Of a DNA stretch of 60,011 bases, positions 1 through 60,011 are shown piece by piece (position 1 is the stretch's first letter; the number at the start of each line of letters is the position of its first letter). Source of the DNA: Nodosilinea sp. LEGE 07298 (GTDB lineage Bacteria; Cyanobacteriota; Cyanobacteriia; Phormidesmidales; Phormidesmidaceae); assembly GCF_015207265.1 (NCBI RefSeq), contig NZ_JADEXE010000006.1:1-60011 (forward strand). The letters are read 5' to 3'. The notes beneath the pieces are model-generated. The model searched no databases, had not been told where the DNA came from, and saw only the letters and a list, made by a program, of their open reading frames with translations. The position numbers and the translations under genes were made by a program.

Positions 1-66
1 GTCTGCAATGGGAAGACAAATCGTTTTATCGCCTGCGGTTCCACGCTTCCGTCGTTGCTTGGCCAT
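1..66 (-). CDS. IS transposase, N-terminal end (runs off the window)
   Basis: An ATG at 66 reading leftward opens a frame starting MAKQRRKRGTAGDKTICLPI and leaves the window at base 1. It is preceded by a strong AGGAGG ribosome-binding site at 75-80, with 8 bases of spacing. The basic start followed by a 'GDKTICLPI' stretch resembles DDE transposases of cyanobacterial IS elements, but too little is visible to name the family. The element has landed inside the GAF-PAS sensor gene on the same strand, whose reading frame changes character at about 128. Identification rests on 22 residues plus context. Confidence 0.55.
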   Translation of the reverse strand, partial: MAKQRRKRGTAGDKTICLPIAD

Positions 67-128
67 CACGTTGGCCTCCTAAGCGCTCTACCCCTATTTT
101 ACTCGACACAAACTTGGGTGGAACTAGG

Positions 129-712
129 ATTAATCCTTGGGCATCTGCGATCGCCACAATGGAAGACTGATCCAACGTAAACTCAATATCTGTGCGGTCT
201 TTTAGGGTTTGCTTAAGCACCCGGTGCCCATATCTTAGCTCCAGTTGTGCCACGACCTGATGGCTCAGGATGCGCAACGCTTCAAGTTGCTCTGAGTCTA
301 GTTGGCGTGGTTGCCGATCAATGACGCACAGCGTCCCCAGCGGATAACCATCGGCAGTAATGAGGGGAAAGCCAGCGTAGAAACGAATGTGAGGTTCTCC
401 GACGACTAGCGGATTCTGCGCGAAGCGCTCGTCGATTAGGGCATTTTCGATAATGAGAGGCTGCGACTGTAAAATCGCATGGGCGCAAAAGGCCCACTCG
501 CGGGGAGTTTCCGTTGTTGTTAGGCCAACCTTTGCCTTAAACCACTGGCGGTGGTCATCAATCAGACTCATCAGGGCGATCGGAGTTTGGCTGATCTTGG
601 TGGCGAGTTGAACTAAATCATTAAAAGTAGCTTCTGGGGCCGTATCCAGGAGATCATATCGAGCTAACGCGGCTAACCGAGCCGCTTCATAATCGTCCTC
701 GATATTTGGCAT
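129..712 (-). pseudogene. GAF-PAS sensor protein, 3'-truncated by an IS
   Basis: The start ATG at 712 opens a GAF-domain protein (residues about 10-165: LLDTAPEATFNDL, FKAKVGL, GTLCVIDRQPRQL), a common sensory module at the head of cyanobacterial kinases and cyclases. A PAS domain then begins (FTLDQSSIVAIADAQGLI), but the sequence stops being PAS-like at about position 128, where IS-derived DNA takes over; the frame drifts on to a stop at 26. The same GAF architecture is intact at the N-terminus of the diguanylate cyclase ending at 19797, so this is very probably the 5' stump of a similar multidomain sensor. The remainder lies beyond the IS, outside the window, or is lost. Confidence 0.7.
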
Positions 713-1258
713 CCTTTCTCCCCCTTAACGTTTTGGTAGATCAACCATCGTCGTAGCGTCGTCTAGATAGCAGAGTGCCTATGCTTACACTCAAATGTAT
801 CAAATACTACAAATATCGTAACTTTAGTACGGATGGAACCATTACTCTGATATATAAATCGACATCCTTCAACAGGTTGTCGCAATCTTTCTATAAGGTT
901 TAGTAGTTCAGGGCTGCGATCGGCCCCGACACCTGCTCTGGCCTCACCTCCCAATACCGCTACAGTGACGTCAGCGATGCATGGCCGCTAATCTCCTTCT
1001 ACTAGCTGAGGGTATGCGCTGGGGGTGCTTCTGGGAAAAGCTCTAGCGGGGTAGGGCAGTTTATCGAAGGCTGACCAGTCGGACTCTAGGGCCTGCAATG
1101 TTACGAAGGGCTCAGCTGATGCGAATCTCAAGATTACGGTGGGGTGTCCGTTCCCTAAGCAAAGCTGAGGCTCCAGCGATAGGGAGTAGTTCCCGATCAC
1201 GCCGAATAGTTGCCAGGATAGTTGCCCCGCGCCACAGAGCAGCATCACAATCCCTCCT
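713..1258. other. No recognisable gene
   Basis: About 550 bases without a supportable gene. The short minus-strand open frames here (763-954, 988-1317) have no domain, no convincing ribosome-binding site and unnatural composition; the second runs into an IS5-like remnant. Probably degraded intergenic DNA between the broken GAF gene and the IS scar. Confidence 0.5.
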
Positions 1259-1338
1259 GGCAGCTCTTTCGTAAAACGTTCCAAAATCCGTCCAACACGG
1301 TGCTGGACAATTACCACTCAGCTACGTCCAGGACCTCC
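1259..1338 (+). repeat. IS5-like remnant, copy of 15185-15264
   Basis: An 80-base stretch starting GGCAGCTCTTTCGTAAAACG recurs with few mismatches at 15185-15264. There it is the 3' continuation of a recognisable IS5-family transposase fragment. Here only this tail is left, abutting the IS3 end at 1340. Confidence 0.6.
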
Positions 1339-1514
1339 TTGATCTTGACTCAAGAAAGTGGACAGGTACTTTAGGCTGGGCTCAGGCTATTCAAAGACAA
1401 GGTACAGGGACAAAACTTGAATGAAAGCAGAAAGCTAGAGCTGAAGGGGATTTGACATAGTGAGGGGTGAGGAGGTGAGCTAGGAATTACCACACTCTCA
1501 GCAACGACCTTCTC

Positions 1515-2135
1515 ATGAACGAGATTAGCCGAATTCAAGCTGCTCTGCGCCCCCATCTGCCTTGGCACGGTGCCCGACTGAGGTTTCTAGCGCTGTTCCT
1601 GGTAGCGTTATTTCGCGTGGAAAAGGTGAACTTAGACAAACTAGCGACGGTCTTTGCCAATCAGGCGCAGAGTGCCTCCAGCTATAAGCGCCTGACCCGC
1701 TTCTTTCGAGGCTTTGCTGTCGATTTCGATGCCATCGCGCGAGCGGTGGTGAGTTGGGCCCAGATTCCTGAGCCCTGGACCTTGAGTCTAGACCGCACCA
1801 ACTGGTGCTTTGGGACGCTCAACATCAATATCTTAATGCTCGGGCTTGTTCATGAGGGGGTGGCTTTCCCGGTGATGTGGACAATGCTCGACAAGCGCGG
1901 CAACAGCAACAGTGACGAGCGCATAGACCTGGTGGAACGCTTTGGGCGAGTCTTCCCTAACGCCCAGATTCACTGCCTGACAGGAGACCGAGGGTTTGTG
2001 GGCAAGGAGTGGTGTAGTTTCTTGCTGCTGCCGAAGGCTATGCCGTTCCGGCTTCGGCTACGCCACAGCGACCGTATCAGCTCTCGCTCAGGCAAGCACC
2101 GCCAACAGGGCGGGCGAGTCTTTGCCAACCTATAG
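1515..2135 (+). pseudogene. IS4-like transposase, 3'-truncated
   Basis: A 206-residue frame contains the N-terminal half of an IS4-type DDE transposase: the AALRPHLPWHGARL start, LDRTNW around residue 95 (first catalytic Asp region) and MLDKRGNSNSDER followed by CLTGDRGFVG around residue 157 (second Asp). It ends abruptly after RVFANL where IS3 sequence begins, so the C-terminal YREXXK-type region is missing. The missing half is present in a second degraded copy at 35976-36690 (GERVFANLKVGESR..., RWGIDTLFAALK). Neither copy is complete. Confidence 0.75.
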
Positions 2136-2250
2136 CGGTATGCAGGATGATCCGATACAGGCAAGGAGCTTAAGCCTCTTGTTAGCTGGTTGGACTGCTT
2201 CAGGACTCGGTACATCAGGGCAATGGGAAAATTCACCTTCTCCCTCTGGA

Positions 2251-2601
2251 TTAGCTCGTACGATCTGAGCTTTCCCGAGCAAAGAAGGTCGCGGCTTTTT
2301 TTAAGAAATCGCGCTCCATCCGTACCCGCTTTAGGTCTCGACGCAGCGTCGTTAATTCTTGACGTTCAACAGAGGTCAATGAACCTTTGGTGTCACTAGA
2401 GCGATCAATTCGAGCTTGTTTCACCCATTTACGCAGCGCACTTTTGGTCAAGCCCATTGCTTGAGCAACCTGTCTGACCGATTTACCCGATTGCCCCACA
2501 ATGCGAACAGCCTCTGCTTTTTGCTCGTCTGTAAATGTCCTTCGCGGTTTTTGGGTCATCTGAACATTCTCCTTCGTTGTCGACTCTTCGGGAATGTCCA
2601 C
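2251..2601 (-). CDS. IS3-family transposase OrfA
   Basis: This 116-residue protein has the helix-turn-helix and leucine-zipper layout of IS3 OrfA (RRTFTDEQKAEAVRIV, then ALRKWVKQ, then LRRDLKRVRMERDFLKKA). It is nearly identical to OrfA of the complete copy at 25564-25917. A T7 run at 2296-2302 (A7 on the coding strand, before AGCC) is the usual -1 frameshift site leading into orfB. Here orfB has been replaced after its first residues, so no fused transposase can form. Confidence 0.85.
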   Translation of the reverse strand: MDIPEESTTKENVQMTQKPRRTFTDEQKAEAVRIVGQSGKSVRQVAQAMGLTKSALRKWVKQARIDRSSDTKGSLTSVERQELTTLRRDLKRVRMERDFLKKAATFFARESSDRTS

Positions 2602-2737
2602 TTTTTAGAGGTCAGGTCAGGTTACCCCCGATTCAGAAGGGCGAATGCCATAGAGCCTCTGGCTCGGCTACGCCAACGCCCCTACAGGTTGACTGTTAGA
2701 GAATCGGGGTTATGTGATTCGGATTCGGTATAAGGCT

Positions 2738-5482
2738 TTAGGCTCTAGGCCCTGAGCTGCTTTCATGGCAGGCGCTGTAGACCACCACCTGGTTGCGTCC
2801 CCTAATCTTAGCTTGGTAGAGCGCGACATCAGCGGCTTTAACCACGTCAATGCCCGTGGCCCCGTGGGCAGGAAAGCTCGCCACCCCCAGCGAGGCCGAC
2901 AGTAGTTCCAGCGTCATGCCGTTGTAGTTCACCCGAAGCTGGCCAATGGCGTGGCGAATGGCTTCGGCCCGCGCCAGGATGATATCTGGGGGTGCCTCAG
3001 GCAGCACTAGGGTCATCTCTTCACCGCCATAGCGGCAGGCAATGTCAGACCCCCGTACGCTGCCGCGCAGCAGCTGGCCCACAGCTTCTAGTACGCGATC
3101 GCCCGCAGCGTGGCCATGGACATCGTTAAACCGCTTGAAGTGATCGATATCGAGCATAATCACCCCAATCGGGTGGTGTTGGCGCTGGGCGCGCTCAATT
3201 TCCTGCGTCAGGGTCTCTTCGAGGTAGCGGCGGTTATATAACCCGGTGAGCGGGTCGTGCATGCTCTGGTATTGCAGGGTTTCGCGCAAATGCAGGTTGG
3301 CCAAGGCCAGCGCCACTTGCTCGGCTACGGCGCGGGCCAGCTGCTGGGTGGGCTGTTTTATCTCACGGGCACTGAGATAAAACAACCCCAGGGTTTCGCC
3401 CTGGGCCAATAGGGGCAGGCAAAGGGTGGTGCTGTCTACCGCCGCCGCCTCAGCATGGTGGCAGCGCAGTCCCAGACTATTGGGGCCGACCTGGTGCGAT
3501 CGCCCCCGGCGCAAGGCCCAGCAATCTGAGGGGCTAAAGGAGCTAAACACGGGCTGCGAGTCTAGCTCAGGCCCCCAGGTGGTGACAATTTCCATGCGAT
3601 CGCGCGACGAGTTGAGCATAAAAATGGCACCGCTACTGCCAACAAACAACGGTGCCAGCAGAGTGCCTAAAGCCTGGTAGGCTTCATCTACCGTCAAACA
3701 GGCCTGCAAAAAGTCGCTCATCTCCCCCAAGCGCTGCATTTCATCATTGCGCTGCTTGAGTTCATCGACACGGCTTTCGAGCTGCTGATTGACTTCTTGA
3801 AGCACCTGCCTGGACTGTTTGAGCGCCGTAATATCGCGAAAGGTGACCGCAAAGCCATCGCCTAGCTTGACGGCAATAGCCTCAAACCAGGTGTCGATGC
3901 CGTCGTGGCTGTAGTGAAACTGTCGCTCCACGGGTTCTCCGGTTTCGACCACCTGCACGTAGAGGTCAAACAGCCCATCGGTCTTGTTTCCGGGTAGCTC
4001 ATCCAGCAGCCGTTTACCCACCAGATACTCTGCGGTGTGCCCCACCACGGCGCAGGCCGAGGGGTTGCTGAGCAGCCACTCAAAATCGACAATGGCGTCG
4101 CTGTCATTGCGCACAGCCTGAAAGGCCATAATACCGTCTATAGAGCTGTTTAAGACACCACTCAGCTGCATTTCTGAGGTTTGCAGCGCCTGCTGCATGT
4201 CTATCGTAGCGGTGATATCGAGGTGGCTACCCACCATGCGTACCACCTGGCTCTCAGCATCTTTGAGATGAATCATGCGGGTGAAAATATGCACCGTAGA
4301 CCCGTCTTTGTGGCGGTGGCGATACACGGTACTCAGAGTGTCAACTTTGCCGCTGTTGTAGTCGTCCACCAGCTGCAATCCGGCCAATCTGTCTTCCTCA
4401 AAAACAGTTGAGTTCAACATCTCGATGGAGTTCTCCAGTTCGTGGTCAGCGTAGCCCAGCAGGGCTTTCCACTGGGGCGAGAAATAGATCTCATCGGTGG
4501 TCAGGTTCCAGTCTGAGAACCCCTCTGAGGAGGCCTCCAGCACCAGCTCTAGCTGTTCCTTGGTCGTCTGTAGCTGTAAGGTCATCTCCCGGCTGTCGGT
4601 CACATCTCGAGCAACGGCGTAGATCAGCCCATCCATCGGCACCGCTCGCCACTCTAGCCAGCGATAGGTGCCGTCTAGGCAGCGATAGCGGTTGGTGAAT
4701 GAGACAATTTCTTGGTGGTTGGCTAGGGCTGAAACCGCTTCGATGGTGGCGGCGACGTCATCAAGATGGACATAGCTAATGAAGGGAGTGTTTTCTAGGT
4801 CAGCCAGTCTATAGCCCAGAGTCTTTTCCCAGGCGCTATTGAGACGACGAAAATAGCCATCAGTGTCGGCAATGCACAGCAGGTCTACCGACATCGAGAA
4901 GAACCGATCCAGTTCCTCAATTTTGACCTCTAGCTCTAGCGCCATCTGCTGGCGCTGGGTGATGTCGCGCACGATGACCAGGCACTCATCGCTACTGCAC
5001 GGCACCAGGCGCACCTCTTCGTGGCACAGCTGCCCCTGCTTGACCAGCTGCTGCTCCCACACCTGCAACGCGCCTGTGGTCAAGGCCTGCTCAATATGCC
5101 GCAGCTGGTTTGCCAGTAGGTCGGGGGGCAATATCTCCGCTAGATGGTGCTCAACGGGTAGAAAAACGCTCGAATCGTCAGAACTGGGGGGCAAAAAGTT
5201 AAAGCAGGTGCCGTCGCGCCCTATTCGCATGAGCAGGTCAGGCATTGCCCTGAGAATCGCCTGGTTAGTCGCTTCGCTGTCGCTGAGATCAGTCTCTATC
5301 TGATGGAGATTGGGAGGGGGTTGCGATCGCTCTAGCTCAGCCTGCAGGCTTTGATTGACCTGCCGCAGGGTCGCCACCTGCTGCTGCAAACGGGCGTTTT
5401 CTGCCTGTAGCTGCTGCACCAAACCTGTTAAGTCATCCACGTCAGATTTAGCTCCATTGGATGTTCTGTATTTAGAGACCAC
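2738..5482 (-). CDS. Multi-PAS/GAF diguanylate cyclase
   Basis: This 914-residue, probably cytoplasmic protein starts at a GTG. The order is: coiled coil (about 18-55), four PAS domains (about 70-180, 185-300, 310-430, 435-560), a second coiled coil (565-600), GAF (about 600-740) and a C-terminal GGDEF domain (745-905). It should make c-di-GMP from two GTP. The active-site loop reads GGEEM rather than GGEEF, a change in the last position only. The upstream inhibitory I-site RGSD is present five residues before it, so product inhibition is likely. No transmembrane segment is seen. It is separated by 247 bases from the next signalling operon on the same strand, so it probably has its own promoter. 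Confidence 0.9.
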   Translation of the reverse strand: MVSKYRTSNGAKSDVDDLTGLVQQLQAENARLQQQVATLRQVNQSLQAELERSQPPPNLHQIETDLSDSEATNQAILRAMPDLLMRIGRDGTCFNFLPPSSDDSSVFLPVEHHLAEILPPDLLANQLRHIEQALTTGALQVWEQQLVKQGQLCHEEVRLVPCSSDECLVIVRDITQRQQMALELEVKIEELDRFFSMSVDLLCIADTDGYFRRLNSAWEKTLGYRLADLENTPFISYVHLDDVAATIEAVSALANHQEIVSFTNRYRCLDGTYRWLEWRAVPMDGLIYAVARDVTDSREMTLQLQTTKEQLELVLEASSEGFSDWNLTTDEIYFSPQWKALLGYADHELENSIEMLNSTVFEEDRLAGLQLVDDYNSGKVDTLSTVYRHRHKDGSTVHIFTRMIHLKDAESQVVRMVGSHLDITATIDMQQALQTSEMQLSGVLNSSIDGIMAFQAVRNDSDAIVDFEWLLSNPSACAVVGHTAEYLVGKRLLDELPGNKTDGLFDLYVQVVETGEPVERQFHYSHDGIDTWFEAIAVKLGDGFAVTFRDITALKQSRQVLQEVNQQLESRVDELKQRNDEMQRLGEMSDFLQACLTVDEAYQALGTLLAPLFVGSSGAIFMLNSSRDRMEIVTTWGPELDSQPVFSSFSPSDCWALRRGRSHQVGPNSLGLRCHHAEAAAVDSTTLCLPLLAQGETLGLFYLSAREIKQPTQQLARAVAEQVALALANLHLRETLQYQSMHDPLTGLYNRRYLEETLTQEIERAQRQHHPIGVIMLDIDHFKRFNDVHGHAAGDRVLEAVGQLLRGSVRGSDIACRYGGEEMTLVLPEAPPDIILARAEAIRHAIGQLRVNYNGMTLELLSASLGVASFPAHGATGIDVVKAADVALYQAKIRGRNQVVVYSACHESSSGPRA

Positions 5483-5729
5483 AGGCGATTAAAGACCACA
5501 CTAACTCTGTCTTGTGGCAACCGCCCCTCAGCGAATTTTTGAAGTTAGGATTTAGAATTTAATTGATGTTTAACCTTAGTATTCCCAATCAGATTTGCAA
5601 CCGTCCCCACTGAGCTTTCAAGCTAGTAGACTGCGGCATAAGTGGGACGACTATTGCCAATCGTGAGGGAGCAGGGGAGCTAGGGAGCCAGGCGATCCAG
5701 AATAGTGGTCATATTTCAGCCTTCGAGTA

Positions 5730-7529
5730 CTAGAAAGGAGGCTCAGAGAGAGCTAGCCGCAGAGCAATTGGCACCTGCTTGGGCCGCCAGCCTGAGGGGG
5801 CATCTCTGCCGCTGAGAAATCGGGCCTCAATGTCCGCTGCCGGGAGAGGTTTAGAAAATAGATAGCCCTGCCCCATTTCGCAGTCGAGCTGTTGCAGCCG
5901 CTCTAGCTGGGGTTGAGTCTCGATACCCTCGGCTGTAACGGTCAAGCCTAGCTGCTTGCCCAGGGTAATAATGGTATCGACGACCTTGTATTTAGAGGTC
6001 AGGACTTGGATTTGGCTAGTAAACGAACGATCAATTTTGAGGTCATTGACCGAAAACTGGTGCAGATAGCCCAGAGATGAATAGCCCGTGCCAAAGTCGT
6101 CAATGCTGATCTGAATCTGCCGCGATCGCAGGGCTTCTACCAGGACAATGGCGGTTTCGGCATTGTCCATAATGGCGCTTTCGGTAATTTCGAGCTTTAG
6201 CCGAGCGGGGTCGATGCCGGTGGCCGCCAAAATTTGGTCAATATCGTCGAGCAGGGTGGGGCAGGCAAACTGCCGCACCGACAGGTTGACGCTCATGGTC
6301 AGATCGGTCCAGCCCTGTTGCTGCCAGCGGTGAAGCTGTTGACAGGCCAGCTTGAGAACGAGCAAGCCCACCGGCACCACCAGCCCGGTGGTTTCCATTA
6401 GAGGAATAAACTCGCCGGGGGCGACCAGGCCACGGGTGGGGTGCTGCCAGCGCACCAGCGCCTCTAGCCCGGCAATTTTGAGGGTTTTGAGGTGGACAAT
6501 GGGCTGGTAATACACTACAAATTCCTGACGGTCGAGGGCGCGCTTGAGGTCATTTTCAAGGGCCAGGCGATCGACCATGGTTTGGTGCATTTGCGGGTCA
6601 AAAAATTGGTAGCTGCCGACTCCCTGCTGCTTGGCCCGGTACAGGGCAATGCCAGCATCTTGAAGCAGTTGCTCGGGGCTGGAGTAGTCGCTGTGGCCGA
6701 GAACAACCCCCAGACAGGCGGTGATAAAAATATTCACCCCTGACACCGAAAAGGGGGTCTTAAAGCTGTCTAAAACGGTCTGAATGAGCCATTTGACGCG
6801 CTCTATACCGCTGGTCTGGCGCAGCAAAATACAGAACTCGTTGCCCCCCAGACAGGCCAGTAGACCGTCGCTGGGCACTAGCTGCTGGAGCCGCGCTGCG
6901 ATCGCCCTGAGCAGCTGGTTGCTGAGGGCGTAGCCAAAGGAACCGTTGATCAGCTTGAACTGGTCGCAGTCGAGGTAAATTACCGCAAAGGCCGAATTCT
7001 CAGCCTGAAGTAGCTCCGCCAGGGTCTGGTTTAGGGCGGCCCGGCTGGGCAACTGGGTTAGGGCATCATGGGAAATGATCGCCTGGAGTTGGGCCGTACG
7101 CTTGAGCACCTTGACTTCGAGCTGGGCGTTAAAGGTTTCTAGCTGCTGATACTGCTCCCGCAGTATCAGCAGTGATCGCACCCTAGCGATCAGCTCTAGC
7201 CGGTGGATCGGCTTGCTGATAAAGTCGTTGGCCCCGGCGCTAAAGCAGCGGGCGAGATCCTGTTTTTCGCTCAGGGCCGTCACCATAATGATCGGCAGGG
7301 TGGCCCAGGTAGGCGAAGACTTGAGCCAGTGGCAAACCTCAAACCCATTGAGGCCGGGCATCATCACGTCGAGCAAAATCAGGTCAGGTTCCAGGTGGTC
7401 GAGGGCGGCGATCGCCGCTTCCCCGGTGCTGGCGTAGTGCAGCTGATAACCCTCGGCGTCGAGCAGGGTGTCGATGACATCAAAGTTGTTGGGGTCGTCG
7501 TCAACGATCAGAATAGAGGCGGATGGCAT
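5730..7529 (-). CDS. Response regulator with degenerate GGDEF and EAL phosphodiesterase
   Basis: This 599-residue protein has a receiver domain at residues 5-120 (phosphoacceptor Asp in LILLDVMMPG), a GGDEF domain around 155-315 and an EAL domain around 330-575. The cyclase loop is GGNEF and the I-site Arg is absent (VPSD), so synthesis is doubtful. The EAL motifs are complete: EALVRW, TESAIMDN, DDFGTGYSSL with LKIDRSF, and AEGIET followed by QGYLFSKP. It is therefore probably a phosphorylation-controlled c-di-GMP phosphodiesterase. It begins 15 bases after the hybrid kinase gene ending at 7545, so the two are almost certainly one operon and a kinase-regulator pair. Confidence 0.9.
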   Translation of the reverse strand: MPSASILIVDDDPNNFDVIDTLLDAEGYQLHYASTGEAAIAALDHLEPDLILLDVMMPGLNGFEVCHWLKSSPTWATLPIIMVTALSEKQDLARCFSAGANDFISKPIHRLELIARVRSLLILREQYQQLETFNAQLEVKVLKRTAQLQAIISHDALTQLPSRAALNQTLAELLQAENSAFAVIYLDCDQFKLINGSFGYALSNQLLRAIAARLQQLVPSDGLLACLGGNEFCILLRQTSGIERVKWLIQTVLDSFKTPFSVSGVNIFITACLGVVLGHSDYSSPEQLLQDAGIALYRAKQQGVGSYQFFDPQMHQTMVDRLALENDLKRALDRQEFVVYYQPIVHLKTLKIAGLEALVRWQHPTRGLVAPGEFIPLMETTGLVVPVGLLVLKLACQQLHRWQQQGWTDLTMSVNLSVRQFACPTLLDDIDQILAATGIDPARLKLEITESAIMDNAETAIVLVEALRSRQIQISIDDFGTGYSSLGYLHQFSVNDLKIDRSFTSQIQVLTSKYKVVDTIITLGKQLGLTVTAEGIETQPQLERLQQLDCEMGQGYLFSKPLPAADIEARFLSGRDAPSGWRPKQVPIALRLALSEPPF

Positions 7530-7544
7530 AGGTCTGCTGGTGAG

Positions 7545-10500
7545 TTAGGGGCTGGAGGTCGCGAGGGGGTTGAGCAGGTGCTGAATGGCGGCGACCAGCT
7601 GCCTGAGCTTAAGCGGTTTGCCCAGGTGCTGGTTCGCTCCTGCCATCAGGCAGGGATCGCGATCGCTCGCCGTGCCGACGGCAGCGAGTGCAATGATCGG
7701 CCGATCGGCCAGGTGCGGCTCGTCGCGGAGGCGGCAAATCGCCTCCAGGCCATCTCCCCCCGGCAGCTGCATATCGATCACGATCAGATCGGGATTTTCG
7801 GTCTGGGCCATAGCTATAGCCGCTTCGCCCTCGCGGGACACCAGCAGGCGGTAGCCCTTAGCGGTCAGGTAGTTAACTACGGTGCTGATCGTGGCCTCCT
7901 GGTCGCTTGCCAGCAGAATTAGGGGCTTTTGGTCAGGGATAGTCGGGGACTCTGGGGCACTGGCGACGGCGGTACCCCCACTAGCTGACCATCGATCTGC
8001 CCCAAGCGCGTAGGGCAGGTCGATGGTGAAGCGGCTGCCGACCCCGACCTCACTGGTCAACCCCACCTGGCCGCCGTGGAGCTCGGTGAACTGTTTTACC
8101 AGGGTTAGGCCTAACCCTGTGCCCTCGTACTGGCGGTTGAGGGCGCTGTCGATCTGAACGAAGGGTTGAAACAGTCTTTGCTGGTCGTCGGGGGCAATGC
8201 CAATGCCCGTATCCTTGACGGTCAACCGCATCACGGCTCGGAGCTCGTCACCGTTTTGGCACAACTCTAACGCGACCGTCAGGCTAACGCGCCCTCCCTC
8301 GGGGGTAAATTTGACCGCGTTGGCGAGCAGATTGATCAAAATCTGGCGCACGCGCCGCTCATCGATCACCAGGTCAGGCAAATTGGGGGGAATGCCATCT
8401 ATGAGCTGAATGCGTTTTTTGTCGGCCTGCTGCTGCACAAAGGTCAGGCTTGCATGGCACAGGGGCGCGATCGCCGTCGGGGTTAGGTGCAGGGTGATCT
8501 GGCCCGACTCAATTTTGGCCATATCGAGAATGTCGTTGATCAGCGCCAGCAGGTGGGAGGCGCTGGTCTCGACGGTGGTGAGGGCATTGATCTGTCGCTC
8601 GTTGATAGCGCCAAACACCTGCGCTTGCAGCCCCTCAGTCATGCCCAAAATGGCGTTGAGGGGGGTACGCAATTCGTGGCTCATGTTGGCGAGAAATTCG
8701 CCCTTGGCCTGATTGGCCGCCTCGGCGGCGTGGCGGGCTTCTTCTAGGTCGTGCATATGCTGGTGCAGCTGGGCCTCCGCCCGCTTGCGATCGCTAATAT
8801 CGGTCTGAATGCCAACAAAATGGGTGAGCTGGCCCTCGGGGTCATAAATGGGCGAAACGCTGAGGTGGTTCCAAAATGGCTCGCCATTCTTGCGGTAGTT
8901 AATCAGCTCTACGGTACAGTCTTCGCCAGCAGCAATAGCTTGACGCAGAGTATCCAGGCTAGGCTGCTCCAATTGATTACTCTGCAAGAAGCGGCAGTTA
9001 TGCCCCATGGCTTCGGCCGCAGAAAAGCCAGTCATGCGCTCAAAGGCGGGGTTGACGTAGATGATCGGGTTGCTGGGTTGGCGGGCATCGGTAATCACAA
9101 TGCCGTTGTGGCTGGCGGCGATCGCCCGTTCCCGCAGGCGCAGAGTTTCTTCCAGCCGCTGGCGATCGCTAACATCGCGAAAAATGCTTTGCGTCACTCG
9201 GGTCGCCCCCAAGTCGATGGCCGTCGAGGTAATATCTACCGGAATATGTCGGCCATCGGCATGCAAGATGGGGATATTCAAAGCCTGAAAATGGGGGAGA
9301 CCAATAGACTCCTGAAAGAAGGCGATCAGCTCTGTCTGGTGGTCTGGCGAATGCAATTGGGACTGGTGCATCTGGATCAACTGATCGCGGGAGCGGCCAA
9401 ACAACTCCTCTGTCCGGCGATTCACCTCTAGGATGTGGCCCTCCATATCGGCCACCACGATGGCGTCGCTGGCCCCCTCCATCAGGCCCCGATAGCGGGC
9501 TTCGCGCTCCTCCAGGGCAGCGGTGCGCTCGACTACCTGTTGCGCCAACGATTGATTGAGTTCCTTGAGCTGACGTTCGGACTGTTTGCGATCGCTGATG
9601 TCGCGTACCAGGGCTAGTACCTCATCGTCTCGGTAGGGCACCACCCGCACTTCTTCAATCTGAAATGTCTCTGCTGTGGACAGATCTTGCTCATAAAACT
9701 GGATGGCTTTAGTGGCCAGGGCTTGGGCGATCGCATCGAGGCGCTGCTGGGCCGCCACTGGGGGCAACGACTCGGTCACATGGGTGCCGACCAAATCTGA
9801 CAGAGGGCCGACCACATGGAATGTGGGGCTGGCGGCAAACTCTAGGTAAATGCCATCTTTACTCAACCGCACCAGTAGATCGGGCAGGGCCTTCAAGAGC
9901 GCCCGCTGGTGGGCTTCGTTCTGCTGGAGGGCCAGCTCCGTGCGCTGGCGTTCGGCTTCGCCCTGTTTGCGCTCGCTGATGTCGCGAATTAAAAACAGCA
10001 CCTCATCGTCAGCACACCGCACCGCCCGCAGTTCTTCGTGCTGGAGGCGATCGCCCACCGAAATTTGCTGCTCGTAGGTTTGCACCTCGTGGGTCGCCAG
10101 AGCCTGACGGATGGCCTGCATCTTGAGATCGGCCAGATCGGCGGGAAAAAACTCCGACACGTGGCGGCCAATCCGGCTCTGAGAGGGAAGAACAATATCC
10201 AAGGGGTGATTTTGGCTCAGCACTTCGCGGTATCGGCCATCAGCCCCTACCCGAATCAGCAGATCGGGCATGACCGAGAGCATGGCCCAGCTCTGGGCCT
10301 CGCGGCGGGTTAGCAGACGCTCAGCCTGAAGCCGATCCTGGGCAGAGGCAATGGTCTGGGCCAGCACCTGCACCATCTGCTGAGTGTCGTCATCCCAGGC
10401 GGTGGGTCGGCCCAGGGTGAGAAATCCCACGTAACCGACTACCCGAGTCTGTTGAATCAGGGGCACAGACAGCACGGCTCCGACATCCAACCTCTGCCAA

Positions 10501-11624
10501 CTGATGCGATCGGTGGCGCAGTCGGCGGGCAGCGCCCCCACCTGGGGCACGTTGATCACCTCCCGCCGCCGTAGCGCCGCCGTCGCCCACGGCAACGCCG
10601 CCATCGAAATGGCAGCGGGAATCTGGCGCACCACCGGGCAGTTGGGGCGGTACCATTGGTGAGTGGCTCGCATTGTTGCTTCTGGCGGGGCAGCGGCGTC
10701 AGGCAGGGCCACCACCTGGCCGTGGTCGGCCTGAATGTAGGCTCCAATTTGGGTTAGGGTGCGGATTACCTCGGTGTCAAACTGGGCAGCTCTCACCTCC
10801 ACAAAGCGCTGGGTCACCGCCATCATCAGGTGGTTGAGGTCGCGCTGGCGGGTTACAGTCAGCTCAGCCTGTTTGCGGTCGGTCACCTCCAGCACCGTGC
10901 CAAACCACTGCACATCGCCATTGGGCAGGCGCTCGGGTTGGCCATGGACCTGCACCCATTTGGTCTGGCCCGAGGGGGTGACTATACGCCCTTCGTGGCG
11001 CAAGGGAGTCAGGGTGGCTGCACTGTGGGCAATGGCCGCATCTACCCCTGTCCTATCCTCCGGGTGCAATAGGGCGGCCAGGGCGCTAAAGTCGGCCAGG
11101 GCAGTTTCAATGGGAACCTCGAAGAGGTTGACTCCGGTGCTGCTCAGGTAGGTAAACGCGCGATCGCCATTGACCCGCAAAACAGCCGTAAACAGGGTAC
11201 CCGGCTGGGTCTCCACCAGCCTTTGCAATCGGGCCTCGCTCAGACGATTTTGGGCTGCTCGCACCTCGCGACGCACGACCTCGGGCAGGCGAGCCAGATT
11301 GCCTTTCCCGATGTAGTCCTGGGCACCGGCTTTCATCAGGGCCACGGCCTGCTGTTCGCCAGAGGTGCCAGAGACAACGATAAAGGGCAGCTCTAACCCC
11401 TGCTCGCGCACGATGGCCAGCGCTGTTAGGGCATCAATCCCCGGTAGGCTGTGGTCAGCAATAATGGCATCCCAGCGGCGAGTCGAGAGCATGGGACGCA
11501 GGTCTGCGGCGGTTTGCACCCGCGCCCAGGTCATCGCCAGGCCATCCCCACGCAGGCTCTCAACGGTCAGCAGCGCATCATCTTCAGTCTCGTCAACGAT
11601 TAGAACAGCTAAGACTTCAGTCAT
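7545..11624 (-). CDS. Hybrid sensor histidine kinase (REC-PAS-GAF-PAS4-HisKA-HATPase-REC)
   Basis: The ATG at 11624 is chosen over an upstream in-frame start because it has GGAGA five bases before it and the receiver domain starts immediately (VLAVLIVDETEDDALL). Domain order over about 1359 residues: REC (Asp in AIIADHSLPG), PAS, GAF (about 275-430), PAS repeats (two nearly alike, each ending ...LIRDISERKQ or ALVRDISDRKQ), two more PAS domains (the second with the NCRFLQ-type motif of LOV/PAS domains), HisKA (FLANMSHELRTPLNAILG), HATPase (NLLANAVKFT, DTGIGI, GTGLGLTL) and a C-terminal REC (LIVIDMQLPG). NCRFLQ contains the Cys that LOV domains use for flavin, so light or redox sensing is possible but unproven. 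It forms an operon with the REC-GGDEF-EAL gene downstream. Confidence 0.9.
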   Translation of the reverse strand: MTEVLAVLIVDETEDDALLTVESLRGDGLAMTWARVQTAADLRPMLSTRRWDAIIADHSLPGIDALTALAIVREQGLELPFIVVSGTSGEQQAVALMKAGAQDYIGKGNLARLPEVVRREVRAAQNRLSEARLQRLVETQPGTLFTAVLRVNGDRAFTYLSSTGVNLFEVPIETALADFSALAALLHPEDRTGVDAAIAHSAATLTPLRHEGRIVTPSGQTKWVQVHGQPERLPNGDVQWFGTVLEVTDRKQAELTVTRQRDLNHLMMAVTQRFVEVRAAQFDTEVIRTLTQIGAYIQADHGQVVALPDAAAPPEATMRATHQWYRPNCPVVRQIPAAISMAALPWATAALRRREVINVPQVGALPADCATDRISWQRLDVGAVLSVPLIQQTRVVGYVGFLTLGRPTAWDDDTQQMVQVLAQTIASAQDRLQAERLLTRREAQSWAMLSVMPDLLIRVGADGRYREVLSQNHPLDIVLPSQSRIGRHVSEFFPADLADLKMQAIRQALATHEVQTYEQQISVGDRLQHEELRAVRCADDEVLFLIRDISERKQGEAERQRTELALQQNEAHQRALLKALPDLLVRLSKDGIYLEFAASPTFHVVGPLSDLVGTHVTESLPPVAAQQRLDAIAQALATKAIQFYEQDLSTAETFQIEEVRVVPYRDDEVLALVRDISDRKQSERQLKELNQSLAQQVVERTAALEEREARYRGLMEGASDAIVVADMEGHILEVNRRTEELFGRSRDQLIQMHQSQLHSPDHQTELIAFFQESIGLPHFQALNIPILHADGRHIPVDITSTAIDLGATRVTQSIFRDVSDRQRLEETLRLRERAIAASHNGIVITDARQPSNPIIYVNPAFERMTGFSAAEAMGHNCRFLQSNQLEQPSLDTLRQAIAAGEDCTVELINYRKNGEPFWNHLSVSPIYDPEGQLTHFVGIQTDISDRKRAEAQLHQHMHDLEEARHAAEAANQAKGEFLANMSHELRTPLNAILGMTEGLQAQVFGAINERQINALTTVETSASHLLALINDILDMAKIESGQITLHLTPTAIAPLCHASLTFVQQQADKKRIQLIDGIPPNLPDLVIDERRVRQILINLLANAVKFTPEGGRVSLTVALELCQNGDELRAVMRLTVKDTGIGIAPDDQQRLFQPFVQIDSALNRQYEGTGLGLTLVKQFTELHGGQVGLTSEVGVGSRFTIDLPYALGADRWSASGGTAVASAPESPTIPDQKPLILLASDQEATISTVVNYLTAKGYRLLVSREGEAAIAMAQTENPDLIVIDMQLPGGDGLEAICRLRDEPHLADRPIIALAAVGTASDRDPCLMAGANQHLGKPLKLRQLVAAIQHLLNPLATSSP

Positions 11625-11797
11625 CTTGTCTCCACAACGTTTGAAGACAAACCGCCTGGGGTGGTAGAGGGGTGACCCACGCTTGGGTATAGAGTACCCA
11701 TCCTCAGCTGACAAACCCTGTCGGTCGATGGCTTAAGGGCAAGTGCTGGGGTGTCAGGATGATTGGACTGCTGCTTATCCCCTCAACACAATGTCCC

Positions 11798-12175
11798 TCA
11801 GACCCGCCCTTCCAGCTTGGGCGTGAACTGCAAATACAGACAGGGAATCACAATCAGGGCAATACCGGTGGCGGTGATCAGGCCAAAGATGATGGTGCTA
11901 CAGAGGGGCATCCACCGTGGCGAGCTGAAGGCCAGGGGAATCAGGCCAATGCTGGTGGTAATGCTGGTGGTGAGAATCGGGCGCAGGCGATCGGACACGC
12001 CGTGGGCGGCGGCTTTTTGCACCGTCATGCCGTCTTGGCGGTAGGTATTCATGGTGTCCACCATGACGATCGCATTGTTGACCACAATCCCCACAAAGGC
12101 AATGATGCTAATAAACGCCGTGAACGAAAACGGAATCTAGGCCAGGAAAAAGCCGCCGAAGGTGCCAATTAGTCC
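11798..12175 (-). pseudogene. RND efflux pump (AcrB/CzcA-like) C-terminal fragment
   Basis: The minus strand encodes the last part of an RND transporter: GIVVNNAIVMVDTM, RPILTTSITTSIGLIPLAF, then LITATGIALIVIPCLYL. In-frame upstream sequence continues the family (GTFGGFFLA, then IPFSFTAFISIIAF) but is interrupted by a TAG at 12137-12139. The gene is cut off beyond about 12175. Intact family members are about 1000 residues, so this is a dead remnant of the 3' end. Confidence 0.8.
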
Positions 12176-12224
12176 CTAAAGTTTTAGCTAGGCAAGCCCT
12201 TCCACAAAGACCCGCCTGCCTTCG

Positions 12225-12258
12225 GAACCGTGCGTGAGAGTTTCCCCTCATACGGCTC
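12225..12258 (-). other. Group II intron domain V, copy 1
   Basis: Read on the minus strand, 34 bases fold as the short hairpin typical of group II intron domain V as seen in cyanobacterial introns: arms GAGCCGTATGAGG and CTCTCACGCACGGTTC around a GAAA-type loop. It lies downstream of the maturase remnant. A second, diverged copy sits at 12341-12374. Confidence 0.6.
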
Positions 12259-12323
12259 CTCTCCTGCCTGAATCCCCACGCCAAGGTCGAACTGGGCCTG
12301 TTAAACTAAGCCGCCGAGTCGCC

Positions 12324-12650
12324 TCAACGGCTCGTCTTCAGAACCAGACGTGAGAGTTTCCCCTCATCTAGCTCCTCAACAATGCAATGCCTTGACAAGG
12401 CAGACCTCCTCAAATCGCTTAGCGTTTTGTTGTCGTGACAGTGTCGGTGCAAAAGTTGCAGGTTAGAGTATCGGCTGCCCCCTCCCTGGCAGAGGGGTAG
12501 GACATGGTCTACCTCCATCCGGTCTTCTGCCCTGAAATAAAGACCATAGGCCGGGCACTTCCCTGACTGTCGTTTTAGTAAGACCGCAACTCGGGTCGGG
12601 AGTTCAGGGTGCTTGCCTAAGCGTTGACTCCAATAGAGCCAGTCCAGCAA
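12324..12650 (-). pseudogene. Group II intron reverse transcriptase/maturase, C-terminal HNH fragment
   Basis: The 108-residue frame matches the C-terminal end of cyanobacterial group II intron-encoded proteins: YWSQRLGKHPELPTRVAVLL, then an HNH endonuclease core (CPAYGLYF, EVDHVLPLCQGG, NLQLLHRHCHDNKT). The first zinc-binding pair, normally CxxC, reads CPAY, so one Cys is lost. The reverse-transcriptase and maturase domains are missing, and the fragment directly adjoins the truncated kinase starting at 12659. A non-functional intron 3' end. Confidence 0.8.
12341..12374 (-). other. Group II intron domain V, copy 2 (diverged)
   Basis: The minus strand reads GAGCTAGATGAGGGGAAACT followed by CTCACGTCTGGTTC, the same hairpin as 12225-12258 with compensated differences at the stem base (GAGCTAGA against TCTGGTTC). 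It overlaps the last codons of the maturase frame. Two domain Vs 116 bases apart imply that two intron ends were joined. Confidence 0.55.
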
Positions 12651-12658
12651 TTCTCAAT

Positions 12659-15010
12659 ATGGCTTTTCCGGGCATTTTTGAGGCAATAATCTCGTCTATG
12701 GAGCGATCTAAGGACGGCAAAACGATAAGTTTGACATTGGAAGCCTCCTCACCCGCGAGAATCGTTCTCATACTAAAAACTGCTGCCGTTGTCCACTGCG
12801 AGTGGTACAACCCCAGTCTTAAAGACGGGTCAGGGCGAATGACCTCCACCTTGTCTCTGGTGCTGGATGTCACCGATCGCAAACGCGCCGAGCAGGAGCG
12901 CGAACAATGGCTAGAGCGGGAACGCGTTGCCCGGGCCCAGGCCGAAGCGGCCCAACAGCAATTGGCTACCATCGTTGACACTTCCCCGATTGGGCTGGCG
13001 CTATTGGATGGTGATCAGCGCTTTGTTGCCATCAACGACGCCCTGGCTGAGATCAATGGATTACCCCGTGACCACCACCTGGGTAACTCGGTGGCAGAGC
13101 TATTTGGTCAAAGCGATCCCGCCGTTGTCGAAGTCATTCGCCAAATTTATGCCACCGGTCAGCCGTTTATCTCGACTAATTTGGCCATTCATGCCCCTGG
13201 GCGTGACGATCGCCGCCCTGGCTACTACAACGTTTACTATCTGCCAACGGTTGACTCAAATCAGCGGGTAGAACGACTGTTAGCCTATGTTGTCGATGTC
13301 ACGGATCGCGTCAAGCTGGAGCACGCCCAGCAGTACCTTTCTGAGGCTAGTGCTGTGCTGGCATCGTCTCTAGACTACCAAACGACCCTAGAGCAAGTTG
13401 CCCAGCTCACCGTACCGACATTGGCCGACTGGTGTACCGTCCACATCGTAGAAGAGAATGGCACGATTGACCAAATTGCCGTGGCGCACGTTGACCCGGC
13501 TAAGCTGGAGTGGGCTTATCAGATTCGAGACAGGTATCCCCTAGATACCAATGCAGAGCGCGGTGCCGCCCTGACTCTGCGCACCGGTCAATCAGACTTT
13601 GTGCCAGAAATTCCGGACAGACTGTTGGTTCATGCCGCCAAAGACCCTGAGCATTTAGAGATTTTGAGACAGGTGGGCTTTAGCTCAGTGATGACGGTGC
13701 CGCTGCGTAGCCAAGACCGGGTGATCGGCGTGATCTCGTTCATCTCGGCGGAATCGGGCCGCCGCTACACCGCTGCCGATTTGCAGCTAGCCGAAGAGCT
13801 GGCGCACCGGGCTTCGCTAGCGATCGAAAATGCTCAGCTCTACCAGGCGGCTCAGCGCGATCGCACGAAGGCAGAAGCCGCCAACCGCATCAAAGACGAG
13901 TTTTTGGCGATCTTGTCCCACGAGCTCAGGTCGCCTTTGAACCCGATTTTGGGCTGGGCCAGACTCTTGCGCAGCAGGAAAATGGATGCGACCAAAACCG
14001 ACCAGGCGTTAGAAACCATTGAGCGCAACGCCCAACTCCAGGCCCAGCTAATCGAAGACTTGCTCGATGTTTCGCGTATTTTGCAGGGCAAACTGACGTT
14101 GAACATCGCCCCGGTCAATTTAGTCACAACCATTGAAGCGGCGACTGAGATCGTGCGCCTGGCGGCTGAAGCTAAACGGATTCACATTCAAACCACGCTG
14201 GAGGCGATCGCGGGCCAGGTTTTAGGCGACACCAACCGACTCCAGCAGGTAATTTGGAACCTGCTCTCCAACGCGGTTAAGTTCACCCCAGCAGGTGGGC
14301 AGGTCGCCGTCACCCTAGAGCAAGTTGACACCTATGCTCAAATTCAGGTAAGAGACACCGGCAAAGGGATCCATCCAGACTTTTTGCCCCACGTGTTTGA
14401 CTATTTCCGTCAAGAAGATGGTACTACCACCCGACAGTTTGGCGGCCTCGGTTTGGGGTTGGCCATCGTGCGTCAACTCACTGAACTGCACGGTGGGCTA
14501 GTTTGGGCAGACAGCCCAGGACAAAATTTAGGCGCAACCTTTACGGTTCGGCTACCTCTCAACCTGGAAAGGCAGGATCAACCCCCTCCCGCTGAACCCT
14601 TCAACAGAGCAACCGACTTAACCGGGCTACAGATCTTGGTGGTAGACGACGAGGCCGATATGCGAGAGCTGGCGTCCTTCATTCTCACCCAGGCGGGGGC
14701 ACAGGTGACAACGGCGGCCTCAGCCCTGCAGGCCCTCAGCCTGCTAAACCAGTCTGTGCCCGACCTGTTGCTGTGCGATATCGGCATGCCAGAAATGGAT
14801 GGCTACGGGCTGATTCAGCAGATTCGCAAAAGGTTGCACGACCAGGGCGGCAATATGCCCGCGATCGCCTTGACGGCCTATGCAGGCGACATCAATCAGC
14901 AGCAGGCCCTGGCCGCTGGCTTTCAGCTGCACCTGGCCAAACCCATCGAACCAGACCTCTTGGTGAGAATGATAGCGACGCTAGTGCAGCCCCAAGCGCA
15001 AGAATGCTAG
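12659..15010 (+). CDS. Hybrid histidine kinase, 5'-truncated (PAS-GAF-HisKA-HATPase-REC)
   Basis: The 783-residue frame begins with unrelated sequence and joins a PAS domain only at its end (VHCEWYNPSLKDGSG, LSLVLDVTDRKRAE). It then has a full PAS (about 100-215), GAF (about 240-395), HisKA (FLAILSHELRSPLNPILGWA), HATPase (NLLSNAVKFT, DTGKGI, GLGLGLAIV) and a receiver (Asp in LLLCDIGMPEMDG). The catalytic core and receiver look intact; the N-terminal sensor part has been lost where the group II intron remnant ends at about 12650. A functional shortened kinase is possible if the ATG at 12659 is used, but no ribosome-binding site is evident, so treat it as probably decaying. Confidence 0.75.
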   Translation: MAFPGIFEAIISSMERSKDGKTISLTLEASSPARIVLILKTAAVVHCEWYNPSLKDGSGRMTSTLSLVLDVTDRKRAEQEREQWLERERVARAQAEAAQQQLATIVDTSPIGLALLDGDQRFVAINDALAEINGLPRDHHLGNSVAELFGQSDPAVVEVIRQIYATGQPFISTNLAIHAPGRDDRRPGYYNVYYLPTVDSNQRVERLLAYVVDVTDRVKLEHAQQYLSEASAVLASSLDYQTTLEQVAQLTVPTLADWCTVHIVEENGTIDQIAVAHVDPAKLEWAYQIRDRYPLDTNAERGAALTLRTGQSDFVPEIPDRLLVHAAKDPEHLEILRQVGFSSVMTVPLRSQDRVIGVISFISAESGRRYTAADLQLAEELAHRASLAIENAQLYQAAQRDRTKAEAANRIKDEFLAILSHELRSPLNPILGWARLLRSRKMDATKTDQALETIERNAQLQAQLIEDLLDVSRILQGKLTLNIAPVNLVTTIEAATEIVRLAAEAKRIHIQTTLEAIAGQVLGDTNRLQQVIWNLLSNAVKFTPAGGQVAVTLEQVDTYAQIQVRDTGKGIHPDFLPHVFDYFRQEDGTTTRQFGGLGLGLAIVRQLTELHGGLVWADSPGQNLGATFTVRLPLNLERQDQPPPAEPFNRATDLTGLQILVVDDEADMRELASFILTQAGAQVTTAASALQALSLLNQSVPDLLLCDIGMPEMDGYGLIQQIRKRLHDQGGNMPAIALTAYAGDINQQQALAAGFQLHLAKPIEPDLLVRMIATLVQPQAQEC

Positions 15011-15053
15011 GGCGTGTTCCAGGGGCCTAGAGCCAGACTCGGTTATCCCTGTC

Positions 15054-15264
15054 GTTAATCAGGTGCAAATTCGGGAGGCTTTAGGGCGTTCCCAGGGTGG
15101 CTTTAGCACCAAAATCCATCTGTACTGCGAGGGAAACAACTTGCCTATCACCTTTCTGTTCACGGTTGGCGAGCGCCATAAGGCGGCAGCTCTTTTGTGA
15201 AACGTTCCAAAATTTGTCCAACCCTGTGCTGGGCAATTGCCACTCAGCTACGTCAGGGCCTCCT
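15054..15264 (+). pseudogene. IS5-family transposase fragment
   Basis: One frame reads QIREALGRSQGGFSTKIHLY and then GNNLPITFLFTVGERHKAAA before a stop. This is the strongly conserved core of IS5-family (IS427-like) transposases, between the second catalytic Asp region and the DDE Glu. Sequence after the stop still resembles IS DNA, and its tail recurs at 1259-1338. Both ends of the gene are missing. Confidence 0.75.
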
Positions 15265-15499
15265 ATGGGATTAGGTGTGGGGTAGGCTAAATCAGTTAGT
15301 TGCGCGTGCAAACAACTATTCAATCATTGCTTAAAGCCGTGAAGTTTAGGAGTATTTAACTCCGCCAGGGATAGCGTAGTATTTGCACCAATTGAGAACA
15401 TATCCACTCCCGTCGCTGGGGCTGCTGAACCAAACATTTAGAACCTCAATCAGAACTGCAATAAAGCCTGACTTTTTTCAGGCAGTGAAAGATAAGACT
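15265..15499. other. No recognisable gene
   Basis: The 235 bases between the IS5 remnant and the end of the GGDEF-EAL gene show no coding frame that can be supported and no clear terminator. Confidence 0.4.
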
Positions 15500-18400
15500 T
15501 CACGATGGATCATGGGTGCATATCAGCGGTTGGGGATGCCCAATGCCATAGCCCTGGGCAAAGTCCACACCGATGCCCGTGATGCAATTTAGAATGGCGG
15601 TGTTTTCAACGTATTCGGCGATGGTCTGGAGTCCCATAACACGGCCAATGGTGCTGATAGCGTCGACCATGGCGTAGTCAACGCGGTCATCGAGAATGTC
15701 CTTGACAAAGCCACCATCGATTTTGAGGTAGTCCATGGGCAAGGTTTTCAGATAAGCAAAGGACGACATGCCGCTGCCAAAGTCATCAAGGGCAAAGCGG
15801 CAGCCCAACGCCCTCAACTGGCGGATAAAGTCGCTGGCTTTGGAGAGGTTAGCGATCGCCACCGTTTCGGTAACTTCAAAGCACACTTGCTGGGGCGGCA
15901 CGGCGTGCAGCATCAACTGCTGACGCAGAAAGTCCACCATGGCGTCGTCGTTGAGGCTGGCCCCAGAGAGATTGATCGCATAGACCGTGGGTATCGTCGG
16001 GTCAGGTTCTCCTTTGGGGGGGCGCGAGGGCCAGTGCTGAAACAAGGTGCTGACTACCCAGCGATCGATCTTGGCCATCAGCCCGTAGCGCTCAGCTGCT
16101 GGCAGAAAGGCCAGGGGCGGGATCATCTGGCCGGTTTCGTCCCGCAGGCGCAGCAGAACCTCGTAGTGGTATTCTTTGACCGGCCCCGACTGAGTGGGCA
16201 CGATAGGCTGGGCAAAGAGGCAAAACCGATGGTCGGCTAAGGCTTGGATCAGGCGGGCGGCCCAGCGAAATTCTCCCTGCTGCTGGAGCAAGGTTTGATC
16301 GTCAAGGTGAACGGCATGGACGCGGTTGCGTCCGTTGTTTTTGGCGGTGTAGCAGGCGGTGTCGGCAGCCACTAACACGTTCTCTAGGGTGTCACTGTGG
16401 CGGTTGATGGGCACCACACCAATGCTAACGCCGACGGTGAAGGTGTTGCCCGCCCAGGCGAAGCGGAAGTCTTGCACCGCATCCTTCAGGCTATTGGCCA
16501 CCCGCAGTGCCTGATCAAGATCGCACTGGTGCAGTAACACCCCAAACTCGTCACCCCCTAGACGGGCCAGGGTGTCGGTTTTGCGAATATGCCCTTGCAA
16601 CAGGTTGGTGACCTGGCGCAGCAGTTCGTCGCCAGCGTTGTGGCCACAGGTGTCGTTGACAATTTTAAACTGGTCAAGATCGAGGTAGCACAGGACGTGG
16701 ATGCCCTCATTGGTCTGGACGCTAGCGATCGCCTGGTGCAGGCGGCGCTCAAACTCGCGGCGGTTGACCAGCCCGGTGAGCGGGTCGTGGATAGCTTGCC
16801 AGGTGACCTGCCGGGTAAGCTGCCGGGACTGGGTAACGTCGTGGAACACCATTACGGCACCCACGGTCTGGCCCTGGCGATCGCGGATGGGGGCAGCAGA
16901 ATCATCCACGCCAATCTCACGTCCGTCGCGGGACAGCAGCACCGTGTTCGGCATCAGTTCGACAACGCGGTTCTCCCGCAAGGCTATTTCCACCGGGTTG
17001 GGGGCGGGTTCGCGGGTCTCTTCGTGAACGATGGTGAATACGTTGCTGAGGAGGAGGCCGCGGGACTCCGCCTGACTCCATCCGGTAAGGGCTTGGGCGA
17101 CCGGGTTGCAGTATTCGATGCGACCGGCCATGTCGGTGGTGATCACCGCGTCGCCAATGGAGTGAAGGGTGACCTGGGCCAGTTCTTTTTCGTGGAACAG
17201 GGCTTCTTCCATCTGCCGCCGCTGGGTGATATCGGCAAAGGAGCTGACCACGGCATAGGGCTGGGTGTCGCCAGGGCAAACCATAGGCTCGACATTGATG
17301 GAAATCCAGGTGAGGGCACCGTTAGGTTTGTGGACGCCCATAACAACATTGCGGCAGGGCTGCCCGGTGCGCAGAGTGACCATGGCGGGGTGCTGATCGC
17401 CGGGGAAGGGGCGACCGTCTTCATAGACGCTGCGCCAGCAGGGGTCGATAGAGGTGCGGCCCTGCATCTGGTCTAGCGTTAGGCCCAGAATCTCTTCGGC
17501 ACGGGCGTTGCAGGTTTGAATGGCCCCGCTGATATCTTGCAGCACTACCCCTTCCGCCAGGGCGGCCACCACCGACCGATAGCGCGCTTCGCTATCGCGT
17601 AGGGCTACTTCGGCCCGATGGCGTTCAGTGACATCGTGGTAGGTCAGTACTTTGCCCACGGTGCGATCGCCCACCCGGTGGGGACGTCCGTGGCGCTCTA
17701 GAATGCGGCCACTGGTCAGCTCAATCCGGTCAAAGGTTTTCTGGTTCAAATCCGCCATCATGCGCTGAGTAGCGGCATTAAACGCTTCGGGGTCTTTGGT
17801 CTGGCTGAGTACAAAGTGGTAAGCGTTAGTGGTGCCGCCGTTGCGGGTGACCTCCTCCTCCAGATCGGGCGGAATGCCCCACTGTCGCAGGAAGCGGCTG
17901 TTAAAGTAGCAGACATGCCAGTCGGAATCCATGACTAAAATGCCGTCGGCGGTGGATTCGAGGATGGTGTCAAGCAGCGATCGCGCCTGGGTTAGCGCCT
18001 GGTTGAGCTGGTTAAGCTGCTGGGCCTGGACCTGGGAGCGGCGGTACAGGTGGAGCACTCCTGTTACTAGCAGTGCTGATGTTAGGCCCGCCAACAGCAC
18101 GATATTGGCTGCGGGCAGCAGCAGCGTATTGACCTGCTGGGCCAACGGCCCTGTCAGTTGACTCTGCAGGCTGTAGCTCCAGCTAATTAGCGCTTCCCAC
18201 AACAGCAGGCTGGCGGTGGCCACACCAAACCCTACGCTGCCCGCCAGCCAGCGCGGCTGGCCATGGTAGGGCTGGCGGTGCAGCAATGCCAGCATGATAC
18301 CTAGTCCCAGTCCCAGCAGCGCCAGGGCAGTGGGAACGGCCATACCGGTTAAAAAGCGCCAGGTGTAGGCGGTCCCCAGCCGGGTCACATAACCCAGCAG

Positions 18401-19030
18401 CACGATCAGGTTGGAGCCGACTACCCCAGCGGCCAGGGTAGCGGCCAGGACAGGTACCCACGGCAGACGGTCCGTTGGAGACTGAGGCGGTTGGCGAGCG
18501 GCAAGCGCCAGGCCCAGTACCGACAGCCCCAGGAATAAAAAGCCCAGGGTTGCATTGGGCGACGGACGCCCCGGAAAAGGTTGCTCGACTCGAATAAACA
18601 GGTTTTGGATGGGTGTCTGAATGGCCCGAGGGTCGATCTGACCGGGGGCATAGAGTTCTGTTGTGATGTAGTCGTGCATCAACAGTTGGTCAATGCCAAG
18701 GTTGATCCCGGTTAGGTACTGCACCAGGGTGAGCCCACTAAGGACCACCACCGCTCCACTCAGGCCCAAAGCCCAAGTGCGTCGTCTCCCCAGCCAACTT
18801 AGCAGCGCCAGCCCTAGCAAGACCATCAAAATCGCCGCATTGTAGCGAATTGGCGGTGACCCTGCTGGCCACTGGATAATCGCCATGGTGTGGGTATGCC
18901 AAGCGCTCAGCACCAGCAGCCCCAGCCCTACACTCAGACTCGCCGCTACCCACGGCACTGGCTGAGTCCATTGTAAAATTGCGTGCCCACCGAACAAATC
19001 CGGGAAAGCAGAGGAATCGTCTTTTGCCAT
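15500..19030 (-). CDS. Membrane-anchored PAS-GGDEF-EAL protein
   Basis: This protein of about 1176 residues is taken from the ATG at 19030; a GTG at 19069 is an alternative. The first 330 residues hold about eight hydrophobic segments with a soluble loop between (a MASE-like sensory membrane domain). Three PAS domains follow (about 350-740, including a NAYHF-type insert), then GGDEF (TGLVNRREFERRL, LARLGGDEFGVLL, I-site RKTD) and EAL (about 930-1170). The cyclase site is complete. The EAL motif reads EVL (YEVLLRLRDETG), while TETVAIAN, DDFGSGMSS, LKIDGGFV and AEYVEN are kept, so phosphodiesterase activity is likely but not certain. The inner-membrane location suggests it responds to an external or membrane cue. 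Confidence 0.9.
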   Translation of the reverse strand: MAKDDSSAFPDLFGGHAILQWTQPVPWVAASLSVGLGLLVLSAWHTHTMAIIQWPAGSPPIRYNAAILMVLLGLALLSWLGRRRTWALGLSGAVVVLSGLTLVQYLTGINLGIDQLLMHDYITTELYAPGQIDPRAIQTPIQNLFIRVEQPFPGRPSPNATLGFLFLGLSVLGLALAARQPPQSPTDRLPWVPVLAATLAAGVVGSNLIVLLGYVTRLGTAYTWRFLTGMAVPTALALLGLGLGIMLALLHRQPYHGQPRWLAGSVGFGVATASLLLWEALISWSYSLQSQLTGPLAQQVNTLLLPAANIVLLAGLTSALLVTGVLHLYRRSQVQAQQLNQLNQALTQARSLLDTILESTADGILVMDSDWHVCYFNSRFLRQWGIPPDLEEEVTRNGGTTNAYHFVLSQTKDPEAFNAATQRMMADLNQKTFDRIELTSGRILERHGRPHRVGDRTVGKVLTYHDVTERHRAEVALRDSEARYRSVVAALAEGVVLQDISGAIQTCNARAEEILGLTLDQMQGRTSIDPCWRSVYEDGRPFPGDQHPAMVTLRTGQPCRNVVMGVHKPNGALTWISINVEPMVCPGDTQPYAVVSSFADITQRRQMEEALFHEKELAQVTLHSIGDAVITTDMAGRIEYCNPVAQALTGWSQAESRGLLLSNVFTIVHEETREPAPNPVEIALRENRVVELMPNTVLLSRDGREIGVDDSAAPIRDRQGQTVGAVMVFHDVTQSRQLTRQVTWQAIHDPLTGLVNRREFERRLHQAIASVQTNEGIHVLCYLDLDQFKIVNDTCGHNAGDELLRQVTNLLQGHIRKTDTLARLGGDEFGVLLHQCDLDQALRVANSLKDAVQDFRFAWAGNTFTVGVSIGVVPINRHSDTLENVLVAADTACYTAKNNGRNRVHAVHLDDQTLLQQQGEFRWAARLIQALADHRFCLFAQPIVPTQSGPVKEYHYEVLLRLRDETGQMIPPLAFLPAAERYGLMAKIDRWVVSTLFQHWPSRPPKGEPDPTIPTVYAINLSGASLNDDAMVDFLRQQLMLHAVPPQQVCFEVTETVAIANLSKASDFIRQLRALGCRFALDDFGSGMSSFAYLKTLPMDYLKIDGGFVKDILDDRVDYAMVDAISTIGRVMGLQTIAEYVENTAILNCITGIGVDFAQGYGIGHPQPLICTHDPS

Positions 19031-19071
19031 GGCCAACAAGAGTTCTGAGGGGCTACAGATCACTAACACAA

Positions 19072-19519
19072 GCTTGCCCTGATCTTCACATAGATACCGG
19101 GCAACGCATCGGTCTGATGATAAAGCTGGTCTGGCGTCAGTTCGATGTTCTCCGCCTGGAGAATCAGCCTACCGCCGTCGGGCATGGCCTCACAGGCATT
19201 GACGCAGAGATTCACAAGCACCTGGTGCAGCTGATTAGCCTCGGCGTTCACCATCCACAAAAGGCGACATTAGTTCTGAGAGCAATATCAATGGAAGTTG
19301 GGAAACGTGCTTCGGCAAATTTGCCACACTTTGCTCAGTACATGCCCGAGCTGAATTTGAGTGAGCTCGCCCGCCAAGCCTCGGGCAAAAGATAGGATTT
19401 GCTGCACCAGACTGTTGCCTCGGCGGACACTAGCATTGAGGGGAGCAACCAATTGGCGATCGCGCTCACTCAGGCTGGACAATTTCAGGGGGAGCAACGG
19501 TAAGAGGATACTGAGGTGT
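19072..19519 (-). pseudogene. Histidine kinase fragment (HisKA-HATPase)
   Basis: Two broken minus-strand pieces belong together. At 19288-19505, LPLKLSSLSERDRQ and GNSLVQQILSFARGL are the dimerisation helix and its end. At 19072-19260, NAEANQLHQVLVNLCVNACE, MPDGGRLIL and DALPGIYVKI are the N-box and first half of the ATPase domain. They are in different frames, and the gene is cut at the 5' end by an ISKra4-like remnant and at the 3' end where the GGDEF-EAL gene starts. A dead hybrid-kinase relic. Confidence 0.75.
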
Positions 19520-19520
19520 G

Positions 19521-19668
19521 AGTGCATCCCAGTCTTGCAAGACTCAGTTTGGAGAAGTAGCTATTGAGATACGCACACCGCTGCCGCAGCACCTGTTGCA
19601 CATTGTCCTCATCCCACTGAACTCCCGAAATCTTCGCCTGCCGACCAATTTGCTTGACCATTGTTTGC
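19521..19668 (-). repeat. ISKra4-like transposase 3' end, copy of 33496-33640
   Basis: The minus strand encodes MVKQIGRQAKISG, then WDEDNVQQVLRQRCAYLN and a stop, closely matching the fragment at 33517-33722. Both end at the same boundary, TGCATCCCAGTCTTGCAAGA, which contains the 14-base palindrome AGTCTTGCAAGACT and looks like the element terminus. Family assignment rests on the TGCATC-type end and the C-terminal sequence style. Confidence 0.55.
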
Positions 19669-19768
19669 CGCAATCTTGACAGCGATACCGCTGTACGAGA
19701 GTGCCGTCTGAACGAGACTCTCGCCCGTTTTTGGCAACCTGTTGGCTCTGACAGTGAGGACAATCCAT
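19669..19768 (-). pseudogene. IS1-like zinc-finger transposase N-terminus
   Basis: From an ATG at 19768 the minus strand reads MDCPHCQSQQVAKNGRESR and later QRYRCQDCGK, the CxxC...CxxC zinc ribbon of IS1-type InsA proteins. It then fuses into the ISKra4-like fragment at about 19668. Only about 33 residues are left. Confidence 0.55.
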
Positions 19769-19796
19769 CACGTAATCTCGTTGCACTGCCAGTATT

Positions 19797-22700
19797 CTAG
19801 CTCCCATCGGTTAACAGACCAGCGCCCGATTGGGAGCCCAGCTCGGCGACAAAGATCTGGTAGCGATCGCGCCCCTGCTGCTTGGCGCTGTAGAGGGCGG
19901 CATCAGCCTGGTCGATCAAGGTTTGAGCTTTCTGACCCGCCGTTGGAACGACACTGGCAATGCCCAGGCTGAGGGTAATGCGCTGGCCCAGTGGCGAGGC
20001 CCCATGGTAAAGAGCTAGCTCGGTAAGGACCTGCTGAATGGTATAGGCGATCACCTCAGCCCCGGCCTGGCTGGTGTTGGGCAGCACGATGGCAAACTCT
20101 TCGCCGCCGTAGCGGGCTACAAGGTCGGCGGGGCGCTTGGCCACCTGCTCTAGGGCTTGGGCCACCTGCTGCAAACACACATCCCCCGCCGGGTGACCGT
20201 AGGTGTCGTTGTAGCGTTTGAAGTAGTCGATATCGCACAAAATCAGGCTCAGGGAAGACTGAACTCGCAGCAGGCGAGCCCACTCCTGCTGGAGGTGAAC
20301 ATCAAAGCTGCGGCGGTTAGCCAACTGGGTGAGGCTATCGTGGGTGGCCAAGTGTTCGAGCTGGCGGTTTGCGATCTGAAGGTGCTGGTATAGCTGCGAC
20401 TGCTGAATTGCGATCGCCAGCTGGATGGCCAATCGCTTGAGCACATCTAGCTCAGAGGCTTCCCAGGAATGGGGGCTCTGGCCGTGGTAGGCCAGCAGTA
20501 TACCCCACAGGCTATTGCTCTGCACAATGGGCACAATCACCTTGGCCTGAGCCTGGGTGAGGTGATCCATCGGGCAGGGCACCGTCTCCTCGGTCTGGAT
20601 GCTGGCGCAGGCTCTAACCTCGCCTCGCAGATAGCCTGCCAGGTCGGTGGCATTGACGGTGGTCTGAAGCTTTCGCCCCAGAAGGGAGGGCAACCCCGCC
20701 GTGACCGCCTCGGCAATCACCATGCCGCTGCCATCGCTCTCGAACTGATAGATCATTACTCGGTCGATGCGCAAAAACTGCTGTACCTCGTTCACGGTGG
20801 TGGTGAGAACTGTATCTAGATCAAGGGTTTGGCGAATACGCTGGGCAATCTCGCTGAGCAACCTCTCCTGCTCGGCCCGCCGCCGCAGAGCCGCCACCTC
20901 CGAACGCCTTAGCTCGGTAATATCGGTAAACGATAGCACCACCGCGTAGGGCAGGAGGGCATCTGGATGCTGCAAGGGGCGAGTGTTGCAGGAAATCCAG
21001 GTGGTGCCGTGGGGTTTGACTAGGCCCAGCACCCGATTGTTGACCGACTGCCCAGTTCTCAGGGTGATCCACGCCGGGTGGTCGTCATCGGGGCAGGGGG
21101 AACCATCGTCTTGGATGAAGGTTAGGGGAATATCAGCCAGCAATCGCCCCACGAGCTGCGAGATTTGCCGTCCCACAATCCCGGCCGCGCTGGCGTTGCA
21201 GGTGAGCAGGGTGCCATCGGCCCGCACTACGGCCACCCCTTCGGAGAGGGCCGCCACCACCGAACAGTAGCGCTCCTCGCTGTCTTGCAAGTCTTGCAGC
21301 AGGGTGGTTTTAGTTTCAAACTCTTTTGCCAGGTGCAGGCTGGCCACCAGCAGACCCGCCATCAGCTGTAGGGTTTGCCTATCTGACTCGGTAAAGGCGT
21401 AGGCCTGGGTTGAAAACACCTTGATCACGCCGACTGGCTCGGTTTGAGCGGTGAGGGGCACTACCACCATTGATCGCAGCCCCAGGGTTTCGGACAAGGA
21501 ACGATTGACCCGCCGATCGCGATCGCGATCGGCACAGTACAGCGCCTGGCTCTCCTTCAGGCAGCGCCCGCTTAGGCTATCAGCTATCGGCAGCCGCCAG
21601 CCCCTATGAGCCTGTGCTAGGCCGCTGGTAGCCTGGCACACCAGTTCTTGGCCCTCTAACAGTTCCACGGCGGCCCCATCGGCACGGGTGAGCTGCAAAG
21701 CTCGTTCGACGATCACCTCCATCACCAGCTCTAGGTGGGGATGGACCAGCGTCACCTCTAGCTGGGTCTCTACAATCTTAGACAGACGCTCTAATTCCTG
21801 CTGTAGAGCAATTTCAGACTGCTTGCGCTTGGCCTCAAGCCGCATTTTTTCACTGATATCTTTCATAAAGCAGTAGTGCCCCTGGCTCTGCTGCTGGTCG
21901 TCGTAAGTGATCACCATAAACAGCTGCTTATGGAAAATTGAGCCATCCTTGCGGACTCCCCGAGCTTCAATATTGGCCTTGCCCTCAGCCAGCATATGTT
22001 TGTAGGCCAAAGCGACTCGTTCTAGATCATCAGGATGGACGGTAATCTCCCAGGGCTGTCCAACGAGTTCGTCTGGAGTGTAGCCCACCATGGTGGCATA
22101 GGCCTGATTGACGTTGGTATAGTGACCGGCTTGATCTAAGCGGGAGATGCCTTCCACGGCATGGGCCAGGGCGCTGCTCATCTCTCGCAGCTCGACCTCG
22201 GCCTGCACCCGCTCGGTAATGTCCTGGACAATGCCGTACAGGCGCACGATCTCACCCTGGGCATTACATTCTGCCTGACCCCGGTTGTCGAGATAGCGAA
22301 TTGCCCCATCGCCACGGGTGCATTTGAGCCGCATACTGTAGGGCTCGCCCGTGGTCAGGGCGCGCTCATGCGCTTGGCGCAGCCGGTCGCCATCCTCGGG
22401 ATGGTAGAGCCGCAGCAGCTCGTCAAAGCTGGGTTCGCCTAGAGTGGAGTCGCGCCCCAAAATGCGAAACTTTTCGTCAGACCAGGTCACTTTTTGGGTG
22501 GTCACGTCGTATTCCCAACTGCCAATGTGGCCGAGCTTCTGAGCCTCTAGCAGCATGGTCTGGCTTTTGTGCAGGGCCAGTTCTGACTGTTCGCGCTCGT
22601 TGATATCCTGAATTTGAGCTACAAAACAGAGCGGCACCTGCTGCTCATTAACCACAGTCGACACGCTGAGCATGACCCAAATCCAGTGGCCCTGCTTGTG

Positions 22701-23912
22701 GCGATAGCGCTTTTCGAGGTGGTAGTGGCAAATGTCCTGACTGAGCAGCTGCCTCATCAGATCTAGCTCGGTGTCTAGGTCATCGGGGTGGGTGATGGCC
22801 TGAAATGTGGTGGCGAGCAGTTCGGCTTCGCCATAGCCCGTGATTTTACACAGCGAGCGATTCACCTCTAGCCATTGCCCCTCTCGGCTGACTAGGGCCA
22901 TGCCAATGTTGGCGTAGTCAAAGGCGGTGCGAAAGCGCAAGTTGCTCAGGTGTAGGGCCTGGTTGCTAGCCTCTAGCTCGGCGATGTGATCGACCATCTT
23001 GGCCTCTAGGGATTGATTGAGCTGCTGCAGGGCAATCTCGGTGCGCTTGCGATCGCCAATGTTGTACGCCGTCAAGCGGCTGCATACATTTTTGCCCTGG
23101 TCGTCGTACTCGGCGGTGGCGTTGACCAAAATCCACTGGGTCGTGCTATCGGCCCGCACCAGCTCAAACTCCAGGTTGTCAACCCGGCCCCGTCGCTTAA
23201 ATTGTAGAAAGTTGGCGGCAAAGATGGCCCGGCTGGCCGGGGTAAGCACATTGGTAAATCGCAGCTGGCCCACTACCGCCTCGTGGTCATAGCCCAGCCA
23301 GCCCAGCTCGGTGTCACTGATTGCAATAAAGACCCCGTTGGTATCTAAAGAGTGATAGCCGCAGAGAGCCCCGTTATAGAGGTTTTCGATGGCAGCCTGC
23401 TGGGCGGCGGTAGTGGTCACCAGCTGGCGGGCTGACCGCTGCAGCTCCAGTTCGTCCATCACCACGGCAGCTAAATCTTTGAGCGTATGGGCTTCGTCAG
23501 CGGTGAGCTGGCGGGGCTGGCGATCGATGACGAAGAGGGTGCCCAGAGTGTAACCGTCGGGGGTAATCAACGGGGCAGCGGCATAAAACCTCAGGTCGAA
23601 CTCGCTCACCACCAGAGTGTGGGCCTGGGTGCGGGGATCTTCGAGGGCGTTGGCAATGGTATAAACCTCGCTGTGGAAAAGGACTGAGGCACAGAGACCA
23701 GGTTCGCGGTTGATCTGATTGATTTCCACCCCGTAGCGCGACTTGAACCAGATGCGATCTCGATCAACCACCGTAACCAACGCAATCGGGACCTGAAACA
23801 GGCAAGCGGCGATTGCCGTGATGCGATCTAAGGTACCATCCGGCGGCGTATCTAAAATGTGGTATAGCTGCACCGCCGCCAGCCGTTCAGCGTCGTCGGT
23901 CGTATCATGCAT
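19797..23912 (-). CDS. GAF/PAS-rich diguanylate cyclase
   Basis: The ATG at 23912 (MHDTTDDAERLAAVQLY) is preferred; AGGA lies five bases upstream and homologous GAF proteins start with this ILDTPPDG region. Over about 1371 residues: GAF (10-160), PAS (about 165-290), coiled coil, three more PAS domains (315-690, each followed by a PAC strand), GAF (about 720-870), PAS (about 880-1010), a phytochrome-like GAF (about 1020-1190) and GGDEF (about 1205-1365; VARYGGEEFAIVLP). The I-site RPAD is five residues upstream of the loop. All catalytic residues look intact, so it should make c-di-GMP under product control. The last GAF lacks an obvious bilin-binding Cys-His pair. The protein is soluble. Confidence 0.9.
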   Translation of the reverse strand: MHDTTDDAERLAAVQLYHILDTPPDGTLDRITAIAACLFQVPIALVTVVDRDRIWFKSRYGVEINQINREPGLCASVLFHSEVYTIANALEDPRTQAHTLVVSEFDLRFYAAAPLITPDGYTLGTLFVIDRQPRQLTADEAHTLKDLAAVVMDELELQRSARQLVTTTAAQQAAIENLYNGALCGYHSLDTNGVFIAISDTELGWLGYDHEAVVGQLRFTNVLTPASRAIFAANFLQFKRRGRVDNLEFELVRADSTTQWILVNATAEYDDQGKNVCSRLTAYNIGDRKRTEIALQQLNQSLEAKMVDHIAELEASNQALHLSNLRFRTAFDYANIGMALVSREGQWLEVNRSLCKITGYGEAELLATTFQAITHPDDLDTELDLMRQLLSQDICHYHLEKRYRHKQGHWIWVMLSVSTVVNEQQVPLCFVAQIQDINEREQSELALHKSQTMLLEAQKLGHIGSWEYDVTTQKVTWSDEKFRILGRDSTLGEPSFDELLRLYHPEDGDRLRQAHERALTTGEPYSMRLKCTRGDGAIRYLDNRGQAECNAQGEIVRLYGIVQDITERVQAEVELREMSSALAHAVEGISRLDQAGHYTNVNQAYATMVGYTPDELVGQPWEITVHPDDLERVALAYKHMLAEGKANIEARGVRKDGSIFHKQLFMVITYDDQQQSQGHYCFMKDISEKMRLEAKRKQSEIALQQELERLSKIVETQLEVTLVHPHLELVMEVIVERALQLTRADGAAVELLEGQELVCQATSGLAQAHRGWRLPIADSLSGRCLKESQALYCADRDRDRRVNRSLSETLGLRSMVVVPLTAQTEPVGVIKVFSTQAYAFTESDRQTLQLMAGLLVASLHLAKEFETKTTLLQDLQDSEERYCSVVAALSEGVAVVRADGTLLTCNASAAGIVGRQISQLVGRLLADIPLTFIQDDGSPCPDDDHPAWITLRTGQSVNNRVLGLVKPHGTTWISCNTRPLQHPDALLPYAVVLSFTDITELRRSEVAALRRRAEQERLLSEIAQRIRQTLDLDTVLTTTVNEVQQFLRIDRVMIYQFESDGSGMVIAEAVTAGLPSLLGRKLQTTVNATDLAGYLRGEVRACASIQTEETVPCPMDHLTQAQAKVIVPIVQSNSLWGILLAYHGQSPHSWEASELDVLKRLAIQLAIAIQQSQLYQHLQIANRQLEHLATHDSLTQLANRRSFDVHLQQEWARLLRVQSSLSLILCDIDYFKRYNDTYGHPAGDVCLQQVAQALEQVAKRPADLVARYGGEEFAIVLPNTSQAGAEVIAYTIQQVLTELALYHGASPLGQRITLSLGIASVVPTAGQKAQTLIDQADAALYSAKQQGRDRYQIFVAELGSQSGAGLLTDGS

Positions 23913-24129
23913 CCTGGGCCAGTATGACGACTTGTTTGCAAATATGTGAGACTGCACTGTTGCTTTATAGTGCCCTTACAAATTAAGAGGGCAATCCGAC
24001 ACACACCCGTTATCTTCACAGTTCATATCGCGTGTAACAGAGCACGGAATAGCTTCAATTTTTAACCAGTGTGGGCTAGAGCTGGGGCTAAGCCGTCCCG
24101 AAGGGCATAACGCCTTAGACCCAATAGAT

Positions 24130-24490
24130 CTAGCTGGGTCGGGAGGCGAGCCAGGTCCAAACGTCATCGCCTGCCAGGGGCCGAGCTATGTAGTAACCCT
24201 GGAGCTAAGTCGTAGCCAATATGATTTAGATAGGCGAGGGTTTCGGCTTCTTCAACCCCCTCGGCGGTGCAGCTCGAACCTAGGCTGTGGCTCAGATCAA
24301 TAATAAATTTGACTACTGTGTTTGACTCCGCAGAGGTCACCGCCGTCATCACAAAGGGATTGTCAACCTTAATCTTAGAAAAGGGCAACCGCACTAAGGC
24401 GTGTCTTAAACCCATTTGGCAGAATGGCATCAGTACAAGCGAACTCTTAAGCTGCTGTGATTCTTCCACCTTAGGAAGCCCCTCGTCAGG
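24130..24490 (-). pseudogene. EAL phosphodiesterase C-terminal fragment
   Basis: The minus strand encodes LPFSKIKVDNPFVMTAV, then CTAEGVEEAETLAYLNHIGY, the last third of an EAL domain. A frameshift follows: DLAPGLL in this frame, whereas GYYIARPLAGDDVWTWLASR in the next frame is the true continuation, ending in TAG at 24130-24132. The catalytic EAL and DDFG motifs are gone. On the 5' side it is replaced by IS5-like sequence. Confidence 0.75.
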
Positions 24491-24495
24491 GTGAG

Positions 24496-24552
24496 ATGAG
24501 CGAACGACAGTGGCAGCAGATTGCCCCCCTGCTGCCACCGCAAAAACCTTAG
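24496..24552 (+). pseudogene. IS5-family transposase N-terminal stub
   Basis: The short frame MSERQWQQIAPLLPPQKP followed by a stop is the characteristic opening of IS5-family transposases. Nothing else of the gene is left; an IS66-like end follows directly. Confidence 0.55.
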
Positions 24553-24660
24553 TAATTGCTCAATTGGGTTGACGGGTACCGGCGAATGAGGGAGGGTGGT
24601 AAACTTTTGCCATGACAGACCTGCCGCCGTTAGAAAGCCTCAGTTCTGAGGAGAAAGAGG
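24551..24660 (+). repeat. IS66-like 5' end, copy of 47148-47262
   Basis: About 110 bases (leader GGTTGACGG, then ATG at 24614 encoding MTDLPPLESLSSEEKEVI) recur near 47148-47262 (MKDLPLLEGLSSEEKNALI). This is the N-terminus of the IS66-family large transposase. Here it is cut by the IS3 element that starts at 24661. Confidence 0.6.
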
Positions 24661-24670
24661 TGATCTTGAC

Positions 24671-25530
24671 TCAAGAAAGTAGACAGGTAACTTGAGCGGC
24701 CTTCAAGCCCTCTAGAGAGAGCCAATAGTTATCTTCAAACTGCACTGGGGAAAGGTATCTGAGGATCGAATGTAACCGCTGTCGGTTATAGAAAACCTCA
24801 GTCCATTCAGCAATAACGGTGCGGGCAAGGGCATGCGTTGAGAAAATTTTAGGATGAATCAATTCTGTTTTGAGGGTGCCAAAGAAACTTTCAGCCACCG
24901 CATTATCCCAACAATTACCTCGACGGCTCATGCTGCCCATTATCGCAGCTTGCTGAAGCGCTAATTGATAATCACCACTGGCATACTGAGAGCCTCGGTC
25001 AGAATGAAACAGCAACCCAGATGGAGCCGGTTGTCGCTGCCCTAATGCAGCCTCTAAAGCCGTCAATACAACCTCTGTGCGCATGTGCTCGGCCATCGAT
25101 CATCCGACGACGCGTCTAGAAAATAGATCGATGATGACCGCCAGGTACAGCCAGCTTTCGGTGGTCCAAATGTAGGTCATGTCAGCCACCCACACCCGGT
25201 CGGGTTCCGCCGTTGTAAAGGCTCTGCCCAAGTGATTCTCAGCGATGGGCCAGGCATGCTGAGAATCGGTTGTCACCTGGAATTTGCGCCGTAACCGAGC
25301 GCTGATGCCAAGTTTAGCCATTAACCGCACCACCCGTTGACGGCTGACGCTCCAGCCTTGAGCCACCAGGGCCGATTGAATCCGAGGGGAACCATAGCTT
25401 TGGCGACTGGTGTCATAAATGCGTTGAATCTGGTCAGACAAGATCGCATTCTCCTGGGTTCTACGGGAAGCGAGGCGGTGGCACCAAGCGTGATAGCCAC
25501 TCCTGGACTGCTTCAAGACTCGGCACATTA
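24671..25530 (-). pseudogene. IS3-family transposase OrfB with internal stop
   Basis: Two adjoining frames, 25100-25528 and 24671-25096, together make a full OrfB: HTH_21-like start (SRSGYHAWCHRLASR), first Asp in RVWVADMTYIWT, second Asp in LFHSDRGSQYASGDY, and the Glu in NAVAESFFGTLKTELI. They are separated only by TGA at 25097-25099, in the frame ...RRVVG-stop-SMAEHMRTE. Related proteins have Trp at this place, so a single TGG-to-TGA change is the simplest explanation. The rest of the rve integrase core is intact. Confidence 0.85.
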
Positions 25531-25563
25531 GGGCAATTGGCTAATTCGCCTTCTCCTTCTGGA

Positions 25564-25917
25564 TTAGCGCGTACGATCTGAGCTTTCCCGAGCAAAGAAG
25601 GTCGCGGCTTTTTTTAAGAAATCGCGCTCCATTCGCACCCGTTTTAGGTCTCGACGCAGCGTAGTTAATTCTTGACGTTCAGCAGAGGTCAACGCCCCTT
25701 TGGTGTTGTCACCAGAGCGATCAATTTGGGCTTGTTTCACCCACTTGCGTAGCGCACTCTCGGTCAAACCCATCTCCTGAGCAACCTGGCTGACCGGTTT
25801 ACCCGATTGGCCCACAATGCGAACAGCCTCTGCTTTTTGCTCGTTTGTAAATGTCCTGCGCGGTTTTTGGGTTATCTGAACGTTCTCCTTCGTTATCGAC
25901 TCTTCGGGAATGTCCAC
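25564..25917 (-). CDS. IS3-family transposase OrfA
   Basis: This 117-residue protein has HTH and leucine-zipper segments (TFTNEQKAEAVRIVGQ; ALRKWVKQAQIDR; ERQELTTLRRDLKRVRMERD). Near its end the coding strand contains A7 (complement of 25609-25615) before AGCC. Slippage by -1 there enters the orfB frame (read as ...IQKEKANWPIALMCRVLKQS), the usual way IS3 elements make OrfAB. It differs from the copy at 2251-2601 by about a dozen residues. Confidence 0.85.
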   Translation of the reverse strand: MDIPEESITKENVQITQKPRRTFTNEQKAEAVRIVGQSGKPVSQVAQEMGLTESALRKWVKQAQIDRSGDNTKGALTSAERQELTTLRRDLKRVRMERDFLKKAATFFARESSDRTR

Positions 25918-26029
25918 TTTCTCGAGGCAAGGTCATTTCCTTTGCTTGTGAATTATGTGGACTGCTTAGTCAGCACCCTGACGGAGATGCTTGTAGGCAT
26001 GTGGACTGCTGAGGGGAGCCCTCTTCTGA

Positions 26030-26416
26030 GAAGAGATTGCCGTCAAAGTTCTGCGAGATCTCAGCGTGGCCATCGGCAAATATCCGCACGAGCGACGAGT
26101 AGCGTTGGTCAAAGCGGAACATCCCTTCACGGCCATCAGTGCAGGGAGTGAGGTACATGCTAACCATAACGAGGCGCAAAATAGTGCATTGCGACGACGG
26201 GCAAGTGCCTATCGTAGACGACAGAATCTTTACGCCAAACGAGTGCAGGGGTTACAGCGGGCTTTGAACGTCCAACGCTTGATCCTTAACTGGGTGCGAC
26301 CACATTGGGGACTGGGCCAGAAGACGACACCTGCGATGCTCATGGGCTATTGTGAGCATCCACTCTCGACCCGCGAACTCCTCACAATGCAAGGTTTTCA
26401 GTTCATCACCTCTTAA
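26030..26416 (+). pseudogene. IS1-type transposase C-terminal fragment
   Basis: The frame contains EHPFTAISAGSEVHANHNEA, NSALRRRASAYRRRQNLYA, then LNWVRPHWGLGQKTTPAM and a normal-looking C-terminus ending at 26416. This is the C-terminal half of an IS1-like cyanobacterial transposase (family by resemblance only). The N-terminal half is absent, and upstream DNA (25936-26030) is not recognisable. Confidence 0.6.
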
Positions 26417-26956
26417 CAGCCCAGTGCCAATCGTTCAGGGCATTGTAGAGGGGGAGTTTTTTTCACAGCGATCGTTGTTTTGAGTGGTATCTAAGCTTAG
26501 AACGCTGGCTCCCTCTTCTTCCTTTCATTCCCTGAAACTACAGCACAGCAAGGTATCTACCTGCCTGAACTCAGCTTTTGTCAGTCAACCAGCGTGCTCC
26601 CTTACTGATTTAATTCCGTAATCCTACTGAAGGGGATTTTCGAATCCAAAAGCTAGCTTGTTAAAAGCTAGTGCCCAAATTCCTCTTCGAGTCTAGTCTC
26701 TAGCTTTTTCGGGGGATTCACGGACTTATTTGTGCATAAGTCACAAATTATTCGTACCTTCTGAAGAGTCTATTTAGACAACCAAATACCGAGCCACGAT
26801 GCGTCAGCGATTCCAAACCTGTCACGATGTCATTTGGCTATCGACAGCTGCATAGGAGTGACACTCAATCACCGTCATCCACATAACTGATACCCAGAAC
26901 TTATTGACAACATTCAGCCACCTAAAACTGGTAATTGCAGATGATAAGAGGCAATT
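26417..26956. other. Intergenic, no gene seen
   Basis: 540 bases with no supportable coding frame. Near 26650-26675 there is a small hairpin (CTAGCTTGTTAAAAGCTAG). Base composition changes here from the GC-rich left part to the more AT-rich 27-49 kb part. The promoter of the REC-PAS-GGDEF-EAL gene should lie at its right end, but no box stands out. Confidence 0.4.
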
Positions 26957-29065
26957 ATGATGCAACCGACTAGTCCTCAGCTAATCTTAATTGTCGATGA
27001 TAACCTCACCAACCTAGAGGTGATGTCCAAAACATTGAATGATGCCGGGTACGAGGTTGCGATCGCCTTATCTGGAGAACGAGCAATTCGGCAAATCCAA
27101 CACAGTCCCCCTGACCTCATCCTTCTTGATATCATGATGGCTGGGATTGATGGCTATGAAACCTGCCAACTGATTAAAAAGAACTCTGAATGGGCTTCAA
27201 TTCCAATCATCTTTATGACGGCATTGGCAGATACTAGCAATAAGGTCAAGGGTTTTGAGCTAGGAGCAGTGGACTACATTACAAAACCCTTTCAAGAACA
27301 AGAATTACTTGCCAGAGTTAAAACACATCTCCGTTTGAAACAAACGGAGATGCATCTCCGTGAGAGTGAAGCGCGGATAGAAAGAATTCTTAACTCCTTG
27401 GAAGAAGTCGTATGGTCTGCAACACTTGATTTATCCCAATTTATATTTCTCAATCTCGCAGCAAAAAAAATTTTTGGTTATTCCGCCAACGAGCTAATTG
27501 CTGCGCCCCACCTCTGGTTTGATATGGTGCATCCCGAGGATAAAGCCCTCCTGAAGCAAGCGTTTCAGCTTCTTAAGACACAATCCTCTATCAGTCTTGA
27601 ATATAGAATTTTTAACACAACTGGAAATATACGATGGCTTAAAATCCGAGCCCAAATAGATGGTAACTACACTGAGAGGCAAGCGGCTCGAGTCGATGGG
27701 ATTATAATTGATATAAGCGATCAAAAATGTGTTGAAAATCAGTTGATTCATGAAGCCAACCATGACAACTTGACTGGATTAGCCAATCGCAATAATTTCA
27801 TTTGCCAAGTTAATCAACTTCTAAATTCTATCAAAAAATTTCCTAGCGAAAATTTTGCGGTCTTATTTATCGATTTAAACCGTTTTAAGAGTATTAATGA
27901 TAGCCTTGGCCACTATATTGGCGATCAACTATTGCAACAGGTTGCTAAGCGCTTACAACAGTCCCTGCGCCCTTTTGATCTCATAGCTCGACTTGGAGGA
28001 GATGAATTCACTGTTCTTCTGAAGAATCTTTCAAATCCGGAAGATACCATTACTATTTTAGAACGCATTCACTCCCAATTGAACGAAGCATTTGAGATTG
28101 AAGATCAGATGCTTTTTACATCCGCAAGTATAGGAGTTGTAATCGCTAGCTCAAACTACTCCAATGCCGAAGAACTTCTACGAGATGCTGATATCGCAAT
28201 GTATCAGGCAAAAAAAGGGGGGAAGTCTTGTTCTCAGCTCTTTAAACATTCCATGCATGTTGAAACCGTCCGTCATCTCGAACTTGAACGCGATTTAAGG
28301 ATAGCACTGAATCGCCAGGAAATTACACTCCAATATCAGCCCATTGTGAATCTACAAACTCAGCGCATGATCGGATTCGAAGCTCTAGCTCGATGGAAGC
28401 ACCCCCAGAGAGGATATATTGCTCCAGAAATCTTCATTCCTATCGCTGAAGAAAGTAGCCTAATCGTTAGTTTAGGAGAGCAGGTTCTCTGGCAAGCCTG
28501 CTCTCAATTAAAACAGTGGAAAACTCGTTTTCCAGAAGTGTCTACTTATACCATGAGTGTTAACCTCTCTGGCAGGCAACTCCAAAGTCCTGGTTTTATT
28601 GACACTCTGGATGAAATCTTGAATGTCAATGAAATTCCTGGACATCAATTGATACTGGAAATCACCGAGAGTCTCCTCATGGATAACCATGAGCCTCTAT
28701 TAACCCTATTCAATAGTCTTTCAGAACGGGGAATCAAGCTTAGTCTAGATGATTTTGGGACAGGATATTCCTCATTGAGTTATCTTCACTGTTTTCCTTT
28801 GAATGAACTCAAAATTGATCGTTCTTTTATTAGTCGTATTGAAAACGATATCCAAAGTCAAGAAATTGTCAAAACTATCATTGGTTTGGCTTATATTCTC
28901 AATATGAGTGTTGTTGCCGAAGGGTTAGAGACTCTAGAACAGCTGGAGCACCTCAAAACGCTAAATTGCAATAAAGCGCAAGGGTACTTATTTTCTAAGC
29001 CTTTGACCAAGCTTGAAATTGATGAATGCCTGAAAGATCAAGCTAACCAGTTGATGTGTGCATAA
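26957..29065 (+). CDS. Response regulator with PAS-GGDEF-EAL
   Basis: This 702-residue protein begins at ATG 26957 with AGAGG a few bases upstream. Receiver at 8-125 (Asp in LILLDIMMAGIDG), PAS at about 140-255, GGDEF at about 265-430 and EAL at about 440-695. Both enzymatic sites look complete: LIARLGGDEFTVLL with I-site RPFD; and FEALARWKHP, ITESLLMDN, LDDFGTGYSSL with LKIDRSF, AEGLET and AQGYLFSKP. It may therefore make or degrade c-di-GMP depending on phosphorylation. Its codon use is more AT-rich than that of the left-hand cyclases. The histidine kinase starting 68 bases downstream is the obvious partner. Confidence 0.92.
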   Translation: MMQPTSPQLILIVDDNLTNLEVMSKTLNDAGYEVAIALSGERAIRQIQHSPPDLILLDIMMAGIDGYETCQLIKKNSEWASIPIIFMTALADTSNKVKGFELGAVDYITKPFQEQELLARVKTHLRLKQTEMHLRESEARIERILNSLEEVVWSATLDLSQFIFLNLAAKKIFGYSANELIAAPHLWFDMVHPEDKALLKQAFQLLKTQSSISLEYRIFNTTGNIRWLKIRAQIDGNYTERQAARVDGIIIDISDQKCVENQLIHEANHDNLTGLANRNNFICQVNQLLNSIKKFPSENFAVLFIDLNRFKSINDSLGHYIGDQLLQQVAKRLQQSLRPFDLIARLGGDEFTVLLKNLSNPEDTITILERIHSQLNEAFEIEDQMLFTSASIGVVIASSNYSNAEELLRDADIAMYQAKKGGKSCSQLFKHSMHVETVRHLELERDLRIALNRQEITLQYQPIVNLQTQRMIGFEALARWKHPQRGYIAPEIFIPIAEESSLIVSLGEQVLWQACSQLKQWKTRFPEVSTYTMSVNLSGRQLQSPGFIDTLDEILNVNEIPGHQLILEITESLLMDNHEPLLTLFNSLSERGIKLSLDDFGTGYSSLSYLHCFPLNELKIDRSFISRIENDIQSQEIVKTIIGLAYILNMSVVAEGLETLEQLEHLKTLNCNKAQGYLFSKPLTKLEIDECLKDQANQLMCA

Positions 29066-29133
29066 TCTATCTGGCGGTAGGAGGCTGGTTAGGGAGAAAT
29101 TACTGATATAAGTGGCTAAGCTTGGGAATAATC

Positions 29134-30807
29134 ATGCCTTGCAACGTAATTGAAGATGAACTTGCATTTTCCGAACGTTTATTAGTGGGAGTTTCAGAGG
29201 CCACACGTTCACTTTTGACAATCAAAAATTATGAAGAATCGATTCTGTCATCCCTTGCAATTTTGGGTAATGCAACCCAGGTTGACCGTGTTTATGTATT
29301 TAGATTACATTTCCATCCTACGACCAAAGTCCCACTTATGAGTCAGAAATGGGAATGGGTTAAGTATGGAATCACTCCGCAAATTGATAATCCTGAATTG
29401 CAGAATCTTCCCTTTTTAGATGTTTGTCCTCGTTGGCATGAAATATTATCAGTAGGACAATCTATTTCTGGAATGATTTGTACATTTCCTGAGGTGGAAC
29501 AAGCAATCCTCAAACCGCAAAACATTCTTTCGCTTGTGGTTGTACCTATCATGATCCAGGAAGAATGTTGGGGTTTTATGGGGTATGATGACTGCCAGAA
29601 TGGTCATTATTGGACCCGAAGTGAGGTGGCTGTTTTAGAGGCGATCGCTCATAGTTTTGGAGGGGCAATTTCTCGTAATAATGCTGAGGAAAATCTTAAA
29701 GAGGCTAATGAAGTCCTTATAAGGCAAACGAAGGAACTACTAAAAGCTCAAGATGAGGCTAATCAAGCGAATCGTGCAAAGAGTATGTTTCTTGCAAATA
29801 TGAGCCATGAGCTACGAACACCTCTTAACGGAATACTAGGCTATACCCAGATCCTCCAGCGAACTTCTGTTCCCGAATCAAACGAAGCTCGAGGCATTGA
29901 GGTCATTCATCAGTGTGCGAATCATCTGCTTACTCTGATTAACGACATCCTAGACTTTTCAAAAACTGAGACCGGTCACTTAACTATTTCACCTGTATCA
30001 GTAAATTTATCTTTATTTCTAAATGAAATCGCTGATATGTGTCAAATACAGTCAAGTCAAAAAAAAATATTTTTAAGGAGAGAGTTTTCTCCAGAATTAC
30101 CGATAAAAGTCTCTGTAGATGCCAAACGCCTTCGTCAGGTTCTACTAAATCTTTTGAGCAATGCTATTAAGTTTACAGATGCTGGCCAAGTGACCTTGTC
30201 GGTGATGGTAGAAAAGAACTTAGAGACAAGACATTTGCGCAGTCCCGTTGCCAGAATCCAATTTGCTGTTGTCGATACTGGGGTTGGAATATCCTCCCAG
30301 GACACGGAACGAATTTTCCATGCGTTCGAACAAGTTGGCGATTTAGGGCGAAAAGCAGAGGGAACAGGATTAGGACTCAATATTAGTCAGCGAATATTGT
30401 CTGCGATGGGCAGCTCTATTCAGGTTGAAAGCCGTGTGGGAGCGGGCAGTATCTTTTCGTTTACACTCGATTTGACCATCATAGAAAATCAGACGAAATT
30501 GCTTAGTACTCTGGCAGGAGAGGCTTGCTTAGTTGACTTCACAGCACAAAACGTATGTGTTAGTCCTTTTGACTCTGATGCATATTCAGAGAAAACGAAT
30601 ATACCACCCATTGATACTTTGAAGCATTGTTGGGAGTTGGTTCAGTCAGGACGATTAAAAAAGCTGATCCAATATGTTGAGCTGATTTCCCAAACTCAGC
30701 CAGAAAATGCTCAATTTCTACAAAAAATCATTGACTGGGCGACGAAGTTTAAAGTTGACGAAATTGAAGAATTTCTGATTATACATCTGAACCTATCACA
30801 TTTGTAG
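29134..30807 (+). CDS. GAF sensor histidine kinase
   Basis: The ATG at 29134 (MPCNVIEDELAFSERLL) is used; a TTG 12 bases upstream is possible. About 557 residues: GAF domain (about 15-185, with WGFMGYDDC typical of this class), a coiled coil to 215, HisKA with the phospho-His in FLANMSHELRTPLNGILGY, and HATPase (NLLSNAIKFTD, DTGVGIS, GTGLGLNIS). A 100-residue C-terminal extension follows (DTLKHCWELVQSGRLKKLIQ onward, all-helical), a region seen after the ATPase in many cyanobacterial kinases; its role is unknown. No receiver or transmembrane segment. It is probably co-transcribed with the REC-PAS-GGDEF-EAL gene just upstream and likely phosphorylates it. Confidence 0.9.
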   Translation: MPCNVIEDELAFSERLLVGVSEATRSLLTIKNYEESILSSLAILGNATQVDRVYVFRLHFHPTTKVPLMSQKWEWVKYGITPQIDNPELQNLPFLDVCPRWHEILSVGQSISGMICTFPEVEQAILKPQNILSLVVVPIMIQEECWGFMGYDDCQNGHYWTRSEVAVLEAIAHSFGGAISRNNAEENLKEANEVLIRQTKELLKAQDEANQANRAKSMFLANMSHELRTPLNGILGYTQILQRTSVPESNEARGIEVIHQCANHLLTLINDILDFSKTETGHLTISPVSVNLSLFLNEIADMCQIQSSQKKIFLRREFSPELPIKVSVDAKRLRQVLLNLLSNAIKFTDAGQVTLSVMVEKNLETRHLRSPVARIQFAVVDTGVGISSQDTERIFHAFEQVGDLGRKAEGTGLGLNISQRILSAMGSSIQVESRVGAGSIFSFTLDLTIIENQTKLLSTLAGEACLVDFTAQNVCVSPFDSDAYSEKTNIPPIDTLKHCWELVQSGRLKKLIQYVELISQTQPENAQFLQKIIDWATKFKVDEIEEFLIIHLNLSHL

Positions 30808-30813
30808 GTAGGG

Positions 30814-30922
30814 TTATACCAATTCTATATGAGGATGAGCATAACCCAGCGCTTGAAAGCCCTGACAATGAAAGGGCTCCAGCCTGAGCGTTACTGCTCG
30901 TCTTCACATTGGATTGGTATTA
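30814..30922. mobile_element. MITE-like element with TTATACCAAT ends
   Basis: TTATACCAAT at 30814-30823 faces ATTGGTATTA at 30913-30922, nine of ten bases complementary and 109 bases end to end. Inside is a small stem (AGCCCT / AGGGCT). Elements with these ends are common in cyanobacterial genomes as non-autonomous repeats. It lies between the kinase stop and the small Cys-rich gene. Confidence 0.5.
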
Positions 30923-30959
30923 CGTGCTAAATAGCCAAAGATCAATTCTCGAGGTAGAG

Positions 30960-31166
30960 ATGAATAATAAAAATAATACCTGTGGTAATTGTTGTCATTT
31001 CGATGACCTGCACAATATGTGCCAAAAATTTACTGTTAGATACCCGCTTGGGAAGGTCTATCTAGCACGCTTCCATGACTCACAAATTTGTCGTACAGAG
31101 TATCTTCCCAGACCTATGGATTGGGAAGATACTCTTTCAGTTAATGTAGATCTAAAAAACTACTAA
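30960..31166 (+). CDS. Small Cys-rich protein, unknown function
   Basis: The start is set at ATG 30960 because GAGG (30951-30954) precedes it and an earlier in-frame start would lie inside the MITE-like repeat. The 68-residue product has CGNCCHF, then MCQKF and a later CRTEYLP: four or five cysteines spaced like a small zinc-binding knuckle (CxxCxHF...CxKF). No family name can be given. It overlaps the end of the convergent decarboxylase gene by 15 bases. It could be a small regulator or metal-binding protein; confidence that it is real rests on the ribosome-binding site and the ordered cysteines. Confidence 0.55.
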   Translation: MNNKNNTCGNCCHFDDLHNMCQKFTVRYPLGKVYLARFHDSQICRTEYLPRPMDWEDTLSVNVDLKNY

Positions 31167-32909
31167 AAAATTCCCGTGGCCAACGCCCTCTCCTAGTTGC
31201 CAGTAGGCGATAAGCTCATGGTTTTTGGAAGATGGTGAACTTATCATCGGTGTGAGATAGAGGTTGAGAAGATGTCGCCGTTTCGAACGCAAAATACCGT
31301 TTAGGGAAATGGTGCAACGATTTCCCCAGACGGAAATATTTTTCTCCTTTAGCCCCAGGCTATCGATAGTGACTGCGACAGCAGCATCAGAAACAATTCT
31401 TGTAACTGTGGGGAGAGAGATAAAAGCAACTGCTGAATCAACCTCAACCTTCATCTCATAATGGCCATTGGCAACCCTTGTAAAGTCATGAAATGAATAG
31501 ATATCATTGCCACATTGTTTATTCAGGTAAACACTTCGGATATTCTCAACTTGTTGTTCACTGAATGTTTGAGGTAGAGGATCTGACTCTTCTAGAGAGT
31601 GAGGTATATATTGAGGCTGAAAACTTTGAATGATGGGTTCCCAATAGGGATCTTCATGGGCATAGACCAAGCCTATTTCATGGCTCTCATCTACCATCAG
31701 AGTACCCGGTTCTGAATATCCATTGAAGTGATTTCCAATTGAACGGCAATAAGCACCAGCGTTGGATAACAATAGCAAATCGCCTTCTTTTACTTCTGTA
31801 AGATCTGTTTCAGGAAGTAGCACATCTCCAGCAAAGCAAAGAGGTCCAGCAATACTGTCCGTCCCTGATTTGGGGAGCAGTGTTCCATCAGCACGATAGA
31901 TATCTTGGGCAAATCCAGCCAGAGTGACTTTTAAGAGTTGATCAGAGCCAACATCTACAATTGCCCAGCCCTTGCCTCGGGTCGATTTACGGGTTACAAC
32001 TCTTGTCAAGAGTACAGTAGCATTACCAAATAAGGCATTGCCTGGTTCCATTTTGTAGGTGAATTCAGGCCGAAATCTACTTTTTAAGGCATCACCTAAG
32101 TCGGAAATTGAAGGGAAATGATCTTCCTCCTGATTTGCGAGACCTAGTCCCCCTCCCAGGTTGAGATCTGAGATGATGTGATTAGTGAAAGCGTGGATCA
32201 CATCGCATAATTCATGTAAAACATCTACGCATTCTTGAAATACCTCAACATTGTCCATTTGAGTTCCCACATGAACATGCAGTCCAGAGAATGGCAACTT
32301 TGTAGAGTTAAGAAATGATAGAACTTCCTCGGTGGGGATGCCAAATTGACTTGTTAGACTTCCATGTGAGGTATATTTTTGGTAATCTGCTTCTGCACCA
32401 TAGCTTTTATAGAGTGGAGGGTTAACTCGCAAAAATAGCTTGCCAGAAAAAGGGACATTGCCTAATTTTTCTTCGAGTAGTGCCAACTTTGATATCGAAT
32501 CAATGATGACACTGCCACTGTCCTGAAGTAGAGTGACAGCCAGGTTTAGATCGGGCGCTGGGGAATAGTAACTTAATTGAGAGGTTGGTATTCCAGCTAA
32601 GCGAGCTAACTGAACCTCACGAGATGATGCACAGTCAGCACCACATCCTTGCTGAGCAAGTATTTTGAAGGTTGTAAGGCATGGGTTAACCTTAACTGGG
32701 AAATATATATATTTATTCTCTCCTAGAATGTCCTTAAATGCCTGGAGATTACTCAGGATGTGAGTTCGATTCGTGATGTAAAGAGGTGTTGAATATTGCT
32801 GTGCAATTGCAGCCAGATCAAGCTGTTGAAACCAAGAAGCCTTGAGAGGAATAGATTGAACCGCCGTCCCGAAGTTGCTCTGATCTCTATTTATTCTTGG
32901 ATTTATCAT
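31152..32909 (-). CDS. PLP-dependent amino-acid decarboxylase (fold III, LysA/ODC-like) with extra C-terminal domain
   Basis: Residues about 30-430 form an alanine-racemase-fold decarboxylase: the PLP lysine is K73 in FPVKVNP, followed by HVHVGTQ, the glycine loop LGGGLG, EPGNALFG (phosphate and substrate binding) and the C-terminal GPLCFAGDVLL / GAYCRSIGN pair, whose Cys and Tyr normally come from the partner subunit. Substrate is unclear: the family covers diaminopimelate, ornithine, arginine and related amino acids. After residue 430 there are about 150 further residues (FSEQQVENIRSVYLNK onward) that are not part of the usual 400-430-residue enzyme. They look like an alpha+beta domain, possibly hot-dog-like, but I do not recognise it. 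It may feed the gene cluster at 40.8-46.7 kb or act alone. Confidence 0.8.
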   Translation of the reverse strand: MINPRINRDQSNFGTAVQSIPLKASWFQQLDLAAIAQQYSTPLYITNRTHILSNLQAFKDILGENKYIYFPVKVNPCLTTFKILAQQGCGADCASSREVQLARLAGIPTSQLSYYSPAPDLNLAVTLLQDSGSVIIDSISKLALLEEKLGNVPFSGKLFLRVNPPLYKSYGAEADYQKYTSHGSLTSQFGIPTEEVLSFLNSTKLPFSGLHVHVGTQMDNVEVFQECVDVLHELCDVIHAFTNHIISDLNLGGGLGLANQEEDHFPSISDLGDALKSRFRPEFTYKMEPGNALFGNATVLLTRVVTRKSTRGKGWAIVDVGSDQLLKVTLAGFAQDIYRADGTLLPKSGTDSIAGPLCFAGDVLLPETDLTEVKEGDLLLLSNAGAYCRSIGNHFNGYSEPGTLMVDESHEIGLVYAHEDPYWEPIIQSFQPQYIPHSLEESDPLPQTFSEQQVENIRSVYLNKQCGNDIYSFHDFTRVANGHYEMKVEVDSAVAFISLPTVTRIVSDAAVAVTIDSLGLKEKNISVWGNRCTISLNGILRSKRRHLLNLYLTPMISSPSSKNHELIAYWQLGEGVGHGNFLVVF

Positions 32910-33424
32910 TAGTCCCCTATGGCGTTATTGCATGAACAAAGGATTGTGACAGTGAGGAGTGATAAATTTTAAATTCTCTCCCCGAGGTTTCCATGAAAAT
33001 GAACTCACTATCTGTAACCAGTTGGACTATACCGCAAGATGGAAATAAAGGGCAAGTTGGGATGGTCAAATTTGGCAACTGGCCTATACCGAGTTACAAC
33101 ATATTGCGGAACTAACTGACACAGTAACAACAGTGGGCAAAGTAGTTTCGTAAGTACCTAAGTAACTGGGTGTAATTAAGCTGAAGAGGTTGGCGGGGGT
33201 GAAGGGGGTGAAGCCTCATCCCTAAGGGCGAGCTCCCAAATCCCTTCTCGCAATTAATTATGCTTACCTACCTACTTGAACTGAGTTTGATTCCCAGTGC
33301 CGCCACTTTGAGAATTATAGAAGGGGCAATTTAAGGATAGCTGCCCCTTATCTTTCAACAATTAGAGACTGATCAGAATTTTGTGTAAGCGGTCTAGAAT
33401 CCCGATATTTCAGGAGACCGCAGC
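32910..33424. other. Intergenic with possible gene debris
   Basis: No intact gene. Around 33060-33150 the plus strand reads WDGQIWQLAYTELQHIAELT, which has protein-like character but is stopped upstream; it may be a relic of an unidentified gene. The decarboxylase promoter must lie near 32930-33000. Confidence 0.35.
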
Positions 33425-33492
33425 ATGGTACGCAAGAAGAAAGAACCGAACCGCATCGACGATATGCTGGACGACCTCCTGGCCGACTGCCA
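33425..33492 (+). pseudogene. IS256-like transposase N-terminal stub
   Basis: The frame MVRKKKEPNRIDDMLDDLLA followed by DCQ resembles the opening of IS256-family transposases. It is cut after 23 codons by the ISKra4-like end at 33496. Confidence 0.45.
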
Positions 33493-33495
33493 GGG

Positions 33496-33722
33496 TGCAT
33501 CCCAGTCTTGCAAGACTCACCTTGAGAAGTAGCCATTGAGATACGCGCACCGCTGATGCAGCACTTGTTGCACATTGTCTTCGTCCCACTGCGCACCCGA
33601 AATTTTCAGGCGACGCCCAATTTGCTTAACGGTTGACTCAATCTCACCCGAACCAATGGAGATGCCCTCGGCTTGGTAATAGGCGTAGTTGACGATACGG
33701 TTGCAAAATCGCATGAACTTCG
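33496..33722 (-). pseudogene. ISKra4-like transposase C-terminal fragment
   Basis: The minus strand encodes FMRFCNRIVNYAYYQAEGIS, then GSGEIESTVKQIGRRLKISG (with the conserved E of GSGxIES) and ends DNVQQVLHQRCAYLNGYFSR at 33517. The element boundary TGCATCCCAGTCTTGCAAGA follows, as at 19521. The 5' part is cut exactly at the ISL3 end at 33723. Confidence 0.6.
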
Positions 33723-35522
33723 GGCTCTTGGCCACTTTTGGTGATGCATCTAGGGAGAGCTATAGACAATAGGGGGATCCATTCTCGCGTTTGTTAACCC
33801 TATGGACCTCATCTCACATCTACTCCCCAGCCAAACTGAGTTGAGCTTGCAGCACTGGGATTTGGATACGGCCACCCAGCAGGTCACGGTTTACCTTGCC
33901 TCTACCCAGACCGTAGCCCAGTGTCCTCTCTGTCATCGCCCGAGTCACCGTATCCATAGCCACTACGACAGAACCTTGAAAGACTTGCCTGTTGTCCAAT
34001 TCAGTCTGACGATAGTGCTGACAGTCTGTAAGGTTTTCTGCCTCAATGACACCTGTCCTCGACGGATTTTTACCGAACGCTTACCCGGAATCGTGGCCCC
34101 TTGGGCCAGGCGCACCATTCGTTATGTTAATCATCTCAAAGCCATCGCCCTAGCGTTGGGGGGTGCCGCTGGGGCTCGACTGAGCGAACAGGTTGGCTAT
34201 AGGCATAGTCGTAACTCAATGCTGCGAGTCATTGCGAGCCTGCCGTTACCGCAACTAATGACCCCAAAGATCTTAGGGGTAGACGATTTTGCCCTACGCA
34301 AGGGGCACAACTATGGCACGATTTTGGTGGATCTTGAGCAGCACCAGCCGATTGCGCTACTGCCAGATCGCACGGCAGAAACCCTTGAAACTTGGCTCAA
34401 AGAGCATCCTGGCGTTGAAGTCTTATCTCGGGATCGTTCCAAGACGTACAAGCGAGGGATGAGCCAAGGTGCACCGGAAGCAATTCAAGTGGCAGACCGC
34501 TTTCATCTGTTGCACAATCTCGAAGAGACGTTGGAAACAGCGTTTAAGGGACACTACTCAGTCCTCAAGCAGGTTGAAAAAGACCAGCGTCAGGCGGATG
34601 GTCTCGAGGTTCCGCATTCCTCAGACCTACCTGAGGATCCACAGTCTCCCAAAGCGCTCAACCGAGCTCATCGTTTGGAGACGTATGAGCAAACCCATGC
34701 CTTACGGCAGCAAGGATACGCCATTAAAGACATCGCTCACCATCTTGGTCTTGGCAAACGGACGGTCTACAAGTATTTGGCCGCGTCAACCTTTCCTGAA
34801 CGACAACCCACTATTCGGCAACAGGGCAGTGGGATGGACGCCTATAAACCCTACATTCAGGATCAATGGAACCGGGGACAGCAGCAGACCAAAGCTCTCT
34901 TTCACCTGATCCAACAGCAGGGCTATCCGGGAAGTTACTCGACCCTGGCCCGCTATACCCATCAGCTGCGTCAATTACCGGCTTCGGGCCTACCTAGCCC
35001 GGACTCTCTTAACGATTTGTCGGGTCGGGGGCCAGCCCCTCCCCTTTCAACCTCTCCTCAAAAGCCCCTAAGTGCTCGTCGAGCAGCATGGCTGATCTTA
35101 CAGCGACCAGAAACCCGGACAGCTGAAGACGATAGCTTATTAGAGCAGCTCGCTCAACAGCCCGAGTTATCGGGGGCTATCTCGCTGGCCCAAGGCTTTA
35201 TTGATCTCGTTCGGCAGCGGCTTCCCAGTCAGCTGGATGATTGGCTGCAGGCGGCTAAGACCAGCTCAATCAAGGCGTTTCAAAGCTTCGCCAAAGGTCT
35301 GGAGGAGGATTATGACGCGGTCAAAGCCGGGATGACATTAGAGGTTAGCAATGGACCGGTAGAGGGGCAGAATAATCGGCTCAAAATGCTGAAACGGCAG
35401 ATGTTTGGGCGAGCCAACTTGGAGTTGCTGGAGAAGCGGTTCATTTTGACCAGCTAAACGGCTGTAATTCGAGAACCGCAAAAGGTGCCAGTTTTACACA
35501 TCACCAAAAGTGGCCAAGAGCC
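33723..35522 (+). mobile_element. ISL3-family insertion sequence, complete
   Basis: The 1800-base element is bounded by perfect 24-base inverted repeats beginning GGCTCTTGGCCACTTTTGGT, and encodes one full-length transposase. The 8 bases on either side (GAACTTCG and TTTTTTTG) do not match, and each flank belongs to a different dead IS, so it did not simply insert here; deletion or recombination between copies is likely. It is the only IS in the window that looks fully active. Confidence 0.9.
33802..35457 (+). CDS. ISL3-family transposase
   Basis: This 551-residue protein has the N-terminal zinc-finger of ISL3 transposases (CPLCHRPSHRIHSHYDRTLK), an HTH segment (RLSEQVGYRHSRNSMLR), the first catalytic Asp in ILGVDDFALRKGHNYGT, a second in VLSRDRSKTY, an inserted HTH (IKDIAHHLGLGKRTVYKYL) and the C-terminal Glu in SNGPVEGQNNRLKMLKRQMF. 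Length and motifs are normal, with no frameshift. The start follows the left inverted repeat by about 55 bases. Confidence 0.93.
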   Translation: MDLISHLLPSQTELSLQHWDLDTATQQVTVYLASTQTVAQCPLCHRPSHRIHSHYDRTLKDLPVVQFSLTIVLTVCKVFCLNDTCPRRIFTERLPGIVAPWARRTIRYVNHLKAIALALGGAAGARLSEQVGYRHSRNSMLRVIASLPLPQLMTPKILGVDDFALRKGHNYGTILVDLEQHQPIALLPDRTAETLETWLKEHPGVEVLSRDRSKTYKRGMSQGAPEAIQVADRFHLLHNLEETLETAFKGHYSVLKQVEKDQRQADGLEVPHSSDLPEDPQSPKALNRAHRLETYEQTHALRQQGYAIKDIAHHLGLGKRTVYKYLAASTFPERQPTIRQQGSGMDAYKPYIQDQWNRGQQQTKALFHLIQQQGYPGSYSTLARYTHQLRQLPASGLPSPDSLNDLSGRGPAPPLSTSPQKPLSARRAAWLILQRPETRTAEDDSLLEQLAQQPELSGAISLAQGFIDLVRQRLPSQLDDWLQAAKTSSIKAFQSFAKGLEEDYDAVKAGMTLEVSNGPVEGQNNRLKMLKRQMFGRANLELLEKRFILTS

Positions 35523-35908
35523 TTTTTTTGGATATCGATGATCAGTTCGGCCTGCTGCATTTTATGGCGCAGCTGTTGATTCTCTCGGCGCAATTGCGCC
35601 AGCTCTTGTTGAACCGGATGCGGAATGGTGGCTTTGCAGCCCCGCTTATCATCAGCCAGCGCCTGCAGTTGCCCCTGTTGTCGCTGGTTGCGCCAGGTAC
35701 TCAACTGCGATGAGTACAGCCCTTCTCGTCGCAGTAAGGCTCCGATTTCGCCCAGTTCGGTGCAACGATCTGCCGCTTCAACCATGGCGAGTTTATACGC
35801 GGCGGTGAATTTACGGCGGACAGGTTTTTCTAGAACTTCAGGATCTGGGCGGGCGGCTTTTCCATTGCTTTCAGGATTTAAGAGCTGCGATGGCATAGAG
35901 TCTGACAT
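35501..35908 (-). pseudogene. IS3-type OrfA, interrupted at its 3' end
   Basis: The frame begins at ATG 35908 and shows the IS3 OrfA layout (VRRKFTAAYKLAMVEAADRC; YSSQLSTWRNQRQQG; a coiled coil ELAQLRRENQQLRHKMQQAE). Its last residues come from the ISL3 end at 35522, so the real 3' end and orfB are missing. It is a different IS3 subgroup from the copy at 24661-25935. Confidence 0.7.
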
Positions 35909-35975
35909 GCGGAATAACCGTTCCTTCTACTCTAATTGGGACTGGCTAAGCTGTCTCATCTATTGTTGTCACAGT

Positions 35976-36690
35976 GGGCTATGGACGCTGCTAGACAAGC
36001 GTGGCAATAGTAGCAGTGACGAACGGATGGCGTTACTGGAGCGCTTTGAGCGCCTCTTCCCCGATGCCCAGGTTCACTGCCTAACCGGCGACCGAGAGTT
36101 TGTGGGCAAAGCGTGGTGTAGCTTTTTACTCTTGCCCAAGGTCATGCCCTTCCGCCTGAGGCTGCGTCACAGCGACCGCCTCAGGCGGAAGGGCAAACGG
36201 CGACAGCGGGGCGAACGGGTCTTTGCAAACCTAAAGGTCGGTGAGTCTCGGGTACTCTCGGGCAAACGATGGGTATGGGGTCGTCGCGTCTACGTCGTCG
36301 CCACCCGCTTGGACAATGGTGAGTTGCTGATTGTGGCGACCGGCCACCGCCCTCAAGAGCACTGGCAGATTACCGCTTGAGATGGGGCATCGATACCTTG
36401 TTTGCCGCGCTCAAAACCCGAGGGTTCAACCTCGAATCGACCCACTTCCGCAATGCTGAGCGCCTCAGCAAGTTGATAGCTCTGCTGGCGTTGGCGTTCT
36501 GTTGGGCCATGCTCACCGGACTCTGGCAACACCAGCAGCACCCCATTACGCTCAAAGCCCATGAGCGCCGGGCCAAAAGTCTCTTCCGCCACGGCTGTGA
36601 CTTTCTGCGTCGCACCTTCTGCGATCTCGCCCTCCGGGTTACTGAATTTGATCAGGCAATACAACTTTTGTCCCTGTACTGAGTAAACCA
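35976..36690 (+). pseudogene. IS4-like transposase, 5'-truncated and frameshifted
   Basis: From about 35976 the frame reads GLWTLLDKRGNSSSDERM, CLTGDREFVGKAWCS and so on, homologous to the N-terminal copy at 1515-2135. It then breaks near 36369: HWQITA-stop in one frame, YRLRWGIDTLFAALKTRG in the next. Loss of a single T in ATTTACC would explain it. The C-terminal YRxRWxID...K region continues to 36682 and is followed by the inverted end TTTTGTCCCTGTAC. Together with the piece at 1515 it shows what the complete element looked like. Confidence 0.75.
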
Positions 36691-36805
36691 GTATATTTTG
36701 CAACTTACTAAAGTAGTAGATGCGCTGATATGACTAGAAAACACTGTTGAAGAGACATGGCTGTCTTGACTAAACTATTAAATGAATAAAAAACAGAGAG
36801 GAACC

Positions 36806-39800
36806 ATGAGTGAAGAACCATTAGTAGTTTTGGATACAATTTTATCAACAGTATGTTTAACCGATGTTCAAGAGCAAGTATTTCTACAGTCCTGGCAAGG
36901 GAAAACCTATCAAGAGATAGCAGAAAGCACAGGTTATGATGCTGCCTATATTCGAGATGTTGGCTATAAACTATGGCAATTAATTTCTAAAGCTGTGAAG
37001 ACGAGAGTCACTAAAAATAATCTTAAATCTGTTTTCAGGAAAACATCTCAACAGTCTAATAATCATACACAACCACTGCAAACAGAAATGACGACTGATG
37101 CAAAAGCAGGGTTGCAGAATAATATTGATAATCGACAAGAACAAAAATTTGATTTTCCCAAAGAAGAAGCTGAAGCTTTAAACCACGCAAGTATAGATAT
37201 TTCAACTCGCTGTGATTGGGGAGAAGCTGTTGATGCTTCTATTTTTTATGGGAGAGCAGAAGAGCTTAAAGCTCTTCAGAAATGGAGTTTAGATGAACAG
37301 TGCCGTTTAATAGCAATATTAGGAATGGGAGGAGTTGGCAAAACAACACTTTCTGTAAAATTTGCATTGCAGATAAAAGACAAATTTGAATATATTATTT
37401 GGAGATCGTTACGCAATGCTCCGCCCGTGAAAGATGTTGTGACAGATTTAATATGTTGTTTATCAAATGGCAATGAAACAGAAGTAAATCTTCCGGACAA
37501 TCTGCACAAAAGGATGACAAGACTTATTGATTATCTACGTAGTTATCGATGTCTAATAATACTTGATAATTTAGAAGCAATTCTCCAGATTGGAGAGCAA
37601 TCAGGTTACTATCGGGAAAGATACGAAGGTTTTAACGAACTCATAAAAAGAGTAGGAGAAACTTTCCACAAAAGCTGTTTGATATTAACAAGCCGAGAGA
37701 AGCCATTAGAGTTTTCAGCCTTTGAAGGAGAAGCTTTACCTATTCGTACATTACAATTAAAGGGTGTAAGTGAACAAGAAGGATATGAAATTTTAAAATC
37801 AAAAGGCTCCTTTACAAGCTCAGAAGAAGAATGGAAATTGCTGATAAGTAATTACGCTGGAAATCCACTTTTACTAAAAATAGCTTCAACAACTATTAAA
37901 GAGCTTTTCAATAGCAGCGTATCCGAGTTTTTATCACAAAACACAATAGTTTTTGATAGTGTTAGAGATTTACTAGATCAGCAGTTCAATCGTCTATCAG
38001 AAGCTGAAAAAGATGTCATGTTTTGGCTTGCCATTAATTGCGAAGCGATCTCAATGGACACTTTACGAGAAGATACTATTTTAATAACCTCGAAGTCAAA
38101 TTTATTAGAAGCGATATCTTCGATCAACCGTCGTTCCTTAATCGAAAGAAATTTGTTGGGTTACACACTTCAACCTGTAATTATGGAATACGTTATTGAA
38201 ATCCTTGCCGAACAAATTTGTGAAGAAATTAGAACTGATAAAATTTTTATGCTGGCGAGGTATGCTCTTGTTAAGGCTCAATCTAAAGATTATATTCGGG
38301 AAAGTCAGAAAAGTATCATTATAAAACCTATTATTAATAAGTTAAAATCGTTAATGGGATTTGAATCCGAAATTGAAAAAAAACTATGTGAAATACTTTT
38401 AAAGCTTAAAGAAGATGTTTCTTTGTCAGCAAGCTACGCAGCCAGTAACATCATCAGCCTATTGCAACAGCTAGGAGTTGATTTACATAACTATGATTTT
38501 TCCGGATTAGCAATTTGGCAAGCTTATCTTCAAGGAACAAATTTACATAATGTTAACTTCTCTCGATGTAATTTTGATAAATCTATTTTTAATGAAATTT
38601 TGAGTGTTGTCCTGTCAGTCGATTTTAGTCCAAATGGAGAATGTTTGGCGACTGGAGCTACTGATGGGAAGATTTGCATTTGGCAGCCGAGCAGCAGAAA
38701 AAAACTGCTAATTTGCCAAGGACATACAAATTGGGTTTGGACAATTAATTTTAGTCCAGATAGTCAAATGATCGCCAGCGGTAGTGAAGATAAAACGGTA
38801 CGCTTGTGGAATATTTTGACAGGGCAATGCCGGGCAATTCTACGCGAACACATTGGTCAAGTGTGGTCAGTCAGCTTCAGCCCAGACGGTCAAACCCTAG
38901 CTAGTGGCAGTGAGGATCAAACTATCAAACTCTGGGATGTTCGCTCTGGTGAATGCAAACGGACATTACACAAACATACCGGTCAGGTGTGGTCAGTCAG
39001 CTTCAGCCCAGATAGTCAAACCCTAGCTAGTGGCAGTGACGATCAAACCGTGAAGCTTTGGAATGCTAACACAGGAGAGTGCTATAAGACACTCTTGGGA
39101 CATTGTCGTCGTGTTCGCTCAGTCAGCTTCAGCCCAGATGGCCAAACCCTGGCTAGTGCTAGTGAGGATCAAACTATCAAACTCTGGGATGTTCGCTCTG
39201 GTGAATGCAAACGGACATTACACAAACATACCGGTCAGGTGTGGTCAGTCAGCTTCAGCCCAGATAGTCAAACCCTAGCTAGTGGCAGTGACGATCAAAC
39301 CGTGAAGCTTTGGAATGCTAACACAGGAGAGTGCTATAAGACACTCTTGGGACATTGTCGTCGTGTTCGCTCAGTCAGCTTCAGCCCAGATGGCCAAACC
39401 CTGGCTAGTGCTAGTGAGGATCAAACTATCAAACTCTGGGATGTTCGCTCTGGTGAATGCAAACGGACATTACACAAACATACCGGTCAGGTGTGGTCAG
39501 TCAGCTTCAGCCCAGATAGTCAAACCCTAGCTAGTGGCAGTGACGATCAAACAATGAAGCTTTGGAACGTTAACACAGGAGAGTGTTATAAGACACTCTT
39601 GGGACATACTAACTGGTTGCGGTCTATTGCTTTTAGCTCAGATGGTCAAACCTTGGCTAGTAGTAGTGACCACACTGTCAAACTTTGGAATGCTAACACA
39701 GGAGAGTGTTATAAGACACTCTTAGGACATACTAACTGGCTGCGGTCTATTGCTTTCAGCCCAGATGGTCAAACCCTTGTCAGTGGTGGTGAGGAATATA

Positions 39801-40720
39801 CAGTCAAACTTTGGCACGTATACACAGGGGAATGTTGCAGAACCTTACGAGGGCATATGAATTGGGTTTGGTCTGTCGCTTTCAGCCCAGATGGTCAAAC
39901 TATAGCTAGTGGTGGCGGAGATCATGTTATTAAGTTTTGGAATGTTCGGACTGGAGAATGTCTTAAAACCTTCGTGGGTCATACCAATCGTATCCGCGCA
40001 GTTGTGTTTAGCCCAGATGGACAGACTCTTGCCAGTGGTAGTGAGGATAGTACAGTAAAGCTTTGGAATGTCTATACAGGAGAAGTACAACAAACATTGC
40101 AAGGACATACTGGTCAAGTTTGGTCAGTCACATTCAGCCCAGACGGACAGACTCTTGCCAGTGGCAGTGAGGATGATACAGTAAGGCTTTGGAATGTCCA
40201 CACTGGAGAAGTACAGCAAACATTGCAAGGACATACTAGTCGAGTTTGGTCAGTCACATTCAGTCCCGATGGTCAAACCCTCGCCAGTGGTAGCGGCGAC
40301 CATGTCATAAAACTTTGGAACGTCAGCACAGGCAAATGCTTCAAAACATTGACAAACCACACAGATCAGGTTCGATTCGTTGCTTTTGGCGCTGATAAAG
40401 ATACGCTTATTAGCGGCAGTGCTGATCAAAGCGTGAGGGTGTGGAATATCAGCACTGAAAATTGCTTTAAGACTCTTGATATTCTTACAGATTCAGCACG
40501 TTCAATTGCTTACAACTCCAGTACTCAACTTCTTGCCACTGTGAGCCAAGATGAATCACTTCAGATTTGGAATATAGCAACTGGTGAGTGCATTAAGATT
40601 TTCAAGTCTGTCAGACCTTACGAACAGATGAATATTACAGATGTTACAGGTTTGACAGATGCTCAAAAATCGACTCTAAAAGTTCTGGGAGCAATCGAAT
40701 CACCAAAAACAATAGCTTGA
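36806..40720 (+). CDS. STAND NTPase: vMAP-type HTH, NB-ARC, WD40 repeats
   Basis: ATG 36806 is preferred because AGAGAGG lies just before it. The protein has about 1304 residues. The N-terminal 80 residues form a helical DNA-binding-like domain common in cyanobacterial STAND proteins (QVFLQSWQGKTYQEIAEST). A linker leads to NB-ARC (about 150-450): Walker A GMGGVGKTTLS, Walker B CLIILDNL, and the GNPLLLKI motif. After a winged-helix region and a short pentapeptide-like stretch (about 570-600), some 16 WD40 repeats run to the C-terminus. Such proteins oligomerise on sensing a ligand, and some act in phage defence; no effector such as a nuclease or TIR is fused here, so the output is unclear. 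A 252-base unit inside the WD40 part is tandemly duplicated. Confidence 0.9.
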   Translation: MSEEPLVVLDTILSTVCLTDVQEQVFLQSWQGKTYQEIAESTGYDAAYIRDVGYKLWQLISKAVKTRVTKNNLKSVFRKTSQQSNNHTQPLQTEMTTDAKAGLQNNIDNRQEQKFDFPKEEAEALNHASIDISTRCDWGEAVDASIFYGRAEELKALQKWSLDEQCRLIAILGMGGVGKTTLSVKFALQIKDKFEYIIWRSLRNAPPVKDVVTDLICCLSNGNETEVNLPDNLHKRMTRLIDYLRSYRCLIILDNLEAILQIGEQSGYYRERYEGFNELIKRVGETFHKSCLILTSREKPLEFSAFEGEALPIRTLQLKGVSEQEGYEILKSKGSFTSSEEEWKLLISNYAGNPLLLKIASTTIKELFNSSVSEFLSQNTIVFDSVRDLLDQQFNRLSEAEKDVMFWLAINCEAISMDTLREDTILITSKSNLLEAISSINRRSLIERNLLGYTLQPVIMEYVIEILAEQICEEIRTDKIFMLARYALVKAQSKDYIRESQKSIIIKPIINKLKSLMGFESEIEKKLCEILLKLKEDVSLSASYAASNIISLLQQLGVDLHNYDFSGLAIWQAYLQGTNLHNVNFSRCNFDKSIFNEILSVVLSVDFSPNGECLATGATDGKICIWQPSSRKKLLICQGHTNWVWTINFSPDSQMIASGSEDKTVRLWNILTGQCRAILREHIGQVWSVSFSPDGQTLASGSEDQTIKLWDVRSGECKRTLHKHTGQVWSVSFSPDSQTLASGSDDQTVKLWNANTGECYKTLLGHCRRVRSVSFSPDGQTLASASEDQTIKLWDVRSGECKRTLHKHTGQVWSVSFSPDSQTLASGSDDQTVKLWNANTGECYKTLLGHCRRVRSVSFSPDGQTLASASEDQTIKLWDVRSGECKRTLHKHTGQVWSVSFSPDSQTLASGSDDQTMKLWNVNTGECYKTLLGHTNWLRSIAFSSDGQTLASSSDHTVKLWNANTGECYKTLLGHTNWLRSIAFSPDGQTLVSGGEEYTVKLWHVYTGECCRTLRGHMNWVWSVAFSPDGQTIASGGGDHVIKFWNVRTGECLKTFVGHTNRIRAVVFSPDGQTLASGSEDSTVKLWNVYTGEVQQTLQGHTGQVWSVTFSPDGQTLASGSEDDTVRLWNVHTGEVQQTLQGHTSRVWSVTFSPDGQTLASGSGDHVIKLWNVSTGKCFKTLTNHTDQVRFVAFGADKDTLISGSADQSVRVWNISTENCFKTLDILTDSARSIAYNSSTQLLATVSQDESLQIWNIATGECIKIFKSVRPYEQMNITDVTGLTDAQKSTLKVLGAIESPKTIA
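38951..39552 (+). repeat. 252-bp tandem duplication within the WD40 region
   Basis: Units start at 38951, 39203 and 39455 (GAATGCAAACGGACATTACA). The first two are essentially identical over 252 bases, and the third matches for about 95 bases before diverging (CCGTGAAGC becomes CAATGAAGC). Each unit is 84 codons, exactly two WD40 blades, so the frame is kept. Confidence 0.9.
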
Positions 40721-40788
40721 AAAACTGCTGGCTGTTTAGGTTTTTTACTCACACTGACTCGCGCAGAGGTTTACATAGCTTAAGGAAA

Positions 40789-41565
40789 TCACCCCAAAAA
40801 ACCCTCAACTCCCATTCTAGGAACGCTGTTATACAAGTTTAACTGTGAGGCATGTTGTATATCAGCAGCAAAGCCTAATTCGCAAAGTTTTCTGCCAGTA
40901 CCACAGTCTAACAGTATAGCTTCTAATTGTTTACAGACATGGAAGAAAGCGCCTTCACAGACATAAGCCTCAGGAGACTTTTCATATTCTAAGTAGGAGA
41001 AAATAGCTCCTGCGCCTAAATAGTCTTCAATTGCCATTCTCGTTTCTCCATAGTCAGATAAAGCTGACTCTCGTTCCCCACAGCAAATGATCGTTACACA
41101 TAAATCAGTTGTCTTCAACATTTGGGAAATAGCGTTAGCGATCGCTTTTGCATTTACAAACGACCCAATAAAAAGGCAAGGAGCAGTTTGAGCGAAGCTG
41201 CTACAAGTTCCTCCATTGGGAGAGGGGATAACAATCTTTGTGCCTGCTGTTATTTCTACATAAGTTAGGGGAGATAGGGAAAAACGTCCTTTATGAGGAA
41301 CTTCGCTGCGTCTGACTGCCACTTCAGCTCCCAATCGTTGTGCAAGCACTACAGAATCCTCAGTGATAGAGCAGGGGTAAACTAGCCCCCCATGTGACAC
41401 AGCAGTCACAACAGTTGTAGAAAAACTGAGCGTATCTACAATGACGACAATATCATTTCTTGCTAAAGCCTGAACCGTGCCCCATTGCCCAAAATCTAGT
41501 TTACAACGGTAGGGATTTTGAGAAAAAATGTGAGGATTAAGCGACGTTTGGGAGGTGGAAGTCAT
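40789..41565 (-). CDS. ComB-family phosphatase (2-phosphosulfolactate phosphatase-like)
   Basis: This 258-residue protein has all the family landmarks: VVIVDTLSFSTTVVTAVSHG near the N-terminus, IPSPNGGTCS in the middle, CGERESALSDYG then RMAIEDYLGAGAIF, and CGTGRKLCELGFAADIQHAS near the end. ComB removes phosphate from 2-phosphosulfolactate in coenzyme M synthesis, but bacteria without that pathway carry relatives of unknown substrate. Here it is the last gene of a five-gene minus-strand run, 35 bases after the oxygenase gene. The proposed role is dephosphorylation of a phosphorylated intermediate made by the enolpyruvyl transferase and radical SAM enzyme. It is convergent with the STAND gene. 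Confidence 0.8.
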   Translation of the reverse strand: MTSTSQTSLNPHIFSQNPYRCKLDFGQWGTVQALARNDIVVIVDTLSFSTTVVTAVSHGGLVYPCSITEDSVVLAQRLGAEVAVRRSEVPHKGRFSLSPLTYVEITAGTKIVIPSPNGGTCSSFAQTAPCLFIGSFVNAKAIANAISQMLKTTDLCVTIICCGERESALSDYGETRMAIEDYLGAGAIFSYLEYEKSPEAYVCEGAFFHVCKQLEAILLDCGTGRKLCELGFAADIQHASQLNLYNSVPRMGVEGFLG

Positions 41566-41599
41566 GTCGGCACTTTTTATTGAAAATTCAATTAGCCCT

Positions 41600-42592
41600 T
41601 TAAAAGGTTGAAGACAACCAGATCCGCATTAGCCTACGCTTTTTTTCAGGCTGTGGATCATCCTCAAAAGCAGTTCTACCATGCAAGATAGAGTAGTTAT
41701 TGACGAGTAACATTTCACCACGGTTTAGCTGAAGACTTATAGCAATTTTATCCTGTTTTATAAGATATTCAATCACTCCTATAGATTCCAGCGTAACAGA
41801 ATCTATAGGCAAATTTTCTGCTTCATAGCCCTTGAAAATACGAATTTTTGAATAGCGAACGCTTAAACAATTTTTGTATGAAAAAATTGGAGCAAGCAAT
41901 GTTTCTGGAGTCTCTCCAGGCTGCAACTCAGCCCTACGATCAAAGTAGTAAGATTGATAAAGACGCTCCAATAGTTCTGGAGATTTCTCCAGAATAATGT
42001 TATGCAATGTTTTAGCACTAATTAGTAGGGAGTCACCACCAGTCTTCGCCGGTTTAAGAACAAACATGCCAACAACGTCAACAGATTGATTCCGAAACAG
42101 AGGTGCTGAATCGGTATGAGGGGCAAGAGGTGCTCTACTTTGGGTACCACGCACTCCAGATTTAGATATTAAGTCATCCTGGCTGTATCCCTTATCAAAA
42201 ACTGAGTACAGCCGATCCCCTTGAATATTTTGCACTAACACTGTTCCTAGAAAATTGCTAAGGCTCCAATACACCATGCATATTTCATCATCAGTGTATT
42301 TCTCAGCAGGCAATCCTTGCAAAACTAAAAAGCCACAACCAGTTTTAAGCTCTTGCAGTACTTTAATAGCTTCCTCTTCAAAGGATGGAATTGAAAAACT
42401 TTCCTCTATGACACTCTCGAGATTTCTACCAGTTTGACGAACCTCTTGCACCGCATTGTAAATTTCGTTTAAAGTCGCAGGGCTCAAATGATAATTCCAG
42501 CTATCTGCATGGGGAAAATTTCTATGGCACCAAACACCAAAGCCTGTAAATATTGATCTGTAAACAGGAGTAGTTTCAAGGATATATTTCAT
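41600..42592 (-). CDS. TauD/TfdA-like Fe(II)/2-oxoglutarate oxygenase
   Basis: The 330-residue protein begins at an ATG with GGAGA seven bases upstream. The iron ligands are H159 and D161 (LAPHTDSAP) and H304 (NNYSILHGRTAF); R323 (LMRIW) should bind the 2-oxoglutarate carboxylate. GGDSLLIS is the usual loop between them. The fold is that of TauD, clavaminate synthase and gamma-butyrobetaine hydroxylase. These enzymes hydroxylate, desaturate or cleave small substrates. In its setting it would tailor the product of the upstream enolpyruvyl-transferase and radical SAM steps, as 2-oxoglutarate oxygenases do in nikkomycin and polyoxin synthesis (inference). Confidence 0.85.
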   Translation of the reverse strand: MKYILETTPVYRSIFTGFGVWCHRNFPHADSWNYHLSPATLNEIYNAVQEVRQTGRNLESVIEESFSIPSFEEEAIKVLQELKTGCGFLVLQGLPAEKYTDDEICMVYWSLSNFLGTVLVQNIQGDRLYSVFDKGYSQDDLISKSGVRGTQSRAPLAPHTDSAPLFRNQSVDVVGMFVLKPAKTGGDSLLISAKTLHNIILEKSPELLERLYQSYYFDRRAELQPGETPETLLAPIFSYKNCLSVRYSKIRIFKGYEAENLPIDSVTLESIGVIEYLIKQDKIAISLQLNRGEMLLVNNYSILHGRTAFEDDPQPEKKRRLMRIWLSSTF

Positions 42593-42714
42593 AGATAGAT
42601 CTCCACGAAAACTAAAAATTTCTTATTAACAAGACAGCTAAACGATAGCTATATAGCTTTAGCCATCCTGTAAACCATTTCTCAAAAACAATCATATTGA
42701 CTGTCAAAATTTAA

Positions 42715-43737
42715 TTATTGAGTTTGAACGTTAATCCTTTGGAAGCTAATTAAAGCAACTGAAATAGATACAATTAACATTCCAATTACTTGATGAATTC
42801 GTAGTATCTCTCCAAGAAAAAACCAAGCAAGGGTAGAGGTGAAAATAGGTCCAGTTGACCCAATAGTAGATGAAAAAGAAGCACCAATAAGAAGAATTCC
42901 GTAGTTATTTAATAAGTAACCGGCAACCGTAACTAATGCCAAAATTAAAACGCTGATCCATAATGAGATCCACATGCCAGGAGCAACAGTAAATTTGGCG
43001 ATTGGGAAAAGCTTGACAATTATGGGTATATAGTTAAAAGTCACGACACTAGAAATGGACAGAAGAAGGGTTGTCAAAATGTTTGCCAAACTAAATGGAA
43101 CAGGATGAAAATTAAATCTTTGAGAGCAAGTTTGAGTTAAAACAACATTTACTGAAAACGCTATTCCTGCTGTCACTGCTGTTCCTACACCAAGCAAAAG
43201 ATTAGCGGTTTTTAGACTCTCAGGAGCAGGAATTGAGAGAAAACATCCACAATATAGGACAATCATTCCTAGACCTGTACTCCAGTTCGGACGCTCACCA
43301 AACAGTAGCCAAGTTAGCAGTAAAGTAACTGTGGGATAAGTAAAAAACATGGTGATTGCAATACCTGCTGGTATATTGCCAAGTGCAACATACATGAAGC
43401 ATTGCGACAAAAATAAAAAGATCCCACTACCGACAATCCGACCCAGTAAACCGAGTCGATTCACCTGAGTCAGTTGAATTAAATCTCGCCAGAGAAGCGG
43501 ATACAACCTTGGCCCTACGAAAAAAGCTAATAGGGGAACCATCAGCAACATTCGCATCATGAGAACAAGAAGCGAGTTGCCTAAAGTCGGAGCAATCCAA
43601 CCGCCGACTTGAAAGTGTCCAAAGAGGTATTGCTCCCTCAAGATCACTTTAGCAACAACATTTTGCATTGATAGCATGACAGAAGCTAACAAAACCAGCA
43701 GTATACCCTTTCCTTGATTTGATGATTGGTATTTCAA
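42715..43737 (-). CDS. EamA/DMT-family transporter
   Basis: This 340-residue hydrophobic protein has about ten transmembrane helices in two EamA repeats (first: LLVLLASVMLSMQNVVAKVI to LLLTWLLFGERPNWSTGLGM; second: ANLLLGVGTAVTAGIAFSVN to LAWFFLGEILRIHQVIGM). FGERP and LGE-I at the ends of the repeats are typical. The start appears to be TTG at 43737 with no clear ribosome-binding site. Family members export amino acids, nucleosides and other small metabolites across the inner membrane. In the middle of a biosynthetic run it is the likely exporter of the final product or its precursor. A 231-base gap separates it from the radical SAM gene, with a weak hairpin around 43890-43915. Confidence 0.85.
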   Translation of the reverse strand: MKYQSSNQGKGILLVLLASVMLSMQNVVAKVILREQYLFGHFQVGGWIAPTLGNSLLVLMMRMLLMVPLLAFFVGPRLYPLLWRDLIQLTQVNRLGLLGRIVGSGIFLFLSQCFMYVALGNIPAGIAITMFFTYPTVTLLLTWLLFGERPNWSTGLGMIVLYCGCFLSIPAPESLKTANLLLGVGTAVTAGIAFSVNVVLTQTCSQRFNFHPVPFSLANILTTLLLSISSVVTFNYIPIIVKLFPIAKFTVAPGMWISLWISVLILALVTVAGYLLNNYGILLIGASFSSTIGSTGPIFTSTLAWFFLGEILRIHQVIGMLIVSISVALISFQRINVQTQ

Positions 43738-43968
43738 AGTGGGCAGAATTCTGAAAGGGCAGAAGCCTTAGTGGTGAAAAAAGCTTTTTTGAGTCTCATG
43801 ATGGACGATCCAGGCGGTCAAAATAGACTCTGAAACCCATTACTTCGTTCGATCTCTTAAGAAGACCCAAATCTGCTGTGTCGGCGAAAATCCTTTATCC
43901 ATAAGGGTTTCAGGAGTTTCTGTCACTAAAGGATAGAAGCTAAAATGGAGAATTGTTTAGACCCTCCT

Positions 43969-45282
43969 TTAAGTTGTGACAGCGGAGACTAATTCGGAAA
44001 GTACAGTTTCCCGATCACCAAATTCAAGACGGTAAAAGTCACGACGGCTTAATCCCTCAACAATCTCACTACTAACGATCTGGCGGCACTGCGATAAGAA
44101 AGTTTCTTCATCCATATCAGCCCGAAGTTCATGATATGGAGTGTAAGCTGTAGGTCGCAGACGGGCACCAACTTCCCGCACAAGTTTAAAGGTGTAGGCA
44201 ACGCCTTCTTGAGTTTGACCTGGCATCCCTAGCATGACAAAACAATTCAATTCAACTCCACGTTCGCGACACCAACGCGCCACCTCTTGCAGACGATTTT
44301 CTGTTGTACGCTTTGCTTTTGGCAAGAGCGCAATAGCTCCTGCATCTAAAGTTTCTAACCCAACACTAATTCGCAGACAACGTGAGCGTGCCATCGCATC
44401 AACCAAGGCTTCATCTAAATGATGAAGCGTGGTACAAGTTTTCCAAGCATATCCAGCGGGATGGGTTTCAATGGCTTTAGCAAAGTTTAAAACCCAATCA
44501 CGCTTGAGTGTAAAAGTGGGAGAGTAGGTTGAGATGTAGTCAAACTCATAGAATTGTCGAGCTTGATCAGCGTAAGCCAAGATTGAAGCCACGCTCCGAC
44601 GGCGCTCTTTCAGTCCTTGTGCTGGCGGAACCAGGCAGTAGGAACACCCCATCGGACAGCCGCGTGAGATTGTTATGGGTAATTCGCGCTGCCCTGATAA
44701 CCCACTAAATTCTAGAGTGGCATCCTGATAGAGACGGTTGTATTGGTGCCAAGGAACCTCTGGCGGATTGGGAAACGCCCACTCTTCAGCAGGCAGGTAA
44801 ATACCTTGTCCCGTGTTAATGTACCCCCCTGAAGAAGGAGTTCGTAGGAGCAAGCCAGTGAGATCCTGTTGCTGACGCAGACCGGATAACCATTCAGTAA
44901 ATTGTGCAATCCCTACCTCCCAATCGCCAGACGCAACGATGGCATCGATTTCATAGCGCTGAAAAAATCCAGGGATGCTACTACTAGCCCGACCAAAGGT
45001 AATGATGCGAGTTTGCGGTGAAATTTCACGGCAGTAAGCAATAAGCGTCTTTATTCCCTGAATTGTATCAAATTCATTATGAATAGCTAGAACATCAGGC
45101 TCCCGAACCAGTTCTCGTGCTACTGCCGCCCAAGTCCAACTGAGCACTCCAGCATCAACAGTTCGCACTTCGGAAATATAAGGTAACTTCCGTAAATAGT
45201 TACTAGTTTCCCAAAGCGTATTGTGGTGACCAGCATTAAAATACGTAGGGATATCTGGAGGCCAGATTACAAGAACTTTCAT
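43969..45282 (-). CDS. Radical SAM enzyme with cobalamin-type N-terminal domain
   Basis: This 437-residue protein has a radical SAM core with the cluster-binding cysteines C209, C213 and C216 in ISRGCPMGCSYC, then YISTYSPTFTL, RISVGLETLD and FVMLGMPGQTQE as later barrel strands. The first 190 residues (MKVLVIWPPDIPTYFNAGHH onward) resemble the Rossmann fold of B12-binding radical SAM proteins but lack DxHxxG, so cobalamin may not bind. The gene overlaps the enolpyruvyl-transferase gene by 4 bases, implying coupled translation and consecutive steps. The closest pathway parallel I know is PolH/NikJ, which cyclises enolpyruvyl-UMP to octosyl acid phosphate. The match is by context and layout, not by a checked alignment. 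Confidence 0.85.
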   Translation of the reverse strand: MKVLVIWPPDIPTYFNAGHHNTLWETSNYLRKLPYISEVRTVDAGVLSWTWAAVARELVREPDVLAIHNEFDTIQGIKTLIAYCREISPQTRIITFGRASSSIPGFFQRYEIDAIVASGDWEVGIAQFTEWLSGLRQQQDLTGLLLRTPSSGGYINTGQGIYLPAEEWAFPNPPEVPWHQYNRLYQDATLEFSGLSGQRELPITISRGCPMGCSYCLVPPAQGLKERRRSVASILAYADQARQFYEFDYISTYSPTFTLKRDWVLNFAKAIETHPAGYAWKTCTTLHHLDEALVDAMARSRCLRISVGLETLDAGAIALLPKAKRTTENRLQEVARWCRERGVELNCFVMLGMPGQTQEGVAYTFKLVREVGARLRPTAYTPYHELRADMDEETFLSQCRQIVSSEIVEGLSRRDFYRLEFGDRETVLSELVSAVTT

Positions 45283-46664
45283 GCCAAATCTCCAAAAACA
45301 GGTTGAATGTTTGCGCCAAGAGCATTGAGCTTTTGCGGTAAATTCGCGTAACCACGAACCAAATGGCTTGTGCCAGTGATCTGGGTTGTCCCTTGAGCAG
45401 ATAGCCCTGCCAAGACTAAGGCAGCAGCAGATCGCAGATCAGGCGCATGAACAGGCGCGGCACGTAATGTTGGAACGCCTGTGCAATAGAGCGTCCTTTG
45501 ATGCTCATTGTTTAGACCACCCATGTACCTCAATTGTGAGGCATAGCCAAAGCGATGCTCCCAAATTACCTCTTCTAAACTGCTAGGCCCGTCTGCAAGC
45601 GACATCAGCACAGCAAAGATTGGGCCAACATCAGTGGGTAGTGTCTCGGTCGTCAAGACGACAGGACGAAGACGCTCCTTGCAGATGACGACTATAGTAT
45701 CTGCATTCTGCTCAATGCTGATTCCCATAGAGCGAAAGGCTGCTACCTCAACATCCATACCTGTAAGCGATGCCTGTTGAAAGTGAACTTGTCCACCTGT
45801 AACAGCAACAGCACCGATGTAGGTACTCAATACTTGAGGATCACTCGGTACAGTGAAATGGGTTCCGTGGAGGGATGTAACCCCTTGAATACGAATACAG
45901 CGTGTTCCTTCACCTTCAATTTGTGCTCCCATTGAGCGCAGAAAAGAGCAAAGGTCTATGATGAAACGCCCCCAGTAAGCACCTTCGATAACAGTTTCGC
46001 CATTAGCCAAGACACCTGCTAATAAGGCTGTTTTCGTAGCACTAGAGATAAATTTGTTGTTTTTCACTCCATAACACAAGTTGAGTTGGATATGGCAACC
46101 TTTCAGTCCACTGGATGGAACAGAGGCTTCGATTGTTTCTCCTAAAACAACTTTGGCACCTAGCATTTGCAAAACTTCAACCATCGGCTCTATGGGACGC
46201 ACACCGATATTGCATCCACCTTGATTTCTAGGGAGCTGTACCCAGCCATGCCGTATGAGGAGCGTTGGCAGCAAGTAAATCGTTCCGTGTACAGAGTTGA
46301 ACGTCTCGACAGGCAGTGAATTTTCTAGATGGACTTGGCGGCACGAGAGTTGCAGTGTTTGTTCCATATAAGTCACATCAGCACCCATTTGTGCTAAACA
46401 CTGACAAAGCACTAGGTGATCTAGCATGTCTGGCGAGTGTTTCAAAATGACAGGTTCAGTAGTGAGCAAAGATGCCGCGATCATAGTGACAGAAGATACT
46501 TTATTTCCCTCAATTGATACAGACCCATTCAGGCACCGCTGTCCTTGTATATTTAAAACGTCTGGGATAGGGAAAATTTCGGTACCATAAAAAGATTGAA
46601 GAAGGCTGAGATCCGAAGTTTTTGTGAGCATCATTTTTTGCATTTGAGTAAATATTGAATGCAT
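45279..46664 (-). CDS. MurA-like enolpyruvyl transferase
   Basis: This 461-residue protein has the two-domain EPT fold and MurA-type catalytic residues: K55 (EGNKVSSVTMI), C151 in NQGGCNIGVRP (the fosfomycin-binding Cys), D345 (LPTDVGP) and R411 (DLRSAAALVLAGLSAQG). It transfers enolpyruvate from PEP to a hydroxyl of a (probably nucleotide) acceptor. It is too diverged to be the housekeeping MurA: the usual GAKNA reads GNKVSS, and there is a 30-residue N-terminal extension. Genetic coupling to a radical SAM gene also argues for a secondary pathway, as with NikO/PolA, which act on UMP. It is the first gene of the run; its promoter should lie within 46670-46880. Confidence 0.87.
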   Translation of the reverse strand: MHSIFTQMQKMMLTKTSDLSLLQSFYGTEIFPIPDVLNIQGQRCLNGSVSIEGNKVSSVTMIAASLLTTEPVILKHSPDMLDHLVLCQCLAQMGADVTYMEQTLQLSCRQVHLENSLPVETFNSVHGTIYLLPTLLIRHGWVQLPRNQGGCNIGVRPIEPMVEVLQMLGAKVVLGETIEASVPSSGLKGCHIQLNLCYGVKNNKFISSATKTALLAGVLANGETVIEGAYWGRFIIDLCSFLRSMGAQIEGEGTRCIRIQGVTSLHGTHFTVPSDPQVLSTYIGAVAVTGGQVHFQQASLTGMDVEVAAFRSMGISIEQNADTIVVICKERLRPVVLTTETLPTDVGPIFAVLMSLADGPSSLEEVIWEHRFGYASQLRYMGGLNNEHQRTLYCTGVPTLRAAPVHAPDLRSAAALVLAGLSAQGTTQITGTSHLVRGYANLPQKLNALGANIQPVFGDLA

Positions 46665-46880
46665 GAGTATCGATGAAACGTGCCTTTCAAAGATACTTTT
46701 TTGGCAAAAGTCACTAGTTTGAAGCCGTAATTTTCAAGACTTCATAACAAAATTCGAGGTTCAAGCTTTCAACTAATTAATAATCAATTTCTTGGAACTA
46801 ATGATCGGAGCAATTCATTGAAGATAAATTTAATGAAGCGATTTTAAAACACAGCTTTGACAATGGAGTACTTAAACTTT

Positions 46881-47057
46881 TCAAGCAGCAAATGCCTTTC
46901 CAATAATGCTTTTTGTTGAGTTCTTTCGCTCCGTAAATTTGATTTCTTGAGCAAGAGTGAATAAGCATTGCTTTTTCAATGACTCGATCTTGCCTGTGAT
47001 TGAAAATGTAGAATCTTTGTTTTCATATGACAACAAGAAAAAAGCGTGAAAAGTCAT
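46881..47057 (-). CDS. Possible small protein upstream of the enolpyruvyl-transferase gene
   Basis: A 58-codon frame (MTFHAFFLLSYENKDSTFSI to SIIGKAFAA) lies 216 bases upstream of the biosynthetic run on the same strand. There is no recognisable domain and no strong ribosome-binding site. It could be a chance frame, or a leader or small accessory protein. Listed only because of its position. Confidence 0.2.
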   Translation of the reverse strand: MTFHAFFLLSYENKDSTFSITGKIESLKKQCLFTLAQEIKFTERKNSTKSIIGKAFAA

Positions 47058-47147
47058 GATTTTTTCTTTGAAGCTGGGTGACGGCAAAATCATTGGTTTC
47101 TTGATGATTTAGCCGTTTTGCAAGCAAGGAAAAGTCATAAAAAGCCA

Positions 47148-47324
47148 GTAATTTCTCAATTAGGTTGACGGATACCGGCGAATGAGCGAGGGTGGTAGAC
47201 TTTTGGCATGAAAGACCTGCCGCTCTTGGAAGGCCTCAGTTCTGAGGAGAAAAATGCTCTGATCCGAATAGGCGACACAAGGTTATGCGCCCTGATGAAT
47301 CAGGGGGTTCCTTTTTCGAGGTAA
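47148..47324 (+). pseudogene. IS66-like transposase 5' fragment
   Basis: The leader and first codons (ATG near 47210, MKDLPLLEGLSSEEKNALIR) match the fragment at 24551-24660. After about 19 codons the frame turns into unrelated sequence and stops. It marks an old IS66 insertion at the border between the biosynthetic run and the mobilisation genes. Confidence 0.55.
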
Positions 47325-47368
47325 GCTCAGAAAGCTCGGCAGCGTGCTGCCAGCCATTGAAGCTTTAG

Positions 47369-48538
47369 CTAAAGCTCAATATCTAGGGCTTTTCGTGTTG
47401 ACTGAAATATAGGGGCACTCTGGCCGTGAGTCAGTTGATGAGTGATGGCTTGGCAGTACTCTAGCGCCGCATAGTGGCCCTGGTTCAGGCGTTGGGCTTG
47501 CGCCGTTTGCCCCTGCCGGAGTATCCCCACAACGGAGAGAGTGGATTCTCCTTCTGAGGCAGCCAGCCGGGCAACGTCGGCATCGAGTTGTCTCCCCTGG
47601 GGCTCACCAGAGCCACCTTGGGCGACCTTAGAATAATGAGCGTAACGTTCCTTCCAGAGCTGCTGAAGCGCTTCATAACCAGTGAGGAGCTGCTGACACT
47701 GGGCCTGATTCATCGCCATTACTTGAGTCAGCACGACATCTTGGTCGGAGCGATACTCAATCTGTCGGTGCTTTTGAAGACCATTGATAGAGTAGGCAGG
47801 CCCCAGGCGGCGACCGGCAAAAGAATGGCCATCAACAGAATAGGAAATACCGATAAAGGCAGGCCCATCTCTAGGAGCTGAAGCGTTTCGCAGGTGAACC
47901 TCAATCCCCCTCGCTTTGAGCCGGGTTACCAGCATAGCCAAAGTGGAGCGGTCATTTGTAACACGGTCAATCTCATCCCAGAGCATTTCCTTGGGCAAGG
48001 TTTCGCCCGTGCGTTCTTTGCGCCGACATTCCCCAGTAGTAAGGTTACGGCGCTGGCTTGGTGGGGCAACAGCGAGAGGTTTGAGGCCCATCTCCTGCTC
48101 TAGCTGTCGAGCAAGACGTTGAAGGTTAAGCCTGGTAAAGCTGTCATTGACGCGATTTCCTTCTAAGTCAATGGCGGTGGTAGCAATGTGCCAATGCTGC
48201 ACGCCATTGGCCGATTCCTTGTCGTGATGTTCGGTGACAAAGAAGGGGCAGCCCCCGTGGCCCATGCTGTCTAAGATTTTCAAGGAGATAAGGGCTATCT
48301 GGTGGGTATCAACGTGTTCGTCCGGTGGGAGACTAACCATCAGGTGAGCCATGGTCTGCTTTACCTGGCGAATCCGAGGGCGAGAGACGATCCAATCAAA
48401 TTCACAAGCTAAATCCTTTGGGGTGCTCCAAGCCATGTTGGAGATGATGATGGGTTTGGCGCTACTGACCTTGTCCGGGTCGAGCAGATAAGAACAAAGC
48501 CCGTGGGCGTTGCTGCCTTTAACCATCTTGATGATCAT
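47369..48538 (-). CDS. Mobilisation relaxase (MOBP-like)
   Basis: This 389-residue protein starts MIIKMVKGSNAHGLCSYLLD, with the candidate nicking tyrosine Y17, and has the metal-binding motif EHHDKE...GVQHWHI (H105, D106, H115, H117) in the order of motif III of MOBP relaxases. QRLARQLEQEMGLKPL follows, as is usual after the relaxase core. It should nick one strand at oriT and carry it into the recipient. There is no helicase or primase domain. Its start overlaps the end of the small accessory gene by 20 bases, so the two are one operon. Reading away from the repeat block at 49.1-49.9 kb, it places oriT there or just beside it. Confidence 0.85.
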   Translation of the reverse strand: MIIKMVKGSNAHGLCSYLLDPDKVSSAKPIIISNMAWSTPKDLACEFDWIVSRPRIRQVKQTMAHLMVSLPPDEHVDTHQIALISLKILDSMGHGGCPFFVTEHHDKESANGVQHWHIATTAIDLEGNRVNDSFTRLNLQRLARQLEQEMGLKPLAVAPPSQRRNLTTGECRRKERTGETLPKEMLWDEIDRVTNDRSTLAMLVTRLKARGIEVHLRNASAPRDGPAFIGISYSVDGHSFAGRRLGPAYSINGLQKHRQIEYRSDQDVVLTQVMAMNQAQCQQLLTGYEALQQLWKERYAHYSKVAQGGSGEPQGRQLDADVARLAASEGESTLSVVGILRQGQTAQAQRLNQGHYAALEYCQAITHQLTHGQSAPIFQSTRKALDIEL

Positions 48539-48860
48539 AATTGTCCTCGCCTTGAATGACGGGGGTTAAGGTGCGCTGTATTTCAAGGTTCGACTGGTGT
48601 AGCTCTCTCAAGTCTTGGAGGAGAGAGTCGGGTGCTGTGGCGGCATACCGTTCCCCCAGGTCAGCCAATGCCTTATTCAATCGGCTGAGGTGGCTGTAGA
48701 GATCTCGATGGGACACTAACACGGGTGGGGGGCATAGGCCCAGCCTGCGGAGGAAGCTTGCCGATTTGGTTGGCTTAGCCGCCTGCTTGATGGCCTTGGC
48801 CTCAGCCTCAGAAACGTAGACAACGATGCGTTTAGGGCGTGAGATAGACATGACTGGCAT
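48519..48860 (-). CDS. Relaxosome accessory protein (MobC/TraJ-like)
   Basis: The likely start is ATG 48860 (MPVMSISRPKRIVVYVSEAE); an open frame extends upstream to 48977 but is not family-like. The 113-residue product has a ribbon-helix-helix opening (KRIVVYVSEAEAKAIKQAA), SASFLRRLGL, and a helical tail, the plan of MobC/TraJ/NikA proteins that bind oriT and recruit the relaxase. The 20-base overlap with the relaxase gene supports the pairing. The start is uncertain. Confidence 0.65.
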   Translation of the reverse strand: MPVMSISRPKRIVVYVSEAEAKAIKQAAKPTKSASFLRRLGLCPPPVLVSHRDLYSHLSRLNKALADLGERYAATAPDSLLQDLRELHQSNLEIQRTLTPVIQGEDNYDHQDG

Positions 48861-49075
48861 AAGGGTGGTTAATAAATCTTTGCCCAAAGAAGTTGGGGCA
48901 AAATATTGGGGAGATATTCGCAAGCTACGATCAAAAGCAAGTTTAGAAAGGTAGTCCTCCAGATCATGATCATGCAAATCATGGAAGGAAATGCTCTGTT
49001 GCTGTTGTCAGTATAAATGAACAAAAAGGTGATTGTGTAATCACTACTTGCCAATAAAAATCTTATTGCGAGAAG

Positions 49076-49856
49076 CTGAATGGATGATGAAAGATTATTG
49101 AGAGTCACTGAATAGATGATGAAATCTTTGCTGGATAAAACTGAATAAAAGGCCACCCATAACTGGAAAGTCTACCGAGAGGCACTGAATAGGTAATGCA
49201 ATCTTTTCTGGATAAAACTGAATAGATGATGAAAACCCTGCCGAGAGGCACTGAATAGATGTCCATCAATAATTGAAAATCCTGCCGAGGAGGCACCTAA
49301 TAGATGAGAAACCTTTGCTGGATGACACTGAGTAGAAGGCCACCCAAACCGGAAAACTCTACTGAGAGGCACTGAATAGATGTCCATCAATAATTGAAAA
49401 TCTTGCCGAGGAGACACCGAGTAGATGATGAAGCCTTTGCTGGATGACACTGAATAGAAAGCCACCAATAGCTGGAAAGTCTACCGAGAGGCACCGAATA
49501 GATGATGAAACCTTTGCTGGATGATACTGAGTAAAAGGCCACCAAAACCGGAAAACTCTACTGAGAGACACTGAATAGATGTCCATCAATAATTGAAAAT
49601 CTTGCTGAGGAGATACTGAATACATGATGAAATCTTTGCTGGATGACACTGAATAGCAGGCCACCAATAACTGAAAGTCTACCGAGAGGTACTGAATAGG
49701 ATGCCACCAATAACCGGAAAGCTTGCCGGAGAGACATTCAATAGATGATGAAAACCCTACTGAGAAACACTGAATAGATGATGAAAAGCTTGCAGGAAAG
49801 ACACTGAATAGAAGTCCACTAGTAACCGGAAGACTTGCTGGTAGGATACTAAATAG
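49076..49856 (+). repeat. Array of about 21 phased CTGAATAG repeats (candidate oriT/centromere)
   Basis: The octamer CTGAATAG or a one-to-two-base variant starts at 49076, 49108, 49141, 49185, 49218, 49251, 49296, 49328, 49372, 49417, 49450, 49494, 49527, 49571, 49616, 49649, 49692, 49737, 49770, 49804 and 49849, all in one direction. Spacings fall into two classes, 32-34 and 43-46 bases, differing by about 11. The short unit continues ATGATGAAA...TTGCTGGATGACA; the long units insert about 11 bases (GTCCATCAATAATTG or GGCCACCAATAACTG). The array lies between the divergent relaxase and StbA/TraK-like operons, where R388 has stbDRs and RP4 has oriT. Confidence 0.85.
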
Positions 49857-49927
49857 AGGATGAAAGCCCCACTGATAAACAGTGTAAACATTTGCCCAAT
49901 GACTTTTAAGTAACCAAAGGTGTTCTT

Positions 49928-50419
49928 ATGGCTGTAGACGAGCCACTCAAGGAAAAAATCAATGAACATATTCTTGCCAATTCGCAGCAAGACTTGAGTA
50001 GTGCTATGACAGCCTATGAGGTTGTTGATACGTGTTTTAATTCGATTGCACTACTTAGGAGGAATAAGAGTGACTGGAAGGTTGTTACCACTCAAGTAGT
50101 AAATTCGTTTGAGGCTGTCACAGGTCAAAAGATTTCTATTAGTCCATCTACCCTGGAACGTTACTACTACGCAATCAAGGCTGCCACTAGTGGTAAGAAA
50201 AGGAAGAGGAGTAAGAGAAAGCCAAGTGTAGCCAAGCCACTGCCTGTAGTTGAATCTGTTGATGTAGTTGAAGCTGAAGCGATTAAGCTAGAGGCTGCTG
50301 CTGACATACCAAAAGACACTGTTGCTGTTCCCCGTAAAGGCAGAAAAAAAGCGGCGGCTGAAGAAGGAGGATTTCAGGTGCCACGGCGACCTGGCTTCAT
50401 ACCGCCTGTTCACTTGTAG
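49928..50419 (+). CDS. Putative repeat-binding protein (StbA/TraK-like position)
   Basis: This 163-residue protein has a ribosome-binding site (AAGGTG) before the ATG. Residues 1-90 are helical with an HTH-like stretch (VNSFEAVTGQKISISPSTLE, then RYYYAIKAA). A very basic segment follows (GKKRKRSKRKPSVAKP), then an acidic linker and a basic tail. I do not recognise the family. It lies immediately after the repeat array and 32 bases before a ParA-like gene, the place held by the DNA-binding protein StbA in R388 and TraK in RP4. Binding to the CTGAATAG repeats is an inference from position and charge. Confidence 0.6.
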   Translation: MAVDEPLKEKINEHILANSQQDLSSAMTAYEVVDTCFNSIALLRRNKSDWKVVTTQVVNSFEAVTGQKISISPSTLERYYYAIKAATSGKKRKRSKRKPSVAKPLPVVESVDVVEAEAIKLEAAADIPKDTVAVPRKGRKKAAAEEGGFQVPRRPGFIPPVHL

Positions 50420-50451
50420 AGAGTTAACCTGCTGTTTAGAGGGCTTATTCC

Positions 50452-51240
50452 ATGTCAAATAGAACGGTCAATATTATCAATGGTGCGAAGGGTGGAACGG
50501 GTAAAACCCTGTTTGCCCGGTTGCTTTATGCGACCTTAGATCAAGCTGAGGCAAAAGTAGTGGGTATCGACTCCGACCAGGAGAACCCAGAGTTTTCATC
50601 ATTCCACGCGGATCCAGAACGCTTTGCAGTGCCGACCGTGGATTGCCTGTCGCTAGATGGCGGCAAAAAACTGGTAACGCTGCTGTCAGGGGAAGTGGAT
50701 CCATCCGTGGCCAGTCGTCTGCCAGCCTTAGCCCATCGCTGCCCCGCAGACGTGGTGATTTTGGACATGCCCGCCGCCTCAAGCACCCGATTGCGGGAGC
50801 AAATTGATGTCTTCGACCTGATTCCGGCCTGTGGCGAGATGGGGTATGGCGTGACGCTCATCAGCGTGATCAGCGCCAGCTACGCGCCGATAGAGTCAAT
50901 GAGCCGAATGCTCGACTTTTGCGGTGACACGGTTCGCTGGGTGGTGGTTAAGAACCAGTATTTTGCCACTGAAGGCGTGAAAGACTCATTTTCGTTATGG
51001 GAGGAGTCGAAAGAACGAAAGCGAGTCAAGAAGTATGGCGGGGTAGAAATTGAGTTGCCTCGACTAGCCGATACCACCTTCAAGGCCATCCAAGCCAGCT
51101 ACACCCCCTTCACATCCCTTGACAGCCTGCCCTTAGGTGACAAGCTGTTGGCACGGTCGTTTGTTCGGCGTAGTCGGGCTCAGATCGAGTCTGCAGGGCC
51201 ATTGCTTGGTCTACCAACCCCTATGGTTGAGGCGGCGTAA
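50452..51240 (+). CDS. ParA/MinD-type ATPase (TraL/StbB-like)
   Basis: This 262-residue protein has a deviant Walker A (GAKGGTGKT, residues 11-19), a Walker A' region (VVGIDSDQENP) and Walker B (DVVILDMPAA). Unlike chromosomal ParA it has no N-terminal HTH and no adjacent ParB. Proteins of this shape next to oriT (TraL of RP4, StbB of R388) act in plasmid positioning or transfer. It directly abuts the next gene (TAAATG), so the three genes 49928-51906 are one operon. The SPLGDKLLARSF-type C-terminal part is specific to this subgroup. Confidence 0.8.
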   Translation: MSNRTVNIINGAKGGTGKTLFARLLYATLDQAEAKVVGIDSDQENPEFSSFHADPERFAVPTVDCLSLDGGKKLVTLLSGEVDPSVASRLPALAHRCPADVVILDMPAASSTRLREQIDVFDLIPACGEMGYGVTLISVISASYAPIESMSRMLDFCGDTVRWVVVKNQYFATEGVKDSFSLWEESKERKRVKKYGGVEIELPRLADTTFKAIQASYTPFTSLDSLPLGDKLLARSFVRRSRAQIESAGPLLGLPTPMVEAA

Positions 51241-51906
51241 ATGGGGCAGCACAGCGTTGAGGATATCGCCAGTATTGAAACCGTTCTGCATGAACTGCTG
51301 CTGCGGATGGAAGCCCTAGAGCGAGTTCACCAGCAGGACGTTGCCCACATTCGTGTGAGTTTGGATCAATGGCAGGAGATCACGCAGAGCCTATCGCGGC
51401 TGCTGGAGGTGCGCACCCAAGAGACATCCGAGGTGAGCAGCGGCTACAGGACACTCGGCGAACACTTGGTCAGGTTCAGTCAATACTTGGTGTCATCAGA
51501 AGTGATGTTGAAGCGGGCGGAAGGGCCATTCACGACCTTAGCCACATCACTGCCCAGCTTGATAGTGGAGATGGAGAAACTCGGGAGCCAGGTGCACCAG
51601 CTGAACAACGATCCGCAGAGCGCAACCGAGGTCAAGGCGGAATTGCAGGCGCTGCGTCGTTTGATTCAGCGCAGCGCCAGCCAAAGAAGCGGAAGCGGAA
51701 CGTCGATCTGGACTGAACTCGGGCAATGGAGAGCGGCGGTAGTATGGTTATTGCTGGGTGCAGCAGTGATGGGAGTGCTTCAGTACCTGATTTTTCGAGG
51801 CAGCGGGTTTCAGACAGCCCTTACCGACGTCCGCGCTAGTGGCGGAACGGTAGATCGCCGACTGGAGCGCATCGAAATTTGGCTGGGGATCGTCGAGGAT
51901 GATTAG
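51241..51906 (+). CDS. Coiled-coil protein with one membrane helix (TraM/StbC-like position)
   Basis: The 221-residue protein starts at the ATG that touches the stop of the ATPase gene. Residues 8-155 are largely coiled coil (EALERVHQQDVAHIRVSLDQ and onward), residues 165-188 form one transmembrane helix (WRAAVVWLLLGAAVMGVLQY), and a short tail follows. No family is recognised. In RP4 and R388 the third gene of the equivalent operon also encodes a small protein of this general kind. A plausible role is linking the ATPase-DNA complex to the membrane or transfer apparatus. Confidence 0.6.
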   Translation: MGQHSVEDIASIETVLHELLLRMEALERVHQQDVAHIRVSLDQWQEITQSLSRLLEVRTQETSEVSSGYRTLGEHLVRFSQYLVSSEVMLKRAEGPFTTLATSLPSLIVEMEKLGSQVHQLNNDPQSATEVKAELQALRRLIQRSASQRSGSGTSIWTELGQWRAAVVWLLLGAAVMGVLQYLIFRGSGFQTALTDVRASGGTVDRRLERIEIWLGIVEDD

Positions 51907-52058
51907 AGCAACGCGCCATCTGAGCTATAGAGGATGAGAACCTCTGACTTTTTATTCAAGTTATTAGATAAAGTAGGTAAGAAATTTTAAAAGCCTCTGG
52001 AATCATTTCCTGTGGATTGTTTAGGATTTTGACCTATATTTTTTGGGCGTTCTAAGAT

Positions 52059-52448
52059 ATGGCAGTAAAAGAGAAAGACGTGTTGGTTGGCAAAGATCTT
52101 CTAGCCAAGGTCAAAGAGAATGATGGCCGGAGCAAGCGGGAACTCGCTAAGGAATGCGGGTATTACACCGTCAGCAAAGATGGTCAGACCCGTGTGAACC
52201 TATCTGAGTTTTACGATGCCCTGTTGTCCGCTAAAGGCATTCAGCTTGAACCCCAGAAGGGTTCAGATGGTCGGGGCCGAGAAGCGTCCTACACCCTAAC
52301 GGTGCACAAGAATGGCCAGATTGTGATTGGCGCAGCCTATACCCAAGAGATGGGGCTGAAGACGGGCGACGTGTTCAAAATTAAGCTGGGCTATAAGCAC
52401 ATTCACTTAGTTAAACTGGATGATGACGGCAATGAGGATGACACCTGA
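52059..52448 (+). CDS. cyAbrB-family transcriptional regulator
   Basis: This 129-residue protein closely follows the cyanobacterial AbrB pattern: LLAKVKENDGRSKRELAKEC, GYYTVSKDGQTRVNLSEFYD, GRGREASYTLTVHKNGQIVI, then GAAYTQEMGLKTGDVFKIKL (C-terminal SpoVT/AbrB beta domain) and GYKHIHLVKL. Chromosomal cyAbrBs regulate carbon-nitrogen balance; a plasmid-type copy probably controls local genes. It is convergent with the recombinase gene, the stops lying 20 bases apart. Confidence 0.9.
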   Translation: MAVKEKDVLVGKDLLAKVKENDGRSKRELAKECGYYTVSKDGQTRVNLSEFYDALLSAKGIQLEPQKGSDGRGREASYTLTVHKNGQIVIGAAYTQEMGLKTGDVFKIKLGYKHIHLVKLDDDGNEDDT

Positions 52449-52468
52449 TTTGATAGCGAAGCTGTGGT

Positions 52469-54385
52469 TTAGCTACGGGGTTGATAGAGACCTTCATTTT
52501 GGAGTTTTTCGGCTGCGAATTTGAGGAAGGGCTCGGTTCTCCCCTTGTTGTGGGTTTTGAGGGAATCATCCCCGAGGGACTTATTGAAGGCCTCAATGTC
52601 ATCCTCAAGATCAGAGGTAATGGCTTTAATGGCGGCGGCATGAACGCCCACCGCCTTAAGTAAGGCCCCGGAGAACTTAACCGTCGCATCAGGATGTTCC
52701 TGAGCCCATAGTTGAGCGATCTCAAGCAGCCTCACCCCACGTTGATAGGGCTTAGTGCCTTGGGCCTTGTCGTGGCCATTGTCCTCCTCCTCAGCCCGAG
52801 CTGGTCTAGACGCAGCCGGTGCCCCCACCGCTGGCTCAGCCCCATTGCCCTCCCCCTCAAGGTCAAAGTTGAAAGCAAAGAAGCGCTGAGCGGCTTGAAG
52901 CTGATTAGGGTCATCAGCGATCGCCCTCAACTCATCCAGCATTGCCAATAGCCGCGCATGTTCAACCTTCAACGCCTTGAATTCCGAGTCATCGCCATTC
53001 CCGCCGCCAGAGCGAGCCAGCCGGTCAATCGTCGCCGCCTGCGCCGAGATGGTTTGAGCCTGAGTTGAAATTGTTGCCGCCTGAGATGAAATTGTCGCCC
53101 ACACCGGGTCACCCTCCCCAGCCCCATTCACCTGCGGACTAGACGTTGTTTTTGCAGGAAGAGAATCAGCCACAATCAGCGCTCCTTGGGTTTCTATCGA
53201 GGATTGTTCAACCGGTGCATCCAGCTCATCAGGCGGCAAGGGAATCGGGCCACTCGCGGCCAGCTTCACCCCGCGAGCCGTGAGCGGCTTCCCATTTCGA
53301 GTGAGATAATACTGGTAGTAATGCCCCGTCACCGACGCATTGCCGGTGGTCGTATCATCGAGCAGGACGTGGCCGAGGAGATGCTGAGCCAGGCGTTGCT
53401 CCGCCATATTGGCCGGGCAAAAGAAATGGAGTGAGATCGGCACATAGACCGCCCGGCAGCGATGGATCGAAATATTGGTAAACCCTTGAGGCGTCGGCAG
53501 CACCTCACCGAGCACCTTGACCACCCGCCGATTCACGCGAGCATTGAGCGCCTCCATCCTGGGATCCTCCGAGGCGACCCCATCCAGGTCATGAATGTCA
53601 GCGGTGGCCCTGAGTTTTTCAATCGCCAGCAAAACATCCTGGGCAGGCACCAGCGTTAGCAAGTCATAGGCCGCCTTAGCGGCCTTCTGCTGCCCGGTAA
53701 AGCGCAGTAAGTAAGGATGCCCCTGGGGAATCAGCTGAGCCATCTCGCCCACATGAGGTTGGAGCTGCCCGAGGCTAACGACCTCCGTGTGTCGTCGTCC
53801 GGTGACGGCAGCGATCGCAATGATCAAGTCGATCGGGTCATTCGAGGCCAACAGGACATTAACTTTGCCCATATAGGCATCGAGGTCGACGGGTTGACGA
53901 TCGTCCTGTCGAGCATTGGCATTTTGGGTGGTAGCGGCTCTGAGCTGGGCCTGCACCTCAATCGGGTAGGTGAACCCGTCTAAGGCATAGTGTCGCGCCT
54001 CAGAACCGCTGCTGGGCTCCCCTGGCAGCGGATTGCGCTTCGCCCACCGCCGAGGGTACGAGTTTTTGCCATTGAGGGTAATACGCCCCGCCTCAATCGC
54101 GGCCTTAATCGCTTTCGTATAGCGAGGGAAATAGACCGAATTGATACTGCTGCGGGGATAGGTCCTCTCCAAAAGCTCCTGTTCCGCCGCACAGAGGTGA
54201 TCGATTGCCGCCTTCGTGTCAGTGCCAAGGGCATTCATCTCCACCAGCTTGGCCACGAGGATAGCGATCAACTCCTCCAGTTCTTTCTTGGTCAACTTCG
54301 TGCGATCGCCCTTATCGATGCGCGCCTCCATCGCGGCGACGATTTCGGCACGGGTGGTGTCGAAGGTTTGGGATAGAGAGGCCAT
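52469..54385 (-). CDS. Tyrosine-recombinase-like protein, probable protelomerase (telomere resolvase)
   Basis: The length is 638 residues, close to phage protelomerases such as TelN and TelK (about 630-640). A helical N-terminal part (1-160) precedes a catalytic domain: R198 in AVTGRRHTEVV, a lysine around 234-237, H308 and R311 in SIHRCRAVYV, H339 in QHLLGHVL and Tyr at 356-357 in TGHYYQYYL, i.e. the R-K-HxxR-H-Y set of tyrosine recombinases, in the TGRRxxE / HxxRAxY form I associate with the ResT/TelK family. Residues about 420-455 hold heptad repeats (TISSQAATISTQAQTI), and a separate helical C-terminal domain follows. Such enzymes cut a palindrome and reseal it as hairpin ends of linear replicons. 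A conventional integrase is the alternative. Confidence 0.65.
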   Translation of the reverse strand: MASLSQTFDTTRAEIVAAMEARIDKGDRTKLTKKELEELIAILVAKLVEMNALGTDTKAAIDHLCAAEQELLERTYPRSSINSVYFPRYTKAIKAAIEAGRITLNGKNSYPRRWAKRNPLPGEPSSGSEARHYALDGFTYPIEVQAQLRAATTQNANARQDDRQPVDLDAYMGKVNVLLASNDPIDLIIAIAAVTGRRHTEVVSLGQLQPHVGEMAQLIPQGHPYLLRFTGQQKAAKAAYDLLTLVPAQDVLLAIEKLRATADIHDLDGVASEDPRMEALNARVNRRVVKVLGEVLPTPQGFTNISIHRCRAVYVPISLHFFCPANMAEQRLAQHLLGHVLLDDTTTGNASVTGHYYQYYLTRNGKPLTARGVKLAASGPIPLPPDELDAPVEQSSIETQGALIVADSLPAKTTSSPQVNGAGEGDPVWATISSQAATISTQAQTISAQAATIDRLARSGGGNGDDSEFKALKVEHARLLAMLDELRAIADDPNQLQAAQRFFAFNFDLEGEGNGAEPAVGAPAASRPARAEEEDNGHDKAQGTKPYQRGVRLLEIAQLWAQEHPDATVKFSGALLKAVGVHAAAIKAITSDLEDDIEAFNKSLGDDSLKTHNKGRTEPFLKFAAEKLQNEGLYQPRS

Positions 54386-54589
54386 AGCTGTTGTCGGAAC
54401 GGTACGTTAGTGAGCGGCATCATCTACAAGGCTTAATTATAGCAGTCAATAAATCTATATCGGTCAACCTGGAGTTTTTTGCTAGTTGAGTTAGGCGTAG
54501 CCCGGACTGGAGGAGGTTAGGGGCATGGGTGATGGGTAGAATAGCCCCATGGAATTTCACCTCAGTCCCTGGTCTGTGCCGGGGGCTTT
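54386..54589. other. Intergenic, no gene seen
   Basis: About 200 bases between the recombinase start and the UmuC remnant. A small hairpin followed by CTTTTT on the plus strand (54569-54592) resembles a terminator, but no plus-strand gene leads into it. Confidence 0.3.
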
Positions 54590-54997
54590 TTACTGCTCTG
54601 AATTGTCATACTGCGGTTCCTGGGGGTGAAAGCGGTTAGTCGTGATGAACACCTGCATGGTCTGAGCCACCTGTCGATCGCGCCTGAGCTTAGCCGCAGC
54701 TGTGGCCCCGTAGGAAGCGATCGCCTGCTTCAGCTCAGCGAGAGACGCGACAGGCCGCCCAAAGCCGCGAGAGACACAACAGCTCTTTCGGGGTTGAGGG
54801 CATAGCTCCAGGGGCAAGCAGGCCACCCCGCGCAGCTCTAGAACCGTCCTGACCTCGGCGATGCCGAGCAGCTGCCGAATCAGAGCCAGGTCAGCACAAG
54901 GGGTTGGCATCGGCATCGACAACAACTCCTGCCGCCGACGCACCATATTAAGGGCAGGGGGAGGCCCACAGGGGAGGGAGCCGCACCGTTCTGCCAC
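54590..54997 (-). pseudogene. umuC: UmuC (error-prone DNA polymerase V) 3' fragment
   Basis: The frame carries VLELRGVACLPLELCPQPRK, VSRGFGRPVASLAELKQAIA, AAAKLRRDRQVAQTMQVFI and TNRFHPQEPQY: the little-finger region of UmuC-type Y-family polymerases. The roughly 250 residues of palm and fingers are missing; the upstream part of the frame, before about 54900, is not polymerase-like. The matching umuD gene is intact 1.3 kb further along the same strand, so an original umuDC operon has been split and mostly deleted. Confidence 0.8.
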
Positions 54998-55116
54998 GGC
55001 CTGCTACCGGGTCTAGTCAGTGGTGTCCTTGACCCCTGCCCCTGGGCCAGGCGACCAGCACCAGCAGGGGCCGTCCCAAAAAGAGCGCCAACGCAGCATG
55101 ATTCTCCGTCGAGATG

Positions 55117-55683
55117 TCAATTCCCCCCTCTCCTGAATTCTTGCAACGCCTGGGTACGGCTCTCTATGGCGGCGCAGTCTGCCAGGGTCTTCAAGTTTAT
55201 GCCCGCTGCAAACTGGCTAGCATCAGCGAGTTGATAAGTGTGTCCCACAAGCTGGTAGACAACAATCTGGCCGTTTTGCCAGAACCACACCTCAGGAACC
55301 CCCAGGGCTGCATACCGTTTCAGCTTGGTTTGCCCCTCACCTTTGATAACTACCTCAATAGAAAGATCAGGGCGTTCAGTGCGATCGCCAAAGCAATATG
55401 ATTTATCACCCTGGGCACTGACAATGCCTTCCTGCTCCACAGTCATATCCTCGGTGGCAATGAAGTCGATACCCTGCTCTAGCAGCCATAGCTCTAGCAA
55501 GAAGCCCAAATTGCCCGCGATAATGCCGTGCTCTGGGGATACAGACAATAGCTCTACCTCTCCCTGGTAGTAAGACACACGCACCCCTGGAGAGTCGGCA
55601 AAGGCCGCTTGCAGCGCCTTAAATTGCTCCCAGGTGAGACTGGAATGCGTAAAGGTTTGGGGCTTGTCAACAGCAACTGTCAT
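55117..55683 (-). CDS. Uma2-family (DUF820) putative endonuclease
   Basis: The 188-residue protein fits Uma2: SLTWEQFKALQAAFADSPGV, YYQGEVELLSVSPEHG, a DMTVEQEG strand, RPDLSIEVVIKGEGQTKLKR (PD-(D/E)xK-like core) and GVPEVWFWQNGQIVVYQL. The family is greatly expanded in cyanobacteria and has a restriction-endonuclease fold; its biological role is unsettled. It sits between the umuC remnant and the hairpin cluster, transcribed alone. Confidence 0.85.
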   Translation of the reverse strand: MTVAVDKPQTFTHSSLTWEQFKALQAAFADSPGVRVSYYQGEVELLSVSPEHGIIAGNLGFLLELWLLEQGIDFIATEDMTVEQEGIVSAQGDKSYCFGDRTERPDLSIEVVIKGEGQTKLKRYAALGVPEVWFWQNGQIVVYQLVGHTYQLADASQFAAGINLKTLADCAAIESRTQALQEFRRGGN

Positions 55684-56134
55684 GGCTCACCACCTCGTGC
55701 TACCTCCATGCTAGTCGTTGTTAGCTCCACCGCCGCTAGAGCCGCCTCAAAACGGCAAAGCGCTGCCGATTTGAGGCGGGGCCACCGAGGGGGCCAGGTC
55801 GCGACAGGAGCGCGATCGCCACCTGGCCCAAAGTTGCGTTGCATTGATTTAGATATCTAGCGCCAGGTGGCCCAGGTCAGCGGCTAGGGCACCCGTGCGA
55901 TTCCCCTCTGGGGACACTTCGTGAACGCGGCCACTGCCTCCCACGCACCTAGGTAGCCCAGCCCAGGAGGAGCGCAGGCCACCAACCGTAGGCGAGTTGG
56001 ATAGCGGTGCCCAGGATGAGCCCGTGGCTGATCGGCTGCGGTGCCTGAGGGCTAGGCCGTAGGGTGACCACGCCCAGCCCTGTCAAGGTGGGGCTGATTC
56101 AGGGGCCGATCCCCTGGATTTACCGCTGGGCCTA
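55684..56134. other. No recognisable gene
   Basis: About 450 GC-rich bases with inverted CGCGATCGC-type words but no coding frame I can support. It leads into the hairpin cluster at 56135-56241. Confidence 0.4.
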
Positions 56135-56241
56135 GGACTAAAAGTCCAAGGTTCAAAGCCGAAATCCTCTTAAGAGGATTTTGGGCTGGCTGCCCCAGTC
56201 TGCTAAAGCAGACTTTCGCTGTGAGCCAAGGAGTTCACTCC
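56135..56241. repeat. Cluster of four short hairpins
   Basis: Within 107 bases there are GGACTAAAAGTCC (56135-56147), the perfect 20-base palindrome AAATCCTCTTAAGAGGATTT (56162-56181), AGTCTGCTAAAGCAGACT (56197-56214) and GGAGTTCACTCC (56230-56241). Spacers are 12-16 bases. It reads like a modular REP-type intergenic repeat; function unknown. Confidence 0.75.
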
Positions 56242-56263
56242 CTGGTAGTTGTGGCCAAATCCC

Positions 56264-56698
56264 TTAACCTATAGGCGTTTCGGGAATAGCTTGGCCACCT
56301 TGACAGGGCTGGGTGACCACGCCCCAGATGGGCCAGTCAGTATCGCAGTCAATCACGATAGGGGCATAGTCTGGATTCTCAGGCATCAGCAGGATCTGCC
56401 CGGACTCTTGATGAAAACGCTTCACCGTCAGGTCGCCATTGACCACAGCAATGACCACGTTGCCGTGGTTAGGCATCAGCGCCCGATCCACAATCAGCAG
56501 ATCACCACAGAAGATACCCGCCCCGATCATCGAGTCGCCCTTGACCCGCACGAAGAAGGTCGCGGCAGGATGGTGGATGAGATAGCGGTTTAGGTCGAGA
56601 GGCCCCTCAGCATAGTCTTCCGCTGGGGAGGGGAACCCAGCGGGGACAGTGACGATAAACAATGGAAAACGTCCTTCAGCGCAACAGCGGTAGAGCAC
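56264..56698 (-). CDS. umuD: UmuD-like S24 peptidase
   Basis: This 144-residue protein begins at a GTG. It has the UmuD cleavage and self-processing core: FIVTVPAGFPSPAEDYAEGP, LDLNRYLIHHPAATFFVRV, the nucleophile Ser in VKGDSMIGAGI, GDLLIVDRA and the general-base Lys in GDLTVKRF. In the SOS response UmuD is cut with RecA help and forms DNA polymerase V with UmuC. Here the partner gene is only a fragment (54590-54997), so this UmuD may be orphaned or serve a chromosomal UmuC. Confidence 0.9.
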   Translation of the reverse strand: MLYRCCAEGRFPLFIVTVPAGFPSPAEDYAEGPLDLNRYLIHHPAATFFVRVKGDSMIGAGIFCGDLLIVDRALMPNHGNVVIAVVNGDLTVKRFHQESGQILLMPENPDYAPIVIDCDTDWPIWGVVTQPCQGGQAIPETPIG

Positions 56699-56930
56699 CT
56701 GTAAAAGCCGCGTGTGCTAAGGATTTGAACCTCGGAGTGGAACTCGTTAGAGCAGTATAGTACAGATGAACTAAAATGCTTGTCGAGAATAAAAAAGCCT
56801 CCGGGCAGTGGCGGCTGACGTTGCACGGGTGTCCATAGGGCTAATCAGGGGTATCGACACAGAACCCCCATGGGCCAGCGGTGTCCATGGGGGTTCTGTA
56901 GGGGGATGTGAGAGTAAGGGTGCGATCGCG

Positions 56931-57302
56931 CTAGGTGGCCACCGCAGCGAGGGACTCAGCCGTAATAGGAGCACCGCGTCGCAACTCCTGCCATTGGGCC
57001 TCAATGGGCTGGTAGCTGCACACACAGACGACAATCCTGGTGTCGGTGTCAGGGCTGTTGAACTGCTGCACCTCAGCCACGACCCAGTCCCCATCCTTGC
57101 CGTGGGTGACACCGTTGCCGGGGTCGGCCAGGTTGGCGTACTCTCGCACCCGCTCACCAACGGTGGGCATTGAGTCGGAGTAATCATGCTCCTCCGCCAG
57201 GATAGAGGTGAGCCCTCCAGCGGGCAGCAGTTTGCGCTCCTCCCATCCAGGGGCACTCAACCCGTCTGCTCTGTAGATGATCCAGGTTTCGTTAGTCGCC
57301 AT
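56931..57302 (-). CDS. Small unknown protein, paralogue A
   Basis: The start at ATG 57302 is supported by GAGG eight bases upstream. The 123-residue product reads WIIYRADGLS, GLTSILAEEHDYSDSMPTVG, WVVAEVQQF and IVVCVCSYQPI. It aligns along its length with the protein at 58888-59301 (SFSDILAQHLDYSDGPSPEP, WRVVAIDEY, VVICSCEYAPI). No known domain is recognised. The shared pattern [S-x-IL-x(2)-H-DYSD ... CxC-x-Y-x-PI] defines a small family that may be limited to this kind of element. It lies divergent to the conserved gene at 57386. Confidence 0.7.
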   Translation of the reverse strand: MATNETWIIYRADGLSAPGWEERKLLPAGGLTSILAEEHDYSDSMPTVGERVREYANLADPGNGVTHGKDGDWVVAEVQQFNSPDTDTRIVVCVCSYQPIEAQWQELRRGAPITAESLAAVAT

Positions 57303-57385
57303 AGCGAGTGTCCTCAAAGCTGGTTTGTTCACCATAGAACACGCAATCGACCTTGGAGTATAAGGAGCGATCGCAGTGCTTTGCT

Positions 57386-58030
57386 TTGGATAGCCCTGAG
57401 GTTGTTCCTTCACCGGCCAGCACCGGCACCATAGGGCGGACGGATGAGGCCCACAGGGGGAAGTGCTCCAGCAACAGTCCCCAGGCTGCTGCGATTGGCC
57501 CGGTTGCGATTGCGGGGTTTCAGATGCCCGATGGCAGCTACCGGATGAGCCAAACCCAAGCGGCTGAGTGTGTCGGCAAGCAACAGCGGAACGCCGGACG
57601 CTTTTTAGAGTCAAAGGGCATCAAAGCCTTACGGGGTGAGGGTTATACGCCGGACACTATTGAGGTTGATCCAGCCGATCAAGTTAGGGGCCAGGCCCGA
57701 TTCAATGCACGGCCCCTTGATGTGGTCAGTGCCTACTGGCTTTGGGAGGCATCTAAGGGCAACCAGCAGGCGATCGCGCTGTGCTATGCCCTAATGACCG
57801 AAACTCTAAAACGCCGCTTTGATGCTGTTTTTGGTGTGGAGCGCTCTGAGGGCGATCGCAATGCCCTGATAGCCCAGCGGTTAGAGCGAGCAGAGGCAGA
57901 CCTAGCTGCCCTGAGTGAGGCCTATGCAGAACCCGATTTGCTCAGGATGGAGGTTGAGCAAATCGGCAACAGGTGCGCGACCTTGGCGGTGAGAAGGCAG
58001 TTGCCTGGAGAGCCTGAGGAAGGGGAGTGA
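57386..58030 (+). CDS. Conserved cyanobacterial hypothetical protein
   Basis: The start is set at TTG 57386 (reads as MDSPEVVPSPASTGTIG); a TTG at 57353 and ATG at 57524 are alternatives. About 214 residues. The core GFQMPDGSYRMSQTQAAECV, FLESKGIKALRGEGYTPDTI, then VSAYWLWEASKGNQQAIALC and ALMTETLKRRFDAVFG is a pattern I recognise from cyanobacterial hypothetical proteins, often in mobile regions, resembling phage antirepressor/KilA-type proteins only loosely. The C-terminal 60 residues are helical and charged. A copy of its first codons and upstream bases occurs at 58121-58165, remnant of a second copy. Confidence 0.65.
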   Translation: MDSPEVVPSPASTGTIGRTDEAHRGKCSSNSPQAAAIGPVAIAGFQMPDGSYRMSQTQAAECVGKQQRNAGRFLESKGIKALRGEGYTPDTIEVDPADQVRGQARFNARPLDVVSAYWLWEASKGNQQAIALCYALMTETLKRRFDAVFGVERSEGDRNALIAQRLERAEADLAALSEAYAEPDLLRMEVEQIGNRCATLAVRRQLPGEPEEGE

Positions 58031-58035
58031 TGGGA

Positions 58036-58110
58036 AGAAGCCCCCGACTGGCCTTGGCCCAACCCGTGAAAAGGGTATAAAGAATAGGGATGCAAAACTG
58101 TAGCAGTCGC
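58036..58110. repeat. 75-bp repeated block, copy 1
   Basis: The sequence matches 59436-59510 with roughly ten differences. The central 20 bases AACCCGTGAAAAGGGTATAA are identical and include a small stem (ACCC/GGGT) and a TATAAAGAATA stretch resembling a -10 region. It lies just after the gene ending at 58030. Confidence 0.75.
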
Positions 58111-58465
58111 ATATCAGAGGCGCGATCGCATTGCATTGTTTTGGATAGCCTTGAGGTAGTTTCATGCGGCGCGCAAGGCGGTCGAGAAGAGCGGTAGAGA
58201 GTCTTCTGCCTTCTTGACGCTAAACTGGGTCAGCCAAGTGACCCCTCCTTTCCTTCAGAATCGGTTTGTAGCCCCTGCCAGCGTTTCTCAGACGGGGGGG
58301 TGTCATGCCCGGTTCGGCGGCCCTGCCCCACTTGCCTCGGGGTTGCCTTTTCCCTTGGGTATGGCTAAGTATTATAGATATCCATCAGGAATATTGGCGG
58401 ATACCTGTAAGAAGATATCAGATATCTGGAAAATTATACTAGATTAGCTGTATTGTGTTCCAGTG

Positions 58466-58690
58466 ATGAGAGTGAAGAGTAATCTGGCGGTTTTGATGGC
58501 CCAGCATGCCCCCCCGCTAAACCAGGCTGAGGTGGCCAGGAAGTCAGGGGTTAGTCCTACCACGATCAATCAGCTGTATAAGAACACCTTGCAACGGATG
58601 GATCGTAGCCTATGCGAGCGGCTCTATAAGGCGTTCGGCTGGGGGCCTGGGGATCTCTGGGTGATGGTGGAGGATGGGGACGATGACTGA
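58466..58690 (+). CDS. Small HTH regulator (Cro/C1-like)
   Basis: ATG 58466 (a GTG sits three bases earlier). The 74-residue protein is a single HTH domain: NLAVLMAQHAPPLNQAEVAR, SGVSPTTINQLYKN, then LCERLYKAFGWGPGDLWVMV, typical of compact phage/plasmid repressors. The AT-rich stretch upstream (58370-58440) contains GATATC words in close repeat (TAGATATCC, AGATATCAGATATCTGG) that could be its operator. It overlaps the next small gene by 8 bases. Confidence 0.75.
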   Translation: MRVKSNLAVLMAQHAPPLNQAEVARKSGVSPTTINQLYKNTLQRMDRSLCERLYKAFGWGPGDLWVMVEDGDDD

Positions 58691-58895
58691 GCCGCCAGAT
58701 GAGCAGCGCCGACTAGGAGACTTAACGACCCACTGGGTCACTGATGAGTCATGTTGCAACGCGATCGCGAAGAAGTACGGATGGAAACTTGAGGATGTGT
58801 GGCGAGACCGACAGGCTAGGGATGTGCTTCCGGTAAGATGCACATTCAGAGGGAGTTGTCAGTTTCCTTGTTATGGAGGGAAAGCAGATGAGTAG
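58683..58895 (+). CDS. Small protein, unknown function
   Basis: ATG 58683 follows GGAGG and overlaps the stop of the HTH gene by 8 bases, suggesting coupled translation. The 70-residue product (MTEPPDEQRRLGDLTTHW, CNAIAKKYGWKLEDVWRDRQ, three later cysteines) has no recognisable family. Its end overlaps the start of paralogue B by 8 bases, so three genes appear to form one small operon. Confidence 0.5.
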   Translation: MTEPPDEQRRLGDLTTHWVTDESCCNAIAKKYGWKLEDVWRDRQARDVLPVRCTFRGSCQFPCYGGKADE

Positions 58896-59301
58896 GATGG
58901 TGATTTTTAGGGCGTCTTGTGCCGAGCTGAGTCGGGCAAAGGTAGAGCCTCATTTCCCCAGCGGGTCATTCAGCGACATTCTGGCTCAGCACCTTGACTA
59001 TTCAGATGGCCCCAGCCCTGAACCGGGCGATCGCCTGTCTGAGCATTGCGGAAATGGTCATCTGCAAGCGAGTTCATCACGGCCTGGGCCGTGGCGGGTT
59101 GTAGCCATAGATGAGTACGTGGGGAATACAGGGTGTGAACCCTTTGACTCGGTTGTCATCTGCTCCTGTGAATATGCGCCTATTCCTGATGAAGAAAATC
59201 TTTGGTCTCAAAACCAATTGGGCCAAGTGTCTGTAGACTCCTTTGGCGGCGATGCGGCGGCTTATGAAAACTGGAAGTCGAAACAGGCAGTACTAGCGTG
59301 A
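58888..59301 (+). CDS. Small unknown protein, paralogue B
   Basis: ATG 58888 is chosen because GGAGG lies about eight bases upstream. The 137-residue protein (MSRMVIFRASCAELSRAKVE) shares its middle with paralogue A at 56931-57302: DILAQHLDYSDGPSPEPGDR, WRVVAIDEY and VVICSCEYAPIPDE. The C-terminal 30 residues differ. Function unknown. It is the third gene of the operon begun by the HTH regulator. Confidence 0.7.
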   Translation: MSRMVIFRASCAELSRAKVEPHFPSGSFSDILAQHLDYSDGPSPEPGDRLSEHCGNGHLQASSSRPGPWRVVAIDEYVGNTGCEPFDSVVICSCEYAPIPDEENLWSQNQLGQVSVDSFGGDAAAYENWKSKQAVLA

Positions 59302-59435
59302 AGGCGATCGCCCTTAGCTACCCCAACGCGCGCACCAGAGAATAGATGAGGAGGCCTGAATGGGCGATCGCCCCCTCTTCTTTTAAAGCCGTGCCTCATC
59401 GGCCCCCCTTGATCGCCCGCCCTCCATACTCACCG

Positions 59436-59510
59436 AGAAGCACCCGACTGGCTATGCCCCAACCCGTGAAAAGGGTATAAAGAATAGAGATATAAAGTTG
59501 TAGCAGTTGC
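59436..59510. repeat. 75-bp repeated block, copy 2
   Basis: The second copy of the block at 58036-58110, with the core AACCCGTGAAAAGGGTATAA unchanged. It lies 135 bases after paralogue B. About 215 bases beyond it no gene can be supported before the minus-strand gene at 59726. Confidence 0.75.
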
Positions 59511-59725
59511 AGGCTAGAGTTTTTTGGCATTTGTTGCGTGCCACGATAAATGGCCACACGTTTCCAAAAGCCTTATTTCATGAGGCCTTTGAAGATGGCC
59601 ATGAACGTGTTTCCGTTATCAACGGCGCGATGGTCAAAGACCGGCCCAAGGGGCCAACGCAGCGCATGGCTTGTTTCCCATGCGCTGCGATCGCCAGACG
59701 AGGAGAGCATTGGCGAGGCGTCTGC

Positions 59726-59938
59726 CTAGCCCTCGAATCTGAACCGGGTCAGCCAGTTGGCCCCTGCTTGGTTGCGCACCTGCTGAAGCTCAGCCTTGTA
59801 CTGGCTCAGAGAGCTAGGATACCTCCCGGTTTCCCAACAGGTTCGCAGTTTTGATTTCCAGCGCTGCCCGAAGAAGTCCTTGGCCTGCTTCAGAGCGAAG
59901 TATTGGTGGTCATTCGCTTCAAACGTGGTGTTGCTCAT
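59726..59938 (-). CDS. Small conserved hypothetical protein
   Basis: This 70-residue frame from ATG 59938 reads NDHQYFALKQAKDFFGQRWK, SKLRTCWETGRYP, then LQQVRNQAGANWLTRFRF. The spacing FFGxRWK...LR.CW.TG.Y...L...R...G..WL.RF is one I associate with small cyanobacterial hypothetical proteins of mobile regions. No catalytic motif is evident. No clear ribosome-binding site. Confidence 0.55.
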   Translation of the reverse strand: MSNTTFEANDHQYFALKQAKDFFGQRWKSKLRTCWETGRYPSSLSQYKAELQQVRNQAGANWLTRFRFEG

Positions 59939-60011
59939 GGTGCTTTTGGATGGGAAATAGGTCGAGGACGTTGCGATCGCGCAGGCCCCTAGGGGAGGGT
60001 TGCCCCAGGGG

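Follow-up and report, generated by a model that had tools for sequence, protein, structure and literature searches.

A possible octosyl-acid-type nucleoside pathway encoded by a five-gene block in the cyanobacterium Nodosilinea sp. LEGE 07298

The window (the whole stretch of DNA analysed here, 60,011 nt of contig NZ_JADEXE010000006.1 of Nodosilinea sp. LEGE 07298) includes a block of genes that raises the question of whether a cyanobacterium might make a relative of polyoxin, an agricultural fungicide, or of the antifungal malayamycin, for which the named producers, in the accessible parts of the two source papers, are Streptomyces (PMC5365060, PMC8724604). For polyoxin, the same portion of the former describes the enolpyruvyl transferase, radical SAM, and phosphatase steps as demonstrated (PMC5365060). 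Enzymes of these three kinds are encoded together in the block, as they are in the octosyl acid core gene set, and a first-pass annotation of the DNA had suggested a pathway of this type.

The gene block and its recurrence

As that annotation claimed, the block consists of five consecutive minus-strand genes, and all five open reading frames were found: a putative NikO-type enolpyruvyl transferase (EPT; 45279..46664, 461 aa; PF00275 EPSP_synthase, 182.5 bits, residues 40-446); a radical SAM enzyme (rSAM; 43969..45282, 437 aa; Radical_SAM, 70.2 bits; CPMGCSYC at residues 209-216); an EamA (DMT) family transporter (42715..43737, 340 aa, TTG start; PF00892, 83.8 bits); a TauD-family Fe(II)/2-oxoglutarate oxygenase (41600..42592, 330 aa; PF02668, 82.9 bits); and a ComB-family (2-phosphosulfolactate phosphatase-like) phosphatase (40789..41565, 258 aa; PF04029 2-ph_phosp, 92.7 bits). 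All five Pfam scores exceed the family cut-off, bearing out the earlier EamA, TauD, and ComB-type assignments, and the 4-bp overlap reported between the EPT stop and the rSAM start is indeed present, at 45279-45282.

Microcoleus sp. LEGE 07076 has these five genes too, in unchanged order, with dN/dS values of 0.07-0.22 between the copies (76% identity for the EamA transporters), so that the block is not a chance arrangement; its genes are real, open, and under purifying selection. It might still be imagined as a decayed or non-functional remnant carried along by a plasmid, given an ISL3-type transposase gene (33802-35457) on one side of it, and given that the related Mesorhizobium EPT discussed below is frameshifted, at different places in two plasmids (L007, L008). 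With all five frames open in two genomes and dN/dS in this range, however, this is very improbable.

A search for the block among 386 cyanobacterial genomes sampled over the phylum, a check proposed with the first-pass annotation, found it in Microcoleus sp. LEGE 07076 and in no other; nor were relatives found in the viral contigs scanned. In Microcoleus the block recurs together with a sixth gene, the convergent neighbor found here on the plus strand (36782..40720), which encodes a WD40-repeat/NTPase protein and is possibly regulatory. The N-terminal 596 aa of this protein and the gene next to the Microcoleus block share 70% identity over the full length; its top-scoring matches in 37 other genomes are 41-49% identical (one partial match, of 185 residues, has 54%). 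The WD40/NTPase gene thus travels with the block. The block is mobile, being on a plasmid-like contig here and having different neighbors in Microcoleus; G+C content and identities indicate that it has been transferred horizontally.

The enolpyruvyl transferase

The genome encodes a separate MurA of its own, and the window EPT is not its peptidoglycan enzyme. In an unrooted tree, the window EPT is placed with NikO (PDB 4fqd) and the Mesorhizobium and K84 proteins (see below), separated from MurA and from a second MurA-like group with support of 99/97; the same split between NikO-type proteins and MurA was obtained in other unrooted trees (99/95, and 100/95 in a 45-row tree), and was still 99/97 with an AroA row added. 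A grouping of the window EPT with MurA, which the first-pass annotation had named as contrary to its reading, was absent from these trees and rejected in AU tests, at the modest values of p 0.031 and 0.034; the tree tool issued a long-branch warning on the transferase trees. All 37 MurA rows were included in the 45-row tree and 17 of the 37 in the others, and L001, taken to be AroA, was left out of every transferase tree except one rooted on AroA. In that tree, which has a single AroA row with a branch length of 10, AroA attaches to the window branch, so that the window EPT lies outside both groups, and the NikO-type rows join MurA with weak support (86/61); descent of the window EPT from a shared NikO-type ancestor is therefore not proven. 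The window pair (the EPTs of the window and of Microcoleus sp. LEGE 07076) branches outside the NikO, Mesorhizobium, and K84 rows.

Twenty-nine columns are identical in NikO and the Mesorhizobium and K84 proteins and present in at most one of 36 MurA rows; the window EPT has 12 of these, compared with 7, 5, 2, 1, 0, and 0 in controls. Ten of the 12 are absent from AroA, which shares those at columns 348 and 375. The window EPT also carries the NikO-type insertion, 22-28 residues long in NikO-type rows and 14 in MurA (36 of 36 rows), L012, L046-L048, and AroA; being short in MurA and AroA alike, the insertion looks derived in its NikO-type form. L012 was left out of the 36-row MurA set for residue and insertion counts, and kept as a control for scoring both insertion and columns.

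The earlier description of a MurA-like transferase with a complete active site holds in part. The GGCxIGxR and DLR motifs, which we take to be catalytic, are present, but the Arg that is invariant in the 36 MurA rows (the R of the RAS motif) is replaced by His126, as in NikO. There is also a Lys at position 211, where 33 of the 36 MurA rows have Glu. With MurA the window EPT shares its fold family, no more than about 35% identity, and the GGCxIG motif; besides these two substitutions and its separate place in the trees, it differs from MurA in an insertion about 8 residues longer. With trees, residues, and insertion all against it, the identity of a housekeeping MurA was rejected. It is proposed instead that this is a NikO-type enolpyruvyl transferase, for which PEP would be the donor and the 3'-OH of a nucleoside 5'-phosphate the acceptor.

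A different origin to be weighed is that a duplicated MurA was recruited to some unrelated task, such as making a modified cell-wall or polysaccharide sugar, and happens to lie beside an unrelated rSAM. The best BLAST matches of the EPT outside Microcoleus sp. LEGE 07076 are in fact to MurA (216 bits, vs. 137 for NikO), which also weighs against the NikO-type assignment. The curated NCBIfam models of MurA are divided, the EPT passing the subfamily PRK09369 (336, cut-off 297) and scoring below TIGR01072 (312.6 vs. 392.7). Rooting on AroA, with the window pair falling outside the NikO-type rows, would fit such an origin, and other cyanobacteria have MurA-like second copies (L046, L047) in loci that were labelled by eye as polysaccharide-type. 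These second copies form another clade, however, whose union with the window pair is rejected (p 0.024), and lack the insertion, and they were rejected as the identity of the EPT. The loss of the invariant MurA Arg, the overlap of the EPT and rSAM genes, and the presence of a NikO-type EPT beside the nearest non-cyanobacterial relative of the rSAM likewise make recruitment of a MurA improbable.

The radical SAM protein and related clusters

This nearest relative is found in a Mesorhizobium cluster, and is 41% identical to the window rSAM at 97% coverage; the other 18 plasmid records reach at most 25.3%. In a tree that took in L006 and 10 of these 18 records, the two proteins form a clade with 100/100 support, away from HpnJ. 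Twenty-three NCBIfam models match the rSAM at E<=0.01, but it reaches the cut-off of none of them: it falls below those of the named methyltransferase, HpnJ (49.7 vs. 577.6), BchE (15.4 vs. 481.35), and AprD4 families. The first-pass annotation had counted a placement with methyltransferases or with hopanoid or chlorophyll enzymes against itself; on cut-offs and tree together, the identities of methyltransferase, HpnJ, and BchE were rejected. The CPMGCSYC sequence provides the expected CxxxCxxC cluster motif, which in PolH is C225-C229-C232, according to the accessible text of PMC5365060. AlphaFold models for which the input alignments had two rows were of low quality, with a mean pLDDT of 45.9 for the rSAM and 33.7 for the EPT, and were left unused.

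The Mesorhizobium cluster encodes TruD, an aminotransferase, a carbamoyltransferase, a 2-oxoglutarate oxygenase, a tyrosine phosphatase, a methyltransferase, a NikO-type EPT, and the rSAM. All the enzyme types listed for malayamycin A in the available portion of its description are among them; there the cluster is given as MalO, MalJ, MalL, MalM, MalI, MalK, MalD, MalF, and TruD (PMC8724604). The first part of the Mesorhizobium EPT scores 189 bits to NikO and 105 to the best MurA. With this malayamycin-like cluster as a proxy, it is proposed that the window rSAM is of the NikJ/PolH/MalJ kind.

A caution comes from Rhizobium rhizogenes (Agrobacterium radiobacter) K84, one of whose plasmids (CP000631.1) encodes a protein annotated as NikO. 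This protein is a NikO-type EPT with the insertion, but its neighbors are a glycosyltransferase, AsnB, a HAD hydrolase, and a MatE pump, and no relative of the window rSAM was found within 20 kb of it. A NikO-type EPT alone is thus no proof of octosyl chemistry.

A proposed pathway and its product

In the pathway suggested by these relationships, which are also our basis for inferring its reactions and their order, the nucleotide, and the product, the EPT would transfer enolpyruvate from PEP to the 3'-OH of a nucleoside 5'-monophosphate; this acceptor is probably UMP or a nucleotide closely related to it. The rSAM would then abstract a hydrogen from C5', generating a radical that would close on the enolpyruvyl group to give a bicyclic, eight-carbon octosyl acid phosphate. 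The ComB-type phosphatase may remove the 5'-phosphate, the task of PolJ in polyoxin synthesis, the TauD oxygenase may tailor the product by hydroxylation or oxidation, and EamA may export it.

PolJ and NikL are presumably of the tyrosine-phosphatase type (PF13350) seen in the Mesorhizobium cluster, and a search of the Nodosilinea genome for PF13350 gave no matches (the same search was positive in 6 of 14 controls), making the ComB-type protein of the block a natural candidate for phosphate removal. It diverges from the other ComB-family protein of the genome, which has a PF04029 score of 272.7 vs. its 92.7. For the TauD protein, which has the motifs HTD (at 159) and HGR (at 304), the nearest solved structure by sequence is FrbJ (5eqn, E 1.2e-31).

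The block resembles the polyoxin and nikkomycin systems (PolA/NikO, PolH/NikJ, PolJ) in having a NikO-type EPT, a CxxxCxxC rSAM, a phosphatase, and a 2-oxoglutarate oxygenase; it differs from them in its ComB-family phosphatase, its EamA exporter, its cyanobacterial host, its single TauD oxygenase in place of the PolD and PolK of polyoxin, and the lack of an aminotransferase (PolI/NikK). This last absence, already noted in the first-pass annotation, extends over the five genes, 10 other ORFs of the window, and 9 ORFs around the Microcoleus block. A PLP decarboxylase gene at 31152-32909 was considered as a pathway member and left out, since the Microcoleus block has no such gene next to it and the best match in that genome (29% identity) is on another contig. 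With the Mesorhizobium and malayamycin clusters the block shares the related rSAM, a NikO-type EPT, a phosphatase, and an oxygenase; unlike them, it has no TruD, aminotransferase, carbamoyltransferase, or methyltransferase, and its phosphatase and oxygenase (PF04029, PF02668) belong to other families than those of Mesorhizobium (PF13350, PF13640). These family differences and the missing aminotransferase count against the octosyl-acid reading.

One could also suppose that the same pair of enzymes acts on another phosphorylated alcohol, be it another nucleotide or a sugar phosphate, forming an analogous ring, and that the product is something other than an octosyl acid nucleoside. The position of the window EPT pair outside the NikO, Mesorhizobium, and K84 rows is compatible with this, as are 25 columns at which the EPT retains the MurA letter and NikO and the Mesorhizobium protein differ, and a phosphatase family named for 2-phosphosulfolactate. 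On the other hand, the residues common to the EPT and NikO include sites invariant in all 36 MurA rows, and the closest outside relative of the rSAM belongs to a nucleoside-type cluster; a different substrate seems unlikely, if less so than a recruited MurA. The reading we consider probable is an octosyl-acid-type pathway reduced to a minimum, in which the phosphatase has been replaced and TauD contributes one step, and the first-pass proposal is to that extent supported. Since the block combines relatives of both signature octosyl enzymes with a phosphatase, oxygenase, and exporter of its own, its product is probably an unknown relative of the rare eight-carbon sugar nucleoside antibiotics that bacteria of the soil make with those two enzymes.

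No paper on a cyanobacterial block of this type was found in the open PMC literature; an earlier notice could exist in subscription journals or in the cluster figure and tables of PMC5365060, the accessible part of which describes how genomes were mined using PolH and PolJ as probes. If the proposed pathway is correct, a minimal, five-gene cyanobacterial version would extend octosyl-acid-type chemistry to another phylum, and would suggest that the transferase, the radical SAM enzyme, and a phosphatase carry out its essential steps, with the phosphatase exchangeable for one of an unrelated family. Much more tentatively, and with some doubt, the block might represent a new cyanobacterial class: bicyclic high-carbon sugar nucleosides without an amino group, made from a nucleotide that is neither UMP nor pseudouridine-5'-phosphate by an early-branching NikO/NikJ-like pair, with phosphatase and oxygenase solutions of its own, and encoded by a five-gene, plasmid-borne cassette that has moved between cyanobacterial genomes with its WD40/NTPase gene. 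As a compact operon, the block would allow its product to be tested by expression.

The block, its Microcoleus counterpart and its replicon

The five consecutive minus-strand genes described in the first-pass annotation (40789-46664) are all present and open, each scoring above its Pfam cut-off: an enolpyruvyl transferase (45279-46664), a radical SAM protein (43969-45282), an EamA transporter (42715-43737), a TauD oxygenase (41600-42592) and a ComB-type phosphatase (40789-41565). The 4-bp overlap of the transferase and radical SAM genes is confirmed. Contigs of GTDB genomes were scanned by a method sensitive only to close relatives; one locus emerged, in Microcoleus sp. LEGE 07076 (NZ_JADEWV010000078.1), with the same five genes in identical order. 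Amino-acid identities between the two are 82% (transferase), 92% (radical SAM), 76% (EamA), 72% (TauD) and 81% (ComB), with dN/dS of 0.16, 0.07, 0.22, 0.18 and 0.14, respectively.

The blastn match extends over a WD40/NTPase gene (36782-40720, plus strand) that is convergent with the operon and kept beside the block in both genomes. The N-terminal 596 residues of its product are 70% identical between the two, well above its matches in 29 of 37 other genomes (top-scoring ones 41-49%; one partial match of 185 residues, 54%), making it a sixth co-travelling gene, putatively with a regulatory or immunity role. Outside these six genes, a single short stretch upstream of the transferase is shared (blastn, E<=1e-5). 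In Microcoleus, two opposite-strand genes at 3408-6190 adjoin the block, one for an amidohydrolase (labelled by eye as guanine-deaminase-like), the other for a Rieske-type oxygenase.

The block appears to be rare. Of 386 cyanobacterial genomes sampled phylum-wide, one had a radical SAM match at E<=1e-40, the Nodosilinea genome itself, which was also the only one of 63 in an order-level sample; at E<=1e-20, two of 96 relatives matched, again its own genome and one in which a different radical SAM protein gave a partial match at 31% (the three sets overlap, and LEGE 07076 is not among them as a hit). G+C is 43% in the block and 40% in the WD40 gene, 57% and 54% elsewhere on the contig (1-24000 and 47369-60011), and 57% at three loci on other contigs. 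This low G+C, together with a radical SAM identity (92%) far above that of the two genomes' MurA proteins (only 72%), points to acquisition of the block by horizontal transfer. Low G+C (41-43%) also runs across 26.9-32.9 kb, a stretch separated from the block by an ISL3-type transposase gene; a PLP-dependent decarboxylase gene (31152-32909, minus strand; Orn_Arg_deC_N, 96 bits) sits in this other low-G+C stretch, and is not linked to the block in Microcoleus.

The window covers positions 1-60011 of one of the 617 contigs of a 7.25 Mb genome. It looks plasmid-like, since it encodes a MobA/VirD2-type relaxase and a telomere resolvase with a ResT/TelK catalytic domain (52469-54385, minus strand; PF16684, 134 bits), and the replicon is possibly a linear, hairpin-ended plasmid. 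Within the outer 3 kb of either window end, no perfect palindromes with arms of at least 9 bases were found; a perfect 20-bp palindrome lies at 56162-56181. The contig with the relaxase and resolvase genes also carries a ParA-like gene.

The radical SAM protein and a plasmid-borne nucleoside cluster

The radical SAM protein matches 23 NCBIfam models, reaching the cut-off of no named one, and lacks DxHxxG, the cobalamin motif. Among 72,556 plasmid records, 20 have matches; the best two (41% identity over 97%) are Mesorhizobium plasmids, the remaining 18 being at 25.3% or below. In a tree, the window, Microcoleus and Mesorhizobium proteins form a clade (100/100) separate from HpnJ, from nine further plasmid radical SAM proteins and from one encoded in a relative's genome.

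These Mesorhizobium root-nodule plasmids (NZ_CP050298.1, CP050294.1) carry a malayamycin-like nucleoside cluster. Neighbors of the radical SAM gene include TruD, an aminotransferase, a carbamoyltransferase, DUF6071, a 2OG-Fe(II) oxygenase and a tyrosine phosphatase (PF13350); a methyltransferase is named in one plasmid's annotation, its Pfam match falling under the cut-off (23.6 vs. 26.3). Both plasmids have a frameshifted NikO-type transferase gene, the position of the frameshift differing between them; against NikO and the best MurA, the first part of the gene product scores 189 and 105 bits, and its later part 172 and 90. In the review PMC8724604, the malayamycin set comprises TruD, MalO, MalJ, the phosphatase MalL, the oxygenases MalM and MalI, the aminotransferase MalK, the carbamoyltransferase MalD and the methyltransferase MalF. 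Every enzyme kind in that set is present in the Mesorhizobium cluster, but with only one recognized oxygenase. Because its nearest plasmid relative sits in such a cluster, the window radical SAM protein can be tied, by proxy, to a probable octosyl-type chemistry.

Another NikO-type transferase is encoded within 18587-26748 of an excerpt from plasmid pAtK84c of Rhizobium rhizogenes K84 (CP000631.1), with a glycosyltransferase, AsnB, a HAD hydrolase and a MatE pump as neighbors; nothing related to the window radical SAM gene was found near it. It may be the agrocin 434 locus, but a review (PMC4231840) assigns agrocin 434 to a different plasmid, pAtK84a.

Affinities of the transferase

By BLAST, the window transferase is up to 35% identical to MurA proteins and 31% to NikO. 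Two further EPSP-synthase-family genes occur in the genome, one of which falls among MurA in a tree. Unrooted trees place the window transferase with NikO, with support of 100/95 (45 rows), 99/95 (25 rows) and 99/97 (26 rows, including the K84 protein, which carries the annotation NikO); under the simpler LG+G4 model the split has 98/96 without NikO, 99/97 without Mesorhizobium and 100/99 without a second MurA-like group of cyanobacteria. Grouping the window and Microcoleus transferases with MurA was rejected at modest AU values (p 0.031 and 0.034), as was grouping them with the second MurA-like group (p 0.024, also modest). A long-branch warning accompanied all of these trees. With one AroA row added as outgroup the split persists (99/97); the root, however, comes to lie on the window branch, NikO-type and MurA rows being grouped together (86/61) and AroA having a branch length of 10, so that on tree grounds alone the pair may or may not share a NikO-type ancestor.

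Residue patterns bear on the same question. There are 29 columns at which NikO, Mesorhizobium and K84 share a residue seen in no more than one of 36 MurA rows. Of these residues the window pair carries 12, with control rows or pairs at 7, 5, 2, 1, 0, and 0 (before inclusion of K84, 17 of 56 vs. 0-9). Two of the 12 (columns 348 and 375) also occur in AroA and the second MurA-like group; the other ten are absent from AroA. The window has His126 in place of Arg and Gly127 in place of Ala, both invariant in the MurA rows, and Lys211 in place of a Glu that 33 of the 36 share. A segment with an insertion before Lys211 measures 22-28 residues in NikO-type rows, against 14 in each of the 36 MurA rows, in L012 (a control kept out of that set), in the second group and in AroA; with the short form common to MurA, the second group and AroA, the insertion looks derived, which favors shared descent of the window transferase with NikO. 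Counting against this are 25 columns where the window retains the MurA letter and NikO and Mesorhizobium differ. We read the protein as a probable early-branching member of the NikO type.

The second MurA-like clade (L046, 7513-8811; L047, 7221-8477; L048) includes two members, L046 and L047, amid glycosyltransferase and other surface-polysaccharide-like genes; L047 adjoins a MurB-like gene (all labels by eye).

A possible octosyl-type pathway

In polyoxin synthesis, as reported in PMC5365060, NikO-made 3′-enolpyruvyl-UMP is cyclized by PolH to octosyl acid 5′-phosphate, which PolJ dephosphorylates; PolD and PolK are proposed for later steps, followed by an aminotransferase. A transferase, a radical SAM enzyme and a phosphatase are common to that set and the window block, which beyond this core has one TauD oxygenase and the EamA transporter. 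This gene set would in principle be enough to make and export an oxidized octosyl-type acid. No published biochemistry of the block proteins was found in the open PMC literature. The reported lack of an aminotransferase holds for the block, ten other window ORFs and nine ORFs around the Microcoleus block.

The octosyl-acid-type reading first proposed thus stands in its core, as judged from sequence comparisons with modest AU p-values; the phosphatase and oxygenase appear to be replacements rather than Mesorhizobium-type equivalents. The phosphatase is of ComB type, vs. PF13350 in Mesorhizobium, and is divergent (92 bits vs. 273 for the genome's other copy). PF13350 has no matches in the Nodosilinea genome, the same search being positive in 6 of 14 control genomes. 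For the TauD oxygenase, the nearest solved structure by sequence is FrbJ.
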